Shown: positions 1 through 64,000 of the stretch, piece by piece
Layout of the letters: every line of letters begins with the position of its first letter
How positions within the stretch are numbered: the first letter of the stretch is position 1
Assembly (NCBI RefSeq): GCF_005938105.1
Contig: NZ_VCPE01000006.1
Span: forward strand, 186,001 to 250,000
Source of the DNA: Brucella haematophila
GTDB lineage: Bacteria > Pseudomonadota > Alphaproteobacteria > Rhizobiales > Rhizobiaceae
DNA: 64,000 bases
Reading direction: 5' to 3'
Notes under the pieces: model-generated
The model's input: only the letters and a program-made list of their open reading frames with translations
Database searches by the model: none
What the model was told of the DNA's origin: nothing
Made by a program: the position numbers and the translations under genes

Positions 1-1904
1 ACCTCGTTGCGCAGGAACGTCTTAAGAACGACGTCTCCGCTCGCGATGTTGGCGCAAAGCGTGGCCTGTTCGTCGATCCGCTTCGCAATGACGCCATGCG
101 GGATCAAGGCATCGCGCAGACGGCGGCCGTTTTCGGCGGCAAGATGACCTTGCCGATTTACGCTCGCATGCACGAATTTCCGGCATTCGTTGGTATCCGT
201 CATTTGGATTTCTCCGAAGTCGCTGTCATTCGCCAGCCACGGCGAAGCAAGGCGATGAAGATCAATCCATATCAGACGTTCACTCCGATGCCAGGGCGCG
301 CGAGCGTCGAGCCTTCAACCGACATTTGGACCGACAAGCAGACGGTCTGGACGTCGCCGGAAACACAGGCTTTTGAAGCTGGCGAAGGTGAATTCATTAG
401 CGGCATCTCGCTTGAGCAAAGGGTCGAGAAAGTCAGCGAGCGCGTCGTCAATGCCGAATTCATCCGGCAGCGAGACGTTAACTTCCGGCTGGAAGGCTTC
501 ATCGAAAATGAAACTTTGGTGCTCGTCGAGTTCGATGGCGTGCCCGTTGTGCCTACCGTGTCGGGGCCTGCCGATGAGGACGGCGTAATTACGGGGCATT
601 TCACAACGCCGCCGAACATTCCGGCCGGTTCGAAGTCCATTTACTTTGAAGGCTCGGTCGGAACGGAAGCCGGTTGCACCTATGTCGGACGCGGTTCGAT
701 CACGGTTGAGGAGTATCGCCTTACGTCGTCGCTCGAAACGACGACGGACACGATGCCCCAACCCGTCGTCAATAACACCGTCATCAATAACGTGACGAAT
801 GTCACCAACGTAACGAATGTTGCGGCGAATAACTCGACGCCGATCCGCAGAGAGGGCGGCAGCGATGGCGGCGGCGGGCACGACCCGCTTGCGCAGACTT
901 TTACGCTCGCTCAATCGTGGTGCTTGTCGGGCATCCGACTGATGTGCGCAAAAGTGGGTTCGCGAAGCAACTCGATTGCGGTGCAGCTTCGAACGGTTGA
1001 GGTCGGCATGCCGACGCAAACCGTTCTTGCCGAGGCGTTCGTTCCCGGTACTGACCTTGTCGAAGGCGAAGTCTTTACGGCACGTTTCAACTTCCCGGTT
1101 TTCATCCAAGGTGGCCGGGAATTTTCATTCGTGGCGCTAACGGACGACGCGGAGCATTCGTTGTTTGTGGCTGAGATTGGCAAGATCGACCTCGACACGA
1201 ACGCGGTCATTTCAGAGCAACCGTTTACGGTTGGAGTGCTGCTTTCATCGTCGAACGCTTCGACTTGGACGGTTCACAACGAGGCCGATCTTTGGTTTGA
1301 AATGCTCGGCTGTCGCTTTGATCCTGTCGAACGGGTTGTCCCGATCGGCACATTCAAGGCGAACAAAATGTCGGACGTGATTATTCGTGCAGGCGTCGAA
1401 TACCCCGACCCTTCGGTCGATATCTCGATCCGGCTCCGCCGACCAAGCGGCGAAGTAATCACTTCGGCACCATCGCAAACGATCCGGTTCGACGAGTATA
1501 TCCAGAATGAGGATATCCAAGTCGAGGCCGTCTTGCGCGGAACCGAACGCATAACGCCGTTCTTGTTCCCCGATATCCAGATTATCGAGGGCGAGTTACA
1601 GACAACCGCGAACTATGCAACGCGAGCAATAGACGCCGCCGACACAAACAAAGTGTTGGTGACGCTCGACGCCCGCTTGCCTGCCGGTTCCTCCGCGACG
1701 GTCCAGATTGGAATGCCGGGCGACTACCCGAACATTCCGGTTTCAAGTGCAACCCAACTCGGCGACGGCCTCGTCGAGCAAACCTTTATCCGATCCGCCT
1801 ACGCGGCGGCCCTCCTCGATGCGCGCACGTTGATTACGATTACCGGCACGCCTGCGGCGCGGCCGGAGTTGTCGGCGGTTCGCATGTTACTTTCAAAGGT
1901 GTGA
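1..1904 (+). CDS. DUF4815-type phage structural protein, 5' truncated
   Basis: The frame is open from base 3 to the stop at 1904, so the gene starts left of the window; 633 residues are visible. The sequence just before the first internal ATG (base 96) reads RGLFVDPLRNDAMR, which continues into the conserved DUF4815 stretch, so that ATG is not the true start. DUF4815 proteins are phage tail/baseplate-region components. Bases about 763-830 encode an Asn/Thr/Val-rich tract (repeated NVT units) followed by a Gly-rich stretch, probably a flexible linker between two globular halves; a DPLAQTF motif opens the second half. It lies 3 bp before the tail fibre gene, which fits a role at the baseplate-fibre junction. 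The precise virion role is inferred from family and position. Confidence 0.75.
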   Translation, partial: LVAQERLKNDVSARDVGAKRGLFVDPLRNDAMRDQGIAQTAAVFGGKMTLPIYARMHEFPAFVGIRHLDFSEVAVIRQPRRSKAMKINPYQTFTPMPGRASVEPSTDIWTDKQTVWTSPETQAFEAGEGEFISGISLEQRVEKVSERVVNAEFIRQRDVNFRLEGFIENETLVLVEFDGVPVVPTVSGPADEDGVITGHFTTPPNIPAGSKSIYFEGSVGTEAGCTYVGRGSITVEEYRLTSSLETTTDTMPQPVVNNTVINNVTNVTNVTNVAANNSTPIRREGGSDGGGGHDPLAQTFTLAQSWCLSGIRLMCAKVGSRSNSIAVQLRTVEVGMPTQTVLAEAFVPGTDLVEGEVFTARFNFPVFIQGGREFSFVALTDDAEHSLFVAEIGKIDLDTNAVISEQPFTVGVLLSSSNASTWTVHNEADLWFEMLGCRFDPVERVVPIGTFKANKMSDVIIRAGVEYPDPSVDISIRLRRPSGEVITSAPSQTIRFDEYIQNEDIQVEAVLRGTERITPFLFPDIQIIEGELQTTANYATRAIDAADTNKVLVTLDARLPAGSSATVQIGMPGDYPNIPVSSATQLGDGLVEQTFIRSAYAAALLDARTLITITGTPAARPELSAVRMLLSKV

Positions 1905-1907
1905 TAA

Positions 1908-3056
1908 ATGGCCAACACGGCAAACTACAATTGGCCTTTGCCGTCTCCATCCGGCATTCAGATGAATGAGGTCGCTAAAATTGCGACCTCATTCACGGCG
2001 ATCGATGCCAAGATCAAGGCATTCGAGACTTCGTTTAGCAATCACAAGCACAAATTCGCCGAGTTGGAGGAAAAGCCGACAACGCTCGGCGGCTACGGGA
2101 TCACGGACGGCATGACCGCCGAAGAGGTTGCGCAGGCAATCAAAACGGCGGTTGACGACCTTATCAATGGTTCCGGGGCTGCGCTCGATACGCTGAAAGA
2201 GCTTGCCGACGCGCTCGGCAATGACCCGGAGTTTGCGACCACTGTCGGCAACGCCTTGGGCGTCCGCGTCCGGGTTGACGCTGCGCAGTCCTTTAGCTTA
2301 GCCGAAAAAGCGCAAGGCCGTTCCAATATCGATGCGCTCGGAATGGTCGACAAGGGAAAGGCGGACGGGGTTGCCAGCCTCGACAGCACCGGCAAGGTGC
2401 CTACTGCTCAATTGCCCGCCCTGACAACGACCGCAACCGTTGGTGCCGCATTAGCCGGAGCGAATGGCAAGGCTACGCCTGATGATGGGGACTTTTTCGC
2501 GGGGGTACTCGCCGGCAGTTCGACCCCGTTCAAAACGACATGGGGCAACATCAAAACTGCCATTACTGCTCTCGTGAACACTATTGTAAGCGGTAATATG
2601 GCCGGGCGCGCATACCCAAGAAAGGTTGGCGGCGGCGTTGCCAACTTTAACTGGAGCGGCCAAGGCGGGCAGCCTACTTGGGTTTGGGGCGGCAGCGGCG
2701 CAGATGGTGACGCTGGCAATTATTTTGTTTGGAACCCCGCAAACTTTAGCGTGAATTACGCAAATTCTGCGGGCACAGCCGGAAACGTGGGGGGATGGAC
2801 CGCGCAGGCGATCATAAATCAAATTGAAAGCCGCGCGGCTGCCTTCGCCGACGACCGAAAGAATGGGTGCGTAACCGACACTCGCTTTGCCGGATATGTG
2901 TCAAATGTAATGGCAAAGGACACAACCTGGAGTGCGCCAAGCGGATATGTCTTCACGGCAGCGGGACGTAATAGCGGTGATCAGTATACGTTCTATGCGC
3001 GTCAATTACAGGTCCACATTCCCTATCAGGGATGGCGGGCCTTTGGAGGTTTCTAA
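1908..3056 (+). CDS. phage tail fibre protein
   Basis: This 382-residue protein has the layout of a P2/Mu-type tail fibre. The N-terminal part contains NHKHKFAELEEKPTTLGGYG and GITDGM, the repeat type seen in phage fibre shafts. A middle region includes a KGKADGVASLDSTGK segment common in fibre/collar proteins, and the C-terminal part is rich in Gly, Asn and aromatic residues, as expected for a receptor-binding tip. The gene starts 3 bp after the DUF4815 stop, with AAGGTG upstream of the ATG. Its TAA stop shares a base with the ATG of the next gene, so the two are probably translationally coupled. Receptor specificity cannot be read from the sequence. Confidence 0.8.
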   Translation: MANTANYNWPLPSPSGIQMNEVAKIATSFTAIDAKIKAFETSFSNHKHKFAELEEKPTTLGGYGITDGMTAEEVAQAIKTAVDDLINGSGAALDTLKELADALGNDPEFATTVGNALGVRVRVDAAQSFSLAEKAQGRSNIDALGMVDKGKADGVASLDSTGKVPTAQLPALTTTATVGAALAGANGKATPDDGDFFAGVLAGSSTPFKTTWGNIKTAITALVNTIVSGNMAGRAYPRKVGGGVANFNWSGQGGQPTWVWGGSGADGDAGNYFVWNPANFSVNYANSAGTAGNVGGWTAQAIINQIESRAAAFADDRKNGCVTDTRFAGYVSNVMAKDTTWSAPSGYVFTAAGRNSGDQYTFYARQLQVHIPYQGWRAFGGF

Positions 3057-3709
3057 TGAAGAACTTCGGCAAAATGGTTGCCTCGCGGGAAGTTATCGAC
3101 ATTCCCGGCGAACAGATAGGTGTGAATGAAGAAGGGGAGCCAGTTTTCGCCCCCGATCAGAAGCAACCCGTATTGATTTTCCGGGATGTCAACGGCGCGG
3201 ACTGGTTCGACTTAGCGAAAGAATATCCGCACGCGTTTTATATCGCTCTCGACGATGAGAACCGCGTTATCTCGATGACGGATGACTATCAGCATTCACA
3301 GATTGCTGACTACAATCTTGTGGGGATTGATAATGATTTCGGTTTTACGTTCGGCCCCGGTGGAACAGTCTATGGAGCAACTTGGACAGGCTCTGAAATC
3401 ATCCGGCAGGCTGCGGATAACGTGCCGGAGGAAATAAGCCGCCGTCAATTCTTCCAGCAACTGGCGGTCGCTGGAATTATAACGAACGCAGAAGCCCTCG
3501 CAGCCATGAAATCGGGGGCGGTCCCGCAGGCTTTGCAAGCGATCATCGATGCGTTGCCGACTGAACAAGACCGGTTTAACGCGGAAATGCTCGTCGTTGG
3601 CGCGGACACTTTCTACCGTACCCACCCGTTAACCGAAACGGTGCGGCTTGCTATGCAATGGACCGAAGAACAGCGGGATAATTTCTGGCTGGAAGCTTCT
3701 AAGCTTTAG
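3056..3709 (+). CDS. probable tail fibre assembly/accessory protein
   Basis: This is a 217-residue protein. The start at 3056 is preferred over an in-frame start at 3032 because it overlaps the fibre stop (TAATG) and has GGAGG at 3045-3049. I do not recognise a named domain with certainty. The position directly after a tail fibre gene is the usual site of a fibre assembly chaperone or fibre-tip accessory protein. The N-terminal half is acidic and probably beta-rich; residues about 125-217 look helical. Function is inferred from position only. Confidence 0.55.
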   Translation: MKNFGKMVASREVIDIPGEQIGVNEEGEPVFAPDQKQPVLIFRDVNGADWFDLAKEYPHAFYIALDDENRVISMTDDYQHSQIADYNLVGIDNDFGFTFGPGGTVYGATWTGSEIIRQAADNVPEEISRRQFFQQLAVAGIITNAEALAAMKSGAVPQALQAIIDALPTEQDRFNAEMLVVGADTFYRTHPLTETVRLAMQWTEEQRDNFWLEASKL

Positions 3710-3782
3710 TCGAATAGGCTCTGTTTTCGATTGAAATGTGAAGTGGCCGCAGTTATTTAAGCTTTGCTTATTGGGGGCTTTC

Positions 3783-4607
3783 ATGGACGGGTCAAACTTC
3801 GCATCGGCGTTGCCTATTGTTATGGCTGCGTCGGACGAACATTACTTTCGAAAACATGCAGTTGGTTTTGCAAAGTCAGCACTTGCGGCGGGTCACAATG
3901 TTCATTTGGTTGTGTCACCTGCGCCGGGGCCGGGGCTTCCGAAGCGTGCAAGGCAGATAGAAAAGGACGTCGTTACGCCCTTTCTTGCTCGATTTGCAGC
4001 ATCTGAAATTGCCCGCTTGGTTGTTGAAGTGGTCGAGAACCCTCGCGCTACAGCAGAAATGACAGAAAACGAGGCCGTGGTTTTTTATCAATCGCTGCGT
4101 TTCTTCTACCTTCCGTCACTTCTTCGGAACTACTGCCGACCGATTGTTGTCCTCGACATTGACAGTTTGGTCATGCAACCAATTCCTGCCAGACGTGACG
4201 CCGAAGTAGGGCTATACCTCCGGCTTGGCAATCAGAAGGGAAAGACTGACTTCGAACGCGAAGGAATGCAGGTTCTCGGAGCAATGGTCTATGCCGATCC
4301 CAAGGGCGCGTCTTTCTTTGATGAAGTCGGCGAATACCTCGACCGTAACCAAAGACGTTACTACATTGACCAACACGCGCTTTATCGCACGTACTTGGCT
4401 AATGAAAATGTGCGAACTTTTGACATCGCCGAAACAGGCTGGCTCGACTGGACCTTCAAACCCGGCGCGACGGTCTGGACTGCAAAAGGCAAAAAGAAGC
4501 GCAGAAATCTAACCTACGTGCGCGAACGATTGCGACTGGAAGGGCGTGGCGTTCTGGCCTCCGTCATTGTCCTGACGGGATACGCTCTTGGGTTAATCCG
4601 CACTTAG
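3783..4607 (+). CDS. phage-encoded glycosyltransferase-like protein
   Basis: This 274-residue protein has a GT-A-like layout: an N-terminal strand region (LPIVMAASDEHYF), a DxD-type metal/sugar-nucleotide motif in VVLDIDSLV (D125, D127), and a later YYIDQHALY segment typical of donor-binding loops in bacterial glycosyltransferases. The last 18 or so residues (GVLASVIVLTGYALGLI) are hydrophobic and could anchor the protein in the inner membrane. The ATG at 3783 is chosen over a GTG at 3738 because a GGGGG Shine-Dalgarno lies 7 nt upstream. The gene sits between the fibre genes and the sheath and is followed by three terminators, the arrangement of a moron. It may modify host surface glycans (lysogenic conversion) or a virion protein; which one is not shown. 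Confidence 0.65.
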   Translation: MDGSNFASALPIVMAASDEHYFRKHAVGFAKSALAAGHNVHLVVSPAPGPGLPKRARQIEKDVVTPFLARFAASEIARLVVEVVENPRATAEMTENEAVVFYQSLRFFYLPSLLRNYCRPIVVLDIDSLVMQPIPARRDAEVGLYLRLGNQKGKTDFEREGMQVLGAMVYADPKGASFFDEVGEYLDRNQRRYYIDQHALYRTYLANENVRTFDIAETGWLDWTFKPGATVWTAKGKKKRRNLTYVRERLRLEGRGVLASVIVLTGYALGLIRT

Positions 4608-4614
4608 AAAACGA

Positions 4615-4712
4615 GCCGCCTCCGGGCGGCTTTTCTGTTCCCAACGACCGCCCTTGAGGCGGTTTTTTTTATGCCCGAAAGCCCGGCCATCGCGCCGGGC
4701 TTTTTTGTTTTT
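4615..4712 (+). terminator. three consecutive intrinsic terminators
   Basis: Three GC hairpins each followed by a T-run occur within 98 bp: stem 4615-4620/4625-4630 with TTTT; stem 4647-4652/4658-4663 with an eight-T run; and stem 4681-4686/4695-4700 followed by TTTTTTGTTTTT. They lie between the glycosyltransferase stop and the sheath Shine-Dalgarno (AAGGAG, 4725-4730). They should insulate the tail operon from upstream transcription. Confidence 0.85.
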
Positions 4713-4738
4713 GCATTGCTCACAAAGGAGACTTGAGC

Positions 4739-6220
4739 ATGAGCGATCCAACTTTCGGCCTGTCGATTACTCGCGTCGATAATGAGCCACGGCCCGCTAT
4801 TCTAACCGACATGTCGATTGTCGGTATGCCCTTCACGGCTCCCGATGCCGACCCTACCGCATTCCCACTAAACCGCGTCGTGCAGTTCTATTCTGATGAC
4901 GTGGCCATGTTGGCGAAGATGGGCAAGACGGGCACCGGCCCCATTGCCGTCGAGCTTATCAATCAGCAGCTTGGCGAGTTTCAGGCCTCGGCAACCATCA
5001 TCGGCGTTCGTGTCGAAGCTGGCGCAAACGCCACCGATACGATCGTCAACCTGCGAGGCGACATCAATAGCCGTACCGGCATGTATGCGCTTCTTAACGC
5101 AGGCGCAGAGCTTGGCCTTACGCCACGCCTTATCTGCGTTCCCGGGTTTACTTCGCAGATGACAGGCATCGTCAGCGGCGTGACCGTCGGCACGGCAGGA
5201 ACCGGCTATGTTGTAGGAGATGCAGTCACCGCGACGGGCGGCGGTGGGAGCGGCTTCACTGCCGAAGTCTCGGCGATTGGCGCAGGTGGCGCAATTACTG
5301 CCGTCACCATCACCAACGGCGGAACGGGCTACACCTCGGCCCCTACGTTGGAAGTGACTTCGACCGCAGGCGAGAATGCCGCCCTCACTGCAACCGTGGA
5401 TACGGCGAGCAACGCAATTATTGCGGGCCTGCCGACGCTTCTCGACCGGCTTCTCGCCGTGGCCGTCGTTGACGGCCCGTCGACCGATCAGATGGCGGCT
5501 TTTGCTTGGCGGGCAAGCATCCAATCGGAACGCATCATTCCGGTTGATAGCGGCGTCAAGTACATGAACGACGAAGGCGAAGTCGTCGTCGTTCCCGCCT
5601 CGCCTGCAATTATCGGTGTTGCAGTTCGCCGGGATCACGAGTTCCAAGGTCGGCCGTTCCATTCGTGGGCCAACCAGCCGATTTACGGGATCGTCGGGCC
5701 GTCGCGGCCGATTGAGTTTTCGATCCTCGACGGGGCGACGGAAGGTCAGCAGCTTTTGGCGAAGAACATCGGCGTTATCGTCCGGGGCGAAAGTTCCGAC
5801 GGCGCTATCGCCGACGGTGGATATGTCTACGTCGGCACGGACACTTGTTCCGAAGATACGCTTTGGCGTTTCTACAATCAGGTGCGCGGCCGCGATTATA
5901 TCCACCTGATGTTCATCAAGACGCTTCGCTATTTCCTCGGCCGACGCAACATCGATCGCGGGACTATCGAAGACATTCTCGCAACGATGAAGGGCGGACT
6001 TCGCGACATTCAGGCTACCGGCGACCTCCTCGGCTTCCGCGTCGGCTTCAATAAGAACGCGAACAGCCCGGAACAGCTTCGCCTTGGCCGCTTCACTGTG
6101 GCGTTTCAGGCGGAGGAGCCGCCCGTCCTGCGCTACATCGGCATTCAGTCGGCGCGCTATCGCCCGGCGCTTGATGCCCTCCTCGACGACCTGCTTACGA
6201 GCCTCGACGTTGCAGCTTAA
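4739..6220 (+). CDS. contractile tail sheath protein with inserted domain
   Basis: This 493-residue protein belongs to the phage tail sheath family (P2 FI type), which forms the contractile outer tube. The conserved C-terminal half (RDHEFQGRPFHSWANQP, IHLMFIKTLRYFLGRRN, IGIQSARYRPALDALL) is the sheath core that polymerises around the tube. An insertion at residues about 141-222 (bases 5159-5404) carries two Gly-rich units with GTGYVVGD and GGTGYTSAPTLEV motifs, between PGFTSQ and NAIIAGLPTLLDRLL, which would be contiguous in plainer sheaths. The start at 4739 is used because AAGGAG lies 8 nt upstream; a TTG two codons earlier is less likely. It begins the sheath-tube-chaperone-tape measure order of P2-like phages. 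Confidence 0.93.
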   Translation: MSDPTFGLSITRVDNEPRPAILTDMSIVGMPFTAPDADPTAFPLNRVVQFYSDDVAMLAKMGKTGTGPIAVELINQQLGEFQASATIIGVRVEAGANATDTIVNLRGDINSRTGMYALLNAGAELGLTPRLICVPGFTSQMTGIVSGVTVGTAGTGYVVGDAVTATGGGGSGFTAEVSAIGAGGAITAVTITNGGTGYTSAPTLEVTSTAGENAALTATVDTASNAIIAGLPTLLDRLLAVAVVDGPSTDQMAAFAWRASIQSERIIPVDSGVKYMNDEGEVVVVPASPAIIGVAVRRDHEFQGRPFHSWANQPIYGIVGPSRPIEFSILDGATEGQQLLAKNIGVIVRGESSDGAIADGGYVYVGTDTCSEDTLWRFYNQVRGRDYIHLMFIKTLRYFLGRRNIDRGTIEDILATMKGGLRDIQATGDLLGFRVGFNKNANSPEQLRLGRFTVAFQAEEPPVLRYIGIQSARYRPALDALLDDLLTSLDVAA

Positions 6221-6287
6221 CCCGGTTCGCGCGGCGGCTTAGGCCGCCGTTGCTCCCTCTTGTTCCTCGATTTCGGAGAAATCACCA

Positions 6288-6824
6288 ATGTCGAACATTT
6301 ATATCATGGAGGCTGCGAACCTTTTCGTCGGCGACCACGATCCGAAGAACTCGAAATTCCTCACTCTTGATGAATTGAAGCTCCCCGACTTGCAGGAGAC
6401 GCTCGTCGATCACACGCCGGGCGGTGGCAAGGTTGGCGTCGAATTTGCCGTCGGCGTCCAGAAGCTCGAACCGACGTTCAAGCTCAAGGGATGGGACGCT
6501 CCTCTCCTGCGGGACTTCGGCCTCGGAACGACAAAGCGGAAGGTATTCACTGCCTACGGCGTCGTGCGAGATAAAAAGACGGGCGACGCGCTGGAAGCAA
6601 AAGCAATCATGGAAGGACGCCTTTCCAAGGTTGCGCCCGAAGCGTTCAAGCGCGGCGAAACGATGGGGCATGATTATTCCATCAACGAAGTGCTGCACTA
6701 CGAAGTTTTCTTCGACGGCAAGGAGGAATTCTATTGGGATTTCTTCACAAACACGCTTCGACAAGGTGGCGTCGATCCCGATCCGGACTTCAACAATATC
6801 CTGCGTATCAGCAACGGCGGGTAA
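6288..6824 (+). CDS. major tail tube protein (P2 FII family)
   Basis: This 178-residue protein matches the P2 FII tail tube family in length, position and sequence layout: an N-terminal N-x-F-V-G-D segment, a central KLEPTFKLKGWD stretch, and a DYSINEVLHYEVFFDGKE beta region near the C-terminus. It forms the inner tube through which DNA passes. It follows the sheath with 67 bp between them; that gap contains a GC-rich hairpin around 6229-6250 without a T-run. A terminator at 6848-6874 follows the gene, which would let the tube be made in excess over downstream genes. Confidence 0.92.
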   Translation: MSNIYIMEAANLFVGDHDPKNSKFLTLDELKLPDLQETLVDHTPGGGKVGVEFAVGVQKLEPTFKLKGWDAPLLRDFGLGTTKRKVFTAYGVVRDKKTGDALEAKAIMEGRLSKVAPEAFKRGETMGHDYSINEVLHYEVFFDGKEEFYWDFFTNTLRQGGVDPDPDFNNILRISNGG

Positions 6825-6847
6825 CCGCTGAATAGCTTCCCTCCCCC

Positions 6848-6874
6848 GGCCCGCTCTCATGCGGGCCTTTTTTT
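6848..6874 (+). terminator. terminator after tail tube gene
   Basis: GGCCCGC (6848-6854) pairs with GCGGGCC (6861-6867) and is followed by a seven-T run. It lies in the short gap before the tail chaperone gene. Confidence 0.8.
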
Positions 6875-6891
6875 CTGTTTCAGGTTCCCAA

Positions 6892-7299
6892 ATGACAAAG
6901 CACACGCTCCAATACCCGATCGAAATCAACGGCTCGACTGTGTCGTCGGTTACGATCCGCAGGCCGAAAGGCGGCGACATGGTCGTTATCGGTGACGACG
7001 TCGCTCACCTGATGCGCTTCTATTCGTCGAATGCGAAGGCGGTCCAAGAAATCAACAACGCTCAGGTGGCCGCAGAGCTTTCCGGTTCCGAGCCTGATTT
7101 CGACAAGATCGCATCGAAGATGACGCCGCCAGACAGCCGCGTCTATACGGCAATGGTTGCCATCGTCGGCCGTTTGACAGGGATCGGTGAAGCCGCCGAG
7201 GAACTGGACGTCGCCGACCTTCAAGATATCGCTGCGAAGGCGCTCAACACGGGGGAAGCTCCGGGGCGTGGGGCGGCGACGAATGGCGTCGAGCAATAG
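6892..7299 (+). CDS. tail assembly chaperone, gpE-like
   Basis: This 135-residue protein is at the position of P2 gpE / Mu gp41, between the tube and the tape measure. Its sequence starts with an L-x-x-P-I-E-I-N-G segment and an RRPKGGDMVVI motif typical of the phage tail assembly chaperone family. Such chaperones coat the tape measure while the tail assembles and are normally made in a short form and a -1 frameshifted long form. The ATG at 6892 follows the terminator and is 17 nt from its T-run; an upstream in-frame start at 6859 falls inside the hairpin and is rejected. See the next entry for the extension. Confidence 0.82.
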   Translation: MTKHTLQYPIEINGSTVSSVTIRRPKGGDMVVIGDDVAHLMRFYSSNAKAVQEINNAQVAAELSGSEPDFDKIASKMTPPDSRVYTAMVAIVGRLTGIGEAAEELDVADLQDIAAKALNTGEAPGRGAATNGVEQ

Positions 7300-7412
7300 C
7301 TCTCGTTGCCAACGCTACCAACACGCCCCTGACGTTCTTTCTCGACCTTCCTGTCGGTGAACTTCTCGACTGGCTTGAAACGGCATCGAAACTACCCCCG
7401 AGGCGTATCTAA
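7254..7412 (+). CDS. gpE' extension, expressed by probable -1 frameshift
   Basis: In the -1 frame relative to gpE, an open frame covers the end of gpE and continues to a TAA at 7410-7412. It encodes a segment ending LTFFLDLPVGELLDWLETA plus nine residues. That matches the chaperone long-form tail: a hydrophobic L-P-x-x-E-L-x-x-W-L helix. No ATG, GTG or TTG occurs in this frame here, so it is not an independent gene. The best slip candidate is the G-run at 7251-7257 (G GGG GAA in the gpE frame), though its A-site re-pairing is imperfect. The TAA is immediately followed by the tape measure ATG at 7413. Exact slip site is uncertain; the fusion is well supported by family precedent. Confidence 0.7.
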   Translation, partial: GSSGAWGGDEWRRAIALVANATNTPLTFFLDLPVGELLDWLETASKLPPRRI

Positions 7413-9686
7413 ATGGCAAATCTTACTTCCGTTCTCACTGTTCGGCTGATCGATGCCGTTGCCGGTCCCGCTCGCGCCGCCGCGAACTCAATTCGGGGCA
7501 TCGGCAATGCCGTTGACAGCACAAACGCGCGTCGCCTCGCCATTGGCGGGGCGGTCAGTACGATGGTTTCCGACGTTGGCAAGCAAACGCAAATCCTAAA
7601 GCGGAACCTTCACAGCATGACCACCGGGCTTTCAATGCCCGCTGGTTTCTTGACGTTCTTTGGCGCGCGCGCCGTTTATGACTTCGAAAAGACGTCGAAC
7701 GCTCTGCAAGCTGTTACCGACATAACGGATGAACAGCGCAAATCTATCCAAAGCTACGCGAAGGAACTCAACGAGCTTTTCCCGGCCACAAATTCGGAAA
7801 TCATGAAAGGCGCTTACGAACTCGGCCGAGCCGGGTTCAAGTATGACCAGATCATGGGTTCCATGAAGGGCATGCTTAACCTCGCGCTGGCTGGCGATAT
7901 AGCGATCAAGGAAAGTTCCGATATCGCGACGAACATTCTGACCGCGATGCGCCTTCCAATGAAGACGGTCGAGCAAGCATCGGACAGCCTGACCCGCGTG
8001 AACGACGCCCTCGCCTATTCCGCGTCGAACTCGAACACCGACGTCCGCATGATGGGCGAAACATTCAAGTACGTCGGCCCGATGGCCGCCGCTGCGGGAC
8101 TGTCAATCGAACAAGTCGCGGCGGCTTCGATGGTTATGGCTCGAAACGGCATCCGCGCAAGCGAGGCGGGCGTCGCAATGCGATCCGCGCTCGTCCGCAT
8201 GGTCCGGCCGACAAAGCCAATGCTGCAAGCTCTTGGCCGCCTGAATGTGGACATTGACAAGTTCGTAAAGGGCGGACGACAGATTAGCGCTCAAGACGTG
8301 GTTTCCTCGCTTGCAATCGACGGCATTGATGCAAGCTCATTCTCGAAACAGATTGAGCAAGTTCTCAACGATCCGAGCCTAAATACATCTTTGAGCAAGC
8401 TCTCGGCCAAGCTTGCCGAAATCATCGGCGGCGACGGCACGGCCGTCGACAAGTCTAAGCTCGCCGAAACGATTACGGACGTTCTCACGGCCGCCGGTTC
8501 GGAAGTGGACTTCTTCGGCTTCATTCGCGCCCTGCGCGAAAAGGGTGCCGACCTTGGCGACATTGCACGCATCTTCGATGCTCGACAGGGTTCCCGTCTG
8601 ATTACGCTTCTCGCGGGCGACCTCGACAAGGCTCTTTCCGACGTCGAGAAGAACGCCAAGGGCGCAACCGACCGCATGGCTAAAACGATGATGAAAGGCA
8701 TCGTCGGAGATTGGGCCGAGTTCGAAGCGTCGGTCGAAAATCTATTTGTGTCGATTGCGGAAAGCGGCGTCCTGAAAACCGCGTCCGAAGCCTTCAAACT
8801 TGCCGCTGACGGTTTGAAGTCGCTCGCACAGTCAAACCCGAAGCTCCTCGAATTCGGGACATACGCCCTGATGATTGCGGGTGTGCTCGGGCCGATCGCT
8901 CTTGTCGGCGGAGGCGTGATTTCGTTTTTCACGTCCCTTCTCGCAATGCTGTTGTTGGTGACGAAGATCGGGCGCGGCGCGCTTGGTGTTGCCGGTGCTG
9001 CGATGGGTATCTCCGGGGTCGCTGGCGCTACCGGAGCCGGAGCGGCTGCCGCAGGTGCAGCGGCGGGTGCTGGCGCAGCATCGAAGGGAAGCTCGCTTCT
9101 TGGCAAAGCTGCCAAGGGTGCCGGTATCATCGGCACCGCCTGGACCATCAAGGAAGTGCTCGACGCTGTTGACCCCGAGGGCAATCTTTGGGGCCTCACG
9201 AGCGGCATTGACGCATGGATCGAAAGCAAGACCGGCATCAACCCGTCGAAGGTCGGCGGTAGTCAGCGGGTCGGCCCGGAAGCAACCGCCGAGGAAGGCC
9301 GGACACATGACATTTCCGAATGGCAAGCCCGCCAAGCGGAAATCGACGCCCGACTTGCGCAAATCGAGAAAAACACCCACCCGGCCATGCGGGACATGCC
9401 GAATATAGAGCGGGATAATTTGCAGACCGAGCGTTCGATGCTCGACCAGCAAATCAATGCGGCAATACCGCAGGCGCAGCCTGCCGAGGCTGCGGCGGCC
9501 GCCAAGCAAACGATGGACGGATACAACGCCGCGCTATCGACCGAACTTTCGGCCGCCGAGCAGCAAATTGATGCATTCATGGCGCGCATCAAGCAAAAGA
9601 TGGCGACGACGCTTAGCCCGGTGATTTCACCGCGCCTTGATACGTCGTCAATCTCGGGGCTTCACGCTGATATAGGGGTTGAATAA
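7413..9686 (+). CDS. tail tape measure protein of the contractile prophage
   Basis: This 757-residue protein has the TP901 tape measure core near residues 90-300 (for example MKGAYELGRAGFKYDQIMG and AASMVMARNGIRASEAGVAM). Hydrophobic segments lie near residues 485-520 and an Ala/Gly-rich hydrophobic stretch near 530-560; a coiled-coil region follows. Tape measure proteins set tail length and help deliver DNA. The gene starts directly after the gpE' stop and its TAA overlaps the ATG of the U-like gene (TAATG). The first residues (MANLTS...) resemble those of the separate tape measure protein at 21794-24145. Confidence 0.9.
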   Translation: MANLTSVLTVRLIDAVAGPARAAANSIRGIGNAVDSTNARRLAIGGAVSTMVSDVGKQTQILKRNLHSMTTGLSMPAGFLTFFGARAVYDFEKTSNALQAVTDITDEQRKSIQSYAKELNELFPATNSEIMKGAYELGRAGFKYDQIMGSMKGMLNLALAGDIAIKESSDIATNILTAMRLPMKTVEQASDSLTRVNDALAYSASNSNTDVRMMGETFKYVGPMAAAAGLSIEQVAAASMVMARNGIRASEAGVAMRSALVRMVRPTKPMLQALGRLNVDIDKFVKGGRQISAQDVVSSLAIDGIDASSFSKQIEQVLNDPSLNTSLSKLSAKLAEIIGGDGTAVDKSKLAETITDVLTAAGSEVDFFGFIRALREKGADLGDIARIFDARQGSRLITLLAGDLDKALSDVEKNAKGATDRMAKTMMKGIVGDWAEFEASVENLFVSIAESGVLKTASEAFKLAADGLKSLAQSNPKLLEFGTYALMIAGVLGPIALVGGGVISFFTSLLAMLLLVTKIGRGALGVAGAAMGISGVAGATGAGAAAAGAAAGAGAASKGSSLLGKAAKGAGIIGTAWTIKEVLDAVDPEGNLWGLTSGIDAWIESKTGINPSKVGGSQRVGPEATAEEGRTHDISEWQARQAEIDARLAQIEKNTHPAMRDMPNIERDNLQTERSMLDQQINAAIPQAQPAEAAAAAKQTMDGYNAALSTELSAAEQQIDAFMARIKQKMATTLSPVISPRLDTSSISGLHADIGVE

Positions 9687-10108
9687 TGCTTTTCCTTCTC
9701 GGCGCATTGTCATTTGAGATTTGGCCGCTCAATCCCATCGGCACCGATAGCGAGAACGGCGGCGACTACGTCGAAAAGCCGGTCATGGGCCGACGACCGC
9801 CGCTCGAATTTGTCGGTGAAGCTACCGAAAGCTTTTCGTTCTCGGCCGTACTGTTCCCCGAAAAGCTCGGCGGGCTTGAAAAGCTCGACCAGCTTCACGC
9901 CATTCGAAAAAGCGGCATTCCTCAATACCTCATGCGAGGCGATGGGAAGCCACTCGGCTGGTTTGGTGTGACGGGCGTTAAGGAACAAGGTTCCTACCTT
10001 TCGGCGAAGGGCGTCGGGCAGCAAATCAACGTCGAAATCAGTTTGCTGCGGGGCGATGCTCCACAAGATGCAGACTATTTCGCATCGGTAATAGGGATGC
10101 TGGCATGA
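9686..10108 (+). CDS. tail protein U (gpU-like)
   Basis: This 140-residue protein matches P2 gpU in size, position after the tape measure gene, and sequence: an N-terminal LGALSFEIWPLNP strand pair and a central FSFSAVLFPEKLGG segment. gpU family proteins act at the end of the tail in assembly. It overlaps the tape measure stop by one base and the next ORF by four bases (ATGA), so the U-X pair is translationally coupled. Confidence 0.88.
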   Translation: MLFLLGALSFEIWPLNPIGTDSENGGDYVEKPVMGRRPPLEFVGEATESFSFSAVLFPEKLGGLEKLDQLHAIRKSGIPQYLMRGDGKPLGWFGVTGVKEQGSYLSAKGVGQQINVEISLLRGDAPQDADYFASVIGMLA

Positions 10109-10344
10109 GTTACCAAGGCAACGCGGAAACGATCGTCGTCAAAGGGGAAGCTATCACGCTTCCCCTTCTTGTTTGGCGACGCTTCAAAAGGCAGCCCACC
10201 GGCTTTGTTGAGCGCGTTCTCGACTTGAACCCTGGCATTGCCGACCTCGGCCCCTTCTTGCCGGTCGGAACCGAAATTCTGTTCCCGATCGATGCGCCTG
10301 AATTGCAGACGAAGGAACGAGACACCGTTCATCTTTGGGATTGA
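10105..10344 (+). CDS. tail protein X (gpX-like, LysM-type)
   Basis: This 79-residue protein matches P2 gpX, a small LysM-like baseplate-region protein. The pattern (start of a KGEAITLPLLVWRRF strand-helix, then LDLNPGIADLGPFLPVGTEI, then a C-terminal strand) is that of a single LysM fold. It overlaps the U gene by ATGA and precedes gpD, the order seen in P2. Confidence 0.87.
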   Translation: MSYQGNAETIVVKGEAITLPLLVWRRFKRQPTGFVERVLDLNPGIADLGPFLPVGTEILFPIDAPELQTKERDTVHLWD

Positions 10345-10348
10345 TCGA

Positions 10349-11503
10349 ATGACAACGAGCAAAAAAACAGAGTGCGTTGTCATCGTCGACGGGCGCGACA
10401 TTTCCAGCGCCCTAATGCCCCGGCTCCTTAATCTGAATATTTCGGATAAAGCGGGTGCATCGAGTGACACGGTTCGCATCGACCTTGACGACGCGGACGG
10501 GAAGATCCTCCTCCCGAGCGAAGGCGTTTCTATCTCTGTTTCGCTTGGCACGGTCGGGAAAGGCGCAGGCGTTGTCTTTCGTGGCGTCGTTGATGAAGTC
10601 CGTTCTAAAGGCTCGCGGAGCGAGGGCCGAGTTCTGTCGATCAGCGGAAAAGGCTTCGACGCGCAGGGGAAGGCAAAGCAACAGCAAGAAAAGCATTGGG
10701 ACGAAAAGAAGCTCGGCGACGTTTTCGGCGAGGCGGCAAAGCTCGGCGGGATCGAAAGCGTTCGCGTCGACGAAGAACTCGCCTCGATCGTGCGGCCCTA
10801 TTGGGCGATGCAATCGGAAAGCTTCATTCATTTTGGCGAACGTCTCGCGCGTGAAGTCGGCGGGACTTTCAAAATCTCGAATGACGTTGCGATCCTCGCC
10901 AAACGCAACGGCGGCAAGTCAGCCAGCGGGAAACCGCTCGCTGTCATCAACGCGGCCTACGGCGACAATCTTATCGCTTGGGATATCGCCCCCGTCACCG
11001 GCCGCCCTCGATACTCGAAAACTAAAACCCGTTGGTACGACGCCAAATCCGGCACGTGGAAAACGGAAGAAGTCGAGATTGAGGACGAAAAGGCCGAGGC
11101 CGAGTTCACCAGCCGTTACCCGGCCGGAGATGCTGCCGAAGCCAAGCGCTTGTCAGAAAGCCGAAAGGCGGACAGCGAGCGCGCCAAGGGCGAAGGCTCG
11201 ATCACGATCGACGGCAATGCCGATGCGCAGCCCGAGGGAACGGTCAATCTAAGCGGTTCGCGTCCCGGAATTGACGGAACGTATCGCATTGACACCGTCA
11301 ATCATGACTTTTCGCGCTCGACGGGTTGGGTGACCCGCCTCGACGTCAAACAACCGCAAGGCGACGCGGGGAAGGACAAGCGCAAGTCCTCCAATAAAAG
11401 CCGCTCCGGCGGTCGGGCCGCACCGCCGTCGTCTTCAACATCGAATAGCGGGCAGGCAGGCACGCCGTCCCTGTCAGGCAATCCCGACAGCAATATCGCT
11501 TAA
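10349..11503 (+). CDS. gpD late control / tail hub protein
   Basis: This 384-residue protein belongs to the P2 gpD family, the baseplate hub related to T4 gp27, historically called late control protein D. Supporting segments are DISSALMPRLLNLNISD near the N-terminus, RPYWAMQSESFIHFGERLA (residues about 150-170), and the C-terminal PGIDGTYRIDTVNHDFSRS region that forms the hub barrel. The last 50 residues are a Ser/Gly/Lys-rich tail. The ATG at 10349 is 2 bp after the X stop; an in-frame ATG at 10238 would overlap X extensively and is rejected. Confidence 0.9.
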   Translation: MTTSKKTECVVIVDGRDISSALMPRLLNLNISDKAGASSDTVRIDLDDADGKILLPSEGVSISVSLGTVGKGAGVVFRGVVDEVRSKGSRSEGRVLSISGKGFDAQGKAKQQQEKHWDEKKLGDVFGEAAKLGGIESVRVDEELASIVRPYWAMQSESFIHFGERLAREVGGTFKISNDVAILAKRNGGKSASGKPLAVINAAYGDNLIAWDIAPVTGRPRYSKTKTRWYDAKSGTWKTEEVEIEDEKAEAEFTSRYPAGDAAEAKRLSESRKADSERAKGEGSITIDGNADAQPEGTVNLSGSRPGIDGTYRIDTVNHDFSRSTGWVTRLDVKQPQGDAGKDKRKSSNKSRSGGRAAPPSSSTSNSGQAGTPSLSGNPDSNIA

Positions 11504-11544
11504 GCGCCGCCGCTTCGGCGGCTTCCCCACCGAAAGGAAATCGC

Positions 11545-12219
11545 ATGACTACCGTGCTGACTATTCAGCGGCGGTTGGCTTCGCTCGGCTACAATCCGGG
11601 CGCGGCTGACGGCTTGATCGGCCCAAAGACGCTAACCGCAATCGATGCGGCACTTACAGCCCTCGCGGGCAAGGGAGCCGCAGCGCCAAGCCCTGCGGTT
11701 CGCTTTTTGCCGGAAGAATGGCTCCCTTGGGCGCAGATGCAACGTGTCATCGTCCATTGGACCGCCGGGGCAAACAAGGCGAGCGCGGTCGATAAGGCTC
11801 ATTATCATGTGCTTATCGAAGGCGACGGCAATCCGGTGAAGGGCGACCCGTCGATCGCTGCAAACCAAGCGCCGGTTTCGTCCGGCTACGCCGCTCACAC
11901 ACTGAATTGTAATAGCGGCTCGATTGGCCTGTCGCTCTGCGGCATGGCCGGTGCGGTCGAGAAGCCGTTCAACGCTGGCAAATATCCAATCACCCGGCAG
12001 CAATGGGAGGCGGCGATTAAAGCCGTGGCCGACCTTTGTCGCCGCTATTCGATCCCGGTTACCCCGTCGACCGTGCTCTCGCATGCCGAAGTGCAGCGCA
12101 CGCTTGGCATTCAGCAGCGGGGGAAATGGGACATTGCGATCTTGCCGTTTGAGCCTTCGCTCAACACGGCCGCCAAGGTCGGCGACGCATTCCGCGCCGC
12201 CGTCAAAGCAATCCTCTAA
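11545..12219 (+). CDS. endolysin: N-acetylmuramoyl-L-alanine amidase with peptidoglycan-binding domain
   Basis: This 224-residue protein has an N-terminal PG_binding_1 domain (residues about 5-40, IQRRLASLGYNPGAADGLIG) and an Amidase_2 domain (about 60-205). Likely zinc ligands are H71 in VIVHWTAG, H180 in VLSHAEV and D196 in KWDIAI. It cleaves the amide bond between muramic acid and the stem peptide during lysis. No signal peptide is evident, so release should depend on a holin; two candidates follow. AAAGGAAA precedes the ATG. A GC hairpin without a T-run at 11505-11523 separates it from gpD. Confidence 0.9.
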   Translation: MTTVLTIQRRLASLGYNPGAADGLIGPKTLTAIDAALTALAGKGAAAPSPAVRFLPEEWLPWAQMQRVIVHWTAGANKASAVDKAHYHVLIEGDGNPVKGDPSIAANQAPVSSGYAAHTLNCNSGSIGLSLCGMAGAVEKPFNAGKYPITRQQWEAAIKAVADLCRRYSIPVTPSTVLSHAEVQRTLGIQQRGKWDIAILPFEPSLNTAAKVGDAFRAAVKAIL

Positions 12220-12236
12220 CCGAAGGAGAATTCGGA

Positions 12237-12680
12237 ATGAGATTTTTCTCTATGATCGGTGTGGCAGTGTGCGCGGTTGCGGCTCTTGCTCTCGCGCTCC
12301 CGGCCGTTGCGACGGCCGAGGCGGCTTCTTCGCCGCCGGGCTTTTTCGAAAGCGTGAACCCGCTTCTCTTTAACCTCGTGTCGGCTGCTATCGCCGTCGG
12401 CGTGGGCTACGCGATCAAGCGGTTTACCGATTGGACCGGCATCGCAATCGAGGCGAAGCACCGCGAGGCGCTTCAATCGGCACTCGAAAACGCTGCACGG
12501 CTGGCAATAGGGCACCTTGAAAGCAAGCTGGTCGGGAAGCCGGTCGACCGAAGTAACCCGGCACTATTGGCCGCGACCAAATACGTTCGGCAGTCGGTTC
12601 CCGATGCGGTCGGCTTCTTCAAGCTGACGGACGATAAGATTACCGACCTTATCAGTCCAAAACTCATTCCGAAGGCGTAG
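12237..12680 (+). CDS. phage membrane protein, LLH-type holin candidate
   Basis: This 147-residue protein starts with a hydrophobic signal/anchor (about 3-28, ending near ATAEAA) and has a second hydrophobic segment at about 40-58 (LLFNLVSAAIAVGVGYAI). The soluble C-terminal part has the ALENAARLA...YVRQSVPDAV pattern and TDDKITDLI end of the phage LLH-type holin family. It is 17 bp downstream of the endolysin, with AAGGAG upstream of the ATG. It could be the holin or an antiholin; a second holin candidate lies at 13036. Confidence 0.6.
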   Translation: MRFFSMIGVAVCAVAALALALPAVATAEAASSPPGFFESVNPLLFNLVSAAIAVGVGYAIKRFTDWTGIAIEAKHREALQSALENAARLAIGHLESKLVGKPVDRSNPALLAATKYVRQSVPDAVGFFKLTDDKITDLISPKLIPKA

Positions 12681-12685
12681 CGCCA

Positions 12686-12913
12686 ATGTCTACGATCCTT
12701 CTCGGCATTCTAACGGGGGCGGCTGCAATAGCCGCCCTTTTCTACAAAGCGTTTTCTGCGGGCAAAAAGGTGCAATCCGCCGAAGACTTAAGGGGCAAGG
12801 CGGACAGCTATGAAAAGGAAATCGAAAGGATCGGCCGCGCTGCCGATGCTCGTGCTTCTGCCGAGCGTGATGCTCGCGGCGGGATGCTCGATGACGAGTG
12901 GACAAGGGATTAA
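12686..12913 (+). CDS. inner-membrane spanin (Rz/LysB-like)
   Basis: This 75-residue protein has one N-terminal membrane segment (about 4-24, LLGILTGAAAIAALFYKAF) followed by a charged helical part that could form a coiled coil. Together with the lipoprotein encoded inside it in the +1 frame (12810-13049) it has the architecture of an i-spanin/o-spanin pair, which fuses inner and outer membranes at the end of lysis. It is short for an i-spanin. The family assignment rests on architecture and position in the lysis cassette. Confidence 0.7.
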   Translation: MSTILLGILTGAAAIAALFYKAFSAGKKVQSAEDLRGKADSYEKEIERIGRAADARASAERDARGGMLDDEWTRD

Positions 12914-13049
12914 GCAAGATGTGGACACGGACGCAGTTTGCACAGTCTGGCTGCCGATCTCGTCGAGCAAGAGCGACACGGCACAAACGAGGATCGAAGT
13001 TAAGGGCAGCAATGCCGCCCGGAAAGAATGGTGCAATGTCGCTTCATGA
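12810..13049 (+). CDS. outer-membrane spanin lipoprotein (Rz1/LysC-like), embedded
   Basis: This 79-residue protein begins inside the i-spanin gene in another frame and extends 136 bp past it. It has a signal peptide with lipobox LAAGC, giving lipid-modified Cys26. The mature part has a C-x-x-W-L-P-I segment and ends in a C-N-V-A-S motif; two Cys could form a disulphide. Frame-embedded o-spanins are a hallmark of tailed phages of Gram-negative hosts. It also overlaps the start of the next gene by 14 bp. Confidence 0.75.
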   Translation: MKRKSKGSAALPMLVLLPSVMLAAGCSMTSGQGIKQDVDTDAVCTVWLPISSSKSDTAQTRIEVKGSNAARKEWCNVAS

Positions 13050-13368
13050 ATTCCTTACGAACCTCGGCCTCAACCCTAACTTTATCGTCGCGGGCACGGC
13101 AGGCGGCTTTCTGCGGGCGCTATCCCGAAAGCAGTTCAAAATTCGGGAAGTCGTCTTCTCGCCGATATGTGGCGCACTTGCTGCGGCATATCTAACCGAG
13201 CCGATCATCCACTACGCCCGCATGATGAATTGGCCTATGCCAACCGATGGCGCACCCGAGGCCACGAACAACGCAGCGGCCTTCATTGTCGGCGTCATTG
13301 CAATGTGGATTACCGACATTCTGACCGACCGCCTTATGCGCTTTGTAAAATCGCGAGAGAAAGAATAG
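13036..13368 (+). CDS. three-TM phage protein, second holin candidate
   Basis: This 110-residue protein is predicted to have three membrane segments: about 15-30 (FIVAGTAGGFLRAL), 40-56 (VVFSPICGALAAAYL) and 78-97 (AAAFIVGVIAMWITDIL), with a positively charged C-terminus. That is the layout of class I holins. The ATG at 13036 lies at the end of the o-spanin gene; upstream in-frame starts are rejected because they run inside the spanin genes. A strong terminator follows directly, so this is the last gene of the late operon. Confidence 0.62.
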   Translation: MSLHEFLTNLGLNPNFIVAGTAGGFLRALSRKQFKIREVVFSPICGALAAAYLTEPIIHYARMMNWPMPTDGAPEATNNAAAFIVGVIAMWITDILTDRLMRFVKSREKE

Positions 13369-13373
13369 AGAAA

Positions 13374-13410
13374 GCCCCGCTCGGTTAACCGCCGAGCGGG
13401 GCTTTTTTTT
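13374..13410 (+). terminator. terminator of the phage late operon
   Basis: An 11-bp perfect stem (GCCCCGCTCGG at 13374-13384 with its complement at 13392-13402) is followed by eight T. It separates the late operon from the convergent recombinase gene. Confidence 0.9.
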
Positions 13411-13424
13411 GTTTTCTGGCATTA

Positions 13425-15101
13425 TCAAGCGTAAAACCGGCCGATCTTGTGCGAAATCCTTTGTTTTTGGTGTGGTAGCGAGTGGGGAGTTCGAACAGAA
13501 CGGGCCTCCGCTACCATTTTGTTAGCCGCTTTCGGAAGAAAGCCGTTTTCTATGTCTTCTCCAAGCAGTCGCGCGAGTTTTCCACGCACTTGAACTACCG
13601 GCGCTGTACGCGGTTCGGTTGGATAAACGACGACGCTATCCACAACGCTGCGTAGCGTCTGGACAACGGCTTCGGTTATTTCCACCGGCCCTTTCGTCAA
13701 AATACGCCCAAGTTCTTCCATATCGCCGCGCAACGCCGCAATCGTCGCGGGATGCACGTCAATCTTCGGCGGCGGTGGCTGCATCGACAAATCAGCCTTG
13801 ATGCGAACAATCTCTGGATCGATTTCTTTCTTGCGCTCCATCAACTTGTCTTCCGACAAGACACCTTTGATGCAGAGGTCAATCGCGCGCTCCAACTCGC
13901 TTTCAAGACGCGCTAGTCGTTTTTCCAAGATAGAACGCGTGTTGTTGATTTCGGCGGCCTTCTGCCGCCGATCTTGAAGAAAGGCGTCTAGATAGGCTTG
14001 AAGCAATTCAGGCTTTGAAAATTGCTGGCGCAGCATTTCGACCGTACCGGCCTCAATGTCCTCAAGGTGATATTTGCGCTTATGATCGCAAGCGCCTGTC
14101 TCGCGCGTGCGGACGCATCGGACACGCATTCGGCCCCGGTTGTAGCCGTCAAGCGTCATGCCGCCACCGCACTTTCCGCATTTGAGAAGACCAGACAGCA
14201 TTCGCGGACGCTTCGGCGCGCGCTCCGGTGACATATTAAACGTGCGTTCCTCTATACGGGCCTGCACCTTTGCCGCCGTTTCCTCATCAACAATCCGCAA
14301 AGCTGGTACGCTCTTACGCTGCCATTCGCTTTCGGGATTGTTCCGGCTCACGCGCTTGCCCGTTTCAGGATCGCGGACCATCGTAACGCGGTTCCAAATC
14401 AGTTCGCCGTAATAGATGGGATTGCGCAACATGCCATTCTGGCGCGCTTTCGAGCCGTTAAGCGTCGAAGCGTTCCAAACCGCGCCTCGCGGCGGGACAA
14501 TACCGTCGCGGTTCAAATCAATCGCGATCTGCCGAGGCGTTCTACCCAACGCATACTCCCTGAATATGCGCCGAACGACAGCGGCTTCGTCTTCGTCAAT
14601 GACCAATTCGCCCGGCTTGCCGAGAACCGGCTTATAGCCGAACGCCTTGCCGCCTGCCGATAAGCCGTCGCGAACACGGCCAGACATACCGCGCCGAACC
14701 TTGTGCTTGAGGTCTTCAAGATAAATTGCGCCGATCAGGCCACGGATACCGATTTGAATGGTGTCGGCCTTGCCGTCATGGACCGCGATGATATCGATAC
14801 CGAGAAACTTGAGCCGCTTATAGATTGCAGCCATGTCTTCCTGATCGCGCGAAACGCGATCAAGCGCTTCGACAATTACAACGTCAAACTGGTTGTTCTT
14901 TGCGTCCGCGAGAAGCCGCAGGAGGCCATCGCGTTCGATCATAGACGCGCCAGATTTGGCGCGGTCATCATATGTTCGAACGACTTCAAAACCACCTCGC
15001 TCTGCAAAATTCCTGCAAAGGGCGATTTGATCGTCAACGGAGCGATCAGACTGCAATTCTGTACTGAAACGAGCATAAAGGGCTGCGCGGCGAACACTCA
15101 T
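13425..15101 (-). CDS. large serine recombinase (phage integrase)
   Basis: This 558-residue protein has the three parts of large serine integrases. The N-terminal resolvase domain contains YARFSTELQ with catalytic Ser13 and VIVEALDRVSRD. A recombinase domain (about 150-270) includes FGYKPV and NPIYYGELIWNR. A zinc ribbon has Cys pairs in LKCGKCGGGM and RVRCVR...GACDH, followed by a coiled coil (about 370-440). The ATG at 15101 is chosen over one at 15137 because GGAGGG lies 9 nt upstream of it. It probably catalyses prophage integration, with a directionality factor not identified here. It is convergent with the late operon. No att core could be assigned. Confidence 0.9.
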   Translation of the reverse strand: MSVRRAALYARFSTELQSDRSVDDQIALCRNFAERGGFEVVRTYDDRAKSGASMIERDGLLRLLADAKNNQFDVVIVEALDRVSRDQEDMAAIYKRLKFLGIDIIAVHDGKADTIQIGIRGLIGAIYLEDLKHKVRRGMSGRVRDGLSAGGKAFGYKPVLGKPGELVIDEDEAAVVRRIFREYALGRTPRQIAIDLNRDGIVPPRGAVWNASTLNGSKARQNGMLRNPIYYGELIWNRVTMVRDPETGKRVSRNNPESEWQRKSVPALRIVDEETAAKVQARIEERTFNMSPERAPKRPRMLSGLLKCGKCGGGMTLDGYNRGRMRVRCVRTRETGACDHKRKYHLEDIEAGTVEMLRQQFSKPELLQAYLDAFLQDRRQKAAEINNTRSILEKRLARLESELERAIDLCIKGVLSEDKLMERKKEIDPEIVRIKADLSMQPPPPKIDVHPATIAALRGDMEELGRILTKGPVEITEAVVQTLRSVVDSVVVYPTEPRTAPVVQVRGKLARLLGEDIENGFLPKAANKMVAEARSVRTPHSLPHQKQRISHKIGRFYA

Positions 15102-15357
15102 CTTCAAATTCCCTCCATCAACCATAGCAGGAGGCAAAATCTTACCGGGTCAACTCCTGCGTTAACAGCGAAACACGCATCAGTTTTTGTATTCATAATC
15201 CATTGAAATCATGATATTTTGAGGCGTTTCCAAGCCAATCCCGGCCCCGATTATGAGTTAAAAGGGTAAGTCCTGAGGATGCGCAAATTTGCGCCGTGCT
15301 TGTTATTCTTGTTAGCGTGCCGCTGCGGTCTTGATTGTTCCGCAGCGGCATTCATAT

Positions 15358-15702
15358 TCAAGCGGCTTGCCTCTCGACAAAAGCTATTGCCGTCTTCATG
15401 CAGCGCCCATGAGCCGCGCCACATTCAGCGGCTTCGGCAGGGTCGGCGTATTCAGCAGCATTTTCAGCTAGGATTTTCGCGGCGCGCAGAAGCGCCGCCG
15501 CGCTGCTATTTGATAGAGGCCGTGCGTATGATAGAGCGACAAGAACACAATGTGCTTGGTCTGCAAGGCTGGCAATTACTGCGCTGTCTGTAGTCAACGC
15601 GGGATTGGTAAGCACTTCAAGCTCATCATAAATTGCCTCATACACGCCCCATAGGCTGGCGGCGGTATCAGACGTGGAATTGACTTGATCGATATTGGTC
15701 AT
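15358..15702 (-). CDS. small Ala-rich phage hypothetical protein
   Basis: This 114-residue protein is mostly helical, with AALLRAAKILAENAAEYADP near its centre and a Cys-containing C-terminus. The ATG at 15702 (MTNIDQV) is chosen over an upstream in-frame start because AGGGAG lies 7 nt before it. I do not recognise a family. It lies just beyond the recombinase on the same strand, so it may be an early or lysogeny-region phage gene. Confidence 0.5.
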   Translation of the reverse strand: MTNIDQVNSTSDTAASLWGVYEAIYDELEVLTNPALTTDSAVIASLADQAHCVLVALSYARPLSNSSAAALLRAAKILAENAAEYADPAEAAECGAAHGRCMKTAIAFVERQAA

Positions 15703-15762
15703 GGTTCGGCTCCCTGTGTTTGAGAACCGACCGACAGCTTCTAAACTGGCGGTCGGGCTTAA

Positions 15763-15913
15763 CGGGTTAGAAGACCGTGCACAGGACACGGCGGCACGAA
15801 AGCCCCACGTTACGCCCGACCATATAAAAGCCGCCCCAATCGAAATCGGCGGCGCAGTCAGCGCCCTGTGATCTTGCGGCTTCTAACCCGCATCGCTTCT
15901 TTTGAAGCGATGC
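15763..15913. ncRNA. candidate structured RNA between small phage genes
   Basis: The 330-bp gap 15703-16033 has no convincing ORF but nested inverted repeats. CGGGTTAGAAG (15763-15773) is perfectly complementary to CTTCTAACCCG (15880-15890). Within the arms is a GCCGCC/GGCGGC hairpin near 15830-15853. At the right arm sits a perfect 10-bp hairpin with a TTTT loop (15890-15913). This could be a structured RNA or a protein-binding DNA site such as an attachment or replication region. There is no T-run, so it is not a simple terminator. Transcription direction is unknown. Confidence 0.35.
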
Positions 15914-16033
15914 CTAACGCTCCGGTGGTTTGCCATGTAAATCAAGGGCATAAACATATTCGCGGGCAATGATTAAAAGATTATCATTGTCTTTCCTATG
16001 CATCTTCAAACGAATGCTTTTCTCAGACATGGG

Positions 16034-16720
16034 CTAAATCCTTGTAGCAATGCGATCATGAATTGCATCGATCTTGGCGATTGCTACGCGAACGCGTGCA
16101 GCTTCTTCGGCGATCAGGCCCGGAAGGATCGTTTCAAGATCAAAGGCGGAAAGCGTCTTCGCGTAGTCTTCAAACTCCGCAATGAAATGCAGCGACTGAT
16201 TGAATTCGTTCGGATCGCGGCCCTTCAAGTCGATGATAGGCTTCGGCGCGGCCTTCTTGCCTTGTTCCGCCAGTTTCGTAACCGTTGGCGGGTTGGCGCT
16301 TTCGACCTGACGTTCAAAATCCGACTGTGGGACATTCGCCACGCGGACGGCCTGCTTTGCCTGATGCGGAGACATACCAGCATCTGCCGCCACTTGCTGG
16401 CGAGAAACCAATGGGCGGGCGTCCGCCCTTTGATATTCATCGGACTTACGGTCGCCGCCTTTTGCTGGCTCAATTTGCTTGAGCAGTTCCCCGGCGCGAC
16501 GAATGGCGCGATCCCGAATACGGGTTGCCATCTTCATCATTTCATCATCGTTCGCTTGCTTGGCGTAAGAAGCCAGCGCCGCCGCCTTGTCACCCCACGA
16601 AACGCATTCATCGATTTGAACGCATTCCGCGAGTGCGTTCTTTGCGTTTTGGTAGGTCTGCGGCAACGAAGCGCTGGTGTTGTGAACCTCCGAGGGCATA
16701 TGAAATTCATTGCTTGGCAT
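16034..16720 (-). CDS. prophage/plasmid-type protein of unknown role, ParB/Kor-like context
   Basis: This 228-residue protein belongs to a type often seen in prophages and plasmids. The N-terminal helical part reads AKNALAECVQIDECVSWGDK, then RIRDRAIRRAGELLKQI. A middle segment (VSRQQVAADAGMSPHQAKQAVRVA) resembles a helix-turn-helix. The family has no firm function that I can name; homologous N-terminal regions occur beside ParB-like and methyltransferase domains. GGAG lies 7 nt before the ATG. It is divergent from the next gene (89 bp gap). Confidence 0.55.
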   Translation of the reverse strand: MPSNEFHMPSEVHNTSASLPQTYQNAKNALAECVQIDECVSWGDKAAALASYAKQANDDEMMKMATRIRDRAIRRAGELLKQIEPAKGGDRKSDEYQRADARPLVSRQQVAADAGMSPHQAKQAVRVANVPQSDFERQVESANPPTVTKLAEQGKKAAPKPIIDLKGRDPNEFNQSLHFIAEFEDYAKTLSAFDLETILPGLIAEEAARVRVAIAKIDAIHDRIATRI

Positions 16721-16808
16721 GTCTGCGCTCCAGGTAAAAAAGGAAAAAGCGCAAAGCGTACTCTAATTTTTCTCTATAAAGTCAAGCCCGCAGTGGAGGA
16801 TTTTTGAC

Positions 16809-17330
16809 TTGTTTTCATTCAAGCGACTTTCGGGATTACCGGCATATGGCGACATCGCAGTGAGTTTTCCTAAACCCGGTAGTTTCCGCGAAGGTATCGT
16901 TTTCGAGTTCACGACTTCAAACAGCAAGACTTGGACTGGAAATTTTGACCCCGGATATTGTACTTGGGCCATGGCAACAGGCGTTTATCCTGAATTAGGA
17001 GAAACTGCGGTATTTGTTCTTGCTGACGGGAATGCTTATAAAATCAATGTGTTATCTCAAACATTAGTTGAGATGTTACCCGGCCCTATCGCTTGGATGG
17101 GGTATCACAAGCCTCTTGAGGCTATGATCGTTGCAGATGACATTGAAGTTAGCGCCCATACTAAAAGCGGCATACTTTGGAAAAGTGGCCGCATCTCATG
17201 GGATGGAATTGAGTATGTATCAATTGAAGGCAATACGCTTATAGGCGAAGCTTTTGATCCAAGGGACGATAAATTGTATCCGTTCTCTGTAGACCTACTT
17301 ACTGGAAAAGTAGAGGGCGGATCGTGGTAG
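16809..17330 (+). CDS. hypothetical protein, WD/beta-propeller-like composition
   Basis: This 173-residue protein is not recognised. It is rich in beta-strand residues and short G/W-containing turns (WMGYHKP, WKSGRISWDG), suggesting an all-beta fold. There is no signal peptide. The TTG start at 16809 has GGAGGA about 9 nt upstream. Codon use is more AT-rich than the phage structural genes, in line with the cargo segment that begins here. It might be an immunity or cargo protein, but nothing in the sequence proves this. Confidence 0.45.
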   Translation: MFSFKRLSGLPAYGDIAVSFPKPGSFREGIVFEFTTSNSKTWTGNFDPGYCTWAMATGVYPELGETAVFVLADGNAYKINVLSQTLVEMLPGPIAWMGYHKPLEAMIVADDIEVSAHTKSGILWKSGRISWDGIEYVSIEGNTLIGEAFDPRDDKLYPFSVDLLTGKVEGGSW

Positions 17331-17384
17331 TAATCTTCGATTTAACCCGCTCGAACAACATTATCATATAAGCAAGGCTTCGAA

Positions 17385-17771
17385 ATGTTTCGATCTATCG
17401 TTGTATTTATTGCTTCTCTCTTGGGCGCATCTGTATTTGCCAACGAGGGCACCGCGCAGCCAGTCCCCGGTACTATTGTCGTCAATATAAAGCTTTCAGA
17501 TGACGCCTTCGGCGCATCCGGTGAAACGTTCGATCTCTATCCTCTCGAAGATGCCTTGGAAGAGGCAATGGCGGATACCGCAAGTCTCGACGGCCATGAA
17601 ATCGGGGGCGGCTATTTTGCCTGTCGGTTCCATACCGACAATGTCGAAGACGCATTGCAGAAAGCGGGCAAGGTACTCGCTACACTGGAATTCCGTCCGC
17701 AATCTTACGTCGCTATCACTTATTCAGACGGCGAAACCAAACGAATTAATCTCCCGCTGGCGGGCCACTAG
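17385..17771 (+). CDS. small secreted protein of unknown function
   Basis: This 128-residue protein starts with a hydrophobic signal peptide (MFRSIVVFIASLLGASVFA, cleavage probably after ANEG or FAN). The mature part is acidic, with a FDLYPLEDALEEAMADTAS helix and an ATLEFRPQSYVAITY strand region. I do not recognise a family. It lies between two cargo genes on the same strand, in the AT-richer segment. Confidence 0.5.
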   Translation: MFRSIVVFIASLLGASVFANEGTAQPVPGTIVVNIKLSDDAFGASGETFDLYPLEDALEEAMADTASLDGHEIGGGYFACRFHTDNVEDALQKAGKVLATLEFRPQSYVAITYSDGETKRINLPLAGH

Positions 17772-17849
17772 GATAAGAAGAAGCTGGCGAACACCCGGTT
17801 CTCCCCTTTCCTGAACGGACCACTCAGCGAAGCGCTTACGCAGATAAAT

Positions 17850-18593
17850 ATGAAGAATATTAAAGATCGCTTGTTTCATTATAGCACTAAAGTTAATGGC
17901 GTTCTTGTACCTATCAGCGCTTTGGATAGTGCATTAGCAGCATTCTCTACTAATCTGGTCGTGCTAACCGGCCACGAAACTTACCCCATTAGTCTAATCG
18001 GCTCTGCAACCTGCCTGCATTGGCACGATAAATATTTTGTCGTATGCACTCGTCACCAAATCAACGGACTAGAACTTTCTAAGATAGGAATGCTATGTCC
18101 TGATGGGAATGTAATTACTTCAGGCGGGGCTAAGCATTTTATTGAGATTAATGATGGTGATTTTCACGATCTTTGCGCGTTCGATTTCACGGAACCATGC
18201 AAATCACTACCACGATTGCAGTCAAGATTTTATAACGTTGGAGTAGCCCCTCCAGACGCGCCTTACGACGAGTTCGCATTTGCACAGGTAAGCGGCTTTC
18301 CAACTGAGCTTCAGAATTACGACATGGACGCCAGCCACATTGGCACCGTGAAGGCAAAGGTGATTGTTCAACTCGACCGCCCTTCAAATGACCAAGCAGT
18401 TATCACGCTGCGTCCATTGGAAAATATGTCGTTTGAACCGGACGGGCTTAGCGGTGGCTCAGTATTCATCGTACATGCAAGCCGACCCAATCCAACGGCC
18501 TATTTCGCAGGGATCGTAACTCGCGCATCAAAGAGTTTTGTATACGCCGTAAAAGCCGGCTGGATTTTGAATTTTCTCGCTCATTTCGGATGA
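17850..18593 (+). CDS. trypsin-like serine protease-like protein
   Basis: This 247-residue protein shows a plausible chymotrypsin-fold catalytic triad: H69 in VVCTRHQI, D107 in GDFHDLCAFDF, and S201 in DGLSGGSVF. The GLSGG sequence corresponds to the GxSGG nucleophile motif. Upstream, IGSATCLHWHDKYFVVCT fits the strand pair before the catalytic His. No signal peptide is visible, so it would act in the cytoplasm, which differs from secreted DegP-type proteases and resembles trypsin-like modules in defence and effector systems. Role is not known. Confidence 0.6.
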   Translation: MKNIKDRLFHYSTKVNGVLVPISALDSALAAFSTNLVVLTGHETYPISLIGSATCLHWHDKYFVVCTRHQINGLELSKIGMLCPDGNVITSGGAKHFIEINDGDFHDLCAFDFTEPCKSLPRLQSRFYNVGVAPPDAPYDEFAFAQVSGFPTELQNYDMDASHIGTVKAKVIVQLDRPSNDQAVITLRPLENMSFEPDGLSGGSVFIVHASRPNPTAYFAGIVTRASKSFVYAVKAGWILNFLAHFG

Positions 18594-18781
18594 CGCACTA
18601 TTACAACAAGTTAGTCCGTTCATTATTAGCTGATTAAAAAAGCGTCGTTCACAGTGTGGCGCTATCGCCTCAGTTGTCACGGATAGCAGAGCAAAAAAAG
18701 TTAACGGATTGTTGTTTGCCCCGGACTGTATAAGGGTATGTTAACCATACTGTGGTGTTTTCACAGAAAAGGATACCTACC

Positions 18782-19285
18782 ATGAGCACAATTTACACCA
18801 TCGGATATGAAGGCACAGATATCGAAAAATTTGTGCGAACCCTTCAGGTCGTAGGCGTACAAGTGCTTGCTGACGTTAGAGCATTACCGCTTTCTCGCAA
18901 GAAGGGCTTCTCGAAAAACGTACTTAGAGAACGTCTAGAGCAAGCGGGTATTGAGTATCATTCTTATCAGGGATTAGGGGACCCCAAACCGGGCAGAGAT
19001 GCTGCCCGTGCGGGTCGATTTGATGAATTCCGCAAAATCTATACAAATCACATTGAAACTGATGCAGCCAAGGAGAAAGTTGCCGAGCTTTCGTTGACAG
19101 CTTCAAAAAAAATAACCTGTATGTTGTGCTTTGAGCGCGATCCTAAAACTTGTCACCGCACGATCATTGCTGAAAAGCTTGTCGATTACGGTGTTTCGTC
19201 ATTCGACCTATACGGCGACGACCCTGCGAAATATGAAAGAAACCTCGCTTTCTTACCTACTTACTGCCTAGTCGCCGCTGAATAA
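18782..19285 (+). CDS. DUF488 family protein
   Basis: This 167-residue protein is a clear DUF488 member: TIYTIGYEGTD at the start, then DVRALPLSRKKGFSK, then the CMLCFERDPKTCHR motif with conserved Cys and His. The family has no proven biochemical activity, and conserved Cys/His/Arg residues suggest an enzyme. The ATG at 18782 follows an AAGGA about 8 nt upstream; an in-frame start at 18752 is less likely. It ends exactly at the stop of the opposite-strand gene at 19286 (no gap). In many genomes DUF488 is paired with a protein like that neighbour, so they probably work together. Confidence 0.88.
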   Translation: MSTIYTIGYEGTDIEKFVRTLQVVGVQVLADVRALPLSRKKGFSKNVLRERLEQAGIEYHSYQGLGDPKPGRDAARAGRFDEFRKIYTNHIETDAAKEKVAELSLTASKKITCMLCFERDPKTCHRTIIAEKLVDYGVSSFDLYGDDPAKYERNLAFLPTYCLVAAE

Positions 19286-20098
19286 TTAAGCAAACAAATC
19301 CATAGTCTGCGGTTTTGGCTGCGTATTTGGAGGATAAATTAGGCTTATTATCATCCATTGGTGCCTAAATCTGTTGTGATTTCCCATAATAAAGTAAATG
19401 TCTTTTTCTTGAAATTCGTATAGATATTTTTGCTTGAATTTCTCAATCCAAATGTCGCCATACAATTTTTTGAATTTTAAATAAGAAGCACCAGCCTCCC
19501 AGTCAATTATTTTAGATTTATAAATTCTATCACTTTCCGAGCATTTATATGTGTAATAAAAATCGAACGGTATCTTTTCAAGAATATTGCTAGGAATATG
19601 TCTTTCTTCTTCAAAGAATGACGCTTGCTTTTCCGCCTGCATAAGTTTTTCAATATTTTCTTTTCCCCATTCAGCCGAGCATGGCTTAATCAAGAGGTCT
19701 ATTATTTTCTCTGGTTTTATTAAGCCAAGACTGTGATTGGTTTTCAACCTTTTGGCTTCCAATTCTTCCGGTGAGGCAAAGGTTGGGAGCTTGCTTAATA
19801 TATCCCGTCTCTTTTGCCAGAAGTTCTCAGTGCCTATTTTATCTCTCACCTCTATCGTATCGATTTTAATATAGTGACTTTCCGGGCGACCATCTTTTGA
19901 ATGTTCAATTCGAGCTTCAACCCACTGCCACTTTGCAAATTTGGCGTCGTCCTTCAACAAGCGAAACGGAACAGGAAATAAACGTATTAGCTCGCCACTT
20001 TCGAGCGCTGCCGCAACGCAAGATAATTCGACATACTTGCTACTTGGTGATGGATAAGTTTTACATAAAATAAGCGCTTTTTCTTTATACCCCGCCAC
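19286..20098 (-). CDS. DUF488-associated protein
   Basis: This 270-residue protein starts with ALILCKTYPSPSSKYVE and LIRLFPVPFRLL, followed by KWQWVEARIEHSKDGRPES; this is a conserved type often found next to DUF488. The GTG start at 20098 is preferred because GGGAGGG lies 4 nt upstream and relatives begin there; an ATG at 20197 would add 33 residues. Local GC content is clearly lower than in the flanking genes, a sign of transfer. Biochemical role unknown; the beta-rich N-terminus and helical centre could bind nucleic acid, but this is speculative. The gene is tail-to-tail with DUF488. Confidence 0.7.
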   Translation of the reverse strand: MAGYKEKALILCKTYPSPSSKYVELSCVAAALESGELIRLFPVPFRLLKDDAKFAKWQWVEARIEHSKDGRPESHYIKIDTIEVRDKIGTENFWQKRRDILSKLPTFASPEELEAKRLKTNHSLGLIKPEKIIDLLIKPCSAEWGKENIEKLMQAEKQASFFEEERHIPSNILEKIPFDFYYTYKCSESDRIYKSKIIDWEAGASYLKFKKLYGDIWIEKFKQKYLYEFQEKDIYFIMGNHNRFRHQWMIISLIYPPNTQPKPQTMDLFA

Positions 20099-20293
20099 TT
20101 TGCCCTCCCTTGACTTCCGCGTACAGGTTATTTCAACCTCCCCTTGCGTCGTGTTGCAATACAGAAACCAGGGATATTCACCGGAAACTGATGCCAAAGG
20201 GCATGTTATATTCCCCTGACAAACTGCCGCGAACGCGCGCTTGATGCCTTCATCGCAACCCGTTAGCTTCGCAACAGCTTAGGGATAATGACG

Positions 20294-20518
20294 ATGAGCC
20301 GTTCCAGAAAGAAGACGCCTATCACGGGCATAACCACCGCCGATAGCGACAAGCCCTTTAAAGAAGCTGAGCATCGGCGCGAGCGCCGTGCCGTGCGCAC
20401 CGCTATTAAGGCTGGCGAGCCTATTCCCGATCAACGGGAATTCGGCAACCCGTGGACTAGCGAAAAAGATGGAAAGAAATGGCTGAGCGACAGGGAAAGC
20501 CGCGTACTTCGAAAGTAA
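20294..20518 (+). CDS. small basic phage/cargo protein
   Basis: This 74-residue basic protein (MSRSRKKTPITGITTAD, then KEAEHRRERRAVRT) is of a type common in proteobacterial prophages and islands, without known function. The ATG at 20294 is chosen because GGG lies 9 nt upstream; an ATG two codons earlier is possible. It is followed at 6 bp by the next gene, so the two may be co-transcribed. Confidence 0.55.
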   Translation: MSRSRKKTPITGITTADSDKPFKEAEHRRERRAVRTAIKAGEPIPDQREFGNPWTSEKDGKKWLSDRESRVLRK

Positions 20519-20524
20519 GCCGAT

Positions 20525-21238
20525 TTGAAAACGGACACCTCACTTTCTTTTCAGAACCTTCTTACCGAAGCGCTCATCCCGCATTTCTGCACCGGAAACG
20601 GTGGCGGATTTCAGCCAAGCGGCTTTGATCCGCGATCCGTGCGGCTGTCAGAAACCGACATGGCTGATTTTATCCGAGCGTGGAACGGCCAGCTTGTAAC
20701 CCACATCGGAGCAGGGAAATATCGCGCAGCCCGTAGCGGTGCATCCGAACAATTTTTCTGGTCTGGCAGCAAAAAAGCTTCGCCACGGACATTCACATTA
20801 TGGATTGAGCCAGTAATCACGCTCGGCTTTCTGGCTCGCCTTCATTTCGACCTTGGCTGGCCGCGAGAATATATAGGAACGCAATCCGCAGGAGATTGGG
20901 CTTTTGATGTGATTGTGACTAAGAACCCCGACACCATGGACGAGTACATCGCCTGCGAAGTGAAGAAGTCGCGGAAAGAAATTGATGCTTTGGCCGAATA
21001 TATGAAGCATTTTGCGTGGAACCCGCATGAATTGCACGATGAAAAGAATGCGTCCAAGAATGCCTTCAAGAAGGTTGCGGCTTTGCGCAAGCGCAAGCCG
21101 CCGTTCCTTTGGCTTGTAGGTCCTGATCGATATGAACAGGCATTCCGAGTGGGCTATGAAGATGGGGGCAGAATAACGATGGCGTCTATGCCGCTTGAGG
21201 CGTTAAGCTATCAGCATTTCGAAATGGGACGCACCTAG
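20525..21238 (+). CDS. hypothetical protein with possible PD-(D/E)XK nuclease core
   Basis: This 237-residue protein contains DWAFDVIV followed 17 residues later by YIACEVKKSRKEID. D128 and E145-V-K147 fit the D...(E)xK arrangement of PD-(D/E)XK nucleases, with the EVK strand flanked by hydrophobic residues as expected. The N-terminal half is not recognised. The TTG start follows the previous gene's stop by 6 bp. In a cargo segment next to prophages this could be a restriction-type or defence nuclease, but no partner is obvious. The assignment rests on a short motif. Confidence 0.45.
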   Translation: MKTDTSLSFQNLLTEALIPHFCTGNGGGFQPSGFDPRSVRLSETDMADFIRAWNGQLVTHIGAGKYRAARSGASEQFFWSGSKKASPRTFTLWIEPVITLGFLARLHFDLGWPREYIGTQSAGDWAFDVIVTKNPDTMDEYIACEVKKSRKEIDALAEYMKHFAWNPHELHDEKNASKNAFKKVAALRKRKPPFLWLVGPDRYEQAFRVGYEDGGRITMASMPLEALSYQHFEMGRT

Positions 21239-21335
21239 GCGTCAAGCGACACGGCAAAATTGAAAGCCTTCCGGCCTTTCGGTGAAGTATTCCCCGATCT
21301 TGCCGAAAGCATTGACCGGATGAAACGAGCATAAA

Positions 21336-21358
21336 AAGGCCCGCATAAAGCGGGCCTT
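21336..21358 (-). terminator. terminator of - strand cluster B
   Basis: AAGGCCCGC (21336-21344) pairs with GCGGGCCTT (21350-21358). On the - strand the hairpin is followed by a T-run (A's at 21333-21337). It lies a few bases beyond the stop of the last gene of cluster B. Confidence 0.8.
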
Positions 21359-21362
21359 CCGT

Positions 21363-21791
21363 TTATTGGTCTGTGACCCGTTTCCTAGGAAGCGTGACGA
21401 CATTGCCAGTAGCGGTGACTAGTGGCGCGGTTTGCTTGACCGCATCGTCTACGCGACCGTCTTCTAGCAGTGCTTGCAGAATTTCGACCTCTCGCCCCTT
21501 GGCGTCTGGTTTCGAAATCGCTGCTACGGCTCGCCGAAGCGTTTCACGTTCGGCCATGCACCACGCGTAGACGAAACCGTGACCAGCGCCGCTTTTGAAG
21601 TCCGCAGGATCGCGGGAGACAAATTCGTAAAAATAGTAAGCCGCGCGACTGGCGACGCGATCCATGAACCCCGTTTCCCGCTGAATTTCGGCTTCCGAAG
21701 TTAATCCGGCGTCCATGGCTTTCTGAAATTCATCTAGCGCATGTTGATATATAGTCGGCTGCAACGCCTTGAGGTCATCGACAATCGTCAT
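21363..21791 (-). CDS. small protein after tape measure gene, cluster B
   Basis: This 142-residue protein starts 2 bp after the stop of the tape measure gene, at ATG 21791 (MTIVDDLKAL). It is largely helical with a conserved-looking RETGFMDRVASRAAYYFYEF segment. I do not recognise a family. Cluster A has an unrelated small protein in the same place (31356-31610), so a role tied to the tape measure protein, such as a chaperone, is possible. Confidence 0.6.
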   Translation of the reverse strand: MTIVDDLKALQPTIYQHALDEFQKAMDAGLTSEAEIQRETGFMDRVASRAAYYFYEFVSRDPADFKSGAGHGFVYAWCMAERETLRRAVAAISKPDAKGREVEILQALLEDGRVDDAVKQTAPLVTATGNVVTLPRKRVTDQ

Positions 21792-21793
21792 TG

Positions 21794-24145
21794 CTAATCC
21801 CAATCCGCGTGAATGCCGCGCAGTCCGGTAGCGGTCATATCGTTTAGGTAACGCCCGACTTCTTCGGCAACTTGCCGCAGGTTGTTTCCGACACCGCTGA
21901 TGCTGAACGTGTTGTGATTGGTGACTGTCACCGCGTTTCCGCCCCGACCTGCAAATGCGGGCGCTTGGCCGTTCGGATGGACGTAGCCATTCCGGCTAGG
22001 CGTAATGATTTCCGCACCTTCCTCGCCGACAAGATATGAACTACCGGCGGAGATTGGCCCGCCCTTTGCACGCTTGCCGTCCGGTACGATAGCCCCGCCC
22101 ATGTAGGAAGGCGTATTGACGCCGCCAGAACCATCGGAGCCACCAGTAACGGTATAAGGAAGGCCGCTAGGACCGATAGGCCCGGACAAAGCAGACATAA
22201 GCTTGCCTGCCGCTTCAACGCCTTGACGCAACCAGCCTACAAGTGTGCTGATCTTGTCGATAATGGTTGAAACAGCGCCGCCTACGACGCCGCCGACAGT
22301 TTCACCCCATGACTTCCATTCGGCGTTTGTCGCGCCCAACGGTCCAAGGAGATTACTAATCGAATTGAAGATATCGGTCGAAAACTTCGCGATGGGTTCG
22401 ATGATCGGCTTTACCGGCTCAAGAGCCTTCATGAAGCCTTCGCCGACACCAACGAAGAAGGATTTCAAACCTTCCCAATTGTTGTAGATCAGCGTGCCCT
22501 CCGCCGCGATCCCGGCTAGGACAGCCCCGACGCCGGTAAACATCAGAGCGCCGCGAAGGACTACCGCTGCCCCACGAAGGATAGAGAAGCCACCGCGCAG
22601 GAGATTGAGCGGATTGAGCATCCGAAGAAGGCCGCGACCGGCAACGATACCAGCATCAGCAAGCCGGGCGAATACGCCCGGCGCTTTGCCAGTTGCCGCC
22701 GTAGCGAGCCTTGAACGAAAGGCAAGTGTGCCGAAGTACCCGGAAACCCTTGTTACTGCCTTGCCAAGCGTACCCGATAGTATGCGCCCCGTAAGGCTAC
22801 TTGCCTTCCCGATACTGCCGATGGCAAGGGATGCCACAGATAGCGCACCGCCTTTACCCATCAGGCCAAGGAATTGCAGGCCCGTAAGAGCGATGCGCAT
22901 ACCGATCAGCGATGACGTCACCATTACGATAGAGCGCGTCAGCTTCGGATTGGCTTCGGCGAAGGCGGCGAGCTTGTTCGCCACTTCGGAAACCTTGTCG
23001 GCGATATCGTTTAAGGCTGGAAGAAGAGCGACGCCAAGCGAGGCATTGAGGTTTTCAATGGTCGCGCGAAGGCGATCCGCGAAGCCGCGAGACGTCTTGA
23101 GGCGGCGCTGATAATCTTCTTCAACGACGCCTTGCGCCTTCATCGCTTCGGCGCGGATACGGCGGTACTCCGCGATATTCTGGATAAGAGGACGAAGCGC
23201 CTTTTGAACCTCGCTATCTTGGAAAAGATCGCCGAGCTTGCCGAGATCGCCTTTAAGCGTCCGGTTGGTGATTTCGGCAATGGCTTCAATAGGCGTCATG
23301 CCTTTTGCCGCCGCCTGTTTCATCGACTTCTCAAGGTCAACGCCCATCTTTTTAAAAGCTTTGCGGGTCTGCGGAGCGTTGATCTTTTGAAGGACGTTGC
23401 CAAGATTGGTAGCCGCTTCCGAGCTTTCACCGGCACCTTTGCGGGCAATCTGCAATGCCGCCGCAAGGTCAGCAACAGCGGGAACACCCTTTTGCTGGAG
23501 CGCTCCATATGCAGCGCCGAGCGACGGGAAATACTGCGCCATGTCGCGAAGTTCGAAAGCGCCTTCCTTACCGGCCTGCGCCATGGCGTCGAGCGCCTTG
23601 CCGAAGTCCGTTGCGGGTACTTGAAGATTTGTAAGGGCGGCATAACCCGCATTGGCAAGATCATCGACTTCCGCGCGGTAGGCGGTCGCGGCCCGACCAA
23701 TAGGCTTGAGAAGGCCGAGCGCATCATTTTCATTTGCGCCGAAGCCGACGAGGGTATCCATACCCTGCGCCATCTTCGACGTTGCCTGATTGGTGTCGCG
23801 AGCAACTTGGCGAAGCTGCTTGCCAAGCGCGCCAAGACGCTCTTGCGGAATATTGGCCTTCTGGCCGATATCCTCAAGCTGCGTTTCAAGATTTACCGCT
23901 GCATCATATGGCGCGGAAAGCGCCGCCTTGAGTGTATAAAGTGCGGCACCGGCATCAAACAGGCGACCACGCGCGTTGTCGAGCGCCTTATTGTTACGCT
24001 CAATCGCCGAGTGCAAACGGGACTGCATACCGTTTATGTCGGTCGCAGCCTTCCCAATACCGCGCATGGCGGTCGCCGCTTTTGCCGCTGGCTTGGAAAT
24101 GCCATCGACAAGCCGAACGAGAAGTGAAGATGTAAGATTGGCCAT
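21794..24145 (-). CDS. tape measure protein, cluster B
   Basis: This 783-residue protein has a TP901-type tape measure core (residues about 80-330, including GKALDAMAQAGKEGAFELRD) and hydrophobic segments (about 405-425 and 525-560). The C-terminal region has the SYLVGEEGAEIITPSR motif usual in tape measure proteins. Its first residues (MANLTSSLLVRLVDGISKPA) resemble the tape measure protein of the contractile prophage (MANLTSVLTVRLIDAVAGPA), although the rest differs. No tube, sheath or connector gene accompanies it. It could set the length of a tail built from a helper's parts, or be a relic. Confidence 0.85.
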   Translation of the reverse strand: MANLTSSLLVRLVDGISKPAAKAATAMRGIGKAATDINGMQSRLHSAIERNNKALDNARGRLFDAGAALYTLKAALSAPYDAAVNLETQLEDIGQKANIPQERLGALGKQLRQVARDTNQATSKMAQGMDTLVGFGANENDALGLLKPIGRAATAYRAEVDDLANAGYAALTNLQVPATDFGKALDAMAQAGKEGAFELRDMAQYFPSLGAAYGALQQKGVPAVADLAAALQIARKGAGESSEAATNLGNVLQKINAPQTRKAFKKMGVDLEKSMKQAAAKGMTPIEAIAEITNRTLKGDLGKLGDLFQDSEVQKALRPLIQNIAEYRRIRAEAMKAQGVVEEDYQRRLKTSRGFADRLRATIENLNASLGVALLPALNDIADKVSEVANKLAAFAEANPKLTRSIVMVTSSLIGMRIALTGLQFLGLMGKGGALSVASLAIGSIGKASSLTGRILSGTLGKAVTRVSGYFGTLAFRSRLATAATGKAPGVFARLADAGIVAGRGLLRMLNPLNLLRGGFSILRGAAVVLRGALMFTGVGAVLAGIAAEGTLIYNNWEGLKSFFVGVGEGFMKALEPVKPIIEPIAKFSTDIFNSISNLLGPLGATNAEWKSWGETVGGVVGGAVSTIIDKISTLVGWLRQGVEAAGKLMSALSGPIGPSGLPYTVTGGSDGSGGVNTPSYMGGAIVPDGKRAKGGPISAGSSYLVGEEGAEIITPSRNGYVHPNGQAPAFAGRGGNAVTVTNHNTFSISGVGNNLRQVAEEVGRYLNDMTATGLRGIHADWD

Positions 24146-24190
24146 GTTGGCCCCCTATCAAAGGGGCCGCGCGAATGGCGCGGCCTTATA

Positions 24191-24793
24191 CTAACGATTA
24201 TGTTGCTGGCGTCCCGAACCGAAGCCGGGCGTCGTCGGCGTTGGACGAAGACTGGTATTGGCAATCACGCCGTATTGCGGATACCGCCGCCAGTCCGTTT
24301 CGCCCCAGGCACGGTTTTCGACGTCGTCAATACGGTCATCGGCGCGCTCGCGCGCGATGCAACGGCTGTTGAAGTTGTCAACTTCCGCCTGTGCTTGCAT
24401 GAGCAGTTCGAGAGCTTGGATGATGACTTTCGAGGCTTCCGGGTAGACCTTTGCGAGATTTTTGGCTGCGTCATCTGCCTTTTTTTCGACGGCTGCGCGT
24501 TCGGCTTGAAACGCATCTTCGGCTTCATTCTGTTCCGCCTTGCCAATGCGGGCTGTGATTTCTTCCGAAGCCGCTCGCCCGCGATCAAGAGCGATCCGGG
24601 CCGCGTCGATTTTCTGTTCAGCGGTCTGAATATCGGCGTCCGTTCCCTCAAGAAGAAGCCGCGCCCTTTCACCACGTGCAGCGTCAAGATCGGACTGCAA
24701 CTTAGCTAGGTCGATTTTGGCAAGCGCGGCTTTCAGTGTTTCCGACGTCTGAGCGTCGCCGCCTTTGATGATTTTTTTGATGGTATCAAGCAT
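24191..24793 (-). CDS. coiled-coil protein between capsid and tape measure genes, cluster B
   Basis: This 200-residue protein is strongly helical with coiled-coil character over residues about 15-140 (for example LAKLQSDLDAARGERARLLL and AERAAVEKKADDAAKNLAKV). The last 30 residues are less ordered and end in a basic tail. The ATG at 24793 is chosen over 24838 because GAGGTC lies 6 nt upstream. Its position after the capsid gene and coiled-coil content would fit a scaffold or head-decoration role, but no family is recognised. Confidence 0.55.
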   Translation of the reverse strand: MLDTIKKIIKGGDAQTSETLKAALAKIDLAKLQSDLDAARGERARLLLEGTDADIQTAEQKIDAARIALDRGRAASEEITARIGKAEQNEAEDAFQAERAAVEKKADDAAKNLAKVYPEASKVIIQALELLMQAQAEVDNFNSRCIARERADDRIDDVENRAWGETDWRRYPQYGVIANTSLRPTPTTPGFGSGRQQHNR

Positions 24794-24841
24794 TCTTGAC
24801 CTCATGAATTTGAAGGCCGCGCTCATAGGCGCGGCCATTGA

Positions 24842-25978
24842 TTAACGTCCTGAATTTCTGGAGAAGCCTCGCCAGTCGATGGCTTTCGCACCAATGTCGA
24901 GGCGGCATTTGATTTCTATGCCGTCAACTTCGAAGCCCGTGCGAGTTTCGGTGAAAACGCCTTGCTGGCCGTCGAGATATGCAACTTCGACCAGATCGAC
25001 GGCAGATGGCGAGGCTGAGAAGTAAAAAGCCTTTTCGCTTCCAGCGATACCAAAGCGCTCGATACCCTGATCAAGTCGTGCCTCGGAAATGACCGTGATG
25101 TTGCGGAATGATGGTGGAACCGCGTCTTGTTGGCCTGCCGGATAGAATAGCTCAAGAAAGGTTTCCGCATCCGTCTGCAATGCCTTCGGCACAATAAGAA
25201 AGACAGGCGCGAAATTCAAGAACGTGGCTTCGTCCGTTCCCGTCTGCAACCCCATCCGAAGGAAAGCTTCCGAAAAGCTGGATTTGCTGATCCAGTCCGT
25301 TGCGAGAAGATTTTTATGCTTGGAATGGAACAGGGGAAGCCCGTCGCCCATCGTTGGATTACCGATGATCTGCGCCCAAACCACATCGCTTTCAAGCTGT
25401 GCAGCCTGCACGCCGAAGGCGCGCGGAATGCGGGTGAAAGCCCCGATATCGTCATTGATAATGGTCTGCCGGGTCAGCGATACGATTTTACCGAAAGTCT
25501 CGACGTGGAACCGTTCGGAAGCCTCGCCCATATCGCCGTGCTTAAACTGGCCGTGTTCGCCGACTGCCTCAAGCGTTGGTGCCTCACTAAGCTGCACGCG
25601 GGCCACTTCTTTGAAATCGGGAATATAGCTGACCTTGGAGAGCGGACGGAAGGTCTGCGGAGCGGCTTCGTAACCGGAGCGAAGCGACTTGTTCAGCACG
25701 TTCGTCAAGATAGTCGGGAAGGCATCGGCGGTATGCATTCCGCTACTGCGAACCTGCATAGCTGCCTCGGCAATTTCTTGCCGCGACATGCCTCTTGTAG
25801 AAACACCGCCATTTTCCAGCGTATCGCGCGCCAACTCTACAAGTGAATAACCTACGAAGTCGCGAGCGCCTTCTGTAGTCAGCGGGTGATTTTCAGGATC
25901 GGCGCGATGCAGAAGTGCATTAGTAATTGCCTCTGCCCGGATTGCATCACGGCGTTGTTTGAAATGAGGATCAGGCAT
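24842..25978 (-). CDS. Mu gpT-like major capsid protein, cluster B
   Basis: This 378-residue protein matches the major capsid half of the protease/capsid proteins of Mu-like phages: SEAPTLEAVGEHGQFKHGDM, then GKIVSLTRQTIINDDIGAF, and a C-terminal QQGVFTETRTGFEVDGIEIK plus RLDIGAKAIDWRGF. In many relatives a ClpP-like protease is fused at the N-terminus; here it is absent and only the capsid part is encoded. An M41-like metalloprotease gene lies 11 bp upstream. The protein should form the head shell (HK97 fold, by family). Confidence 0.82.
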   Translation of the reverse strand: MPDPHFKQRRDAIRAEAITNALLHRADPENHPLTTEGARDFVGYSLVELARDTLENGGVSTRGMSRQEIAEAAMQVRSSGMHTADAFPTILTNVLNKSLRSGYEAAPQTFRPLSKVSYIPDFKEVARVQLSEAPTLEAVGEHGQFKHGDMGEASERFHVETFGKIVSLTRQTIINDDIGAFTRIPRAFGVQAAQLESDVVWAQIIGNPTMGDGLPLFHSKHKNLLATDWISKSSFSEAFLRMGLQTGTDEATFLNFAPVFLIVPKALQTDAETFLELFYPAGQQDAVPPSFRNITVISEARLDQGIERFGIAGSEKAFYFSASPSAVDLVEVAYLDGQQGVFTETRTGFEVDGIEIKCRLDIGAKAIDWRGFSRNSGR

Positions 25979-25989
25979 CGAATATCTTT

Positions 25990-26649
25990 CTAAATCTCCA
26001 ACGCAGCCGGTCCGGCTGCGCGAATAATTTCGTGAGCGGTTTCCCCATCCAGAACACCTTTTTCCATTAAGGCAGATGCAAGTGCGGAAACCGCGATTTG
26101 GGTTTTGGGATTTTCGAGGAAAGCAATCACGCGCCGCTCAATGCGGCGAATGATGCGGAATACATCGCGGTCAGACGCCTGCGCTCCACCAGCGGCAATC
26201 AATGCGTCGAATGCAGCGGCGCAACTATCACAGGCCCCGAAACGACAAGAACGGATACGCCGCATGGTAGTTCGAATTTCTACAACGCCCGTTCCGGGCT
26301 TGACGCCTGCAAGCAAATCATCCGCGATTGGACCCGCGACCGCCAACGCGACGCGCTTGGCGGCGTCGTCGGAGGGGCGGACATATGAGATTAGCGCGGG
26401 AACGTCGATGCTTACTGAGGCAATCGATACCCCAAGGACGTGGGCCGTAACCGCGTGGCTGGCTTCGTGGCGAGCAACGCCGATTTCGCGCTGCCACGTT
26501 ATAGAAGTCGACAACGGAACGTCGAGAACATCGCCGCGACCAATTGGCGGCTCATTAACAGCCTCGACCCATGCGCCTAGTGCGAGGTTACTCGCGCAAC
26601 ACTTGCGATAAATGAAGCTAACTTCGGGCGATCTTTGTGGTGTTCTCAC
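25990..26649 (-). CDS. M41-like HEASH metalloprotease next to the capsid gene
   Basis: This 219-residue protein has a zinc-protease motif HEASH (H61, E62, H65) in VARHEASHAVTAHVLG, which resembles the FtsH/M41 peptidase signature HEAGHA. It lacks the AAA ATPase part of FtsH. A Cys-rich segment (RSCRFGACDSCAAAF) follows at about 130-145. The rest is helical. The start is a GTG; no better in-frame start was seen. It sits 11 bp upstream of the capsid gene, where Mu-like phages have the prohead protease, so it may do maturation proteolysis with an unrelated fold. A distant-FtsH regulatory role is an alternative. Confidence 0.6.
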   Translation of the reverse strand: MRTPQRSPEVSFIYRKCCASNLALGAWVEAVNEPPIGRGDVLDVPLSTSITWQREIGVARHEASHAVTAHVLGVSIASVSIDVPALISYVRPSDDAAKRVALAVAGPIADDLLAGVKPGTGVVEIRTTMRRIRSCRFGACDSCAAAFDALIAAGGAQASDRDVFRIIRRIERRVIAFLENPKTQIAVSALASALMEKGVLDGETAHEIIRAAGPAALEI

Positions 26650-26794
26650 TGCGCATAAACCTCAAACAAAACGGAGATTACAAAATCGGAAATACGCTCG
26701 AAAACCGGGGCCGTGTTGCCCGCGCCCTTCCGGGGGCCGCAAAAGATCGTTTTGCAGGGGGGCGTGTAATGGCGGGCGAAGTGGCGCTGGAAAG

Positions 26795-27736
26795 TCATCC
26801 GCAAGACCTCGCCAGAATGTCGGGCGAAGCCGAGTGCGAAGAGCTAACGGCAAGCTGCTGCGAAGCAACGATGGTTGCAACGCCATCAATGATGACAATG
26901 GACCGGATTGTAGAGAGATTGAAATCAGGCCGAAGAACGTTCGGCTCTATCGCCGCAGCGACGGTCTTATCAATCTGCGCGATATTATCGGCGGGACGGC
27001 TTTGAAGCCGTCCGCCTTCGGCGCGCTTCTTGCGGAAATAGGTAGCGCGGCTAATGCCGAGGACGATCCAAGGCTGAGACTGATTGAGACTACCCGATGT
27101 TACACTTTTCGCTTCCTCCTTATTATATACGGAAACAAGAGTGTAACCGGGAGTAGTCTCACCGTTTTCGACCTTTAGCTTTCCGGTCTTTATCCACCGA
27201 TGGACAGTCATGCGCGTTACGCCGAGTTCCTTGGCGATACTTGTAACGGTGACCTTCTTCCGAGCCTTGCGCGCTACTTCACGCGCCGCCGCGCGCTCCG
27301 CGCGGCGGGCGTAACGCTGTTCCTGCGTTTCACCGCGAGCGCCGAGAAGCCAAAGTTGATGTTTTTCGCGCTGTTCTGGCGTAATATTGAGGCGTTCGCC
27401 GGTTTCTTCGACCGTCATTAGACCGCGCTCTTCCAGCCATTCATTATAGGTATGGTCGGTCAATTCCCGGTCGGCGTCGGGGAAATAGCGCTTGCAAAGA
27501 GCTTCAAACTTATCGCGAGCGTTGACGCCGTTACGGCAGCGTGAAATGTAGATGCAAGCATTAGCGAGGATTTCGATAGCGCCTTTCTGGTCTTTCTCGC
27601 TGCAAACCAGACCGGCCTTGAAAGCTCGCATGAAGAGCATCAATCGCACATCAGCGTCACCGCCTTTTGGCGATGGCGCTTTCTGTTTGTCGTCACGAAC
27701 GATTTCATCGTCCATGTGATCCATGAACGTTTTCAA
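26795..27736 (-). CDS. helix-turn-helix regulator or early protein, cluster B
   Basis: This 313-residue protein has a central helix-turn-helix (SIAKELGVTRMTVHRWIKTGKL, about 165-190) and a second helical repeat with ISRATYFRKKRAEGG (about 230-245). The N-terminal third is mostly helical. It overlaps the preceding gene by 4 bp (ATGA), so the two are translationally coupled. Its place at the head of cluster B suggests control of the capsid and tape measure genes. It is not clearly a repressor or activator and could also be a replication factor. Confidence 0.6.
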   Translation of the reverse strand: MKTFMDHMDDEIVRDDKQKAPSPKGGDADVRLMLFMRAFKAGLVCSEKDQKGAIEILANACIYISRCRNGVNARDKFEALCKRYFPDADRELTDHTYNEWLEERGLMTVEETGERLNITPEQREKHQLWLLGARGETQEQRYARRAERAAAREVARKARKKVTVTSIAKELGVTRMTVHRWIKTGKLKVENGETTPGYTLVSVYNKEEAKSVTSGSLNQSQPWIVLGISRATYFRKKRAEGGRLQSRPADNIAQIDKTVAAAIEPNVLRPDFNLSTIRSIVIIDGVATIVASQQLAVSSSHSASPDILARSCG

Positions 27737-28026
27737 CGGTTCGCTCCCGTGGCTTCGTGAAAATGGTTCCAGAAGTTAATGCGTGCATCGGGATCATAGA
27801 TCGTAATAGCCGCGATCTGTTCGATACGGCGGCGGATATAAGCCATGGCCTCATCAGCATAACGGTTGGCTTCGGTATGATCCGCGCCCATGCCTAACCC
27901 TTCCGCTAGCAGATACCCACGAACAGAAGCATAGGTGTACGGCTTCACCTGCGCGAAGAGCCGCACCGCTTGCTTATCCAGTTCTTCACGCTTGCGGTGA
28001 GTGGCAGGAATAAGACGAACGGTCAT
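27733..28026 (-). CDS. small hypothetical protein at start of cluster B
   Basis: This 97-residue protein begins at ATG 28026 (MTVRLIPATHRKREELDK), overlapping the next gene by ATGA. It is basic at the N-terminus and helical. I do not recognise a family. It is the first gene of cluster B, so it may be an early regulator or transcription partner of the HTH gene. Confidence 0.5.
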   Translation of the reverse strand: MTVRLIPATHRKREELDKQAVRLFAQVKPYTYASVRGYLLAEGLGMGADHTEANRYADEAMAYIRRRIEQIAAITIYDPDARINFWNHFHEATGANR

Positions 28027-28630
28027 GCCGCACCCCCGTAACGGCGCGGAGCGTCCGGCATCGTGCAAACTGCGCGTGCGGTAAGGAAATTAGGCTCGGA
28101 CGTAGGCATGTGCGTTCCCTGACGAACAACTTGATTGTTTCTAAGTCCATCAAACAGGGGCACTGGTCGGCCTTGCGCATTAAGATAGCAACAAGCCGAT
28201 TAAAGTCAATAAAAATGACCGAATAACCACTGGAACCATACTGAGGTTCAAGTTAATGTATAAATAATCTCCAATATATTACTTCGAAAACAAGCAATAA
28301 AATGGATCTATAAACACATTTTAAAACGTCCTTCAATAACATAACTCAAATGATGCTGATATTTTTCCAAAAAGCTTGCCGCCGACACTCCGAAATTGGG
28401 TTGAAATTGTTGGCGAGAAATACGGTTCGTTAACGGCTCAAATTGCAGCAAAAGAAGGCGCGGCAATATTGCTTGGGAAATGGCGTCTACAAACAGCCCT
28501 TTGACGTTAAGAATATCGCACGCAATAGATGTGAATTTGATCGCACCACAACTGGACTACCAAAACGCGGATACGCTAAAGCTCAGCTTGCGGAGTGAAC
28601 GTCACTCACTGCAAAATTAGGGGGTATAAA
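28027..28630. other. AT-rich intergenic region with possible decayed gene
   Basis: This 600-bp stretch separates the divergent cluster B and yccF genes. Bases 28200-28340 are very AT-rich and probably hold cluster B promoters. From about 28378 to 28600 the + strand reads, with a stop and a frame change, LPPTLRNWVEIVGEKYG and later GLPKRGYAKAQLAE. This looks like a worn phage gene of Mor/activator type, but the similarity is weak. No intact ORF or terminator was found. Confidence 0.35.
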
Positions 28631-29104
28631 ATGCGTTTTGCTGGCAATGTTATATGGTTTGTTTTTGGGGGAGCCTTTATCGCGTTCCTTTGGCTGATTG
28701 GCGCAGTTTTGTTTGCGATCAGTATAATTGGTCTGCCGATTTCCCGTGCGGCTATTGAAATGGCTAAAATGTCGGCTTTTCCATTTGGAAAAGACGTCGT
28801 GCATGTACGTGAGCTAGACGCTAAAAAGCTATCTGCAACGACGGCGGCAACAGGTACGATTGGGTTCATCGCCAACATTATTTGGGCCTGCACGTTTGGG
28901 ATCGTGCTATTCTTAACCTATCTGGTGGCAGGAGTATTCAACTGCATGACGATCATCGGCATCCCGTTCGGCCTTCAATCGTTCAAACTGGCAGGAATTT
29001 CGTTTTGGCCGGTTGGTCGTCGGGTTGTTCCTTCCGAACTGGCCCAAGTCGCGCGTCAGCGGAATGCGGAAGCCAAGCTCGATAAAATTCGCGGACTGGC
29101 TTAA
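28631..29104 (+). CDS. yccF: YccF family inner-membrane protein
   Basis: This 157-residue protein is a YccF (DUF307) member with two repeated halves, each with membrane segments: about 5-35 (IWFVFGGAFIAFLWLIGAVL and the ISIIGLPISRA motif) and about 80-120 (IIWACTFGIVLFLTYLVAG with CMTIIGIPFG). The paired IGLP/IGIP motifs after the membrane segments are diagnostic. GGGGG lies 7 nt upstream of the ATG at 28631. It sits alone between two phage-derived clusters, divergent from cluster B, and is probably cargo. Its biochemical role is unknown. Confidence 0.85.
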   Translation: MRFAGNVIWFVFGGAFIAFLWLIGAVLFAISIIGLPISRAAIEMAKMSAFPFGKDVVHVRELDAKKLSATTAATGTIGFIANIIWACTFGIVLFLTYLVAGVFNCMTIIGIPFGLQSFKLAGISFWPVGRRVVPSELAQVARQRNAEAKLDKIRGLA

Positions 29105-29198
29105 CCAACACCACACGTCTCCGGCGGCTGGCCCGCCGGAGTAATAATCGTGCCGCAATCGATAAAACGAAGCGGATTTTTCAGGTCTTCTAGACCGT

Positions 29199-30142
29199 TT
29201 ATTTCAAAAGATCGTCTGCCACATCGCGGACGGCCTCGTCCCATTCCTGTGTCTTTGCATCCCATGCTTCTTCCGCCACTTTGCGAATTGGCGTTGAAGC
29301 AATGGGGCGTTCCAAACGATCAAAGATATCGTACTGCGCAATCGGCATTAATGCGCCTAATCGCCCTCCTATGTATAGAATTTCACCGGATATCGCTTCG
29401 GTAACACGAGCAATTTCCCGGATAGCAGCCGTAATAGTGTTATTTGTTACTTGCACATGGGCAATCGCTTCACGGTTTTGCGCGTTTGCTGCATGCGCTA
29501 CATGTACGTGGCTCCATTCCGCTACATCCATTGCTCGGCTATTGAGCAACCAACGTTCAACCGTTGCAATCAGCGTTTTCGGAAGAACATCGTGCCTTTT
29601 ACGGTCGGTCGGAGAAATACCAGCAAGGCGATCAAAGTGGCGATGCAATCTCTCCGATGTTCCGTACGCCAGGGGCCGGTCGTATCCACCCATATAGCGC
29701 CTTCCGGCTTCTTATCCTTCCAAAACTCTCGTGCCGCTGCTTCATAGTCATAGGGCAACCCGTCGAAACAAACGAAATTCTCGCGGGTCAATAACTGCCA
29801 ATTAGCTTTGAGGTCAGTAATCAATCGAGGCAGGGAAATAACGTCCTTACGACGATCAATAAGGCGTCGGAGTGCCATGACCTGCATCGTGACATGTCCA
29901 CTGACGAGTGTTTCTCCGATAAGCGTGGTATGCAGTGGCCCTGTCGGATTTTCGAGAGCCAGTTTACTAATGGCTGCAAAATTTGTGTCTCTCCAGACAA
30001 GAGTATGGATGACGTTCCAGATGGCGTGATCTGGATCATCGTCAAGCCATGTACTCCATTGTTCCCGCTTTTGACGGAACGTTTGCAACGAAACTCTGTC
30101 GGTCACATCGCAGTCGCGAATGTCGTAGATGTATTTGCCCAT
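29199..30142 (-). pseudogene. hypothetical gene interrupted by a frameshift
   Basis: Two overlapping - strand frames encode what looks like one protein of about 313 residues. The first frame (from ATG 30142) gives MGKYIYDIRDCDVTDRVSL and continues through WVDTTGPWRT, then becomes nonsense. The second frame (to stop 29199) resumes with SERLHRHFDRLAGISPTDRK. The switch lies near 29670. It could be an inactivated gene or a sequencing error. I do not recognise the family; the product is helical and without membrane segments. It is cargo between clusters A and B. Confidence 0.5.
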
Positions 30143-30323
30143 ACCGAGAACATGCTCAAAGCATGTTGCAATAACAAGTGGATTTGAATGCTCTTCGACC
30201 TCCGCACTGCTTTCGCCTTGATCGCTTCGATATCGACAGCCGGGCCGGATTTTGGGGCCTTGGCTTTGGCTGCAAGCTCGGTATTCCGAGCCGCCAGCGC
30301 TTCCGCGCCTTCCTGCGCCGCTT

Positions 30324-30559
30324 TCACGTCTGCCTCAAGGCTTCTACGACGTCGGGGGCGAGCCGGAGCGTGACCGCTTTTTCGGGGCTTTCTTGCCGGG
30401 GCCTCGCGTGCGCCGAACCGCCTCCGCGAACGTCGTGCGCTGCGTGGCCTGTTCATCCGTCAATTCCGGCGCGTCGGGGTTAGAGGCGATTTCCCTTTGA
30501 ATTTCCGCTTCCTCCGCATCTGTCAGCGGTCGGATCGCCTTTCGCTTATTGTTCGTCAT
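30324..30559 (-). pseudogene. brnA: brnA antitoxin remnant, frameshifted
   Basis: From ATG 30559 the frame encodes a BrnA-type N-terminus (PLTDAEEAEIQREIASNPD, then APELTDEQATQRTTFAEA). In BrnA a ribbon-helix-helix domain should follow. It is present but in another frame at 30324-30383: KAVTLRLAPDVVEALRQT, and it is then cut by a stop. So the antitoxin lost its DNA-binding end by a frameshift near 30385 and truncation. An overlapping - strand frame (30103-30456) fuses the tail to unrelated sequence. The toxin-like frame upstream overlaps by 14 bp, as in intact brnTA operons. Confidence 0.6.
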
Positions 30560-30788
30560 ATAACTTCCTTTCCTTCCGGCTGGCGCGGCGCATAGAAATT
30601 ACCGAAAGCGCCTCAGTTCCAAGTAGGACGAAAATCGTCGCTATAACCGTCTCACCCCGGAACTCACCGACCGCCATCAAGCGGCCTTGCTTTGCGGGGT
30701 AAATCGCCGCGTTGTCAAAAAATTCTGTGGTCAGGTCGGCAAAGTCGAAACCAACGCGAACGTCGATTTCAGACCAGCCGAGAATTTC
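30546..30788 (-). pseudogene. brnT: brnT toxin remnant
   Basis: The frame ending at 30546 encodes VGFDFADLTTEFFDNAAIYP, MAVGEFRGETVIATIF, and ALSVISMRRASRKERKLYDE, which match the body and C-terminus of BrnT RNase toxins. The N-terminal 15 or so residues are altered and no ATG, GTG or TTG start is available at the expected place; the first in-frame ATG is in the middle. The module is therefore probably inactive. A terminator hairpin lies directly upstream, so a rearrangement seems to have removed the start. Confidence 0.6.
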
Positions 30789-30802
30789 AGCGCAGGCGCA
30801 TG

Positions 30803-30826
30803 AAAAAGGCCGCTAAACGCGGCCTT
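30803..30826 (-). terminator. terminator downstream of cluster A
   Basis: AAGGCCGC (30806-30813) pairs with GCGGCCTT (30819-30826), with a T-run on the - strand (A's at 30803-30807). It resembles the cluster B terminator at 21336-21358 in sequence and orientation. Confidence 0.7.
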
Positions 30827-31355
30827 CTGTAAATCTTGCGGGCGTATGCCTGTAACTCGGTGGGAAAATCTTCCAACCGTGCCTTCCAGACGTCGGCGAA
30901 AAAGCAATCAAATCAATAATTTCGCTGCGGCTAACGTTATTGCGACGGACCTCCGCTACCATCGTCTCCTTCCAGCATATCGAACCTAAGTTTCGGGCAC
31001 GCGTTACTGCTGTCGCCATCTGTAAAGCATTTTGCGGTGTAGCGTGACGCTCGTTTTGAGATTTTTGACGTTGGTTTTTACAGCAACCGTTTTTTGTGCA
31101 TCGGTTTAAAAGGTCTCTAAAAGACCATTTACGTAATCTTTAAATCGCATCTGGCGGAAGCCACTTTTAGCCTGCCGGATAAATTCGCCAAAGAGAGCGC
31201 AACCAATCCGACATGGGCCGTTATTCAGTCTCTCAAATCCACGACAGGTTGTATCAATAATAATGCGGCGGCGGCTTCCCGTACATAAAGCCGCCGCCGC
31301 CAGTCGCGCTTTTCCCATCGCGCTATCAGCAAAAGAGCCGGAGCAATCTCCTTTG
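30827..31355. other. degraded region downstream of cluster A
   Basis: No convincing gene is present. A - strand frame (30813-31019) and another with RLEDFPTELQAYARKIY read as pieces of phage proteins but are short and in different frames, so the stretch looks like worn phage DNA. It ends at the cluster A small-protein stop. A long + strand frame here is a shadow. Confidence 0.4.
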
Positions 31356-31610
31356 CTAATTCCTGTTATCCACCTCGAAGATGTGCCGTTCCATAGCAAG
31401 CTGGATAATGTCCTGAAGGAAGGCGTTCCGCGCATCGAGCCATTGAGCGTATGCGTCCCGCTGTTCCGCGGTAAGATTGCTCGTGTCGCGGAACGCCCGC
31501 ACCAGTGTTTTATCACTGGCGCTGATGCCGTTCAGAACCTCGGTATAGAAGCCTATCAACTCAGGAACAGTGACCGGTTGGTCTTTCACGTTCTCAGATG
31601 CCGCCATCAT
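31356..31610 (-). CDS. small protein after tape measure gene, cluster A
   Basis: This 84-residue acidic, helical protein starts at ATG 31610, sharing a base with the tape measure stop (TAATG), so it is translationally coupled. It includes PELIGFYTEVLNGISASDK and RNAFLQDIIQLAMERHIF. No family is recognised. It occupies the same position as the unrelated small protein at 21363-21791 in cluster B, suggesting a tape-measure-associated role. Confidence 0.6.
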   Translation of the reverse strand: MMAASENVKDQPVTVPELIGFYTEVLNGISASDKTLVRAFRDTSNLTAEQRDAYAQWLDARNAFLQDIIQLAMERHIFEVDNRN

Positions 31611-33913
31611 TATTCAGTTCCTCCATGCAGCGCGCCCGCTCTGCCGCTGCTGATGGATTGCCCGATGCGTCCAAGCACCTTGTTTGCCACTGCTTTAGGA
31701 TCGGCAGCACCGTTAATGACAAAGCTATTGTTTATGGTCTGCTGTGGTGGTCGCTTATCGACAATCTCCGCACTTATCGTCTGCCGCAACTGATCGTCGC
31801 CCAGCGTGACGATATTGCCGTTTGTAAGGACGGAAGACAGGCTATCCGGGCCGCTATAAGGCTTCGGCACATAGGGCGTGACGGCGTCCGGCGTAAGCGC
31901 TCCCTTGATCGTCTCTGCGCCTTTACCGGCAAGCCCCATCAAATAGGTCAACCATGCTGGAGGCTCAGGCCAATTGATCTTCATATCGAAGGTAAACAGG
32001 GATTTCAGTTCTTCGATTTTCTGTGTGAACCAATCCCGTATCTTCTGCCACGATGCCGACAGGCCCGCCGCCAACTGGTCGATCCAGTCACCGGCAAGAT
32101 TATAGAATTGCTGCCCTTTGGCTTTGCCCCAAGCGGCAAGCGCCTCGGCAGGGATGACGCCTTGTTCAAGCCCCATCATGGCATTGGCCTGGTCTTTCAC
32201 GCCCTGCCACATCTGCCCGAACCAGCTTTTCTCTACGTCCTGTTCAAACTTCTGCCAGCGCTCGGCATTCTTGCGCAATTGTTCAAGGCGTTCTTCCGGG
32301 GTGCGTCCGAGATCGTCAAGTATCTGGAAGCCCATGGACAGCATCCACGAACCGGCCATGACGCGGCGAAGCGCGGTCGCCATCGTGCGAGCACGTCCTT
32401 GCGTAGAAATTATCTGGCGAGCAGCTTGAGCGGCCCCTGAAGCAATCCCACGCAGCCCGGCTGCAACTATACGAGCGGAAGCGGCGAACAGCCCGAACAC
32501 CCTTCGCGCTCCCTCTGCACCAAGACGCATGAGAAGCCAACCCTTGGCGACATTGCGTCCAGCGCTGTTGAACTTGAGGAAGAAGCCCAACAGCGGTAAG
32601 AGGCCAACCCGCATTCCGGCAAAGGCAAAACCAAGTACCTTTCCAGCAATCGAAAGCCCCATCAAAGCCGCAACGGTTGAAACGATTTTCTTGACAAGGC
32701 CGGGATTTGCGTCGGCAAAGGCGGAGAACCGATCAATAACACCGCCCACGCTTTCGGCCAACTCAACCAGTGTCGGCAACAGCTTGTCACCAATGATGAT
32801 AGCACCGCGATTGAGCTTATTGACCAGCAACTCCCATTTTTTGACTGCGCCCTCTGCCTGTTTGGCGGCTTCCTCGGTCGCTGATCCGGCATAGTCGCTT
32901 TGATTGGCGACCAGTTGCAGAGCCTTTGCCAGAAGCTGCGGGTTGTCGATCAGCTTGGCGAAATCCTTGAAATAGTCCTGACCGACGATATCCTTGAGCG
33001 CGGCCTTGCCTTCGTCGCCCTTTTCCGCCAGTGTTTCGAAGAATTTCAGAAGCGCCGTTGGACCTTCATTCTGGATATCATCCAGAAGTTTCTCTCGCGA
33101 AACCCCCATGCTTTCAAATGCGGCGTCGATTTTCTTGCCACCCGCCAGAACGCGGGTGGAGAAGGCAACCATACCACGCGCCGCCGTTTCGGGAACGGAA
33201 CCGGCTGCAACCATTGCTGTACCGATAGCAGCCATCTGGACGGCGGATAACTTCAGCGTACCCGCAGCGGCATTCGCCCGATTGGTAAAATCAGTGATTT
33301 CGTTGGCCTTTGCGGCCATATTGTTCGATAGATGGTTTGTGGCATCGCCAAGGTCCTCAATGCCTTCCTGATTGAGCTTGTAGACGTTGCGAAGCTTGGC
33401 GAACCGTTCCCCGATCTCCTGACCTGCCATATCGAAGGCGACAGCAGCTTTCGCCACATAGGTCGAGAACGCTTCGAGTTCCTCTTGCGGAACGCCGCCC
33501 TGCGCGGCTTCCGACATAAGTTCAAGAATGTCCTTTGCGGCGACCGGGATAAGAGCGCTCGTGTCCAGTGCGAATTTGCGCAACTGTTGGACACGTTCGA
33601 CCGGCAAATCATTGAGGACTTTCTCAAGTCCCTTCATGGACTGGTCAAACTGCGCTGCCTTGATGACCGGCGCGCCGATAGCAAGCGCCTGACCGAATGC
33701 ACCGAGGAGCTTGCTGCGCGCCTGTGTCAGCTTTGCTTCTGCATTCTTTGTCGCTTGTTCAAGGTTTTCAATCTGGAAGCCGTCCTTAATGGCACCGGAG
33801 AAGCCGTCTCCGAACTTCTTTATGCCTGCGCCGATGTTTTCCAGCGATCCCCGCACTTTCTGTGCAGGGCCGGTGAATTGGTCAACAAGCCGGATCAGAA
33901 GCGAAACATCCAT
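31610..33913 (-). CDS. tape measure protein, cluster A
   Basis: This 767-residue protein has a TP901-type core (residues about 75-330, with FAKLRNVYKLNQEGIEDLGD and GTAMVAAGSVPETAARGMVA). Hydrophobic segments are at about 400-425 (VSTVAALMGLSIAGKVLGFA) and 430-445, and the C-terminal region is typical of Mu-like tape measures (QQTINNSFVINGAADPKAVA). It is the third tape measure gene of the window and differs from the other two beyond the first 30 residues. It lies 60 bp after the capsid gene without intervening tail genes. Confidence 0.85.
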   Translation of the reverse strand: MDVSLLIRLVDQFTGPAQKVRGSLENIGAGIKKFGDGFSGAIKDGFQIENLEQATKNAEAKLTQARSKLLGAFGQALAIGAPVIKAAQFDQSMKGLEKVLNDLPVERVQQLRKFALDTSALIPVAAKDILELMSEAAQGGVPQEELEAFSTYVAKAAVAFDMAGQEIGERFAKLRNVYKLNQEGIEDLGDATNHLSNNMAAKANEITDFTNRANAAAGTLKLSAVQMAAIGTAMVAAGSVPETAARGMVAFSTRVLAGGKKIDAAFESMGVSREKLLDDIQNEGPTALLKFFETLAEKGDEGKAALKDIVGQDYFKDFAKLIDNPQLLAKALQLVANQSDYAGSATEEAAKQAEGAVKKWELLVNKLNRGAIIIGDKLLPTLVELAESVGGVIDRFSAFADANPGLVKKIVSTVAALMGLSIAGKVLGFAFAGMRVGLLPLLGFFLKFNSAGRNVAKGWLLMRLGAEGARRVFGLFAASARIVAAGLRGIASGAAQAARQIISTQGRARTMATALRRVMAGSWMLSMGFQILDDLGRTPEERLEQLRKNAERWQKFEQDVEKSWFGQMWQGVKDQANAMMGLEQGVIPAEALAAWGKAKGQQFYNLAGDWIDQLAAGLSASWQKIRDWFTQKIEELKSLFTFDMKINWPEPPAWLTYLMGLAGKGAETIKGALTPDAVTPYVPKPYSGPDSLSSVLTNGNIVTLGDDQLRQTISAEIVDKRPPQQTINNSFVINGAADPKAVANKVLGRIGQSISSGRAGALHGGTE

Positions 33914-33973
33914 GGCGGTATCCGATCAATGAGAAAAGAGGAAGCGCCGCCCGCAATTCCGGGCGACAAGCCG

Positions 33974-34939
33974 TTAGATGACGTTCTGGATGATGCAGCC
34001 GAGCGACTTGGCGCAAACGACTTCTTCCACCATTTCACCGACGCGGATGCGAGCGCCGCCTTTCAGGCCGACTTCCGGCGCGGGAACTGAACCGGCAATC
34101 CGGGTTTCATATTCCGCCGTAAAGCCCCACGTCAGAATATTGTCTTCCGGCGATGCCTTGGAGGTATCGACATAAAGCAACTGGATGGAGTTGCCCCACA
34201 CCTTCACCAGATTGACCGGCTGGCCCTTGGCGGCTGCGTTCTCCATGGAAATGCCGATAAGCAGCCGCTTCGGATCGATCTCCAAGAGTTCAGCAAACTG
34301 TTCGCGGCTGATTGCGCCGTCTTCCGTCAAGCCACCTTTCGCAGCCTTGATCAGACGCGGGTGGCGCTTGATGACCTCCCAGACCTCCTGCCCCATCGAC
34401 ACCGTGTTTGCCCGGTAAACAAGCGGCTTGTTCATCGCGTCGTTAAGCATGGCAAACGGGTCGGATTTCTCGAAGTTGGAGAATTTCTGTTCACCGGAAA
34501 GCTCTATACGCCGTTGCGCATCGTAGTTATCCGGCTTCTGGACGATCCGGGCGGCGCGAACTTCGCGGCCCAGTTCAATCAGGCGGGACAATCCTTCAGT
34601 CGCGGCAGCTTCAGGATCATAGGTGCTGCGTTTGGTTTCCCGCGCCTTTTTCGCCTCGTCTATATCGGTGATGGGAATAACATCATCCAGACCATAATGC
34701 CGAACCGTGCCTTCGTTCGGTTCAGTCGAGAACTCAACCTGATTGACGCGACCTTTGCGGCCTACCTGCAATTCGGGAACAGTAAATGCCTGGGCGATCG
34801 GATAGGTCAGCCATGAAAAGCGTTCGGACATGACCGGAACGGGCGGCAGCACGCCGCTGTGAATCATGCCTGCATTCGGATTTTTATAGCCAATGGCGAT
34901 TGCGGTTAAGGTAGCACTCACTGGAAAGGGGCGGTTCAT
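33974..34939 (-). CDS. phage major capsid protein, cluster A
   Basis: This 321-residue protein resembles major capsid proteins of Mu-like alphaproteobacterial phages: SATLTAIAIGYKNPNAGMIH near the start, then GLDDVIPITDIDEAKKARE, and a middle EQFAELLEIDPKRLLIGIS region followed by WGFTAEYETRIAGSVPAPEV. The length is typical of HK97-fold capsids. It is not closely similar to the cluster B capsid. It follows the gpI-like protease gene by 20 bp. Assignment rests on sequence type and position. Confidence 0.78.
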   Translation of the reverse strand: MNRPFPVSATLTAIAIGYKNPNAGMIHSGVLPPVPVMSERFSWLTYPIAQAFTVPELQVGRKGRVNQVEFSTEPNEGTVRHYGLDDVIPITDIDEAKKARETKRSTYDPEAAATEGLSRLIELGREVRAARIVQKPDNYDAQRRIELSGEQKFSNFEKSDPFAMLNDAMNKPLVYRANTVSMGQEVWEVIKRHPRLIKAAKGGLTEDGAISREQFAELLEIDPKRLLIGISMENAAAKGQPVNLVKVWGNSIQLLYVDTSKASPEDNILTWGFTAEYETRIAGSVPAPEVGLKGGARIRVGEMVEEVVCAKSLGCIIQNVI

Positions 34940-34959
34940 GCGGTTTCTCCTGTTTAAAA

Positions 34960-35520
34960 TCAGTCGGTTTCGGACAAGCTGGACGGATCGGACATAACCG
35001 CTGCCACGGCCTGCGAAATGGTAATTGAGCGGCCCAAAGCCGTCTGTTCGTGCTGATACGCTTGCGCACGGCTGGCAATGGAAAGTCCGATGCGGGCGGC
35101 GTCCTCGTCGCGGTTCGCCATGTCGAGCGGTTCCAGATAAAGCGCTGGACGGTTGACCAGAGCGGCCCCGTTCAGGCCCGTAATCCGGCGTTCTGCGTCA
35201 TGACGGATGCTTGGAGAAAGATAGCGATAGGCTTTCGCGGCAATGAGTTGCGCGGCCCGCTCTGTCCATTCGATATGTCCCCATAGTGAGCCATCGCGTT
35301 CTTCCATGGCGACGATCCAGCCCGCAGCGGGCGCGGGCGTTCCCTTGGGTGCAAGAAGATCCTGCGCATGTTCGTAATCGACCGCCAGCGGACCGGAATT
35401 GGCTCGAAACGCCGCAATGACGGTTGCATGATCGTAAGCCCACGAACGCCCGTCACGCGCATCGATATGCGGCCCGGCTGGCAAAAGTTGCGCCCACTGG
35501 ATGATTGCGCCGCCGCTCAT
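34960..35520 (-). CDS. Mu gpI-like prohead protease, short form, cluster A
   Basis: This 186-residue protein matches the N-terminal protease part of Mu gpI-type proteins: AQLLPAGPHIDARDGRSWAY, then LAVDYEHAQDLLAPKGTPAP, then KAYRYLSPSIRHDAERRITG and LNGAALVNRPAL. Mu gpI is much longer, with a scaffold tail; here the C-terminal scaffold is very short. It should process the head before DNA packaging. Its ATG overlaps the previous gene's stop (ATGA), so expression is coupled to the regulator. Confidence 0.8.
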   Translation of the reverse strand: MSGGAIIQWAQLLPAGPHIDARDGRSWAYDHATVIAAFRANSGPLAVDYEHAQDLLAPKGTPAPAAGWIVAMEERDGSLWGHIEWTERAAQLIAAKAYRYLSPSIRHDAERRITGLNGAALVNRPALYLEPLDMANRDEDAARIGLSIASRAQAYQHEQTALGRSITISQAVAAVMSDPSSLSETD

Positions 35521-36071
35521 TGCACCACCGCCAACGAAACCGGATTATTGCGCCGTTCGACTTCCGCGATAACCGGTTTGATACCGGCAAGCGGAATATG
35601 CAGCTTCGCTGCGATTTCTTCCGCCGACAGACCTTCTCGTAGCATCCGCTGCACGGGGACACCGAGCATCTTGCAGCGCGCCGCTGTAATTCTCTTGCGC
35701 AGCCGATAAACTGTGCGCTCGTGCACACGCAGGGCAACTGCGATCCGCCCAGCCGCATATCCTTCATCCGTCATACGGCTGACGGTGGCGAAAAGTCTCA
35801 CACCTTTTTTATTCTCGCCCATAGGAAGCGTAAGACGTACTCCGCTTTTGCCGGTGCAAAAGTAACTGATGATCGCATCCGCAGCGCTTCTGCCAATCGC
35901 AAGCACAAGCCAATGATCGTCCCCGGCTTTATACGGAATGTAGACGGTGCGCCCACCGTGTTCCCGGCACAGTTTGAGGGCCTGATCCTCACCTATGAGT
36001 TCTTCAAGGATCTCGAAAATGGTGAGGCCGTCAAAATCATCAAAGCGATCTGAATTGTCGATTTTGCTCAC
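35517..36071 (-). CDS. Mor/C-type transcription regulator with HTH, cluster A
   Basis: This 184-residue protein has a Mor-like N-terminus (FEILEELIGEDQALKLCREH followed by GGRTVYIP) and C-terminal helix-turn-helix segments (YAAGRIAVALRVHERTVYRL and LSAEEIAAKLHIPLAGIK). The GTG at 36071 is preferred over an upstream TTG at 36104 because GGACGG lies 7 nt before it. Mor proteins activate the middle/late promoter of Mu. It overlaps the protease gene by ATGA, so it heads the cluster A operon. Palindromic sites at 36117-36147 lie just upstream and could be its own operator or that of a repressor. Confidence 0.68.
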   Translation of the reverse strand: MSKIDNSDRFDDFDGLTIFEILEELIGEDQALKLCREHGGRTVYIPYKAGDDHWLVLAIGRSAADAIISYFCTGKSGVRLTLPMGENKKGVRLFATVSRMTDEGYAAGRIAVALRVHERTVYRLRKRITAARCKMLGVPVQRMLREGLSAEEIAAKLHIPLAGIKPVIAEVERRNNPVSLAVVQ

Positions 36072-36116
36072 TACTAACCGTCCGCCTGTTTTGGATAGGC
36101 GCAACAGTAGAATATC

Positions 36117-36147
36117 CTGACAATGTCAGAACGCCTGACACTGTCAG
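36117..36147. promoter_or_regulatory. tandem 13-bp palindromic operators upstream of cluster A
   Basis: Two perfect dyads, CTGACAATGTCAG (36117-36129) and CTGACACTGTCAG (36135-36147), lie 18 bp apart centre to centre. That spacing puts both on nearly the same helix face, as expected for a cooperatively binding repressor. They are about 45 bp before the GTG of the cluster A regulator. The binding protein is not identified. Confidence 0.7.
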
Positions 36148-36379
36148 GGAAATCAAGGTTTTAGGGAGTGCTTGTAAGAAAACGGCGCGGAGGGGCGTCA
36201 ATCCCTCGCGGGTCCGGTAAACCGTCCCGGTTAAACTGGCTCGCGCCTGCGCATAGGACACCATAACCGCCAAATTGGCGCAAGCCCCAAATTTGGCCGC
36301 TGGCGCGCTTCCCGCCTAAAGCCGCCAACCGAATTGCTGCGACGCATTAAATCGCGCTCCAAGGGCTTTTAAAGTGCCT
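36148..36379. promoter_or_regulatory. upstream control region of cluster A
   Basis: No gene is seen in these 230 bp. Two further dyads are present: CGCCAAATTGGCG at 36268-36280 and CCAAATTTGG at 36287-36296. They may be operators or ParB-type sites, since the ParB-like gene ends at 36380. A possible - strand frame across this area (36040-36273) overlaps the operators and is rejected. Confidence 0.4.
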
Positions 36380-37726
36380 CTAATTCAAAGTACGCGAGAT
36401 ATCCTGTCCGTCTTCAAAATAATCAGACTGCGTTTCCGGTGGCTCGCCTTCAGAGAGAACCTTTGTTGCCCAACCATGAGCTTCATCCAGATCAAAGCCG
36501 GATGGATAGGCAAGCCAAGCGGCAAGTATCTCTTGCTTCTCATCGGTCAATTCCCGGCAAACCTTCAGGAGCGGAGCCTTCTCATCAACCTTGTGTCGCA
36601 AAAGCTGCTCCGCCAGTTGCGGAATGAACCACTCATGAAGCCGCATTGCGAACGTCTTGCGGGGCCTTCCCAAAACCTTGCCGTTTGCGGATTTCTTGCG
36701 CCGTTTCTCTGGTTCCTTTTTGGGGGCCTTTTTTGCCGCCTCCGCTAATTCCCGCCAGCGCTCTTCCGCGCGGATATCGGCTAAGTGTCCCTCATACAGA
36801 TGGTCCCTATACCGCTTGTCAAACTCGCGGTTTGTCCTCGGCACGGCTTCCCGCTCAACCAATGTGCCGAAAACGTCGGGCAGCGCATATTCCGGCGATT
36901 TTCGGGCCAGTTCTGTCAGACTATCTTTCGGCATCGGTGCGCGGGTCAGCCCTGCATGTTCCAACGCCTTCTGTTTGGTCGCCTCATTCATACGCGACCA
37001 CGATTCAATGAAATTGCCGAGCAGGCGTGTCTGCTCATCCATACGTCCCTTGGTCGGCTCAATGACCTTCAAAGTCATCTTGAGATCGCCAGTCTCACGG
37101 AACGCTATTGCCGCCTGATGCTGCTTGACCGGCTCCATCTTCGCGAATTTGAGCAAAGCTGACTGATCGTTCGCGACTGGCGAGTGCCGCAAGGTCTCTT
37201 TCAAGTCGGGGTGGAGATGCGCCGCAATGCGGTAAAGCCTGTTCTCAAGCGCTCTTGAAATACCTAATTTTAACTCTAAGTCATTGAAATAATTGGGTTC
37301 TTTAATTATCTCATCATGAGATAATAATTTTCTTCTGCCTATTTTGATCTTTCCATGCTGTTCTTCCCAGCATTTGCGATAAGCAAAAAGAAAATCGGCA
37401 CGCTCTATCTGCGACAACCCGGCAATATTAAGATTGTCGGTTATCTCCAACATACGCGCATCTTCTCTGCGCCGCAAGACCACTTCGATACGCTCTTCTC
37501 CGAGAAACTCCATCGCCCGCAGCCGCCGCGCACCATAGATCAACGTGTAAGGGCGTTCCGCAGCGCTGGACATATAGACAGCAATCGGGCTTAGCTGTCC
37601 TTGCTCCTTTATCAAAGCGGCCAAGGATTCCGTCGCCTCGTCGCTGACCGGACGCAAGCGGTCAGATGGCACCAATATATCACTAATAGGAAGCCAGCGG
37701 CGTTGCTGTTGCTGCTCACTTGTCAT
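36380..37726 (-). CDS. ParB/RepB-like DNA-binding protein
   Basis: This 448-residue protein has a ParB N-terminal domain (WLPISDILVPSDRLRPVSDE, then GQLSPIAVYM, then a YGARRLRAMEFLG motif like the GERR/RA box), followed by a helical DNA-binding part (SQIERADFLFAYRKCWEEQ...). A long basic region (KKAPKKEPEKRRKKSANGK) lies at about 330-350. It could act in partitioning or as an early phage DNA-binding protein; in Mu-like phages of alphaproteobacteria such proteins occur in the early region. No ParA gene is next to it. It overlaps the RHH gene by 11 bp. Confidence 0.78.
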   Translation of the reverse strand: MTSEQQQQRRWLPISDILVPSDRLRPVSDEATESLAALIKEQGQLSPIAVYMSSAAERPYTLIYGARRLRAMEFLGEERIEVVLRRREDARMLEITDNLNIAGLSQIERADFLFAYRKCWEEQHGKIKIGRRKLLSHDEIIKEPNYFNDLELKLGISRALENRLYRIAAHLHPDLKETLRHSPVANDQSALLKFAKMEPVKQHQAAIAFRETGDLKMTLKVIEPTKGRMDEQTRLLGNFIESWSRMNEATKQKALEHAGLTRAPMPKDSLTELARKSPEYALPDVFGTLVEREAVPRTNREFDKRYRDHLYEGHLADIRAEERWRELAEAAKKAPKKEPEKRRKKSANGKVLGRPRKTFAMRLHEWFIPQLAEQLLRHKVDEKAPLLKVCRELTDEKQEILAAWLAYPSGFDLDEAHGWATKVLSEGEPPETQSDYFEDGQDISRTLN

Positions 37727-37907
37727 CGGACAGATAGCCTTTTTCGCGAAGAACGACTGTCACTAAGCGCCTAATGCCTTCCGGCCTTGTCGGTAAATCA
37801 GGCTCGTTTTTCCTATAAGCGTCAACGGCTTCAATGACTTCCCGAGGGAGGCGAACGTTGACCGCCTCAGTGTCTACCGCTGGACGTCCAATCTTTTTTT
37901 GCTTCAT
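37716..37907 (-). CDS. ribbon-helix-helix regulator
   Basis: This 63-residue protein has an RHH (CopG/Arc type) fold signature: VNVRLPREVIEAVDAYRKNE for the strand and first helix, then RPEGIRRLVTVVLREKGYL for the second. Such small proteins commonly repress their own operon. It overlaps the ParB-like gene by 11 bp. An imperfect inverted repeat around 37914-37953 (TATAGCGCCAT and ATGGTGCCATA) just upstream is a likely autoregulatory operator. Confidence 0.75.
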   Translation of the reverse strand: MKQKKIGRPAVDTEAVNVRLPREVIEAVDAYRKNEPDLPTRPEGIRRLVTVVLREKGYLSDDK

Positions 37908-37926
37908 AGTTTTATAGCGCCATATA

Positions 37927-37956
37927 TTGACTTGTTGGATTCATGGTGCCATAAAT
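37927..37956 (+). promoter_or_regulatory. possible promoter for the 38022 gene, within an inverted repeat
   Basis: TTGACT (37927-37932) and CATAAA/ATAAAT (37950-37956) are spaced by 17-18 bp. The inverted repeat TATAGCGCCAT/ATGGTGCCATA straddles it, so an RHH protein bound there would block both directions. Proposed from sequence only. Confidence 0.35.
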
Positions 37957-38021
37957 AAAGCAGCCGCGCAAGATGCGCTAACACCTTACGCGGCCTAACC
38001 GCAGGCAAAGGAGTAGACCCC

Positions 38022-38750
38022 ATGCCCGAAGCTGTAGCCAGCAATAGCACAACTGCGCCCAAGCGTAACCCTGCCAGTGTGGTGTTAGACGCACTCGAAG
38101 ACATTCAACATCGCCTAACGGCCCTTGCTCATATGGTTGGAGAAACACTGGATAATTCCGAACTGATTGAAATCGGCGTCGGCGTACGCTTCCTGTTCGA
38201 CAGGGAAGTCGAAGAAATCAAGAATGTCAGGAGTTTGTTGCTGGCAGACGTATTCCGCCTGCACGCACTATTCCCCGAAATTTCCCGTAAGCCGTCATTC
38301 ATTACAGAACTGGCAGAGCGCATCACAAGAATGCGTGTAGAAGCGGCCAGAGAAGCCGGGTTTGATTTGCCCGAATATTATTCTGACTGGTCAGAGGAGC
38401 AACAAGAACGCGTCTTCTACCCAACCTATGATCAATATAACGAGTTGATAGAGAAAGCGAACGGCTCTACCGATCTGCTTGAGATCGGCAGTATGTTGCC
38501 CTGGCTGGAAGTGAAAATCAGAAAAGAATTCGGCTTGAGCACCGGCTATGAAATGTCGCCGCAAGTCGCAGATGACCTCTATGCCGATCCAAAGAGTCTG
38601 CGCGACCAGTTCATTGCTGAAAAAATCAAGGAAGGCTATTCGCTTTCCCACATATCGCAATCGCTGAATGTCAAGATTTCGGCCATAGAAAAAGCAATGC
38701 AGCGGATGGCAACTCCGTCCCAAAAGGTCAGCGCGACAAAGGCCGCATAA
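38022..38750 (+). CDS. hypothetical protein with C-terminal HTH-like segment
   Basis: This 242-residue protein is mostly helical and charged. Residues about 205-235 (KEGYSLSHISQSLNVKISAIEKAMQRM) resemble a helix-turn-helix. There is no membrane segment. AAAGGAG lies 8 nt upstream of the ATG, and the gene is divergent from the RHH-ParB operon with a shared control region. I do not recognise the family; it may be an element-encoded DNA-binding or replication protein. Confidence 0.55.
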   Translation: MPEAVASNSTTAPKRNPASVVLDALEDIQHRLTALAHMVGETLDNSELIEIGVGVRFLFDREVEEIKNVRSLLLADVFRLHALFPEISRKPSFITELAERITRMRVEAAREAGFDLPEYYSDWSEEQQERVFYPTYDQYNELIEKANGSTDLLEIGSMLPWLEVKIRKEFGLSTGYEMSPQVADDLYADPKSLRDQFIAEKIKEGYSLSHISQSLNVKISAIEKAMQRMATPSQKVSATKAA

Positions 38751-38889
38751 CCCATTCCACCTTGCCATTATTGATAGGCGTGGCCTTCGCGGGCCGCGCC
38801 TATTTTTTATGGCAATTTTGCCATGCCCTTTCGGCCTTCACTGGAAGGCAGCTACCCGCCAACATCAAGTCACGATCAACCGTTTTTAG

Positions 38890-39114
38890 ATGGTGACTTT
38901 AATGTATGCCCGCTTGCTCAAAACACTCGTAGAAGTTGCACCCTCAAATGTCACGCCTGTATGGCTTCTGTTCTACTGGCGGCTCTTGAAGGGCGAAGCC
39001 GAAGGCGATCATGCGGAAGCATGGTCCGCTTTGCCTGACTATCTTCCGCCTGATATCCGTTGCCCATCGCTGGACGAAGCCGCCGTCATCCTCGTAGATC
39101 ATGAGTTGATTTAA
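38890..39114 (+). CDS. small hypothetical protein
   Basis: This 74-residue protein (MVTLMYARLLKTLVEVAPSN onward, ending LDEAAVILVDHELI) is helical and acidic at the C-terminus. No family recognised. It follows the 38022 gene on the same strand after 139 bp and is the last + strand gene before the chromosome. Confidence 0.4.
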   Translation: MVTLMYARLLKTLVEVAPSNVTPVWLLFYWRLLKGEAEGDHAEAWSALPDYLPPDIRCPSLDEAAVILVDHELI

Positions 39115-39513
39115 AATAGGATGCGAACGCAGAAGGCAGTTTATATGACTTTGTTTTTAAATGACTTTCAGACTTTCCGCTTAAGATGGAACCGCAGTTC
39201 TTACTTAAAATTGATTTTCGGCCTGCTTTACGGCTTTTTCAAAGAGGGGTTCGGAGGCTCTTAAAAGCCCCTCTTTTAGAGCAGCATAAATAAAATCAAC
39301 GATTTGCGGATAATTAAAAGGATGTGGCGGATTTTTTGAGGGCAGTTTAAAAGCCAGAGCCCATTTTCCTGCGTTAGTGGGAATCTCGCTTGACTTTCCG
39401 ATTTCAAGTGTCAAATTTGCTCTATCAGCCGCCCTCACAGGCCACTAATTAAGCCTTTGAAATAATGCATATTTTCAGATAATTTCACGTAATTTCGGAC
39501 AATCCCATAAAAT
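39115..39513. other. AT-rich junction between mobile DNA and chromosome
   Basis: This 400-bp stretch is AT-rich. One - strand ORF (39205-39438, 77 residues, starting with a GTG) could be a small hypothetical gene, but a 9-bp inverted repeat (39241-39249/39269-39277) lies inside it and its support is weak. The mobile region probably ends here, because the next gene (39514) is chromosomal. No direct repeat or att core could be confirmed. Confidence 0.35.
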
Positions 39514-40791
39514 CTAATAACGAGTGTCAAACAACATGCGGACAGATGCGGGAATGAGCGCTTGGTAGAAATTTCTTGCCTGATCTGTGAAGCGTCCAAC
39601 AGCAGCGGTCGATCCATTTATGGAAGCAAGCAGATCATTCGTTGCCTCAAGCTGGTTTCTAACGGAAACAGAGCTTTCCTGGGCGTCCCTGCGAACATCT
39701 CTCAAGCCTGCTTCAACATCACCAAGACGTGCCAGAAAAACATCTTGATAATTGTTCTCCTGAAGCTGGCCCAGCTCAGTGGCAACCGCATGCCATTTTC
39801 TTTTTTCGCTGGTCACGGCCAGTTCCTCGATCCAATGCGCCGATGCCAGATGGCATTCTGTCGTATTGAGCGGCGTATGGTCGTCAACTGCCTTCTCATA
39901 AATCCGCACATAGTCATCGATATAAGCATCAAGCCCGGCGACTGATCGCATATAGAGCATCACACCGTGTGCATCGTCTGCATCATATTCGGATATGGCT
40001 TGCGTCACATTTTCAATCGTTGTTGGCTGGGCCAAGAGCCCAACGCCGAAGTTCCAATCCCGCCAGTGCTCCATATTCTCGGTCGAAAGGCGACCAGCAA
40101 AGCCGCGTGCGTCACAGACGATCACGCTACAGCCCACTGTCGCCGCTTCGATTGCCATTCTCGCGGTTGCAAAAACGACGTCGTAATTCAGGAGATCTTT
40201 TTCGATTTCACCCGAAATCTTACCCGTCGCTGGCCCCATCTCGTCCAGCGTGACATTCATATTCGCGCAGGCTTGCCGCACCGCCTGTTGATGTTCGCGG
40301 TTTTTGGTGAGTAACAGCCCCCGCACGGGCTTTGTCGGAAGAGGCTCTCGCGGCTTGAAGCGCTTCAAATCCACCGCGTTGTGAATGATGCTCAAGCGAT
40401 CCGACGGAACGCCGCGTGACAGACTTTTCGCCCGGCACGCCTCATCAACCGCCACCCATTGACGAATTTGCGGATGAAGCATCGGCGCCTCAACCTCAAA
40501 AAAAGAGCTGTGGCACGTAAACACGACAGGCACATCGGGAAATCGCGCCATGGCGATTAGCGTCGGCGTCAAATGATGGGCATGAATAACATCAGGCTTC
40601 TCGGCGATTTCGCTGATACGATCATGGACTTTATGGCCCCTCGCGCGCATTCCTAGCGCCAGACCGCCCAGCGTGGGGGCAAAGACCACCACTTCATGCC
40701 CCGCCTGACGCAAGCCATCGGCCAACAGGGCCGACACGGTTTCCGTGCCCGAATTCGAGTGTATGAACAGATTTGTGATAAGAACGCGCAC
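39514..40791 (-). CDS. glycosyltransferase family 4-like protein
   Basis: This 425-residue protein has a GT-B layout: N-terminal MRVLITNLFIHSNSGTETVS with the NSGTE donor-loop pattern, then DVIHAHHLTPTLIAMARFPD and PVVFTCHSSFFEVEAP, then a C-terminal Rossmann half with a weak E-rich loop. The C-terminal 100 residues are extra, with heptad-like stretches. The GTG at 40791 is preferred over a TTG at 40809. It probably transfers a sugar in surface polysaccharide synthesis. It is divergent from an LmbE-like gene, and both probably act on the same glycan. Confidence 0.75.
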   Translation of the reverse strand: MRVLITNLFIHSNSGTETVSALLADGLRQAGHEVVVFAPTLGGLALGMRARGHKVHDRISEIAEKPDVIHAHHLTPTLIAMARFPDVPVVFTCHSSFFEVEAPMLHPQIRQWVAVDEACRAKSLSRGVPSDRLSIIHNAVDLKRFKPREPLPTKPVRGLLLTKNREHQQAVRQACANMNVTLDEMGPATGKISGEIEKDLLNYDVVFATARMAIEAATVGCSVIVCDARGFAGRLSTENMEHWRDWNFGVGLLAQPTTIENVTQAISEYDADDAHGVMLYMRSVAGLDAYIDDYVRIYEKAVDDHTPLNTTECHLASAHWIEELAVTSEKRKWHAVATELGQLQENNYQDVFLARLGDVEAGLRDVRRDAQESSVSVRNQLEATNDLLASINGSTAAVGRFTDQARNFYQALIPASVRMLFDTRY

Positions 40792-40858
40792 TCTGGAAAG
40801 CCCTTGCAATTTATAGTTAGTGTGCGAAGGATTAGCCTATATACGACGCAGAGGCCAC

Positions 40859-41620
40859 ATGCCCACACCAACACGGAACATCCTGATTCTGGCTCATCCG
40901 GGCCACGAACTTAGAATTCACCATTGGTTAGAGCTGCACCGGCCGACGGTATATTTATTGACGGATGGATCAGGCGGCAAGCTATCATCCAGAACCCACT
41001 ATTCCAGAGCTGTTATTGAAAACGCAGGCGGGTTGCCCGGTGCTGTCTTCGGCACAATAACAGACAAGGCGTGGTACAGCGCGATACTGGGTGGTCAAAG
41101 CGCACTTTTCACAACAATGCTCAATGCAATTCTCGATGATATCCCTCTGGACCGGCCTGTGGAGATTATTTCTGATGCATTGGATGGCTACAATCCGATG
41201 CACGATATGGCCTGGGCGTTTGGTAAAATGGTGCAGCATCGTCTTGTCGCATCGGCCATTTCGGCTCGTCATCTCTGTTCTGCGGCAACCACAAATGTTA
41301 CGGGAAAAACTGAAGTCGTGCTTCAGCTGGATTCAGCCGCGCGAAGCAGAAAGATTGCCGCAGTCGAAAAATACACGCCTCTGGCGGAAGAAGCGCAGAG
41401 AATTTTGGCCTGCGACCCGACCGCTTTCGATCAGGAAACACTTCTTTCGCAAGATTTTGATTGGCAGAATGACTATTCGCCGCATTGGGAAGCTGTCGGA
41501 CAAAGCCGCGTCCAAAGCGGCCTTTACTCCGAGTGCATCACCTATGACGGACATATCCGTCCGATCTGGAAGCGGATGTTCTCTGAAACCTGTACCCGTT
41601 CATCCCTTACTATGGGCTAA
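40859..41620 (+). CDS. LmbE/PIG-L-like protein with altered metal motif
   Basis: This 253-residue protein begins ILILAHPGHELRIHHWLELH, which aligns with the AHPDDE motif of LmbE-family N-acetylglucosamine deacetylases, but the two acidic residues are replaced (HPGHE). The later part contains HLCSAATTNV and a Trp-rich C-terminus. In LmbE enzymes H and D of AHPDDE bind zinc. Replacement suggests a different ligand set or loss of activity. It is divergent from the glycosyltransferase and overlaps the next (opposite-strand) gene by 4 bp. Confidence 0.55.
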   Translation: MPTPTRNILILAHPGHELRIHHWLELHRPTVYLLTDGSGGKLSSRTHYSRAVIENAGGLPGAVFGTITDKAWYSAILGGQSALFTTMLNAILDDIPLDRPVEIISDALDGYNPMHDMAWAFGKMVQHRLVASAISARHLCSAATTNVTGKTEVVLQLDSAARSRKIAAVEKYTPLAEEAQRILACDPTAFDQETLLSQDFDWQNDYSPHWEAVGQSRVQSGLYSECITYDGHIRPIWKRMFSETCTRSSLTMG

Positions 41621-42456
41621 TTCTTCAAACTCTCGTCGAAAATGAAAGCCGGGCCGACAACGCGAACCGTCCGGTCCGTCAATGGCGCGAAAGCAGCTGT
41701 GGCGACCGTATCAACCGTATCGGCATTGCGTGCCGGGCGATTGTCCGGCATCGGCATGACCACATTGCGCATGGCTTTGGCGGATCGATTGCTAGAACGC
41801 AGCTCGCTTACCTTGGCGACATAGCCCGCCCAGTCGCATTTCTGGAAATCACCGCCGCCTTGATAATTATAAGCCGTCGGCAGATCGACATAGGATTTGC
41901 CGCTGGTGGCGGAAATCATATCTGCCGTTTCGCCATTCGGGTCACTCAGAACATAGAGATCGACATTTTGATTCTGGCAGATGAACCGGCATTGAGCCAG
42001 CGTTTCCGAGGTGCTGTTGGCTTTGTCGAATTGCGAATGCGGCGCCGGGAACAGATAACCGTCCGAAAGGCGAACACAATAGGTCAGTGCACCTTTTCCT
42101 CCCCAGGACGGCGTAGACTTGTCGTCGGTTTTTGCCGTGACAGTCGCTGCCTTTGGCCGGTCCACGCGGGCGCTCTGTGTTGCAGATGATGCGTCGGAGC
42201 AGGACCGTGACGCGAGCCCGGCTGAAATCTGCCGCTGAACTTCCGCAATGCGCACCGACAGGTCGCGGCAAGCATTGAACAGCCCCCCGCCGCTGTCGCC
42301 TTTGCACCCGCGCCCCCGCTCCATGGCGCGCAAGGCAGTAAGCTGTCTTTGCGCCATAAGCTCAGAAGCACTGGCCGCCTGCGAACATGCCGCCGACGCC
42401 AGTTGCGGGTAAGCTAAGAAGCCAATCAAGAGAAGCAGGGCGACAGTTTTTGTCAT
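41617..42456 (-). CDS. DUF2865 secreted protein
   Basis: This 279-residue protein has a signal peptide (MTKTVALLLLIGFLAYPQLASAA). The centre has the DUF2865 pattern: ALTYCVRLSDGYLFPAPHSQ, then CRFICQNQNVDLYVLSDPNG, and later DWAGYV. Cys pairs suggest disulphides in the periplasm. The family is largely restricted to Rhizobiales and has no known function. It is convergent with the LmbE-like gene (4-bp overlap). Confidence 0.8.
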   Translation of the reverse strand: MTKTVALLLLIGFLAYPQLASAACSQAASASELMAQRQLTALRAMERGRGCKGDSGGGLFNACRDLSVRIAEVQRQISAGLASRSCSDASSATQSARVDRPKAATVTAKTDDKSTPSWGGKGALTYCVRLSDGYLFPAPHSQFDKANSTSETLAQCRFICQNQNVDLYVLSDPNGETADMISATSGKSYVDLPTAYNYQGGGDFQKCDWAGYVAKVSELRSSNRSAKAMRNVVMPMPDNRPARNADTVDTVATAAFAPLTDRTVRVVGPAFIFDESLKN

Positions 42457-42488
42457 GACAACACCCTCTGGTCTTCAACCTTTGAGTT

Positions 42489-42737
42489 CTACCGCGTTGA
42501 CAAGATGTGCAGCGGTACGTCGATCGTGGGGGATGAATGCGTAGCATTCAGCACTTCATCGGGGTCCATGTCCGACAACAGCGCTGCAAGCGCCAGACGC
42601 AGATAGAGGGGGGCGTCGGGCCGTTCGATTGATTTGAGCGCGATGCGCGATATGCCGAGTGCGTAAGCCAGTTCCTGTTCGGACGTATTCAGAGATGCAC
42701 AAATCTTCGCAAGTTTATCATATGCGCGTCTGCCCAT
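42489..42737 (-). CDS. small HTH-like protein
   Basis: This 82-residue protein contains SEQELAYALGISRIALKSIE (about 18-38), a likely Cro/C1-type helix-turn-helix. It is between DUF2865 and the autotransporter on the same strand. It may regulate one of them; this is inferred. Confidence 0.5.
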   Translation of the reverse strand: MGRRAYDKLAKICASLNTSEQELAYALGISRIALKSIERPDAPLYLRLALAALLSDMDPDEVLNATHSSPTIDVPLHILSTR

Positions 42738-42792
42738 TATCGTGTTCCCTCATCTGAAATGAATATGGCGACGCCGTCAGCCGCCATTAAAA

Positions 42793-45333
42793 TTACCATT
42801 TTACATTCAGTCCAATATTGCCTTCCCAGCTGCGCGTTCGCTCTCCTCCGAGATTGGTTGTGTAGTCGGCCGTCGCAAACAGACTGGCCTTTTCCGTTAC
42901 ATCGATTGTTACCCCGCCGCCCACTTCCAGCGAGGTGCCTTTCAAATTCGTGGTGATAGGATCGGTGCCAAAGATGACGACCTGATCCGATGAAAAATTC
43001 TGCCAGAGATTGGCCTTCAGATAGGGGCGCAGCTTGCCGAACGATGTGTCTTGCGTACCCTGCAAGCGCATGCCGATGCGACCGGTCCACGCATTGTCGG
43101 AATCAAATGTCACGCTGGAATAGCTGTCTGCCTGATCATCGAGCGACAGATGCTGCCAGATCAGTTGAGCCTGTGGCTCCAGTGTCCAGTTGCCGCCCAG
43201 CGCCACCGGATAGCCGCCTTCCAGCGAGGCCGTCACGCCATGACCGCCGACATCGATACTTTGCTGTGCGTTGGAACTGGCGCTGCCGTCGAACCATGTC
43301 CCCATCAACACGGCATCAAGATACCAGCCTTGCGGGCCAATATGAGTCCAGTAGCCGCCGAAACTGGTGCCCGAAACGTCCAGATCGCCAACTGCAAGAT
43401 CGTTCCAGCCAAGCGCCTGACCGGTAATGTCGCCCGTGGCACGCGCATAACCGAAGAAGACGCCGAAGCGATCAAAATGACCGCCGGACGATTCATAACC
43501 GAACAAATCCTGCCCAACCTGAACGCCGAGAAGACTGCCATCGACGCCGGGCCCAACCGTGCCCTTCCACTTCATCTCCACGTCCTGACCGAACACCCGC
43601 ATCCAGCTTGACGGCAGATAGCCGCCGCTCTTGAGCAGGTCCTGTTCGCCCCGGCGCTCATGAAATGTGCCGAGCGTGGTCAGCGCCAGATGATGCGCGA
43701 CTGGCGGCAGCGCGGAATAGACCGGCACCTCTTCGCGATAAAGCGTGACGACATCGCCTTCAACAGGCGTCGCATCAGCCGATGGCGGCGCAACACCTGG
43801 CGCCGGGAGCGGCACAGGCGTTGGTACGACAGGTGCGGTCGGCGTAATTCCCTGCACGATTGTCGAGCGCAGATACCAGTTTTCTGTCGTGTTGGCGGAG
43901 ACGCCGCCCTTGAACAGGTAATATTGGTATGCACCCGCCGCGAGAGGCTCATTCAGCGCAAAAGCGCCCGCAGTCGTGGTCGCGCCGTTGAGCGCCTGTA
44001 CCACCATGATACCATCGGTAGCAGTTCTGGCACCCGCACCACCGACATTGTTCACCTCGATTGTGGTGTTGCCGGAAGCGGTACCACTGTCGATCACCAG
44101 TCTGTCCGATGGCGAACCATCGCCCGCCAATACCGTATCGATGAGCAACAGTCCGTTCTGTCCGGTATAGTTGCCCGTGATCGTCAAACTGTCGGTCGTG
44201 CTGGAGCCGCCATTTGTCAGGTCGATGCGGCCCGCATTGACCACATTGACCAGTTGTCCCGCCGTGAAAGGCACGATACTCGACTGTGCAGAGCCGCCCA
44301 GAATGGTGCTCGTCGCGTCGATATTGAGCGTGCCCGTGCCGGTTCCGGCGTCACCCAGCGTGAACGCCGTATCGAAAGTCAGACTGGTATTGTTGGTAAG
44401 ATTGACGGTTTCCCAACTGTCAAAGCGGCTGACACCACCTGCCACGACATTGTCGAAGGTCAGGCTGTCGATCCCCACACCACCGGTGATGCGCGACGTT
44501 GCGCCGATATTGGCATCGGTCAGATTGGCGAGCACGGCAACGTCGTTGTCCCCGCCGAGATCAACAAAGCCATTCACGACGCCGCCACCGTTCCAGGTGA
44601 ACTGATCGTTGCCGACGCTCATGAGAACATTGCCGCCAATCGTACCGCCTGTGATTGTCACGCTGTCCGCGCCACCGCTGACGCTGATATTGCCGCCGAT
44701 GCTGCCGTTGGAAATGATGATCGTATCAGTGTCGAAACCCGTCACCAGATTTCCGTCGATGATGCCGCCCGACATATTGAAGTAGTTTTTGTCGAGCTTC
44801 ATATCCACACGACCGATACGCCCGCCCGTCATGACGGCATAATCACCATCTTCGAAGGCACCGACAATCCGTCCGCCCGACATGAAAAACGTATCGCGGG
44901 CATCACCCTGATTGAGCGACCCGATCTGGCCACCAGTCATCTGGAAATCGTCGATACCCGCGCCCTGCTGGACATTGCCCGTCACAGAGCCGCCGGTAAT
45001 GACAAAGGCGTCTGCCCCACTTCCCTGATCGACATTGCCGACAATCGACCCCGAATGCAGTTCGATGCGGTCTGCCCCGGCTCCGAAGGTCACATTGCCA
45101 TTGACCGTGCCGCTGCCGCCTTCGGGCAGCAGGAGCGTGTTGTTGCCGCTTGTATCCGTCAGACCTGCTGCGGAGGTGCCGCTATCACAGATGAAAACAT
45201 CGTCACCAGCAGTCGGTGTAAACACACACGCTGCCTGAGCATCCCCAGATTGCAGAAGCACAGCGCCAACCGTGAACAGCGCCGTCGTGGAAAGCAATAG
45301 GGCGGCCGTCAATCCGCGAACACCTAAATGCAT
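42793..45333 (-). CDS. autotransporter adhesin-type outer membrane protein
   Basis: This 846-residue protein has an N-terminal signal peptide ending GDAQA, a passenger (about 36-530) with repeated GG-x-I-G-N and G-N-V beta-helix turns (for example VTGNVQQGAGIDDFQMTGGQ), a proline-rich linker near 505-525 (PVVPTPVPLPAPG), and a C-terminal 12-strand beta-barrel (about 560-846) ending in VKW, the aromatic C-terminus recognised for outer-membrane insertion. Passengers of this sort serve in adhesion or biofilm. No protease motif is seen. The gene has a 400-bp AT-rich upstream region. Confidence 0.88.
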   Translation of the reverse strand: MHLGVRGLTAALLLSTTALFTVGAVLLQSGDAQAACVFTPTAGDDVFICDSGTSAAGLTDTSGNNTLLLPEGGSGTVNGNVTFGAGADRIELHSGSIVGNVDQGSGADAFVITGGSVTGNVQQGAGIDDFQMTGGQIGSLNQGDARDTFFMSGGRIVGAFEDGDYAVMTGGRIGRVDMKLDKNYFNMSGGIIDGNLVTGFDTDTIIISNGSIGGNISVSGGADSVTITGGTIGGNVLMSVGNDQFTWNGGGVVNGFVDLGGDNDVAVLANLTDANIGATSRITGGVGIDSLTFDNVVAGGVSRFDSWETVNLTNNTSLTFDTAFTLGDAGTGTGTLNIDATSTILGGSAQSSIVPFTAGQLVNVVNAGRIDLTNGGSSTTDSLTITGNYTGQNGLLLIDTVLAGDGSPSDRLVIDSGTASGNTTIEVNNVGGAGARTATDGIMVVQALNGATTTAGAFALNEPLAAGAYQYYLFKGGVSANTTENWYLRSTIVQGITPTAPVVPTPVPLPAPGVAPPSADATPVEGDVVTLYREEVPVYSALPPVAHHLALTTLGTFHERRGEQDLLKSGGYLPSSWMRVFGQDVEMKWKGTVGPGVDGSLLGVQVGQDLFGYESSGGHFDRFGVFFGYARATGDITGQALGWNDLAVGDLDVSGTSFGGYWTHIGPQGWYLDAVLMGTWFDGSASSNAQQSIDVGGHGVTASLEGGYPVALGGNWTLEPQAQLIWQHLSLDDQADSYSSVTFDSDNAWTGRIGMRLQGTQDTSFGKLRPYLKANLWQNFSSDQVVIFGTDPITTNLKGTSLEVGGGVTIDVTEKASLFATADYTTNLGGERTRSWEGNIGLNVKW

Positions 45334-45736
45334 CGAAACCCCTCAGTTCATTGCATTAAAGCCCTGGGGCATTAAGAAACTAATTTAATTTGAGGGGCAA
45401 TACTTAAATTTACAGTAGATAATTTCAAATCTTCATAGAAGATAAACAAATATTAGCAACATCGATTAAACTGTAAGAAACTTATTGATTTTGTTAAAAA
45501 AATAACGGTGGCACCTCAAATTTACTATAAATGACCAATGTGGGCTGCCGCGAATAAAAGTGCTCCTTTGCTCAGTATCCGTAACTTCAGCCACCGTGGC
45601 TGGAGCGACGACGACAGATTCGACCACAACGAAAGCCGTCATCCATGCAATATTTCGGCAGTATTTGCATCGGTTGCATTGCTGGCAAAGCGCCTCATTA
45701 TAGGAAGAGTAACGCGCTGGATCGAGGAGGTGCACC
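45334..45736. other. upstream region of the autotransporter
   Basis: This AT-rich 400-bp gap holds the promoters of the divergent autotransporter and GFA-family genes. The segment 45380-45480 has several A/T-tracts. An ORF of 101 aa on the - strand here is a weak candidate and is left out. No repeat or RNA gene was found. Confidence 0.4.
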
Positions 45737-46129
45737 ATGGAGCGGTTCACGGGTGGTTGCCTGTGCGGCAATGTCCGGCTGGTAGCTACGGGGCGTCCCT
45801 ATCGGGTGGGCCTCTGTCATTGTCTGGATTGTCGCAAGCATCACGGGGCGCTCTTTCATGCCTCGGCGATATTCCCGCTGAATGCAGTCACGGTTAGCGG
45901 CGAGACGCGCGATTATGCCGGACGGCATTTCTGCCCGCGCTGTGGTTCCACGGTCTTTGGCCAGTCTGGTGATGAGATCGAGATCAATCTGGGCTCACTG
46001 GATGCCCCCGATCAATTCGTGCCGACCTACGAGCTTTGGACGATCCGCCGCGAGAGCTGGTTGCCACCCTTTCCGCTCAAGAAGCGCTATGAGCGTGACC
46101 GCGATAATCAAGGCCGCTTCGAAGAATAG
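45737..46129 (+). CDS. GFA family protein (CENP-V/GFA domain)
   Basis: This 130-residue protein has the zinc-binding Cys pattern of the GFA domain: GGCLCGNVR, then LCHCLDCRKHHG, then HFCPRCGSTVFG. The family was named after Gfa, reported to speed formaldehyde-glutathione conjugation, but most members have unknown substrates. It is single-domain and of the usual length. The upstream GAGGAGG at about 45725 is a good ribosome-binding site. Confidence 0.92.
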   Translation: MERFTGGCLCGNVRLVATGRPYRVGLCHCLDCRKHHGALFHASAIFPLNAVTVSGETRDYAGRHFCPRCGSTVFGQSGDEIEINLGSLDAPDQFVPTYELWTIRRESWLPPFPLKKRYERDRDNQGRFEE

Positions 46130-46210
46130 AACAAGCATGCGGCAAAGCTGCGCTGGATAAGCCGGAGACGAGCGCCTATATCCGGCAGGTACAACCCTGA
46201 AAGCCTCGTC

Positions 46211-46630
46211 ATGACCGTTCTCATCAACCAGCCGCATCCATCGATAGACATTGCTTCCATTCAGGAACTGGTGGCCACATTTTATGGACGAGCGCGGGAA
46301 GATGAGTTGCTCGGGCCGATCTTTGCGGAGGCCGTGCATGACTGGGATCATCATATTGCGCAGATTGCGCAATTCTGGTCGTCGGTCATTCTCAAGACCG
46401 GCGGATATGAAGGGCGACCCATGCCGCCACATCTCAAGCTCAATTTGAAGAATGAGCATTTCGACCGCTGGCTTGCGCTATTCGAGCAAACCGCACGCGA
46501 TATTTATCCTGCGGAAGCGGCGATCATCTTCATCGACCGCGCAAGGCGCATTGCCGACAGCTTCGAAATGGCCATTGCAACGCAAGCGGGGCGTATCGCC
46601 GCCCCGCGTCATGCTCGCCGTCCGCTATAG
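46211..46630 (+). CDS. group III truncated haemoglobin
   Basis: This 139-residue protein matches group III trHb (Ctb type) in length and pattern: a FYGRARED segment with B10 Tyr25, then FWSSVILKTGGYEGRP, and HLKLNLKNEHFDRWLALF with proximal His74 in PPHLKL. These globins bind O2 or NO and are thought to act in nitrosative or oxidative stress. It follows the GFA gene on the same strand. Its stop codon overlaps the intergenic palindrome, which can act as the terminator between it and the convergent ocd gene. Confidence 0.9.
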   Translation: MTVLINQPHPSIDIASIQELVATFYGRAREDELLGPIFAEAVHDWDHHIAQIAQFWSSVILKTGGYEGRPMPPHLKLNLKNEHFDRWLALFEQTARDIYPAEAAIIFIDRARRIADSFEMAIATQAGRIAAPRHARRPL

Positions 46631-46773
46631 TGTCTGAATCAAAAAAGCGACAGGCCATGGCGAAAATGGTGATTTCGAGAACCGGAGCTTGAGCCGTACT
46701 TAAAGGTACGTGAGCACCGGAAGCGCAGAAATTGCCATTTGCAGACCAGCATGGCGGCTTTTGGATCAGACAC
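46630..46773. repeat. 144-bp imperfect palindrome, Bru-RS-like
   Basis: The arms GTGTCTGAATC and its near-complement GATCAGACAC lie at the ends. Inside, GAAAATGGTGATTTCG mirrors the AGAAATTGCCATTTGC segment, and the centre GCCGTACTTAAAGGTACG is also a dyad. It fills the gap between two convergent genes exactly. Brucella Bru-RS palindromes of about 103-105 bp have similar form and are targets for IS711. It could act as a bidirectional terminator. I compare it with Bru-RS by structure, not by alignment. Confidence 0.7.
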
Positions 46774-47850
46774 TCAGGCGGCGGGCTTCGACTTATCTGC
46801 TTCCAGCTGCTTTTCGTGACGCAGCAGCATGCCGAAGAGATCGCGTGGCTCATCCGGATCGGCCAGCAGGTCGAGCTGCTCGTAAAGGCCTGTATCCTTC
46901 AGCTTGTCACGCACGTAACGCAGCGCCGAAAAATCTTCCGTGGCAAAGCCGACGGAGTCGAACAGGGTGATCTGGCGCGCATCCTTGCGGCCTTCTGCCT
47001 TGCCGGCGATGACTTCCCACAACTCGTTGACCGGATAGTCTTCTGGCAGTTGCTGGATTTCACCTTCAATGCGGGTCTGCGGCGGATATTCGACGAAAAT
47101 ATCGGAGCGACGCAGAATATCGCCGTGCAATTCGGTCTTGCCCGGGCAATCGCCACCAACGGCATTGATATGCACGCCCGCGCCAACCGTATTGTCGGTC
47201 AGGATGGTGGCATTGGCCTTGTCAGCCGTCACAGTCGTGATGATGTCGGCACCCTCGACCACTTCCTCAACCGACTTGCAGGCGACGATGTCAAAGCCTG
47301 CATGGGCCAAGTTGCGCATGCATTTCGCGGTCGCTTCCGGATCGAGATCATACAGGCGAAGTTTGTTAACGCCGAGCAGCGCCTTGAACGCCATGGCCTG
47401 GAATTCGCTCTGCGCGCCATTACCGATGATCGCCATGGTGCGGGCATTCTTCGGCGCGAGATATTTGGCGGCAACCGCAGAAGTGGCAGCCGTGCGCAGC
47501 GCCGTCAGGATCGTCATTTCGGTCAGGAGCATCGGATAGCCGCTGCCGACATCGGCCAGAACGCCGAAAGCCGTGACAGTCTGAAGACCCTCACGCGTGT
47601 TCTTCGGGTGGCCGTTGACATATTTGAAGCCATAGAGCGTGCCGTCGCTCGTCGGCATCAGCTCGATCACGCCTTCGCGGGAGTGGGACGCAACACGCGG
47701 GGTCTTGTCGAAATTTTCCCAGCGACGAAAGTCCTCTTCCACATAATCGGCGAGTTCCTTCAGGAAAGTCTCGACACCGATGGAAAGCACCAGCTTCATC
47801 ATGTTGTCGACACTGACGAAGGGGACGATGTTGAGGTTCGGCTGGGTCAT
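46774..47850 (-). CDS. ocd: ornithine cyclodeaminase
   Basis: This 358-residue protein is in the ornithine cyclodeaminase/mu-crystallin family, which converts L-ornithine to L-proline and ammonia using bound NAD. The Rossmann motif is AIIGNGAQSEFQ (GxGxxS), with TEMTILTALRTAATSAVAAK as the substrate-loop region and GGDCPGKTELHGDILRRSD as the family signature near residue 230-250. AAGGAG lies 7 nt before the ATG. It follows arginase on the same strand (132 bp gap), so arginine goes to ornithine and then to proline. Confidence 0.93.
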   Translation of the reverse strand: MTQPNLNIVPFVSVDNMMKLVLSIGVETFLKELADYVEEDFRRWENFDKTPRVASHSREGVIELMPTSDGTLYGFKYVNGHPKNTREGLQTVTAFGVLADVGSGYPMLLTEMTILTALRTAATSAVAAKYLAPKNARTMAIIGNGAQSEFQAMAFKALLGVNKLRLYDLDPEATAKCMRNLAHAGFDIVACKSVEEVVEGADIITTVTADKANATILTDNTVGAGVHINAVGGDCPGKTELHGDILRRSDIFVEYPPQTRIEGEIQQLPEDYPVNELWEVIAGKAEGRKDARQITLFDSVGFATEDFSALRYVRDKLKDTGLYEQLDLLADPDEPRDLFGMLLRHEKQLEADKSKPAA

Positions 47851-47982
47851 TCAAATTCTCCTTAAACACGCTCCGAAAGACTGACACGACCTTCGGAACG
47901 CATTGCGTATTGATACAATGATCGGAGCGTCATTCTGTTGCCTCGGGCCGCAGCAATGGCCCGTGCAGACAGGTGAGGCGCC

Positions 47983-48915
47983 TTAGTAGCTGATCGTCGG
48001 ACGATCCATGACGCTGCGGCCCAGAAGGCTTGCCATCAGGTCGACCATGACCGTGGCTGTGCGGCCGCGTTCATCAAGGAACGGGTTCAGCTCGACAAGG
48101 TCGAGGCTCGTCACCAGGGCGCTGTCATGCAGCATTTCCATGATGAGATGCGCCTCGCGGAAGGTCGCGCCGCCCGGAACCGTGGTGCCGACAGCTGGTG
48201 CAACCGACGGGTCAAGGAAATCGACGTCGAGGCTGACATGCAGCAGGCCGTCTTCCGCTTTCACGCGGTCGAGGAAACGGCGCAACAGAGCGGCCACGCC
48301 GTGCTCGTCAATCATGCGCATGTCGAAAACCGAAACCTTGGTTTTCTGGATGGCCAGACGTTCCGCCGGATCGACGCTTCGGATACCCAGCATGCAGACA
48401 TTGTGCGGATCGATAGCGGCTTCAAGCTTTGGGAAATAGCCTTCGAAGCCCTTCTGCCCGGTATAATAGGCGACCGGCGTGCCATGCAGATTGCCGCTGG
48501 TTGTGGTTTCCAGCGTGTGGAAATCCGTATGCGCATCAAGCCAGAGCACGAACTGCTTGCGACCCTTTGCGACGGCGCGGCGCGCAATGCCCGGAACCGT
48601 TCCGGCGGCCAGAAGATGATCGCCGCCGAGGAAAATCGGGAAGCCCTCTTCGCTCTCGCGGAAAGCCGCATCGCTGATCGCCTCAATCCATGCAACTGCG
48701 CTTGGCAGCGCCTTGATCGCGTGGTTTGGATGTTCCTGCGGGGCCTTTGCAGCCAGAGCGGGGCTTGGAACCAGATTGCCGAGATCCGTAAAGCCGTGAC
48801 CAAGCTCGCGGATGGCATCCGCAATACCGGCAGCTCGGTAGGAATCGGGACCCATATTGCAGCCTGCGCGGCCAGTGCCTTCCTGAACGGGCAGTCCCAA
48901 AATCTTGCAATGCAT
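47983..48915 (-). CDS. rocF: arginase
   Basis: This 310-residue protein has the arginase metal motifs: FLGGDHLLAAGT, LDAHTDFHT, and SLDVDFLDPSVAPAVGT. It hydrolyses L-arginine to ornithine and urea using two manganese ions. It is in the likely operon arginase-ocd and divergent from an Lrp-type regulator. Length is normal for bacterial arginases. AAGGAA precedes the ATG with a wide spacing. Confidence 0.95.
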   Translation of the reverse strand: MHCKILGLPVQEGTGRAGCNMGPDSYRAAGIADAIRELGHGFTDLGNLVPSPALAAKAPQEHPNHAIKALPSAVAWIEAISDAAFRESEEGFPIFLGGDHLLAAGTVPGIARRAVAKGRKQFVLWLDAHTDFHTLETTTSGNLHGTPVAYYTGQKGFEGYFPKLEAAIDPHNVCMLGIRSVDPAERLAIQKTKVSVFDMRMIDEHGVAALLRRFLDRVKAEDGLLHVSLDVDFLDPSVAPAVGTTVPGGATFREAHLIMEMLHDSALVTSLDLVELNPFLDERGRTATVMVDLMASLLGRSVMDRPTISY

Positions 48916-48979
48916 TAAACAAGGTTCCTTCTGATTATTGTCCCAAGATTCATCATTTTTATTTGGCGATGTGAACCAA

Positions 48980-49046
48980 CCGGATTGGCAATTTTATCGG
49001 TTTGGTTTATCAGAATGTCGGATTGGCTTTTCAAATTGGAGAAACT
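48980..49046. promoter_or_regulatory. direct repeats in the arginase-Lrp intergenic region
   Basis: CCGGATTGGC at about 48980 and TCGGATTGGC at about 49018 are 38 bp apart, in the gap between the divergent arginase and regulator genes. Such repeats could be sites for the Lrp-type regulator. Inferred. Confidence 0.3.
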
Positions 49047-49484
49047 ATGGACGATCTGGATGAAAAGCTTATTACGCTTTTGCGCCATAACGGCCGCCGC
49101 AGCATTTCCGACATTGCGATCGACCTTGGCGTTTCCCGAGCAACGATACGTGCGCGCATGGAGCGGCTGGAACGTTCAGGCGATATTCTGGGCTATACGG
49201 TCATTCTGCGCTCCGACGCTGTCGACCTGCCGGTGCGCGGCATCATGATGATCGAAATCGAGGGCCATGTCGCCGACCGTGTGGTCAAGGCGCTTGGCGG
49301 TTTCTCGGAAATTTCCGCCGTCCACACCACCAATGGTCGTTTCGATCTGGTGGTTGAGCTGGGCGCGGCCACCCTCACCGACTTCGATGCAGTGCTGCGT
49401 CGTATCCGCCTGGTGCCCGGCATCAAGGCCAGCGAAACGAACCTGCTGCTGGCCACGCCGCGTTCGACACGCGCCAGGCTCTGA
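49047..49484 (+). CDS. Lrp/AsnC family regulator of arginine catabolism
   Basis: This 145-residue protein has the Lrp/AsnC layout: an N-terminal HTH (DEKLITLLRHNGRRSISDIA followed by LGVSRATIRARMERLERSG) and a RAM effector domain (about 60-140). The ATG at 49047 has GGAG 6 nt upstream; an earlier in-frame start at 49002 is rejected. Its divergent placement next to arginase suggests control by arginine or ornithine, as for other Lrp-family catabolic regulators. The effector is not known. Confidence 0.88.
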   Translation: MDDLDEKLITLLRHNGRRSISDIAIDLGVSRATIRARMERLERSGDILGYTVILRSDAVDLPVRGIMMIEIEGHVADRVVKALGGFSEISAVHTTNGRFDLVVELGAATLTDFDAVLRRIRLVPGIKASETNLLLATPRSTRARL

Positions 49485-49503
49485 TTATTCAAGTATCGCA
49501 AAG

Positions 49504-49534
49504 AAAAAGCCCGGTCTCGCGACCGGGCTTTTTT
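49504..49534. terminator. bidirectional terminator between Lrp and nemA-like genes
   Basis: AAGCCCGGTC (49507-49516) and GACCGGGCTT (49521-49530) form a 10-bp stem with a TCGC loop, T-run on one side and A-run on the other. It lies between two convergent genes and can serve both. Confidence 0.85.
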
Positions 49535-49545
49535 CATTTTCAATA

Positions 49546-50661
49546 TCAGGCGAGAGCCGGATAATCCGTATAGCCCTTGGCGCCACCGCCATACATATGC
49601 TGCTGGTCCAGTTCGTTGAGCGGCGCATTTTCCTTCAGACGGCGCACGAGGTCCGGATTGGAAATGAACGGCTTGCCGAATGCCACCAAATCGGCGCGAC
49701 CGCTTGCAATTTCTTCCTCGGCCAGCTCGCGGTCATAGCCATTATTGACCATCCAGGCGGCATCGCCGCCAGCGTCGCGATAGACCTGCTTCAGATGAGC
49801 ATAGTCGAAAGGCTGCGGGCCCTGCTGGAAGTCACGCGGACCGCCGGTTGCGCCTTCGATAATATGGACATAGGCAAGGCCATAAGCGGCAAGCTTGTCG
49901 ATGACATAATCGAACAATGGCTGCGGATCGGAATCCGAGGCATCATTGGCGGGCGTGACCGGCGAAAGACGGATACCGACCTTGCCTGCATCGACCGTCT
50001 TGGTGATCGCATCGACCACTTCGAACAGGAAGCGCGCGCGATTTTCAATCGAGCCGCCATATTCGTCGGTGCGCTGATTGCTGCCCGAACGCAGGAACTG
50101 GTCGATCAGATAGCCATTGGCCGCATGAATTTCGACACCGTCGAAGCCGGCAACGTCAATCGCATCCTTGGCGGCTTTGGCATAGGTGGCGACGATTTCT
50201 GCAATCTCGCTCTTTTCCAGCGCGCGCGGCTCGGAGGTCGGCGCGAATTCGCCCGTGCCATCAGGATGAACCAGATAGGTCTTCGACTTGGCAATGATTG
50301 CCGAAGGTGCAACCGGCTTGCCGCCATTCGGCTGCAAGGTGTTGTGGGAAATACGGCCCACATGCCACATCTGCACGACGATCTTGCCGCCAGCGGTGTG
50401 CACGGCATCGGTTACGCGCTTCCAGCCAGCGAGCTGCTCGGCCGAATAAAGGCCCGGAACATCGGCATAGCCCTGCCCCTGATGGCTGATCGGCGTTGCC
50501 TCGGTGATGATGAGGCCAGCACTGGCGCGCTGCTCGTAATAGGTGACGTTAAGGTCATTCGGCACGGCGCGCGGCGAGCGATTGCGCGTCAGCGGCGCCA
50601 TCACAACGCGGTTGGCAAGCTTCAGATCACCGACGGTGACAGGATCGAACAAGGTGGCCAT
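49546..50661 (-). CDS. nemA: Old Yellow Enzyme family alkene reductase (NemA-like)
   Basis: This 371-residue protein is an FMN-dependent OYE family reductase: MATLFDPVTVGDLKLANRVV, then RSPRAVPNDLNVTYYEQRAS, then VVQMWHVGRISHNTLQPNGG, then FDGVEIHAANGYLIDQFLRS and RTDEYGGSIENRARFLFEVV. The H-x-A-N pair binds the substrate phenol/nitro group. It would reduce alkenes or electrophiles such as N-ethylmaleimide. It lies 65 bp after an ArsR-type regulator on the same strand, which may sense such compounds. Confidence 0.93.
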   Translation of the reverse strand: MATLFDPVTVGDLKLANRVVMAPLTRNRSPRAVPNDLNVTYYEQRASAGLIITEATPISHQGQGYADVPGLYSAEQLAGWKRVTDAVHTAGGKIVVQMWHVGRISHNTLQPNGGKPVAPSAIIAKSKTYLVHPDGTGEFAPTSEPRALEKSEIAEIVATYAKAAKDAIDVAGFDGVEIHAANGYLIDQFLRSGSNQRTDEYGGSIENRARFLFEVVDAITKTVDAGKVGIRLSPVTPANDASDSDPQPLFDYVIDKLAAYGLAYVHIIEGATGGPRDFQQGPQPFDYAHLKQVYRDAGGDAAWMVNNGYDRELAEEEIASGRADLVAFGKPFISNPDLVRRLKENAPLNELDQQHMYGGGAKGYTDYPALA

Positions 50662-50674
50662 AGTGCATTTCCTT

Positions 50675-50727
50675 CAAGTTGGAAAAGTTGGGCAAGTTGG
50701 AAAAGTTGGTCAAACGGGAAAGCTGGT
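50675..50727. repeat. 18-bp tandem repeat upstream of nemA-like gene
   Basis: The unit CAAGTTGGAAAAGTTGGG occurs at 50675-50692, again with one change at 50693-50710, and as a worn third copy at 50711-50727. It fills the gap between the ArsR stop and the nemA-like start. It could vary in copy number and change spacing or expression. Confidence 0.8.
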
Positions 50728-51047
50728 CAAAGACCGGATAGCGACGCGATGAAGGCGGCAATTGCCTCTTCGTCACGTTTGTAGAACGTCCATTGGCCGA
50801 CACGATGGGGCGTTATCAGCCCCGCTTTTGTCAGCACGGACAAATGGGCTGAAACGGTGGATTGAGACAGACCGCACCGTTCGAACTGGCCCGCGCAAAC
50901 GCCCATCTCCAAAGACATGTGCTGAGCGGAGAAATGTTCCTCCGGCTGTTTGAGCCAGCTCAAAATTTCGAGACGCACCGGATTGCTAAGTGCCTTGAAT
51001 ATCTCATCCAAGGGTATCGCCGAGACTGTGGATTGAACGTCCGACAT
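50727..51047 (-). CDS. ArsR family transcriptional regulator
   Basis: This 106-residue protein has a winged-helix HTH of ArsR type: LDEIFKALSNPVRLEILSWL, then LSQSTVSAHLSVLTKAGL, then GQWTFYKRDEEA. Two Cys occur in GVCAGQFERCG just before the recognition helix; they could form a redox or electrophile sensor. The ATG at 51047 is chosen because GAGGTG lies 6 nt before it; a GTG at 51056 is an alternative. It precedes the nemA-like gene and probably represses it. Confidence 0.88.
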   Translation of the reverse strand: MSDVQSTVSAIPLDEIFKALSNPVRLEILSWLKQPEEHFSAQHMSLEMGVCAGQFERCGLSQSTVSAHLSVLTKAGLITPHRVGQWTFYKRDEEAIAAFIASLSGL

Positions 51048-51242
51048 TGCAATCACCTCGCTGATCTAATGCATATCGTCATTTCACGATATAGATATCG
51101 CTGAAACCCGATTTAAAAAGGGGTGAGGTGTTCACATCGGCGTGAACGGCCAAACTGCCGCCTTTCCTGTGGAACATCGATACCGCCTTGATTGCGCCGA
51201 ACGGACATCCGACTATGTTCGCTGCAAATATTTGAGATTGGA

Positions 51243-53579
51243 ATGAAGATGGCGGACGACAGCAAGCGCATTGCCGGAATTATCGCGGCGGAAATCAACG
51301 CAAAGCCAGAGCAGGCACTCGCCGCTATCGGTCTGCTGGACGAAGGCTCGACCGTGCCCTTCGTCGCGCGCTACCGCAAGGAAGTCACCGGCGGGCTCGA
51401 CGATACGCAGTTGCGTCAGTTGTCCGAACGCCTTGCCTATCTGCGTGAGCTTGAAGCGCGCCGCACATCCATTCTGGAATCGATCCGTAGTCAGGAAAAG
51501 CTGACGCCCGAACTGGAATTGAAGATCGCCAATGTCCAGACCAAGGCCGAGCTGGAAGATCTTTATCTGCCCTACAAGCCGAAGCGCCGCACCCGTGCGG
51601 AAATCGCCCGCGAGCGCGGCCTTGGACCTCTGGCCGAGGCGATCCTCACCGACCGCCGCCTTGTGCCTGCCGAGATTGCGGCGTCCTATGTCACCGGCGA
51701 AGTCGCCGATGTGAAAGCAGCACTCGATGGCGCGCGCGACATCATCGCCGAAGGTTTTGCGGAAAATGCCGAGCTGATCGGCAATCTGCGCAACTATCTG
51801 AAGGACCGCGCCGTTCTGCGTTCACGCGTTGTCGACGGCAAGCAGGAGGCAGGCGCGAAGTTCTCGGATTATTTCGATCATTTTGAACGCTGGGCCACCG
51901 TCGCCGGTCACCGTGCGCTCGCCATGCTGCGCGGACGCAACGAGGATTTTCTGTCGCTCGACATCGAAATCGATGCCGACGACACCTCACCTGTGAAACC
52001 CGTCGAGCGCAAGATCGCTGCCGCCTATGCAATTGGCGGCACGCTGCCGGGCGACCGGTGGCTTATGGAAGTGGCAGGCTGGGCATGGCGCGTGAAGCTC
52101 TCGCTCTCGCTTTCGCTCGACCTGATGCGCGACCTGCGCGAGCGCGCCGAAGAAGAGGCGATCAATGTTTTCGCCCGCAATCTGAAAGACCTGTTGCTGG
52201 CTGCACCTGCCGGTTCGCGCGCCACGATGGGTCTCGATCCGGGCATCCGCACAGGCGTCAAGGTAGCGGTGGTCGACGGCACGGGAAAACTGCTCGACAC
52301 CACCACCGTCTACCCCTTCCCGCCGAAAAACGATGTGCGCGGCACACAGGCTGAACTCGCCAGCCTTGTCCGCAAGCACAAGATTGAACTCATCGCGATT
52401 GGCAACGGCACCGGTAGTCGCGAAACGGAACGTCTTGTCGTGGACATGCTGTCGGACATGCCAGCGCCAAAACCGCTGAAAGTCATCGTGTCGGAAGCTG
52501 GTGCATCGGTCTATTCGGCATCGGAAGCCGCCGCTTCGGAATTCCCGCAGCTGGACGTTTCGCTGCGCGGTGCGGTTTCCATTGCGCGCCGCTTGCAGGA
52601 CCCATTGGCCGAACTGGTCAAGATCGAGCCGAAATCCATCGGCGTCGGCCAATACCAGCATGATGTCGACCAGATACGCCTTGCCCGCGCTCTCGATGCC
52701 GTTGTGGAAGACGCGGTGAACGCGGTTGGTGTCGATCTGAACACGGCATCCGCCTCCTTGCTTGCCCGCGTGTCGGGGCTTGGCACATCCATCGCCGAGG
52801 CCATTGTGGCCCATCGCGATGCCGAAGGCGCTTTCAAGAACCGCAAGGAACTGCTCAAAGTTGCGCGTCTTGGCAACCGCACTTTCGAGCAATGCGCGGG
52901 CTTCCTGCGTATTCCGAACGGTAGTGAACCGCTCGACGCTTCATCGGTTCACCCGGAAGCCTATGGCGTGGCGAAGAAGATCGTGGCCGCATGCGGTCGC
53001 GATGTGCGTTCGCTGATGGGCGACAGCGTGGCGCTGAAAAGCCTCGACCCGCGGGTTTTCGTGGATGAACGGTTCGGCCTGCCGACCGTGCGCGACATCA
53101 TTGCCGAACTGGACAAGCCGGGCCGCGATCCGCGTCCGGAATTCAAGACCGCAACCTTTGCCGACGGCATTGACGACATCAAGGACCTGAAACCCGGCAT
53201 GATGCTGGAAGGCACCGTGACCAACGTGGCGGCCTTCGGTGCTTTCGTGGATATCGGCGTGCATCAGGATGGTCTGGTCCATGTCTCGCAACTCGCAGAC
53301 CGCTTCATCAAGGACCCGCATGAAGTGGTGAAAGCAGGCGATGTGGTGAAGGTGCGCGTGGTGGAAGTGGATGTACCGCGCAAGCGCATCGGCCTTTCTA
53401 TGCGCAAAGATGGTGGCGATGCCACCGGGCGCAAAGATGGTGGCGATGCCCCGGCTCCGCGTGGTCCCAACACCCGTGACCAACGCCCGGCCAAAAACTT
53501 CACGCCGCAGCGCAAGCAGGAACAGCCCGCAACAGGCGGGTTCGGCGCTGCACTGCTGGAAGCAATGAAGAAGAAATAA
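51243..53579 (+). CDS. tex: Tex family RNA-binding transcription accessory protein
   Basis: This 778-residue protein is Tex: N-terminal helical region ([20 protein letters not shown]), YqgF/RNase H-like domain ([19 protein letters not shown] near 320-345), helix-hairpin-helix segment ([20 protein letters not shown] and [20 protein letters not shown]), and C-terminal S1 domain ([20 protein letters not shown], then [20 protein letters not shown]). Two start codons lie close (51243 and 51249). A KDGGDA repeat occurs near 735-745, and the last 35 residues are Gln/Lys-rich. It acts in transcription and RNA handling; details vary across species. Confidence 0.95.
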
Positions 53580-53586
53580 GAACCAG

Positions 53587-53615
53587 ACGGCCTTCACCAC
53601 CCACGTGAAGGCCGT
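53587..53615 (+). terminator. hairpin after tex
   Basis: ACGGCCTTCAC (53587-53597) pairs with GTGAAGGCCGT (53605-53615); a weak T-rich stretch follows. Likely terminator of tex. Confidence 0.65.
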
Positions 53616-53640
53616 TTCACACTTTTCGTGATGCGCTTAT

Positions 53641-53699
53641 CTATTTGTTTCTACGCATTATCCTACGCAAAACCGCTACGCACTTTTGCTGGAAATGCT
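53641..53699. repeat. 59-bp dispersed intergenic repeat, copy 1
   Basis: This 59-bp sequence recurs at 58851-58909 with five differences. It includes ACGCATTATCC, ACGCAAAACCGCT and GCACTTTTGCTGGAAATGCT. It ends exactly at the acyltransferase stop codon. Related sequences are common between Rhizobiales genes from memory. Confidence 0.75.
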
Positions 53700-54791
53700 C
53701 TAGTTTTGTACCTGCGGCACCGGGCGTTTTGCCTGCCCGGCCAACCGTCGGCCAAAGGCGATCATCGGCTTTTCAACAAAACGATAGGTCAGGCTGGAAA
53801 CGGCAAAGGCAGCCACCACGCAGAGCACCATCGTTATCAGGTCGCTCCACAAGCCGGTCGGCGGCAGGAACAGAAAGATCGTCCAGAACACCGGCACGTG
53901 AAAGAGATAGATTGAATAGCTGATTTCGCCCGTCGCGGCCAAAACTTCGGATTTCGGTCGCATGGTCCAGAGTGACAGCAGAAAAACCGCATAGGCCGCG
54001 ATATAGGCGGCAATGACCGGAAACTTGCCGACGATGAAGAATGTGTCGTTCCGGGCCAGCGAGAAATCACCAATCGAACCGATAATGCTCATCTGCACGA
54101 CCACCAGCACCAGCGCGGTCCAGACCGCGTGCGGCGCCTTTTCGATAACGGCGAGACGCAAGAGCAGACCACAAAACAGAAACGACAAATGCAGCCCGAT
54201 ATAGATCACCGGCAAGTTGATGCCGAACGAGCGCAGCATGAACGGCACGCCGGTGGAAGCCGCCAGCAGCAGCCCGGCAGCGAAGATCATCAGCGGCTGA
54301 CGCAAAACGCCCGCCATGAAAGCCAGTGCGATCAGGACATAGAAGGCAAGCTCGATAAAGAGCGTCCAATAAACGCCCGACAGCCACGGCTGGCCGAACA
54401 TATTTGCCGCCATGGTCACGTTGGCGGCCAGTGTTTTCAATTCCGGACTGTCACCCGTAAACGTCAGATAGGCCCACATGAAAGCCAGAGACAGCCAGAA
54501 AGCCGGGTAGAGGCGGAAGAAGCGCCCTATGGCAAAACGCCGGATCGGATGCTCGCCCTTATTGCCGCTCCTGATACTGAACGGCACCACAAAACCGCTG
54601 ATCAGAAAGAACAGAACAACGCCGAAACGGCCAAAGTCGAAGCTTGTGACCAAGGACATCAATATGCCGAATAGCGGCGTGTCCTTATAGGTCGCGTGAT
54701 GCAGTATATCGGCGAAGAAGTGATGAAACACAACTGATGTTGCGGCTATCGCACGCAGGCCATCAATATTGGAAAAACGCGCTGCCGCCAT
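53700..54791 (-). CDS. acyltransferase family 3 membrane protein
   Basis: This 363-residue protein is an O-acetyltransferase of the acyltransferase-3 family with about 10 membrane segments. The family motif FSNIDGLRAIAATSVVFHHF at the N-terminus includes the catalytic His region; RRFAIGRFFRLYPAFWLSLA follows near 85-105 and PWLSGVYWTLFIELAFYVLI near 135-155. Such enzymes transfer acetyl groups to surface sugars or peptidoglycan. Substrate is not known. It is convergent with tex; the repeat 53641-53699 lies between. Confidence 0.88.
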   Translation of the reverse strand: MAAARFSNIDGLRAIAATSVVFHHFFADILHHATYKDTPLFGILMSLVTSFDFGRFGVVLFFLISGFVVPFSIRSGNKGEHPIRRFAIGRFFRLYPAFWLSLAFMWAYLTFTGDSPELKTLAANVTMAANMFGQPWLSGVYWTLFIELAFYVLIALAFMAGVLRQPLMIFAAGLLLAASTGVPFMLRSFGINLPVIYIGLHLSFLFCGLLLRLAVIEKAPHAVWTALVLVVVQMSIIGSIGDFSLARNDTFFIVGKFPVIAAYIAAYAVFLLSLWTMRPKSEVLAATGEISYSIYLFHVPVFWTIFLFLPPTGLWSDLITMVLCVVAAFAVSSLTYRFVEKPMIAFGRRLAGQAKRPVPQVQN

Positions 54792-54872
54792 CTCCCCTCC
54801 AGCGAAAACATTAGCTGAAGCTTATATGGAGACACCATTTCTCACAAGAAGACTTGCGCGTTTTGGTTAGCG

Positions 54873-55988
54873 TCAGATCTTGTTGCCGATCGGAAAGCCC
54901 GTCGACACCTTGCGCACGGGCATATCTTCGGTCGGGATGATCCAGCCGCCGCAAATGGCGATGCGCACCTCGTCGCCTTCGTCCAGCCGGATGGGATCAC
55001 GCACTTCAAAATGCAGCGCAATTTCCGGCCTGGTGATGACTTCGGCCTCAATACGCGAACCACCGCCGCGATAGACGGAGCGCTTCACGCGGACCGGAAT
55101 TCCGCCGGTTTCGGTGAGTTTCAGATCGGCAGCCCGCACGCAAAGCTGCGCATTGGCGCGCGGCATTTCGATGCCTGAACAGCGCACCTGCGCGCGGCTG
55201 CCCAACACCAGCGCTTCGCAATGTCCCGCTTGCGCAAAAGACACCACTTCGGCAGGCAGAACCATGCCATGGGCAATGAAGGAGGCCACCATTTCACTGG
55301 CGGGTTCTTCATAGAGCTTTCGCGGCGTATCAAATTGCTGAAGCTTGCCATGATCGAGCACCGCGATGCGATCGGCAAGCGCCATGGCTTCCGCCTGATC
55401 ATGGGTGATGTAGATGATCGTGGTGCCGGTGCGCTTGTGGAACGCGGCGAACTCGTCTTCCATCGAGGCGCGCAGATGCACGTCGAGATTGGCCAGCGGC
55501 TCATCAAACAGCACCAGCGAGGGTGCCGCCACCAGACAGCGGGCGAGCGCCACGCGCTGGCGTTGTCCGCCGGAGAGGTTGGCGGGACGGCGGTCACCGA
55601 AACCGTCGAGATCGACCAGCGCAAGCGCTTCCCTCACCCGGCGCTCCCGCTCGGCCCTGGCGACCTTGGCCACGCGCAGACTGTAGCCAACATTTTCCGC
55701 CACGGTCATATGCGGCCAGAGCGCATAATTCTGGAAGACGATGCCGACCTGCCGCTTTTCTGGCGGCACGTTGCCGCCTGCATGTGAGACGCGTTTGTCG
55801 CCGATGTTAATTTCACCGCCATCAACTTCCTCGAAGCCCGCAATCATGCGCAGAAGCGTGGTCTTGCCGCAGCCGGAAGGTCCAAGAATGGCAACGAACT
55901 CGCCGTCATTCACATCCAGTGTCACGCCGGACAGAGCCTGAAACCCGTTGAACGTCTTGGATACCTGGTCGATCTTCAGTCGCGCCAT
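54873..55988 (-). CDS. ABC transporter ATP-binding protein, ferric-iron (FbpC) type
   Basis: This 371-residue ATPase has Walker A (GPSGCGKTTLL), signature LSGGQRQRVALARCL, Walker B (LVLFDEPLANLD) and an H-loop (IIYITHDQAEAMALAD). The C-terminal 130 residues form a TOBE-like regulatory domain. It belongs to the FbpC/PotA class that energises import with two-domain permeases. It overlaps the permease by 13 bp and forms an operon with permease and binding protein. Substrate probably ferric ion or similar, by analogy. Confidence 0.92.
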   Translation of the reverse strand: MARLKIDQVSKTFNGFQALSGVTLDVNDGEFVAILGPSGCGKTTLLRMIAGFEEVDGGEINIGDKRVSHAGGNVPPEKRQVGIVFQNYALWPHMTVAENVGYSLRVAKVARAERERRVREALALVDLDGFGDRRPANLSGGQRQRVALARCLVAAPSLVLFDEPLANLDVHLRASMEDEFAAFHKRTGTTIIYITHDQAEAMALADRIAVLDHGKLQQFDTPRKLYEEPASEMVASFIAHGMVLPAEVVSFAQAGHCEALVLGSRAQVRCSGIEMPRANAQLCVRAADLKLTETGGIPVRVKRSVYRGGGSRIEAEVITRPEIALHFEVRDPIRLDEGDEVRIAICGGWIIPTEDMPVRKVSTGFPIGNKI

Positions 55989-57676
55989 GGCAGGACTCCG
56001 TTTGGAAGACGCCGCGCAAACAGATTTGTTGCAAGCATCAGCATGAATGTCACCGCAACGGCCACAATGGATAGGGCAGCCGCATAGGCGGAATCACCCG
56101 CCTGTTCGAAAGAAAACATCACCACACCCAGCGTTTCCGATCCCGACGCCCAGAGAAGCGCAGAAACCGTCAGCTCGCAAAACGCGGTCATGAAAATGAG
56201 CACGCCGCCTGCAAGCGTCGCCGGTGCGACAAGAGGAAATATAATCGTGCGCAGCCGATAGAAAAGCCCCGCACCTGCAACGCGTGCCGCCTCCTCCATC
56301 GCACGGTCAATCTGGTGCAGACCGGCAACCGTTGGCCGCAGCGCCAGCACGAAGAAGCGCGCGAGATAGGCAAACAGGATGATCCAGAGTGTATTGTACA
56401 GGCTGACGCCGATCACAGGCAGCGGTTTCAGGAACAGCAACAGACAGGCAATCGCCAGCACGACGCCGGGAAGAGCATAAGGCAGCTCGGCGGCAAAATT
56501 GAGCACCGGGGTCCAGCGCCGCTTGCGCCAGGCCAGCATATAGGCAAGCGGCACGGCGATGAGAACAGCGAAGAGTGCTGCGATCAGCGACAGCAGGATG
56601 CTGTTGCCGAAGGCGCGCGCCGCGCCGCCATGTTCCATGAGCACGAAGCGGAAATTTTCAAATGTCGCGGTGGCGAAAGTCAGCGGCACGCCATAGGCCG
56701 GGACCAGCGCCGAAAGCGTCAACCCGATCAATGGCAGTGCGAGTACAACGACAATCATCAGCCATGCCACAACTTCCGCCAGAAGACGCCAGGGGCCGAG
56801 CGCGAAAGGGGCTGCGGGCAAGGATGTGGAAACGATGCGGAAATCGCGCCTGCGCGATGCATAATCCTGCGCTGCAATGCCCGCCATGGCGATCAGCCCG
56901 ATCAGCACCGACAGCACGGCAACGCTCGACAGGACCGATGGACCGCCACCGGCAAGGCGTTGATAAATCAGCGTCGGCAGGACGAGATAATTCGATGGAA
57001 TACCGAGAAAAGCCGGAATGCCGAAATTGCCGACACAGGAAACAAAGGCCAGAGCGGCAGCGCCGATGATCGATGGCGTCATCAGCGGCAATATGATGGT
57101 GCGCAGCACAGTCCATTTGCTCGCACCTGCGCTCAAACCGGCCTCGACCAGTTCACGCGGCAGCTTGCGCAGGCCCGCCCGCACGATGAGAAAAACCAGC
57201 GGCCCATATTGCACGCCGAGCAGAAAGATAATGCCCCAGACGGAATAGAGCGGATTGCGACTGCCAAGTGGCGGAGCCATGCCGAGGAGTTTCAGAAACT
57301 GGCTCGATGGCCCGAACAGCTGGAGCCAGGCCAGCGCCGTTACCTGCGGTGCGATCAACAACGGCGTTACATAGAACAGCACGAAGACATTGCGGCCGCG
57401 CATATTGGTGAGGCCGACCAGCAAGGCCGCGGCAATGCCGAAGGCAAGTGCCAGCAGCGTGCCGCCAATGCCGATTTGCAGGGAATGCCATGTCGCAACC
57501 CATGTCGACTGGCTGCCCAGCGTCTCAACCAGAACCGATGTTGAAAACTGCCCCTGCGGCGCAACAAGCTCCACCAGCAGCCTGCCCATCGGCAGAAGCG
57601 ACAGAACCGCCACGATCAGTGTTACGCCAACAATCAGGGCCGCATCGCGGCCCTGAAGGTCTTTCATGATACGCAT
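55976..57676 (-). CDS. ABC transporter permease, ferric-iron (FbpB) type
   Basis: This 566-residue protein carries two BPD_transp_1 units with about 12 membrane segments. The cytoplasmic coupling loops are EAGLSAGASKWTVLRTIILP (about 175-195) and EAARVAGAGLFYRLRTIIFP (about 465-485), which match the EAA motif with the ATPase. Two-in-one permeases are typical of FbpB/SfuB systems. It overlaps the ATPase gene by 13 bp and follows the binding-protein gene by 10 bp. Confidence 0.92.
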   Translation of the reverse strand: MRIMKDLQGRDAALIVGVTLIVAVLSLLPMGRLLVELVAPQGQFSTSVLVETLGSQSTWVATWHSLQIGIGGTLLALAFGIAAALLVGLTNMRGRNVFVLFYVTPLLIAPQVTALAWLQLFGPSSQFLKLLGMAPPLGSRNPLYSVWGIIFLLGVQYGPLVFLIVRAGLRKLPRELVEAGLSAGASKWTVLRTIILPLMTPSIIGAAALAFVSCVGNFGIPAFLGIPSNYLVLPTLIYQRLAGGGPSVLSSVAVLSVLIGLIAMAGIAAQDYASRRRDFRIVSTSLPAAPFALGPWRLLAEVVAWLMIVVVLALPLIGLTLSALVPAYGVPLTFATATFENFRFVLMEHGGAARAFGNSILLSLIAALFAVLIAVPLAYMLAWRKRRWTPVLNFAAELPYALPGVVLAIACLLLFLKPLPVIGVSLYNTLWIILFAYLARFFVLALRPTVAGLHQIDRAMEEAARVAGAGLFYRLRTIIFPLVAPATLAGGVLIFMTAFCELTVSALLWASGSETLGVVMFSFEQAGDSAYAAALSIVAVAVTFMLMLATNLFARRLPNGVLPWRD

Positions 57677-57685
57677 CGAAATGCC

Positions 57686-58666
57686 TTATCCGCCAAACAG
57701 CTCGGAGAACTGCTTCTTGTCGGCATCAGTCTGATCGAGAACCTTCTGGGTGTCGATAGACATGATGTTGATCTTGGTGCCTTCCGGCAGCCAGGCAGGA
57801 CGGCCAACGCCTTCCTTGGCAGGCAGATAGCCCTGATCCAGCGCCAGCTTCTGGCCGTCGTCAGAGAGGATGAAGTCAACGAACTTCTTGGCGCCATCGA
57901 CATTCTTGGCAGTGGCCATGATGGCGACCGGCTCGGTCACGGCAGGCACGCCTTCCGACGGGAACACGAACTCGACCGGCGAGCCCTTGGCCTTGGCGTT
58001 GAGCGCCATGAAGTCGACGAGGATGCCATAAGGCTTTTCACCGCTGGCAACAGACTTCAGCACAGCGCCGTTGCCCTTCACGCTTGCCAGCTCATTGGTC
58101 TTGAGATTCTTGAAGTAATCCCAGCCCAGATCCTTGTTGAGCGCAAAACCGCTCAGCAGGTAAGCTGCTGCGCCCGAATAAAGCGGGCTCGGCATGACCA
58201 CCTGGCCCTTATAATCAGCCTTGGCGAGATCGGCCCAATGTTCCGGCTTCTGCGATGCGCCGGTATTATAGGCAATGCCGGTGGTGATCAGCTTGGAGCC
58301 GAAATAGGTCTTGTCGGCATCATAGGCGTCGGCGGCAAAACCATCGACCTTCGCTTCAGGATAGGCGAGCAGACGCTTGTCCTTCTTCAGGCCTTCCATG
58401 GTCACCGCATCGGCGATCAGCAGCACGTCTGGCTGTGGCGCACCGGCGGAAAATTCAGCGGCAAGCTTGGTGAGGAGTTCGCTGGTGCCAGAGCGGAAAA
58501 TCTGCACTTCCGTTCCCGGATTGGCCTTGCGGAAAGCCTCGACGGTTTTGGTCGCATCCGCTTCGGGCTGCGAGGTATAAAGCGTCAGCGTGTCGGCCTG
58601 TGCCACAGCGATGGATAGAGCAAGAAGCGCAGGTACGGCGACGGCCCGCTTCAGCATCTTGTTCAT
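57686..58666 (-). CDS. periplasmic solute-binding protein, FbpA type
   Basis: This 326-residue protein has a signal peptide (MNKMLKRAVAVPALLALSIA, cleaved near AQA) and the class of fold used by ferric and related binding proteins: LTLYTSQPEADATKTVEAFR, then EVQIFRSGTSELLTKLAAEF, then DVLLIADAVTMEGL. The ATG at 58666 has GAGGAG 8 nt upstream; in-frame starts further 5' are rejected. It is the first gene of the importer operon. Two Tyr near 115-120 (DKTYFGSK) may help metal binding, but the ligand set was not proven. Confidence 0.9.
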   Translation of the reverse strand: MNKMLKRAVAVPALLALSIAVAQADTLTLYTSQPEADATKTVEAFRKANPGTEVQIFRSGTSELLTKLAAEFSAGAPQPDVLLIADAVTMEGLKKDKRLLAYPEAKVDGFAADAYDADKTYFGSKLITTGIAYNTGASQKPEHWADLAKADYKGQVVMPSPLYSGAAAYLLSGFALNKDLGWDYFKNLKTNELASVKGNGAVLKSVASGEKPYGILVDFMALNAKAKGSPVEFVFPSEGVPAVTEPVAIMATAKNVDGAKKFVDFILSDDGQKLALDQGYLPAKEGVGRPAWLPEGTKINIMSIDTQKVLDQTDADKKQFSELFGG

Positions 58667-59076
58667 GGGGTTTGCTCCTCGAATTTCGGTGTAATGCTCG
58701 CCAGCATGGCCGGCAATGCCAGCGCAGCCCTGCCGCGTGCGAACTGATAGCGCGCAGATACTGTTATGGCGATAGGCACGATCATTTCCATTCATGCTGC
58801 ACCTGTCAAACATCCTGCGTCGTAAATTCGAAGCGGTGGAACCGCTCCAGTTATTTGTCTTTACGCATTATCCGACGCAAAACCGCTTCGCACTTTTGCT
58901 GGAAATGCTTGGAAAGCAAAAAGCCTTCCGGCGGAATCACGTCCATCGGAAGGCTTATAAGGCATTGAATGTTTTTGCCTATCAGCGATCCGCATCCCTC
59001 CAATCTGGAGACGATGCGCATCGCAATAGAGGATTTGCGCTGCGGTTTTATGACAAGCCGCAGGGGTGCAAAAAAA
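58667..59076. other. intergenic region with repeat copy 2 and a terminator
   Basis: This 410-bp gap holds no gene. It contains the second copy of the 59-bp repeat (58851-58909) and a hairpin AAGCCTTCCG/CGGAAGGCTT (58921-58930/58947-58956), with a T-run on the - strand, which is the probable terminator of the amaA-like gene. The binding-protein promoter should lie in 58680-58850. Confidence 0.7.
58851..58909. repeat. 59-bp dispersed intergenic repeat, copy 2
   Basis: It matches 53641-53699 at 54 of 59 positions. An AGCGGT/ACCGCT hairpin lies just before it (about 58832-58846). The repeat may be part of a larger mobile or regulatory unit. Confidence 0.75.
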
Positions 59077-60378
59077 TCAGATTACCATTTCCGCCACATG
59101 GGCGATCTGCGCGCCCGCTTCGTAATAGGCTTCACGAACACCACGGAAATTCTGCGCCTTCGGATCGCTGACCGGCAGCGGCAGATCGTCTTCCTTGATT
59201 TCGCCCGAAACGAGCTGCGACAGGATCTTGCCAAACACGGTGCCCGGCACAATGCCACGACCATTATAGCCGGAGAAGCCGACCACATTGCGCGCCAGAC
59301 GATGGAACTTCGGCAGGCTGTCATTAGTCATGCCGATTTTGCCATACCATTCCGCTTCGAACTCGACATTGCCTATCTGCGGGAACAGGCGCTTGAGCGA
59401 CTTCTTCGCCCAGGCCTTGTGCACGGAAGCACCTGTATTGCGCAGGGCGCCGACGCTGCCGAACACCAGACGGCCCTGCTGGTCGAAACGGAAGGACGAC
59501 AGAACTTCCTTCGTGTCCCACGCGCCCTGCCGTTCCGGCAGAATGCTCTTCTTCAGATTGTCGGAGAGCGGCGTGGTTGCAAAGTTGAAATAAGGCAGAT
59601 GCACCAGTTCGGCGCGGACTTCGGCCCATGGCGCATTGGTGTAGGCATTGGTGGCAACGACCACCCAGTCCGCCGTGACCGAACCCTTGGCGGTTTTGAC
59701 AGTCCACTTGCCGTTCTTTTCTTCAGCACCGACCACCGGGCTGCCGGTGAAAATCTGTGCGCCTGCGCCAACTGCCGCATGGGCCAGACCGCGCACATAG
59801 GCCAGCGGCTGGATCGTACCAGCACGCAGATCTAGCAGCGAACCCGCATAGGCCTTGGTGCCGACCTTGGCTTCGGTTTCCCTGGCGTCGAGCAGTTTCA
59901 CATTGGCGCCACGACGCGCCCATTGCTCACAGCGGTCTTCCAGTTCCTTCAGGCCTTTCGCGCCAACGGCGCAATGCAGCGTGCCCTGCTTTTCGACTTC
60001 GCAGGCAATCTTGTTTTTCTCGATGATTTCGAAAACCAGCTTCGGGCCATTGCCCAGAACATCGAGCAGACGCGCACCGTATTTTTCGCCGAGAACACCC
60101 GGCAGATCATCGGGCATCACCCACATGCCGGCATTGACCAGACCGACATTGCGCCCCGAACCGCCAAAGCCGATCTCAATGCCTTCAAGGACGATCGCCT
60201 TCACGCCCTTTTCCGCCAGATGCAAAGCCGTGGAAAGACCGGAGAAACCGCCGCCCACAATCACCACGTCCGCCGTCAGGTCGCCTTGCAGCGACGTGGT
60301 CTTCGGAGCAGCCGGAGCGGTCTTTTCCCAAAGACCATGAGAGCGCGGATCGTTCAACATTGAGAGCAACCATTTCAT
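59077..60378 (-). CDS. amaA: FAD-dependent amino-acid oxidase, L-pipecolate oxidase type
   Basis: This 433-residue protein is in the DAO family: ADVVIVGGGFSGLSTALHLA is the FAD-binding GxGxxG motif (about 36-56), with VLEGIEIGFGGSGRNVGLVN following. A GFSGYNGRGIVPGTVFGKIL segment near the C-terminus closes the FAD site. It lies near hglS and an amaB-like gene, so oxidation of L-pipecolate (or a similar amine) to piperideine-6-carboxylate is the best reading. Gamma-glutamylputrescine oxidase is the closest alternative. An inner start (60360) is possible. Confidence 0.78.
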   Translation of the reverse strand: MKWLLSMLNDPRSHGLWEKTAPAAPKTTSLQGDLTADVVIVGGGFSGLSTALHLAEKGVKAIVLEGIEIGFGGSGRNVGLVNAGMWVMPDDLPGVLGEKYGARLLDVLGNGPKLVFEIIEKNKIACEVEKQGTLHCAVGAKGLKELEDRCEQWARRGANVKLLDARETEAKVGTKAYAGSLLDLRAGTIQPLAYVRGLAHAAVGAGAQIFTGSPVVGAEEKNGKWTVKTAKGSVTADWVVVATNAYTNAPWAEVRAELVHLPYFNFATTPLSDNLKKSILPERQGAWDTKEVLSSFRFDQQGRLVFGSVGALRNTGASVHKAWAKKSLKRLFPQIGNVEFEAEWYGKIGMTNDSLPKFHRLARNVVGFSGYNGRGIVPGTVFGKILSQLVSGEIKEDDLPLPVSDPKAQNFRGVREAYYEAGAQIAHVAEMVI

Positions 60379-60460
60379 ATACTGGAAAACGGGCTATCCG
60401 CCCGACTGTATCTATTTCACGCCGCGAAAGCCGGATGGACAGCGCTAATTGCGCAACAAT

Positions 60461-61393
60461 TCATTCCGGTTTGGAATGAACCAGTGCCGAATAGTCCGTA
60501 TTGCCCACCTGCCCGGCGATCCACTGGCAGAACACCTGGGTCAGCGGATTCTCCAGTTTTCCTTCCGGCACAACGAGATAATAGTCATTCTCCGTGCGCA
60601 TGGGCTTTTCGAAAAGCAGCACCAGATCGCCATCGCGCAGCTCCTGCTCGATCAGATAAAGCGGCAGAAGCGCAAAGCCGAGACCGGCCAGAGCCGCCCC
60701 GATCACCATCGAGAACTGGTCGAAACGGTGCCCCCGATAGGCTGACTGCCCCTCGACGCCGCAGCTTTCAAACCATTGCGCCCACATTTTCGGACGTGTC
60801 GCCAGATGCAGAAGCGGCTCGCTTTCAAGATCTTCCGGCGCGGCCGGGTGGCGCGCTTCCAGCAGGCGCGGGCTTGCGACGGGCACAATCACCTCGCTGC
60901 ACAGAAAAGTGCAGGTTGCGTGCGCCCAGACCGGCTGCCCATAGTGAATGGCAAGATCGTGCGGCTGTTCCTCGAAATCAAAAACGCCCGAACGCGATGC
61001 CACATTGATGGCAATGCCCGGATGTTTCTCGACAAAATCGGGGATGCGCGGCATCAGCCAGCGCGTGCCGAATGTCGGCAGAGTTGCGACGCTGAACGAC
61101 GATGTGGACTGCGCCGAAGCCATGGCGCGCAACATCGTATCTTCGGTCTGGTTGAGAAGACGCCGGACTTCCGGCAGAAACTTGCGCCCCGCATCGGACA
61201 GGAGAATGCGCTGGCGGATACGCTCGAACAGAAGCACGCCGAGCTGGCTTTCCAGATCCTTGATCTGACGGCTGACGGCGCTCTGGGTGAGATTGAGTTC
61301 ATTGGCCGCCTGGGTGAAGCTGCCATGCCGTGCAGCACATTCAAAGGCTTGCAAAGTGGCGATGTCCGGAATCAGTCTCCTGCTTAGCTTCAT
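60461..61393 (-). CDS. LysR family regulator of the lysine/pipecolate locus
   Basis: This 310-residue LysR-type protein has the N-terminal winged HTH (LQAFECAARHGSFTQAANEL, then LTQSAVSRQIKDLESQLGVL) and a C-terminal effector-binding domain of the GcvA type (SVATLPTFGTRWLMPRIPDF). It is divergent from hglS, sharing a 149-bp control region, and on the same strand as the amaA-like gene. It probably controls both arms with a lysine-pathway metabolite as effector; this is inferred. Confidence 0.88.
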   Translation of the reverse strand: MKLSRRLIPDIATLQAFECAARHGSFTQAANELNLTQSAVSRQIKDLESQLGVLLFERIRQRILLSDAGRKFLPEVRRLLNQTEDTMLRAMASAQSTSSFSVATLPTFGTRWLMPRIPDFVEKHPGIAINVASRSGVFDFEEQPHDLAIHYGQPVWAHATCTFLCSEVIVPVASPRLLEARHPAAPEDLESEPLLHLATRPKMWAQWFESCGVEGQSAYRGHRFDQFSMVIGAALAGLGFALLPLYLIEQELRDGDLVLLFEKPMRTENDYYLVVPEGKLENPLTQVFCQWIAGQVGNTDYSALVHSKPE

Positions 61394-61542
61394 TCCAATC
61401 TCGCATTAACATAGTTGCTTTCGGCGCAATCATAACCGGAAAGCGGCTGATATGATACATTTTCATCATAATCCCGTCATGTTTTCGCAATGCAGAATAT
61501 GACCCCTACAAAGACGATCCAAGTTCTACGGAAGCATACGCC

Positions 61543-62943
61543 ATGAACGCGCAGAAATTCGTATCGCCAGACGCCATTCGCTCCGCCTTTTCGGCTGCGA
61601 TGTCCGGCATGTACAAGCAAGAAGTGCCTGCCTACGGCACCCTGATGGAACTCGTCGCAGATGTGAACGCCAAGGTTCTGGCGGACGATAGCCATCTGCA
61701 CGAACGCCTGACGGAAACCGACTCGCTGGAGCGTATTTCCGAAGAGCGTCATGGCGCTATTCGCCTCGGCACCGCTGCTGAACTTTCCATGATGCGCCGC
61801 GTCTTCGCGGTCATGGGCATGTTCCCGGTCGGCTATTATGATCTGAGCGCCGCTGGCGTTCCCGTTCACTCCACCGCTTTTCGTCCGATTGACGATGCCG
61901 CGCTGAAGCACAATCCGTTCCGCGTCTTCACCTCGCTTTTGCGGCTCGATCTCATCGCCGACGAGAAGCTGCGGGCAGAGTCTGAAGACGTTCTGGCCAA
62001 GCGCAACATCTTCACCGCGGGCGCGGTAGTGCTCGTCGAGAAGGCAGAAGCCGAAGGCGGCCTCAATGATGCCGACGCCAAGGCTTTCGTGGCTGAAGTG
62101 CTGGAAACCTTCCGCTGGCACGATCACGCCAATGTCTCGACTGCGCTTTATCATCGCCTGCATGATGCGCATCGCCTGATTGCCGACGTTGTTTCGTTCA
62201 AGGGCCCGCACATCAACCATCTGACGCCGCGCACGCTCGACATCGACGCCGTGCAGGACCAGATGCCGGAACGCGGCATCAATCCGAAGGCTGTTGTCGA
62301 AGGCCCGCCGACCCGCAAGTGCCTGATCCTTCTGCGCCAGACCTCGTTCAAGGCGCTGGAAGAAGAAGTCTCTTTTATCGGCGGCGACGGTCAGTGGACC
62401 CCCGGCTCGCACACCGCCCGTTTCGGTGAAATTGAACAGCGCGGCATTGCGCTGACGCCAAAGGGTCGCGGCCTTTACGACAAGCTTCTCAACGACACCC
62501 GCGCCATTGCCCGTCCGGCCCCGGATGGCTCCAATGCAGGCGCTTACGTTAAGGCGCTGAGCGACACTTTCGCGGCTTTCCCGGACACATGGGCTGGCAT
62601 TCGTGAAGCAGGCCTCGGCTACTTCGCCTATTCGGTCAAGGATGCCGCAAAGCTTGCAAGCTTCAAGCCGAACACCGATATCGAGCTTCTTGTAGCCGCT
62701 GGCGCGGTTCAGTTCGACCCGCTGACCTATGAAGACTTCCTGCCGGTCAGCGCTGCCGGTATATTCCAGTCCAATCTGGGCGATGACGACACGCAGGAAT
62801 TCGTGGAAAGCCCGAACCAGAAGCGCTTTGAAGAAGACCTTGGCGCCAAGGTTCTCAACGAATTCGAGCATTACGCCCGTATCGAACGTGAATCCATCGA
62901 AGCCGTACAGGCCCGCCTCGGCGGCCTTGAAGCGGCAGAGTAA
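61543..62943 (+). CDS. hglS: 2-oxoadipate dioxygenase/decarboxylase (HglS, DUF1338)
   Basis: This 466-residue DUF1338 protein matches HglS (YdcJ family), a non-haem Fe(II) enzyme that turns 2-oxoadipate into D-2-hydroxyglutarate in lysine catabolism. The core is visible in GYYDLSAAGVPVHSTAFRPI (metal-binding His near 103-115), WHDHANVSTALYHRLHDAHR and FKGPHINHLTPRTLDIDAVQ. Length is typical of the family. It is the first gene of the + strand operon with an amaB-like gene 24 bp downstream. AmaA-AmaB-HglS connect L-lysine/pipecolate to the TCA cycle. Confidence 0.9.
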   Translation: MNAQKFVSPDAIRSAFSAAMSGMYKQEVPAYGTLMELVADVNAKVLADDSHLHERLTETDSLERISEERHGAIRLGTAAELSMMRRVFAVMGMFPVGYYDLSAAGVPVHSTAFRPIDDAALKHNPFRVFTSLLRLDLIADEKLRAESEDVLAKRNIFTAGAVVLVEKAEAEGGLNDADAKAFVAEVLETFRWHDHANVSTALYHRLHDAHRLIADVVSFKGPHINHLTPRTLDIDAVQDQMPERGINPKAVVEGPPTRKCLILLRQTSFKALEEEVSFIGGDGQWTPGSHTARFGEIEQRGIALTPKGRGLYDKLLNDTRAIARPAPDGSNAGAYVKALSDTFAAFPDTWAGIREAGLGYFAYSVKDAAKLASFKPNTDIELLVAAGAVQFDPLTYEDFLPVSAAGIFQSNLGDDDTQEFVESPNQKRFEEDLGAKVLNEFEHYARIERESIEAVQARLGGLEAAE

Positions 62944-62967
62944 AGTTAAGACATAGAGAGGAAAGCT

Positions 62968-64000
62968 ATGAACACCGCTGTCAGAAAAGTCGACGTGAAG
63001 AAGGAAGCCGCAGAGCTTCTCGCCAAGCTCGGTGTTGACGCTGCCGTTTACACCGCAGGCGACCTTGCTGGTTTCAGCCCGGTCTCGGGCGAGCAGATCG
63101 CATCCGTCAAGACCCACAGCAAGGACGACGCTGCCAAGATCATCGACAAGGGCGATGAAGCCTTTCGCGCCTGGCGCAACGTTCCGGCACCGAAGCGCGG
63201 CGAACTGATCCGTCTTCTGGGCGAAGAACTGCGCGCTTCCAAGGAAGATCTCGGCCGCCTCGTTTCGATCGAAGCTGGCAAGATCACTTCGGAAGGCCTC
63301 GGCGAAGTGCAGGAAATGATCGACATCTGCGATTTCGCTGTCGGTCTGTCGCGCCAGCTCTACGGCTTGACGATTGCAACCGAACGCGCCGGCCATCGCA
63401 TGATGGAAACCTGGCATCCGCTCGGCGTTGTCGGCGTCATCTCCGCCTTCAACTTCCCTGTGGCCGTCTGGTCGTGGAACGCGGCTCTCGCCATCGTTTG
63501 CGGCAACTCGGTTGTCTGGAAGCCGTCTGAAAAGACCCTCCTCACGGCTCTCGCCTGCGATGCGATCTTCCAGCGCGCCCTCAAGCGCTTCGGCGATGCA
63601 CCGGAAGGCCTCTCGCAGGTACTGCTCGGCGACCGCGAAATCGGCGAAGTCCTCGTGGACAGCCCGAAGGTTCCGGTTCTCTCGGCCACCGGCTCGACCC
63701 GCATGGGCCGCGAAGTTGGTCCGCGTCTTGCCAAGCGTTTCGCTCGCGCGATCCTCGAACTCGGCGGCAACAATGCCGGTATCGTCTGCCCGTCGGCCGA
63801 TCTCGACATGGCGCTGCGCGCAATTGCTTTCGGCGCCATGGGCACCGCTGGCCAGCGCTGCACGACGCTGCGTCGCCTGTTCGTTCATGAAAGCGTTTAT
63901 GACGCTCTCGTCCCGCGCCTGCAGAAGGCCTATGCCAGCGTTTCCGTCGGCTCGCCGCTTGAAACCACTGCTCTGGTCGGTCCGTTGATCGACAAGGTTG
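62968..64000 (+). CDS. amaB: aldehyde dehydrogenase, piperideine-6-carboxylate dehydrogenase type, 3' truncated
   Basis: The gene starts at ATG 62968, with GAGAGGAAAG just upstream, and runs off the window; 344 residues are visible. It is an ALDH7-type enzyme: PLGVVGVISAFNFPVAVWSW, then GNSVVWKPSEKTLLTALACD, then ARAILELGGNNAGIVCPSAD and GTAGQRCTTLRRLFVHESVY, which includes the catalytic Cys. It should oxidise piperideine-6-carboxylate (alpha-aminoadipate semialdehyde) to 2-aminoadipate. Context with hglS and the amaA-like gene supports the lysine pathway. Confidence 0.9.
   Translation, partial: MNTAVRKVDVKKEAAELLAKLGVDAAVYTAGDLAGFSPVSGEQIASVKTHSKDDAAKIIDKGDEAFRAWRNVPAPKRGELIRLLGEELRASKEDLGRLVSIEAGKITSEGLGEVQEMIDICDFAVGLSRQLYGLTIATERAGHRMMETWHPLGVVGVISAFNFPVAVWSWNAALAIVCGNSVVWKPSEKTLLTALACDAIFQRALKRFGDAPEGLSQVLLGDREIGEVLVDSPKVPVLSATGSTRMGREVGPRLAKRFARAILELGGNNAGIVCPSADLDMALRAIAFGAMGTAGQRCTTLRRLFVHESVYDALVPRLQKAYASVSVGSPLETTALVGPLIDKV

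What the first reader, a model, noticed from the sequence alone, without database searches (positions are those of the whole stretch)
21363..36071. Two tandem minimal clusters encoding protease, capsid and tape measure only
Two - strand clusters share the order regulator, protease, major capsid, tape measure, small protein: 28026-21363 and 36071-31356. The genes are intact, closely spaced or overlapping, and end near similar terminators (21336, 30806). Both lack terminase, portal, connector, tube and sheath. The two capsids, the two proteases (M41-like and gpI-like) and the small proteins are unrelated, so one cluster is not a copy of the other. Both keep the two size-setting virion parts, head shell and tail ruler. 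That suggests satellite-type elements that build their own head and tail length on a helper's tail parts. Two prophages that lost the same internal genes is the conservative alternative.
Basis: partly seen in the sequence, partly recalled or inferred. Interest (0 to 1): 0.92.

Follow-up and report, generated by a model that had tools for sequence, protein, structure and literature searches.

The report
Jumping phage satellite with own capsid
The second gene cluster is a small jumping DNA element that moves like phage Mu, carries capsid genes but no packaging or transposition genes, and has close relatives elsewhere, so it probably hitch-hikes on full-size phages; the first cluster belongs to a separate, less certain mobile element next door.

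Summary

Cluster 2 is an 8,499-bp Mu-type transposon (31038-39536): TG...CA ends, 5-bp duplication TGCGG, and an empty site in two related genomes. Both ends match those of a full-size Mu-like prophage. Searches found no transposase, terminase, portal or tail-tube genes in it. A second delimited element (7,290 bp, contig L081, duplication ACGGA) shares eight genes with it. A third relative (Mesorhizobium, L137) has MuA- and MuB-like genes, but its right end is not on the contig. The three capsids form one clade (100/100), and all three proteases are short, with the scaffold part deleted. The late operon carries the palindrome that precedes the full-size phages' late operons. Best reading: a transposing phage satellite. 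Packaging by a helper is inferred, not shown.

Cluster 1 lies in a 17.4-kb element (13505-30961) between 12-bp tRNA-end repeats, with its own serine integrase and a candidate defence pair. It is satellite-like, but its capsid module was found nowhere else; a defective phage is not excluded.

The "tail ruler" idea is weak: L081's tape measure is internally deleted, and none is seen in L137.

The parts
31038..39536 (.). Element C: 8,499-bp Mu-type element holding cluster 2
   Evidence: Empty site in G323 and G301; TG...CA ends and TGCGG duplication
31033..31037 (.). Target-site duplication TGCGG, right-end side
39537..39541 (.). Target-site duplication TGCGG, left-end side
39283..39536 (.). Mu-type left end of element C
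   Evidence: 67% identical over 256 aligned columns to the left end of the G303 prophage, E 9e-13
31038..31080 (.). Mu-type right end of element C
   Evidence: 86% over 44 columns to the right end of the G303 prophage, E 3e-7
38890..39114 (+). o74, small left-end gene shared with L081
   Evidence: 53% identity, E 2e-18; no hit in POA1180
38022..38750 (+). 242-aa divergent gene; among the loci fetched only L081 shares it
   Evidence: 25% over 229 aa; terminator-like hairpin 38773-38804
37716..37907 (-). 63-aa repressor-like protein
   Evidence: phrog_4738 E 1.2e-4
36380..37726 (-). ParB-like protein, 448 aa
   Evidence: PF02195; 41% to POA1180 ParB; 35% to L081
36185..36246 (-). Conserved DNA site shared with POA1180, G303, L081 and L137; central gyrase-type site proposed, untested
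   Evidence: blastn E 2e-16, 4e-5, 3e-13 and 2e-9
36134..36148 (.). Palindrome CCTGACAGTGTCAGG, proposed late operator; a second copy with one mismatch at 36116-36130
35517..36104 (-). Mor-like late activator
   Evidence: phrog_836 E 1e-18; 39% to POA1180 gp51
34960..35520 (-). gpI-type protease with internal deletion of the scaffold part
   Evidence: PF10123; alignment; lengths
33974..34939 (-). Major capsid protein (phrog_1005)
   Evidence: tree
31610..33913 (-). Tape measure protein, 74% identical to POA1180 over full length
   Evidence: dN/dS about 0.15 against G303
31356..31610 (-). Small 84-aa protein with two tandem homologous stretches in one L081 protein
   Evidence: E 3e-7 and 2e-4; 0 of 1000 shuffles
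13505..30961 (.). Element B: 17.4-kb integrative element holding cluster 1, between two 12-bp copies of a tRNA-Met 3' end
   Evidence: G329 carries the neighbouring prophage without B, ending at the same core
13425..15101 (-). Large serine integrase of element B (3' end crosses the core)
   Evidence: PF00239/PF07508; 50% to the integrase of prophage A
18752..20197 (.). Candidate two-gene defence cassette PDC-M19A/B
   Evidence: PADLOC E 4e-30 and 9e-60; no match in the two G308 contigs read
26795..27736 (-). HTH regulator of cluster 1
   Evidence: PF13384; 1 of 297 genomes has it, the own one
25990..26649 (-). 219-aa protein with HEASH motif (metalloprotease-like, unproven)
   Evidence: sequence
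24842..25978 (-). Major capsid protein without the fused protease domain of its relatives
   Evidence: phrog_4523 positions 290-643 only; RcDormio fusion protein
24191..24838 (-). 215-aa protein of unknown family
21794..24145 (-). Tape measure protein of cluster 1
   Evidence: 49-50% to tape measures in G307 and G299
21363..21803 (-). 146-aa protein of unknown family, weak hint of a tail protein
1..13504 (.). Right part of prophage A in the same tRNA site, possible helper; gene names by eye, not scanned for completeness
   Evidence: tape measure homology

Best explanation
Cluster 2 is the structural module of a non-autonomous Mu-type transposable element that lives as a satellite of full-size Mu-like (POA1180-type) phages. 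Shown: it has Mu-type ends and a 5-bp target duplication, shares both ends with a full-size prophage, has no MuA/MuB, terminase, portal or tail-tube gene that our queries find, and recurs with most of its gene order in an independent insertion. Inferred steps: an infecting or induced helper supplies MuA/MuB, which act on the shared ends and a central site; the helper's and the element's Mor activators bind the shared palindrome and switch on protease-capsid(-tape measure); helper portal and terminase use a packaging site assumed to lie in the shared left end; the element's own capsid with a shortened scaffold makes smaller or helper-excluding heads. Cluster 1 is the structural module of a separate 17.4-kb integrative element next to a prophage in the same tRNA site; it is probably satellite-like as well, with lower confidence.
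For: Empty sites in G323 and G301 and the TGCGG duplication. Ends match the G303 prophage (39,986 bp, duplication TTGCG; terminase, portal, sheath, baseplate and transposase hits). L081 element delimited, duplication ACGGA, with o74, 242, ParB, Mor, protease, capsid, tape-measure ends and small84 in common. L137 with transposase, AAA protein in the MuB place, Mor, short protease and capsid. Capsid clade 100/100, 0 of 500 shuffles as low. Of 79 rows, 55 show a protease: the 3 clade members have 186-195 aa, the other 52 have 254-391 aa. Exact palindrome 3 times in POA1180, 3 in G303, once in C and once in L081; none within 2 mismatches in the 37,968 bp of the window outside both elements. dN/dS 0.11 (capsid C-L137) and 0.19 (protease C-L081) between clade members. 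The own genome has no POA1180-type transposase; 4 of 35 genus genomes match, 2 of them closely. Element B boundaries.
Against: Only three members: one genome, one metagenome contig and one contig-end locus. Family search 23 of 394 genomes with matches (G586 among them is the L137 record again; nine hit regions fetched and checked), class search 17 of 385 (judged by score only, regions not read), order search 18 of 297: no further clade member seen. L137's palindrome has two mismatches. L081's capsid frame is interrupted and its tape measure is reduced to the first 82 residues plus a short tail, so that copy may be decaying. No particle, excision or transfer data. For cluster 1: HTH regulator in the own genome only, 1 of 297, none in viral contigs; the 237-aa neighbour occurs in 4 of 297 genomes, without other B genes in the two further regions read; G308 holds a broken relative.
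Confidence: 0.68

Rival explanations
1. Cluster 2 is a deletion derivative (natural mini-Mu) of a Mu-like prophage, and cluster 1 a decayed prophage; the structural genes are leftovers without function.
For: The tape measure is still 74% identical to POA1180; L261 (G694) shows that such remnants exist (only transposase and capsid fragments were hit); broken capsid frame in L081; degenerate relative of cluster 1 in G308.
Against: Three loci share one short protease and one capsid clade; C and L081 share 242, o74 and small84; among loci fetched no other shows 242, and POA1180 shows no o74; genes are kept down to 25% identity, with low dN/dS between members (dS about 2 and so rough).
Confidence: 0.2
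2. The elements are anti-phage cassettes on transposons: altered capsid, protease and tape-measure proteins are made when Mor of an incoming phage appears and poison its assembly; self-transfer by particles is minor or absent.
For: The shared palindrome would couple expression to the helper; internally deleted scaffold and tape measure could act as dominant-negative forms; assembly-blocking defences are known (Tab, PMC10884400; Tai, PMC11364771; abstracts seen); defence-type genes lie in element B and beside the L137 capsid.
Against: The protease keeps its N-terminal protease domain and C-terminal tail, and the capsid is full length with low dN/dS; retained transposition ends point to mobility.
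Confidence: 0.25
3. Clusters 1 and 2 are parts of one composite element or of the neighbouring prophage A.
For: They lie side by side: 76 bp separate the core of B from element C.
Against: Separate boundaries: prophage A ends at the core at 13505, as in G329; B ends at 30961; C has its own duplication and empty site.
Confidence: 0.03

Closest known systems
Transposable phages of the POA1180 / B3 type
   Same: Ends, 5-bp duplication, Mor, ParB, gpI-type protease, capsid, tape measure, late palindrome
   Different: Element C is 8.5 kb, not about 40 kb, and shows no transposase, lysin, terminase, portal, tube, sheath or baseplate gene
Capsid-forming PICIs (cfPICI)
   Same: A satellite that carries its own capsid gene and needs helper tails (named in passages of PMC11389934; details recalled)
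   Different: No integrase, no packaging genes of its own, Mu-type transposition
SaPIbov5 Ccm
   Same: A satellite-encoded homologue of the helper capsid protein that changes head form (abstract of PMC8569155)
   Different: SaPIs are Staphylococcus elements that insert by an integrase (recalled); here a protease with shortened scaffold goes with the capsid
Laboratory mini-Mu and MITE-like non-autonomous transposons
   Same: Reduced element that can be mobilised by transposase in trans (mini-Mu passages of PMC10052514; MITEs in PMC11389934)
   Different: Element C is natural, recurrent and keeps a regulated structural operon
P4-like satellites and PICMI
   Same: Small elements dependent on a helper phage (PMC11389934 passages; PMC10803314 abstract start in listing)
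   Different: Other replication and insertion genes (recalled); PICMIs carry no capsid-remodelling genes (listing)

Membership tests
Mu-type transposable element | TG...CA ends with 5-bp target duplication and a matching empty site | tested here: met
   (C); ends and duplication also in L081
Mu-type transposable element | Ends shared with a full-size phage of the family | tested here: met
   left 254 bp at 67%, right 43 bp at 86% against G303
Complete (autonomous) Mu-like phage | MuA and MuB genes | tested here: not met
   none found in C or L081 with POA1180 queries; present in L137
Complete (autonomous) Mu-like phage | Terminase, portal, tail and lysis genes | tested here: not met
   apart from the tape measure
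Phage satellite (general) | Recurrent small element with its own conserved gene set | tested here: met
   C and L081, eight shared genes; L137 in part
Phage satellite (general) | Induced by and packaged with a helper | not testable with these tools
   only shared ends and shared palindrome
cfPICI / PICI | Integrase with att sites | tested here: not met
   C moves by transposition and shows no integrase
cfPICI / PICI | Own capsid plus own packaging module (cfPICI) | tested here: not met
   no terminase or portal hit in C
cfPICI-like satellite (element B) | Integrase with att repeats, 10-20 kb | tested here: met
cfPICI-like satellite (element B) | Recurrent conserved gene set | tested here: inconclusive
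   HTH313 in the own genome only, 1 of 297; degenerate relative in G308; 237-aa relatives in G549 and G373 stand without other B genes
Gene transfer agent | Particle genes packaging random host DNA, no mobile ends | tested here: not met
   mobile ends and missing particle genes; definition recalled

The most novel reading that the evidence does not exclude
A so far undescribed family of phage satellites that spread by Mu-type transposition: they borrow a helper's transposase, portal, terminase and tail, are switched on through the helper's late-activator site, and bring their own capsid protein and a protease with shortened scaffold to build heads that fit the small element and compete with the helper.
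Probability: 0.5. Interest if true: 0.88.

Novelty: new variant of a known kind. Interest (0 to 1): 0.76.

Why it matters
The satellite families named in the review passages that I read (P4-like, PICI, cfPICI, PLE, PICMI, VEIMEs, tycheposons, soil ones; PMC11389934) do not include satellites of transposable phages; that most known ones insert by integrases is recalled. In my searches no listed title or abstract start describes such an element; the listed papers were not read, and only open-access papers are held. A satellite that copies itself by transposition raises direct questions: how a headful-packaging transposable phage is made to pack an 8-kb element, whether a shortened scaffold changes head size, and how satellites arise from phages, since both kinds of capsid can be placed in one tree.

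Tried and rejected
Single design for both clusters: rejected, boundaries and protein families differ. Mu-type ends around cluster 1: a scan for TGT...ACA with 5-bp duplication between 15200-21340 and 27900-30960 gave 0 candidates. Defence genes as cargo of the L081 element: the methyltransferase and nuclease-type genes lie outside its right end at 7377; my early notes had linked them. AbiU2-like match of 29570-30142 (E 0.0045, below cut-off; no PADLOC match): not used. Structures of the 242-aa protein (pLDDT 56.5) and the 219-aa protein (39.9): too poor, no fold search made. Viral-contig scans: ParB no relative; capsid alignments gave L081 alone and 8 loci, of which L274-L277 show terminase and portal and L278-L280 (25-26%) were not examined. 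242-aa protein against plasmids: no match. ORF 36040-36273, first taken for a gene: its matches are to a conserved DNA site. L168 (254-aa protease, only the gp06 homologue hit) might be another reduced locus; not examined.


Full report
Setting. The window is G000:C52:186001-250000 of a 5.5-Mb genome in 55 contigs.

Cluster 2 is a transposon. Against genome G323, window 30950-31037 and 39537 onward are contiguous with a 5-bp overlap; G301 shows the same empty site, with a 3-bp overlap of the alignments. The stretch between is 31038-39536, 8,499 bp. It starts TGTAGCG and ends AACAACA, and TGCGG stands on both sides. This is the signature of Mu-type insertion. The left end (254 bp, 67%) and right end (43 bp, 86%) match the two ends of a 39,986-bp Mu-like prophage in G303, which is itself flanked by TTGCG and has hits for terminase, portal, head, baseplate, sheath, tape measure and transposase. 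G326 carries a further Mu-like prophage with POA1180-type transposase (76-77%); its candidate ends, found with one and two mismatches to the end patterns, are flanked by CCAAC.

Gene content of the transposon, from the left end: o74, a divergent 242-aa protein, a 63-aa repressor-like protein, ParB, Mor, short protease, capsid, tape measure and an 84-aa protein. Identities to POA1180 are 74% (tape measure), 57% (capsid), 56% (protease, 131 aa), 41% (ParB) and 39% (Mor). Of 35 POA1180 queries (of 58 proteins), only these five hit it, besides weak hits of tnpB43 (E 0.48) and hyp48 (E 0.10).

Recurrence. A scan of viral contigs with the capsid gave one relative, L081, 68%. Its element lies at 88-7377, 7,290 bp, with inverted ends and the duplication ACGGA. 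It shares the 242-aa protein (25%), ParB (35%), Mor (41%), protease (57%) and capsid (68%), o74 (53%, E 2e-18) and the 84-aa protein (E 3e-7, 0 of 1000 shuffles). Its tape measure is reduced to about the first 82 residues and a short tail and stands before the protease, and its capsid frame is interrupted. A scan of genome contigs gave 48 loci; the best, L137 in Mesorhizobium xinjiangense, has 71% capsid identity. It has a CI-type repressor (PF07022), a transposase (phrog_310; no Pfam match), an AAA protein in the MuB place, Mor, a short protease and the capsid, then a SIR2-STAND gene that runs to the contig end. Genes beyond the contig end are unknown; but Mor is followed directly by the protease, whereas POA1180 has terminase, portal and a head gene directly before its protease.

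The minimal loci are one lineage. Of 79 rows examined (several are one record under two names, such as L110/L163, L138/L258 and L164/L265), 55 show a protease: the three minimal loci have 186, 193 and 195 aa, the other 52 have 254 to 391 aa. In the alignment of window, L081 and POA1180 the middle (scaffold) part is missing while N-terminus and a C-terminal tail remain. Sixteen rows lack hits to both terL and portal; four lack every head and baseplate hit: the three and L261, a visible fragment; the other twelve keep at least one such gene, several being contig ends or distant relatives that POA1180 queries may miss. In a tree of 71 capsids the three form one clade with support 100/100. Eight rows were dropped by hand: L118, L119, L159, L180, L182, L184 and L261 as fragments or odd frames, and L166, which was nearly full length. 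The L081 row ends in its interrupted frame and has a long branch. dN/dS (NG86) is 0.15 for the tape measure against G303, 0.11 for capsid C-L137, 0.19 for protease C-L081 and 0.23 for protease C-L137; dS is above 1 throughout, and capsid C-POA1180 was saturated.

Control signals. The palindrome CCTGACANTGTCAGG stands before the protease, sheath and lysin genes of POA1180 (5409, 19463, 38971; genes) and occurs three times in the G303 prophage; C has one exact copy and one with a mismatch, about 30 and 12 bp before Mor, L081 one exact copy, L137 one with two mismatches. Element B has none within three mismatches; the 37,968 bp of the window outside both elements have none within two and two with three. 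A second conserved site of about 62 bp lies upstream of Mor in C, L081 and L137, and between gp04 and the protease in POA1180, in opposite orientation; G303 has it too. In phage Mu the strong gyrase site lies near genes G and I at the centre of the genome (passages of PMC10052514), so I propose, without test, that this is its counterpart.

Cluster 1 is in another element. L195 (G323) shows that G000 carries a 73.6-kb insertion at a tRNA-Met gene whose 3' end, CCTCCGCTACCA, is the core. Copies of the core stand at C52:143352, window 13505 and window 30950. Each of the two stretches so made begins with a serine integrase (50% identical to each other). In G329 the two ends of the first stretch, prophage A, are found without B, and the right end stops at the same core; the middle was not read. 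So element B is window 13505-30961, 17.4 kb. It holds the integrase, a candidate defence pair PDC-M19A/B, a 237-aa protein and cluster 1. Its capsid relatives are protease-capsid fusions (RcDormio 45%), of which B keeps the capsid part. Its tape measure is closest to those in G307 and G299 (49-50%), not to that of prophage A (25%). In G308 a broken relative carries the 237-aa and 173-aa proteins, no match to the M19 stretch in the two contigs read, and a truncated tape measure next to an insertion sequence (the insertion-sequence reading is by eye and recall). The capsid-module regulator was found in 1 of 297 family genomes, the own one; the 237-aa protein in 4 of 297, with no other B gene nearby in G549 and G373.

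Mechanism, with status. Shown: transposon structure, shared ends, shared palindrome, recurrent minimal gene set, low dN/dS. Inferred: mobilisation by helper MuA/MuB, activation by helper Mor, packaging through the shared left end, altered head by the shortened scaffold. A capsid homologue carried by a satellite is known to change head form (SaPIbov5 Ccm, PMC8569155, abstract). A pure assembly-poison role is the main functional rival (PMC10884400, PMC11364771, abstracts) and may act together with transfer.

Literature. POA1180 is described as a 41,655-bp myovirus with two transposase genes; a word search of that paper found no 'Mu-like' (PMC5492332, passages). Searches for satellites of transposable phages listed no report of one (listings only, open-access papers only).

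Noticed in passing
L104 (POA1180) 27283-28445: The Mu-type right end (27283) and left end (28445) of POA1180 enclose nearly all of the reported chromate genes (27279-27945), so these may be packaged or flanking host DNA and not phage genes; a second inverted right-end copy stands at 28037 and no 5-bp duplication was seen.
   Followed up: partly
L281 (NZ_CP104987, 8,955 bp) and similar plasmids listed: Plasmids of about 9 kb in Proteus, E. coli and Salmonella match the tape measure; the Proteus one, which I examined, also has a DUF5906 primase-type protein, like a P4-type satellite with its own tail ruler.
   Followed up: partly
L283 (NZ_CP034307, 10,073 bp) 7758-8681: A 10-kb Vibrio plasmid carries a Mu-type capsid gene (phrog_1005) with ParA and a recombinase; no terminase or portal is named among its ten listed genes, a list that may be incomplete.
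   Followed up: partly
L137 11191-13188: A SIR2-STAND gene (SIR2_2, nSTAND3) follows the capsid gene of the Mesorhizobium element and runs to the contig end.
   Followed up: partly
L307-L309, G326:C12:396227-433404: A Mu-like prophage with POA1180-type transposase and a different head module, candidate ends flanked by CCAAC, lies about 1 kb from the host region that matches window 41636 onward.
   Followed up: partly
window 18752-20197: Candidate defence pair PDC-M19A/B sits between two genes that are kept in G308, where the pair has no match in the contigs read, as in a cargo hotspot.
   Followed up: partly
window 42793-45333: Large autotransporter-like ORF (846 aa, by eye) in host DNA right of the elements.
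   Followed up: no
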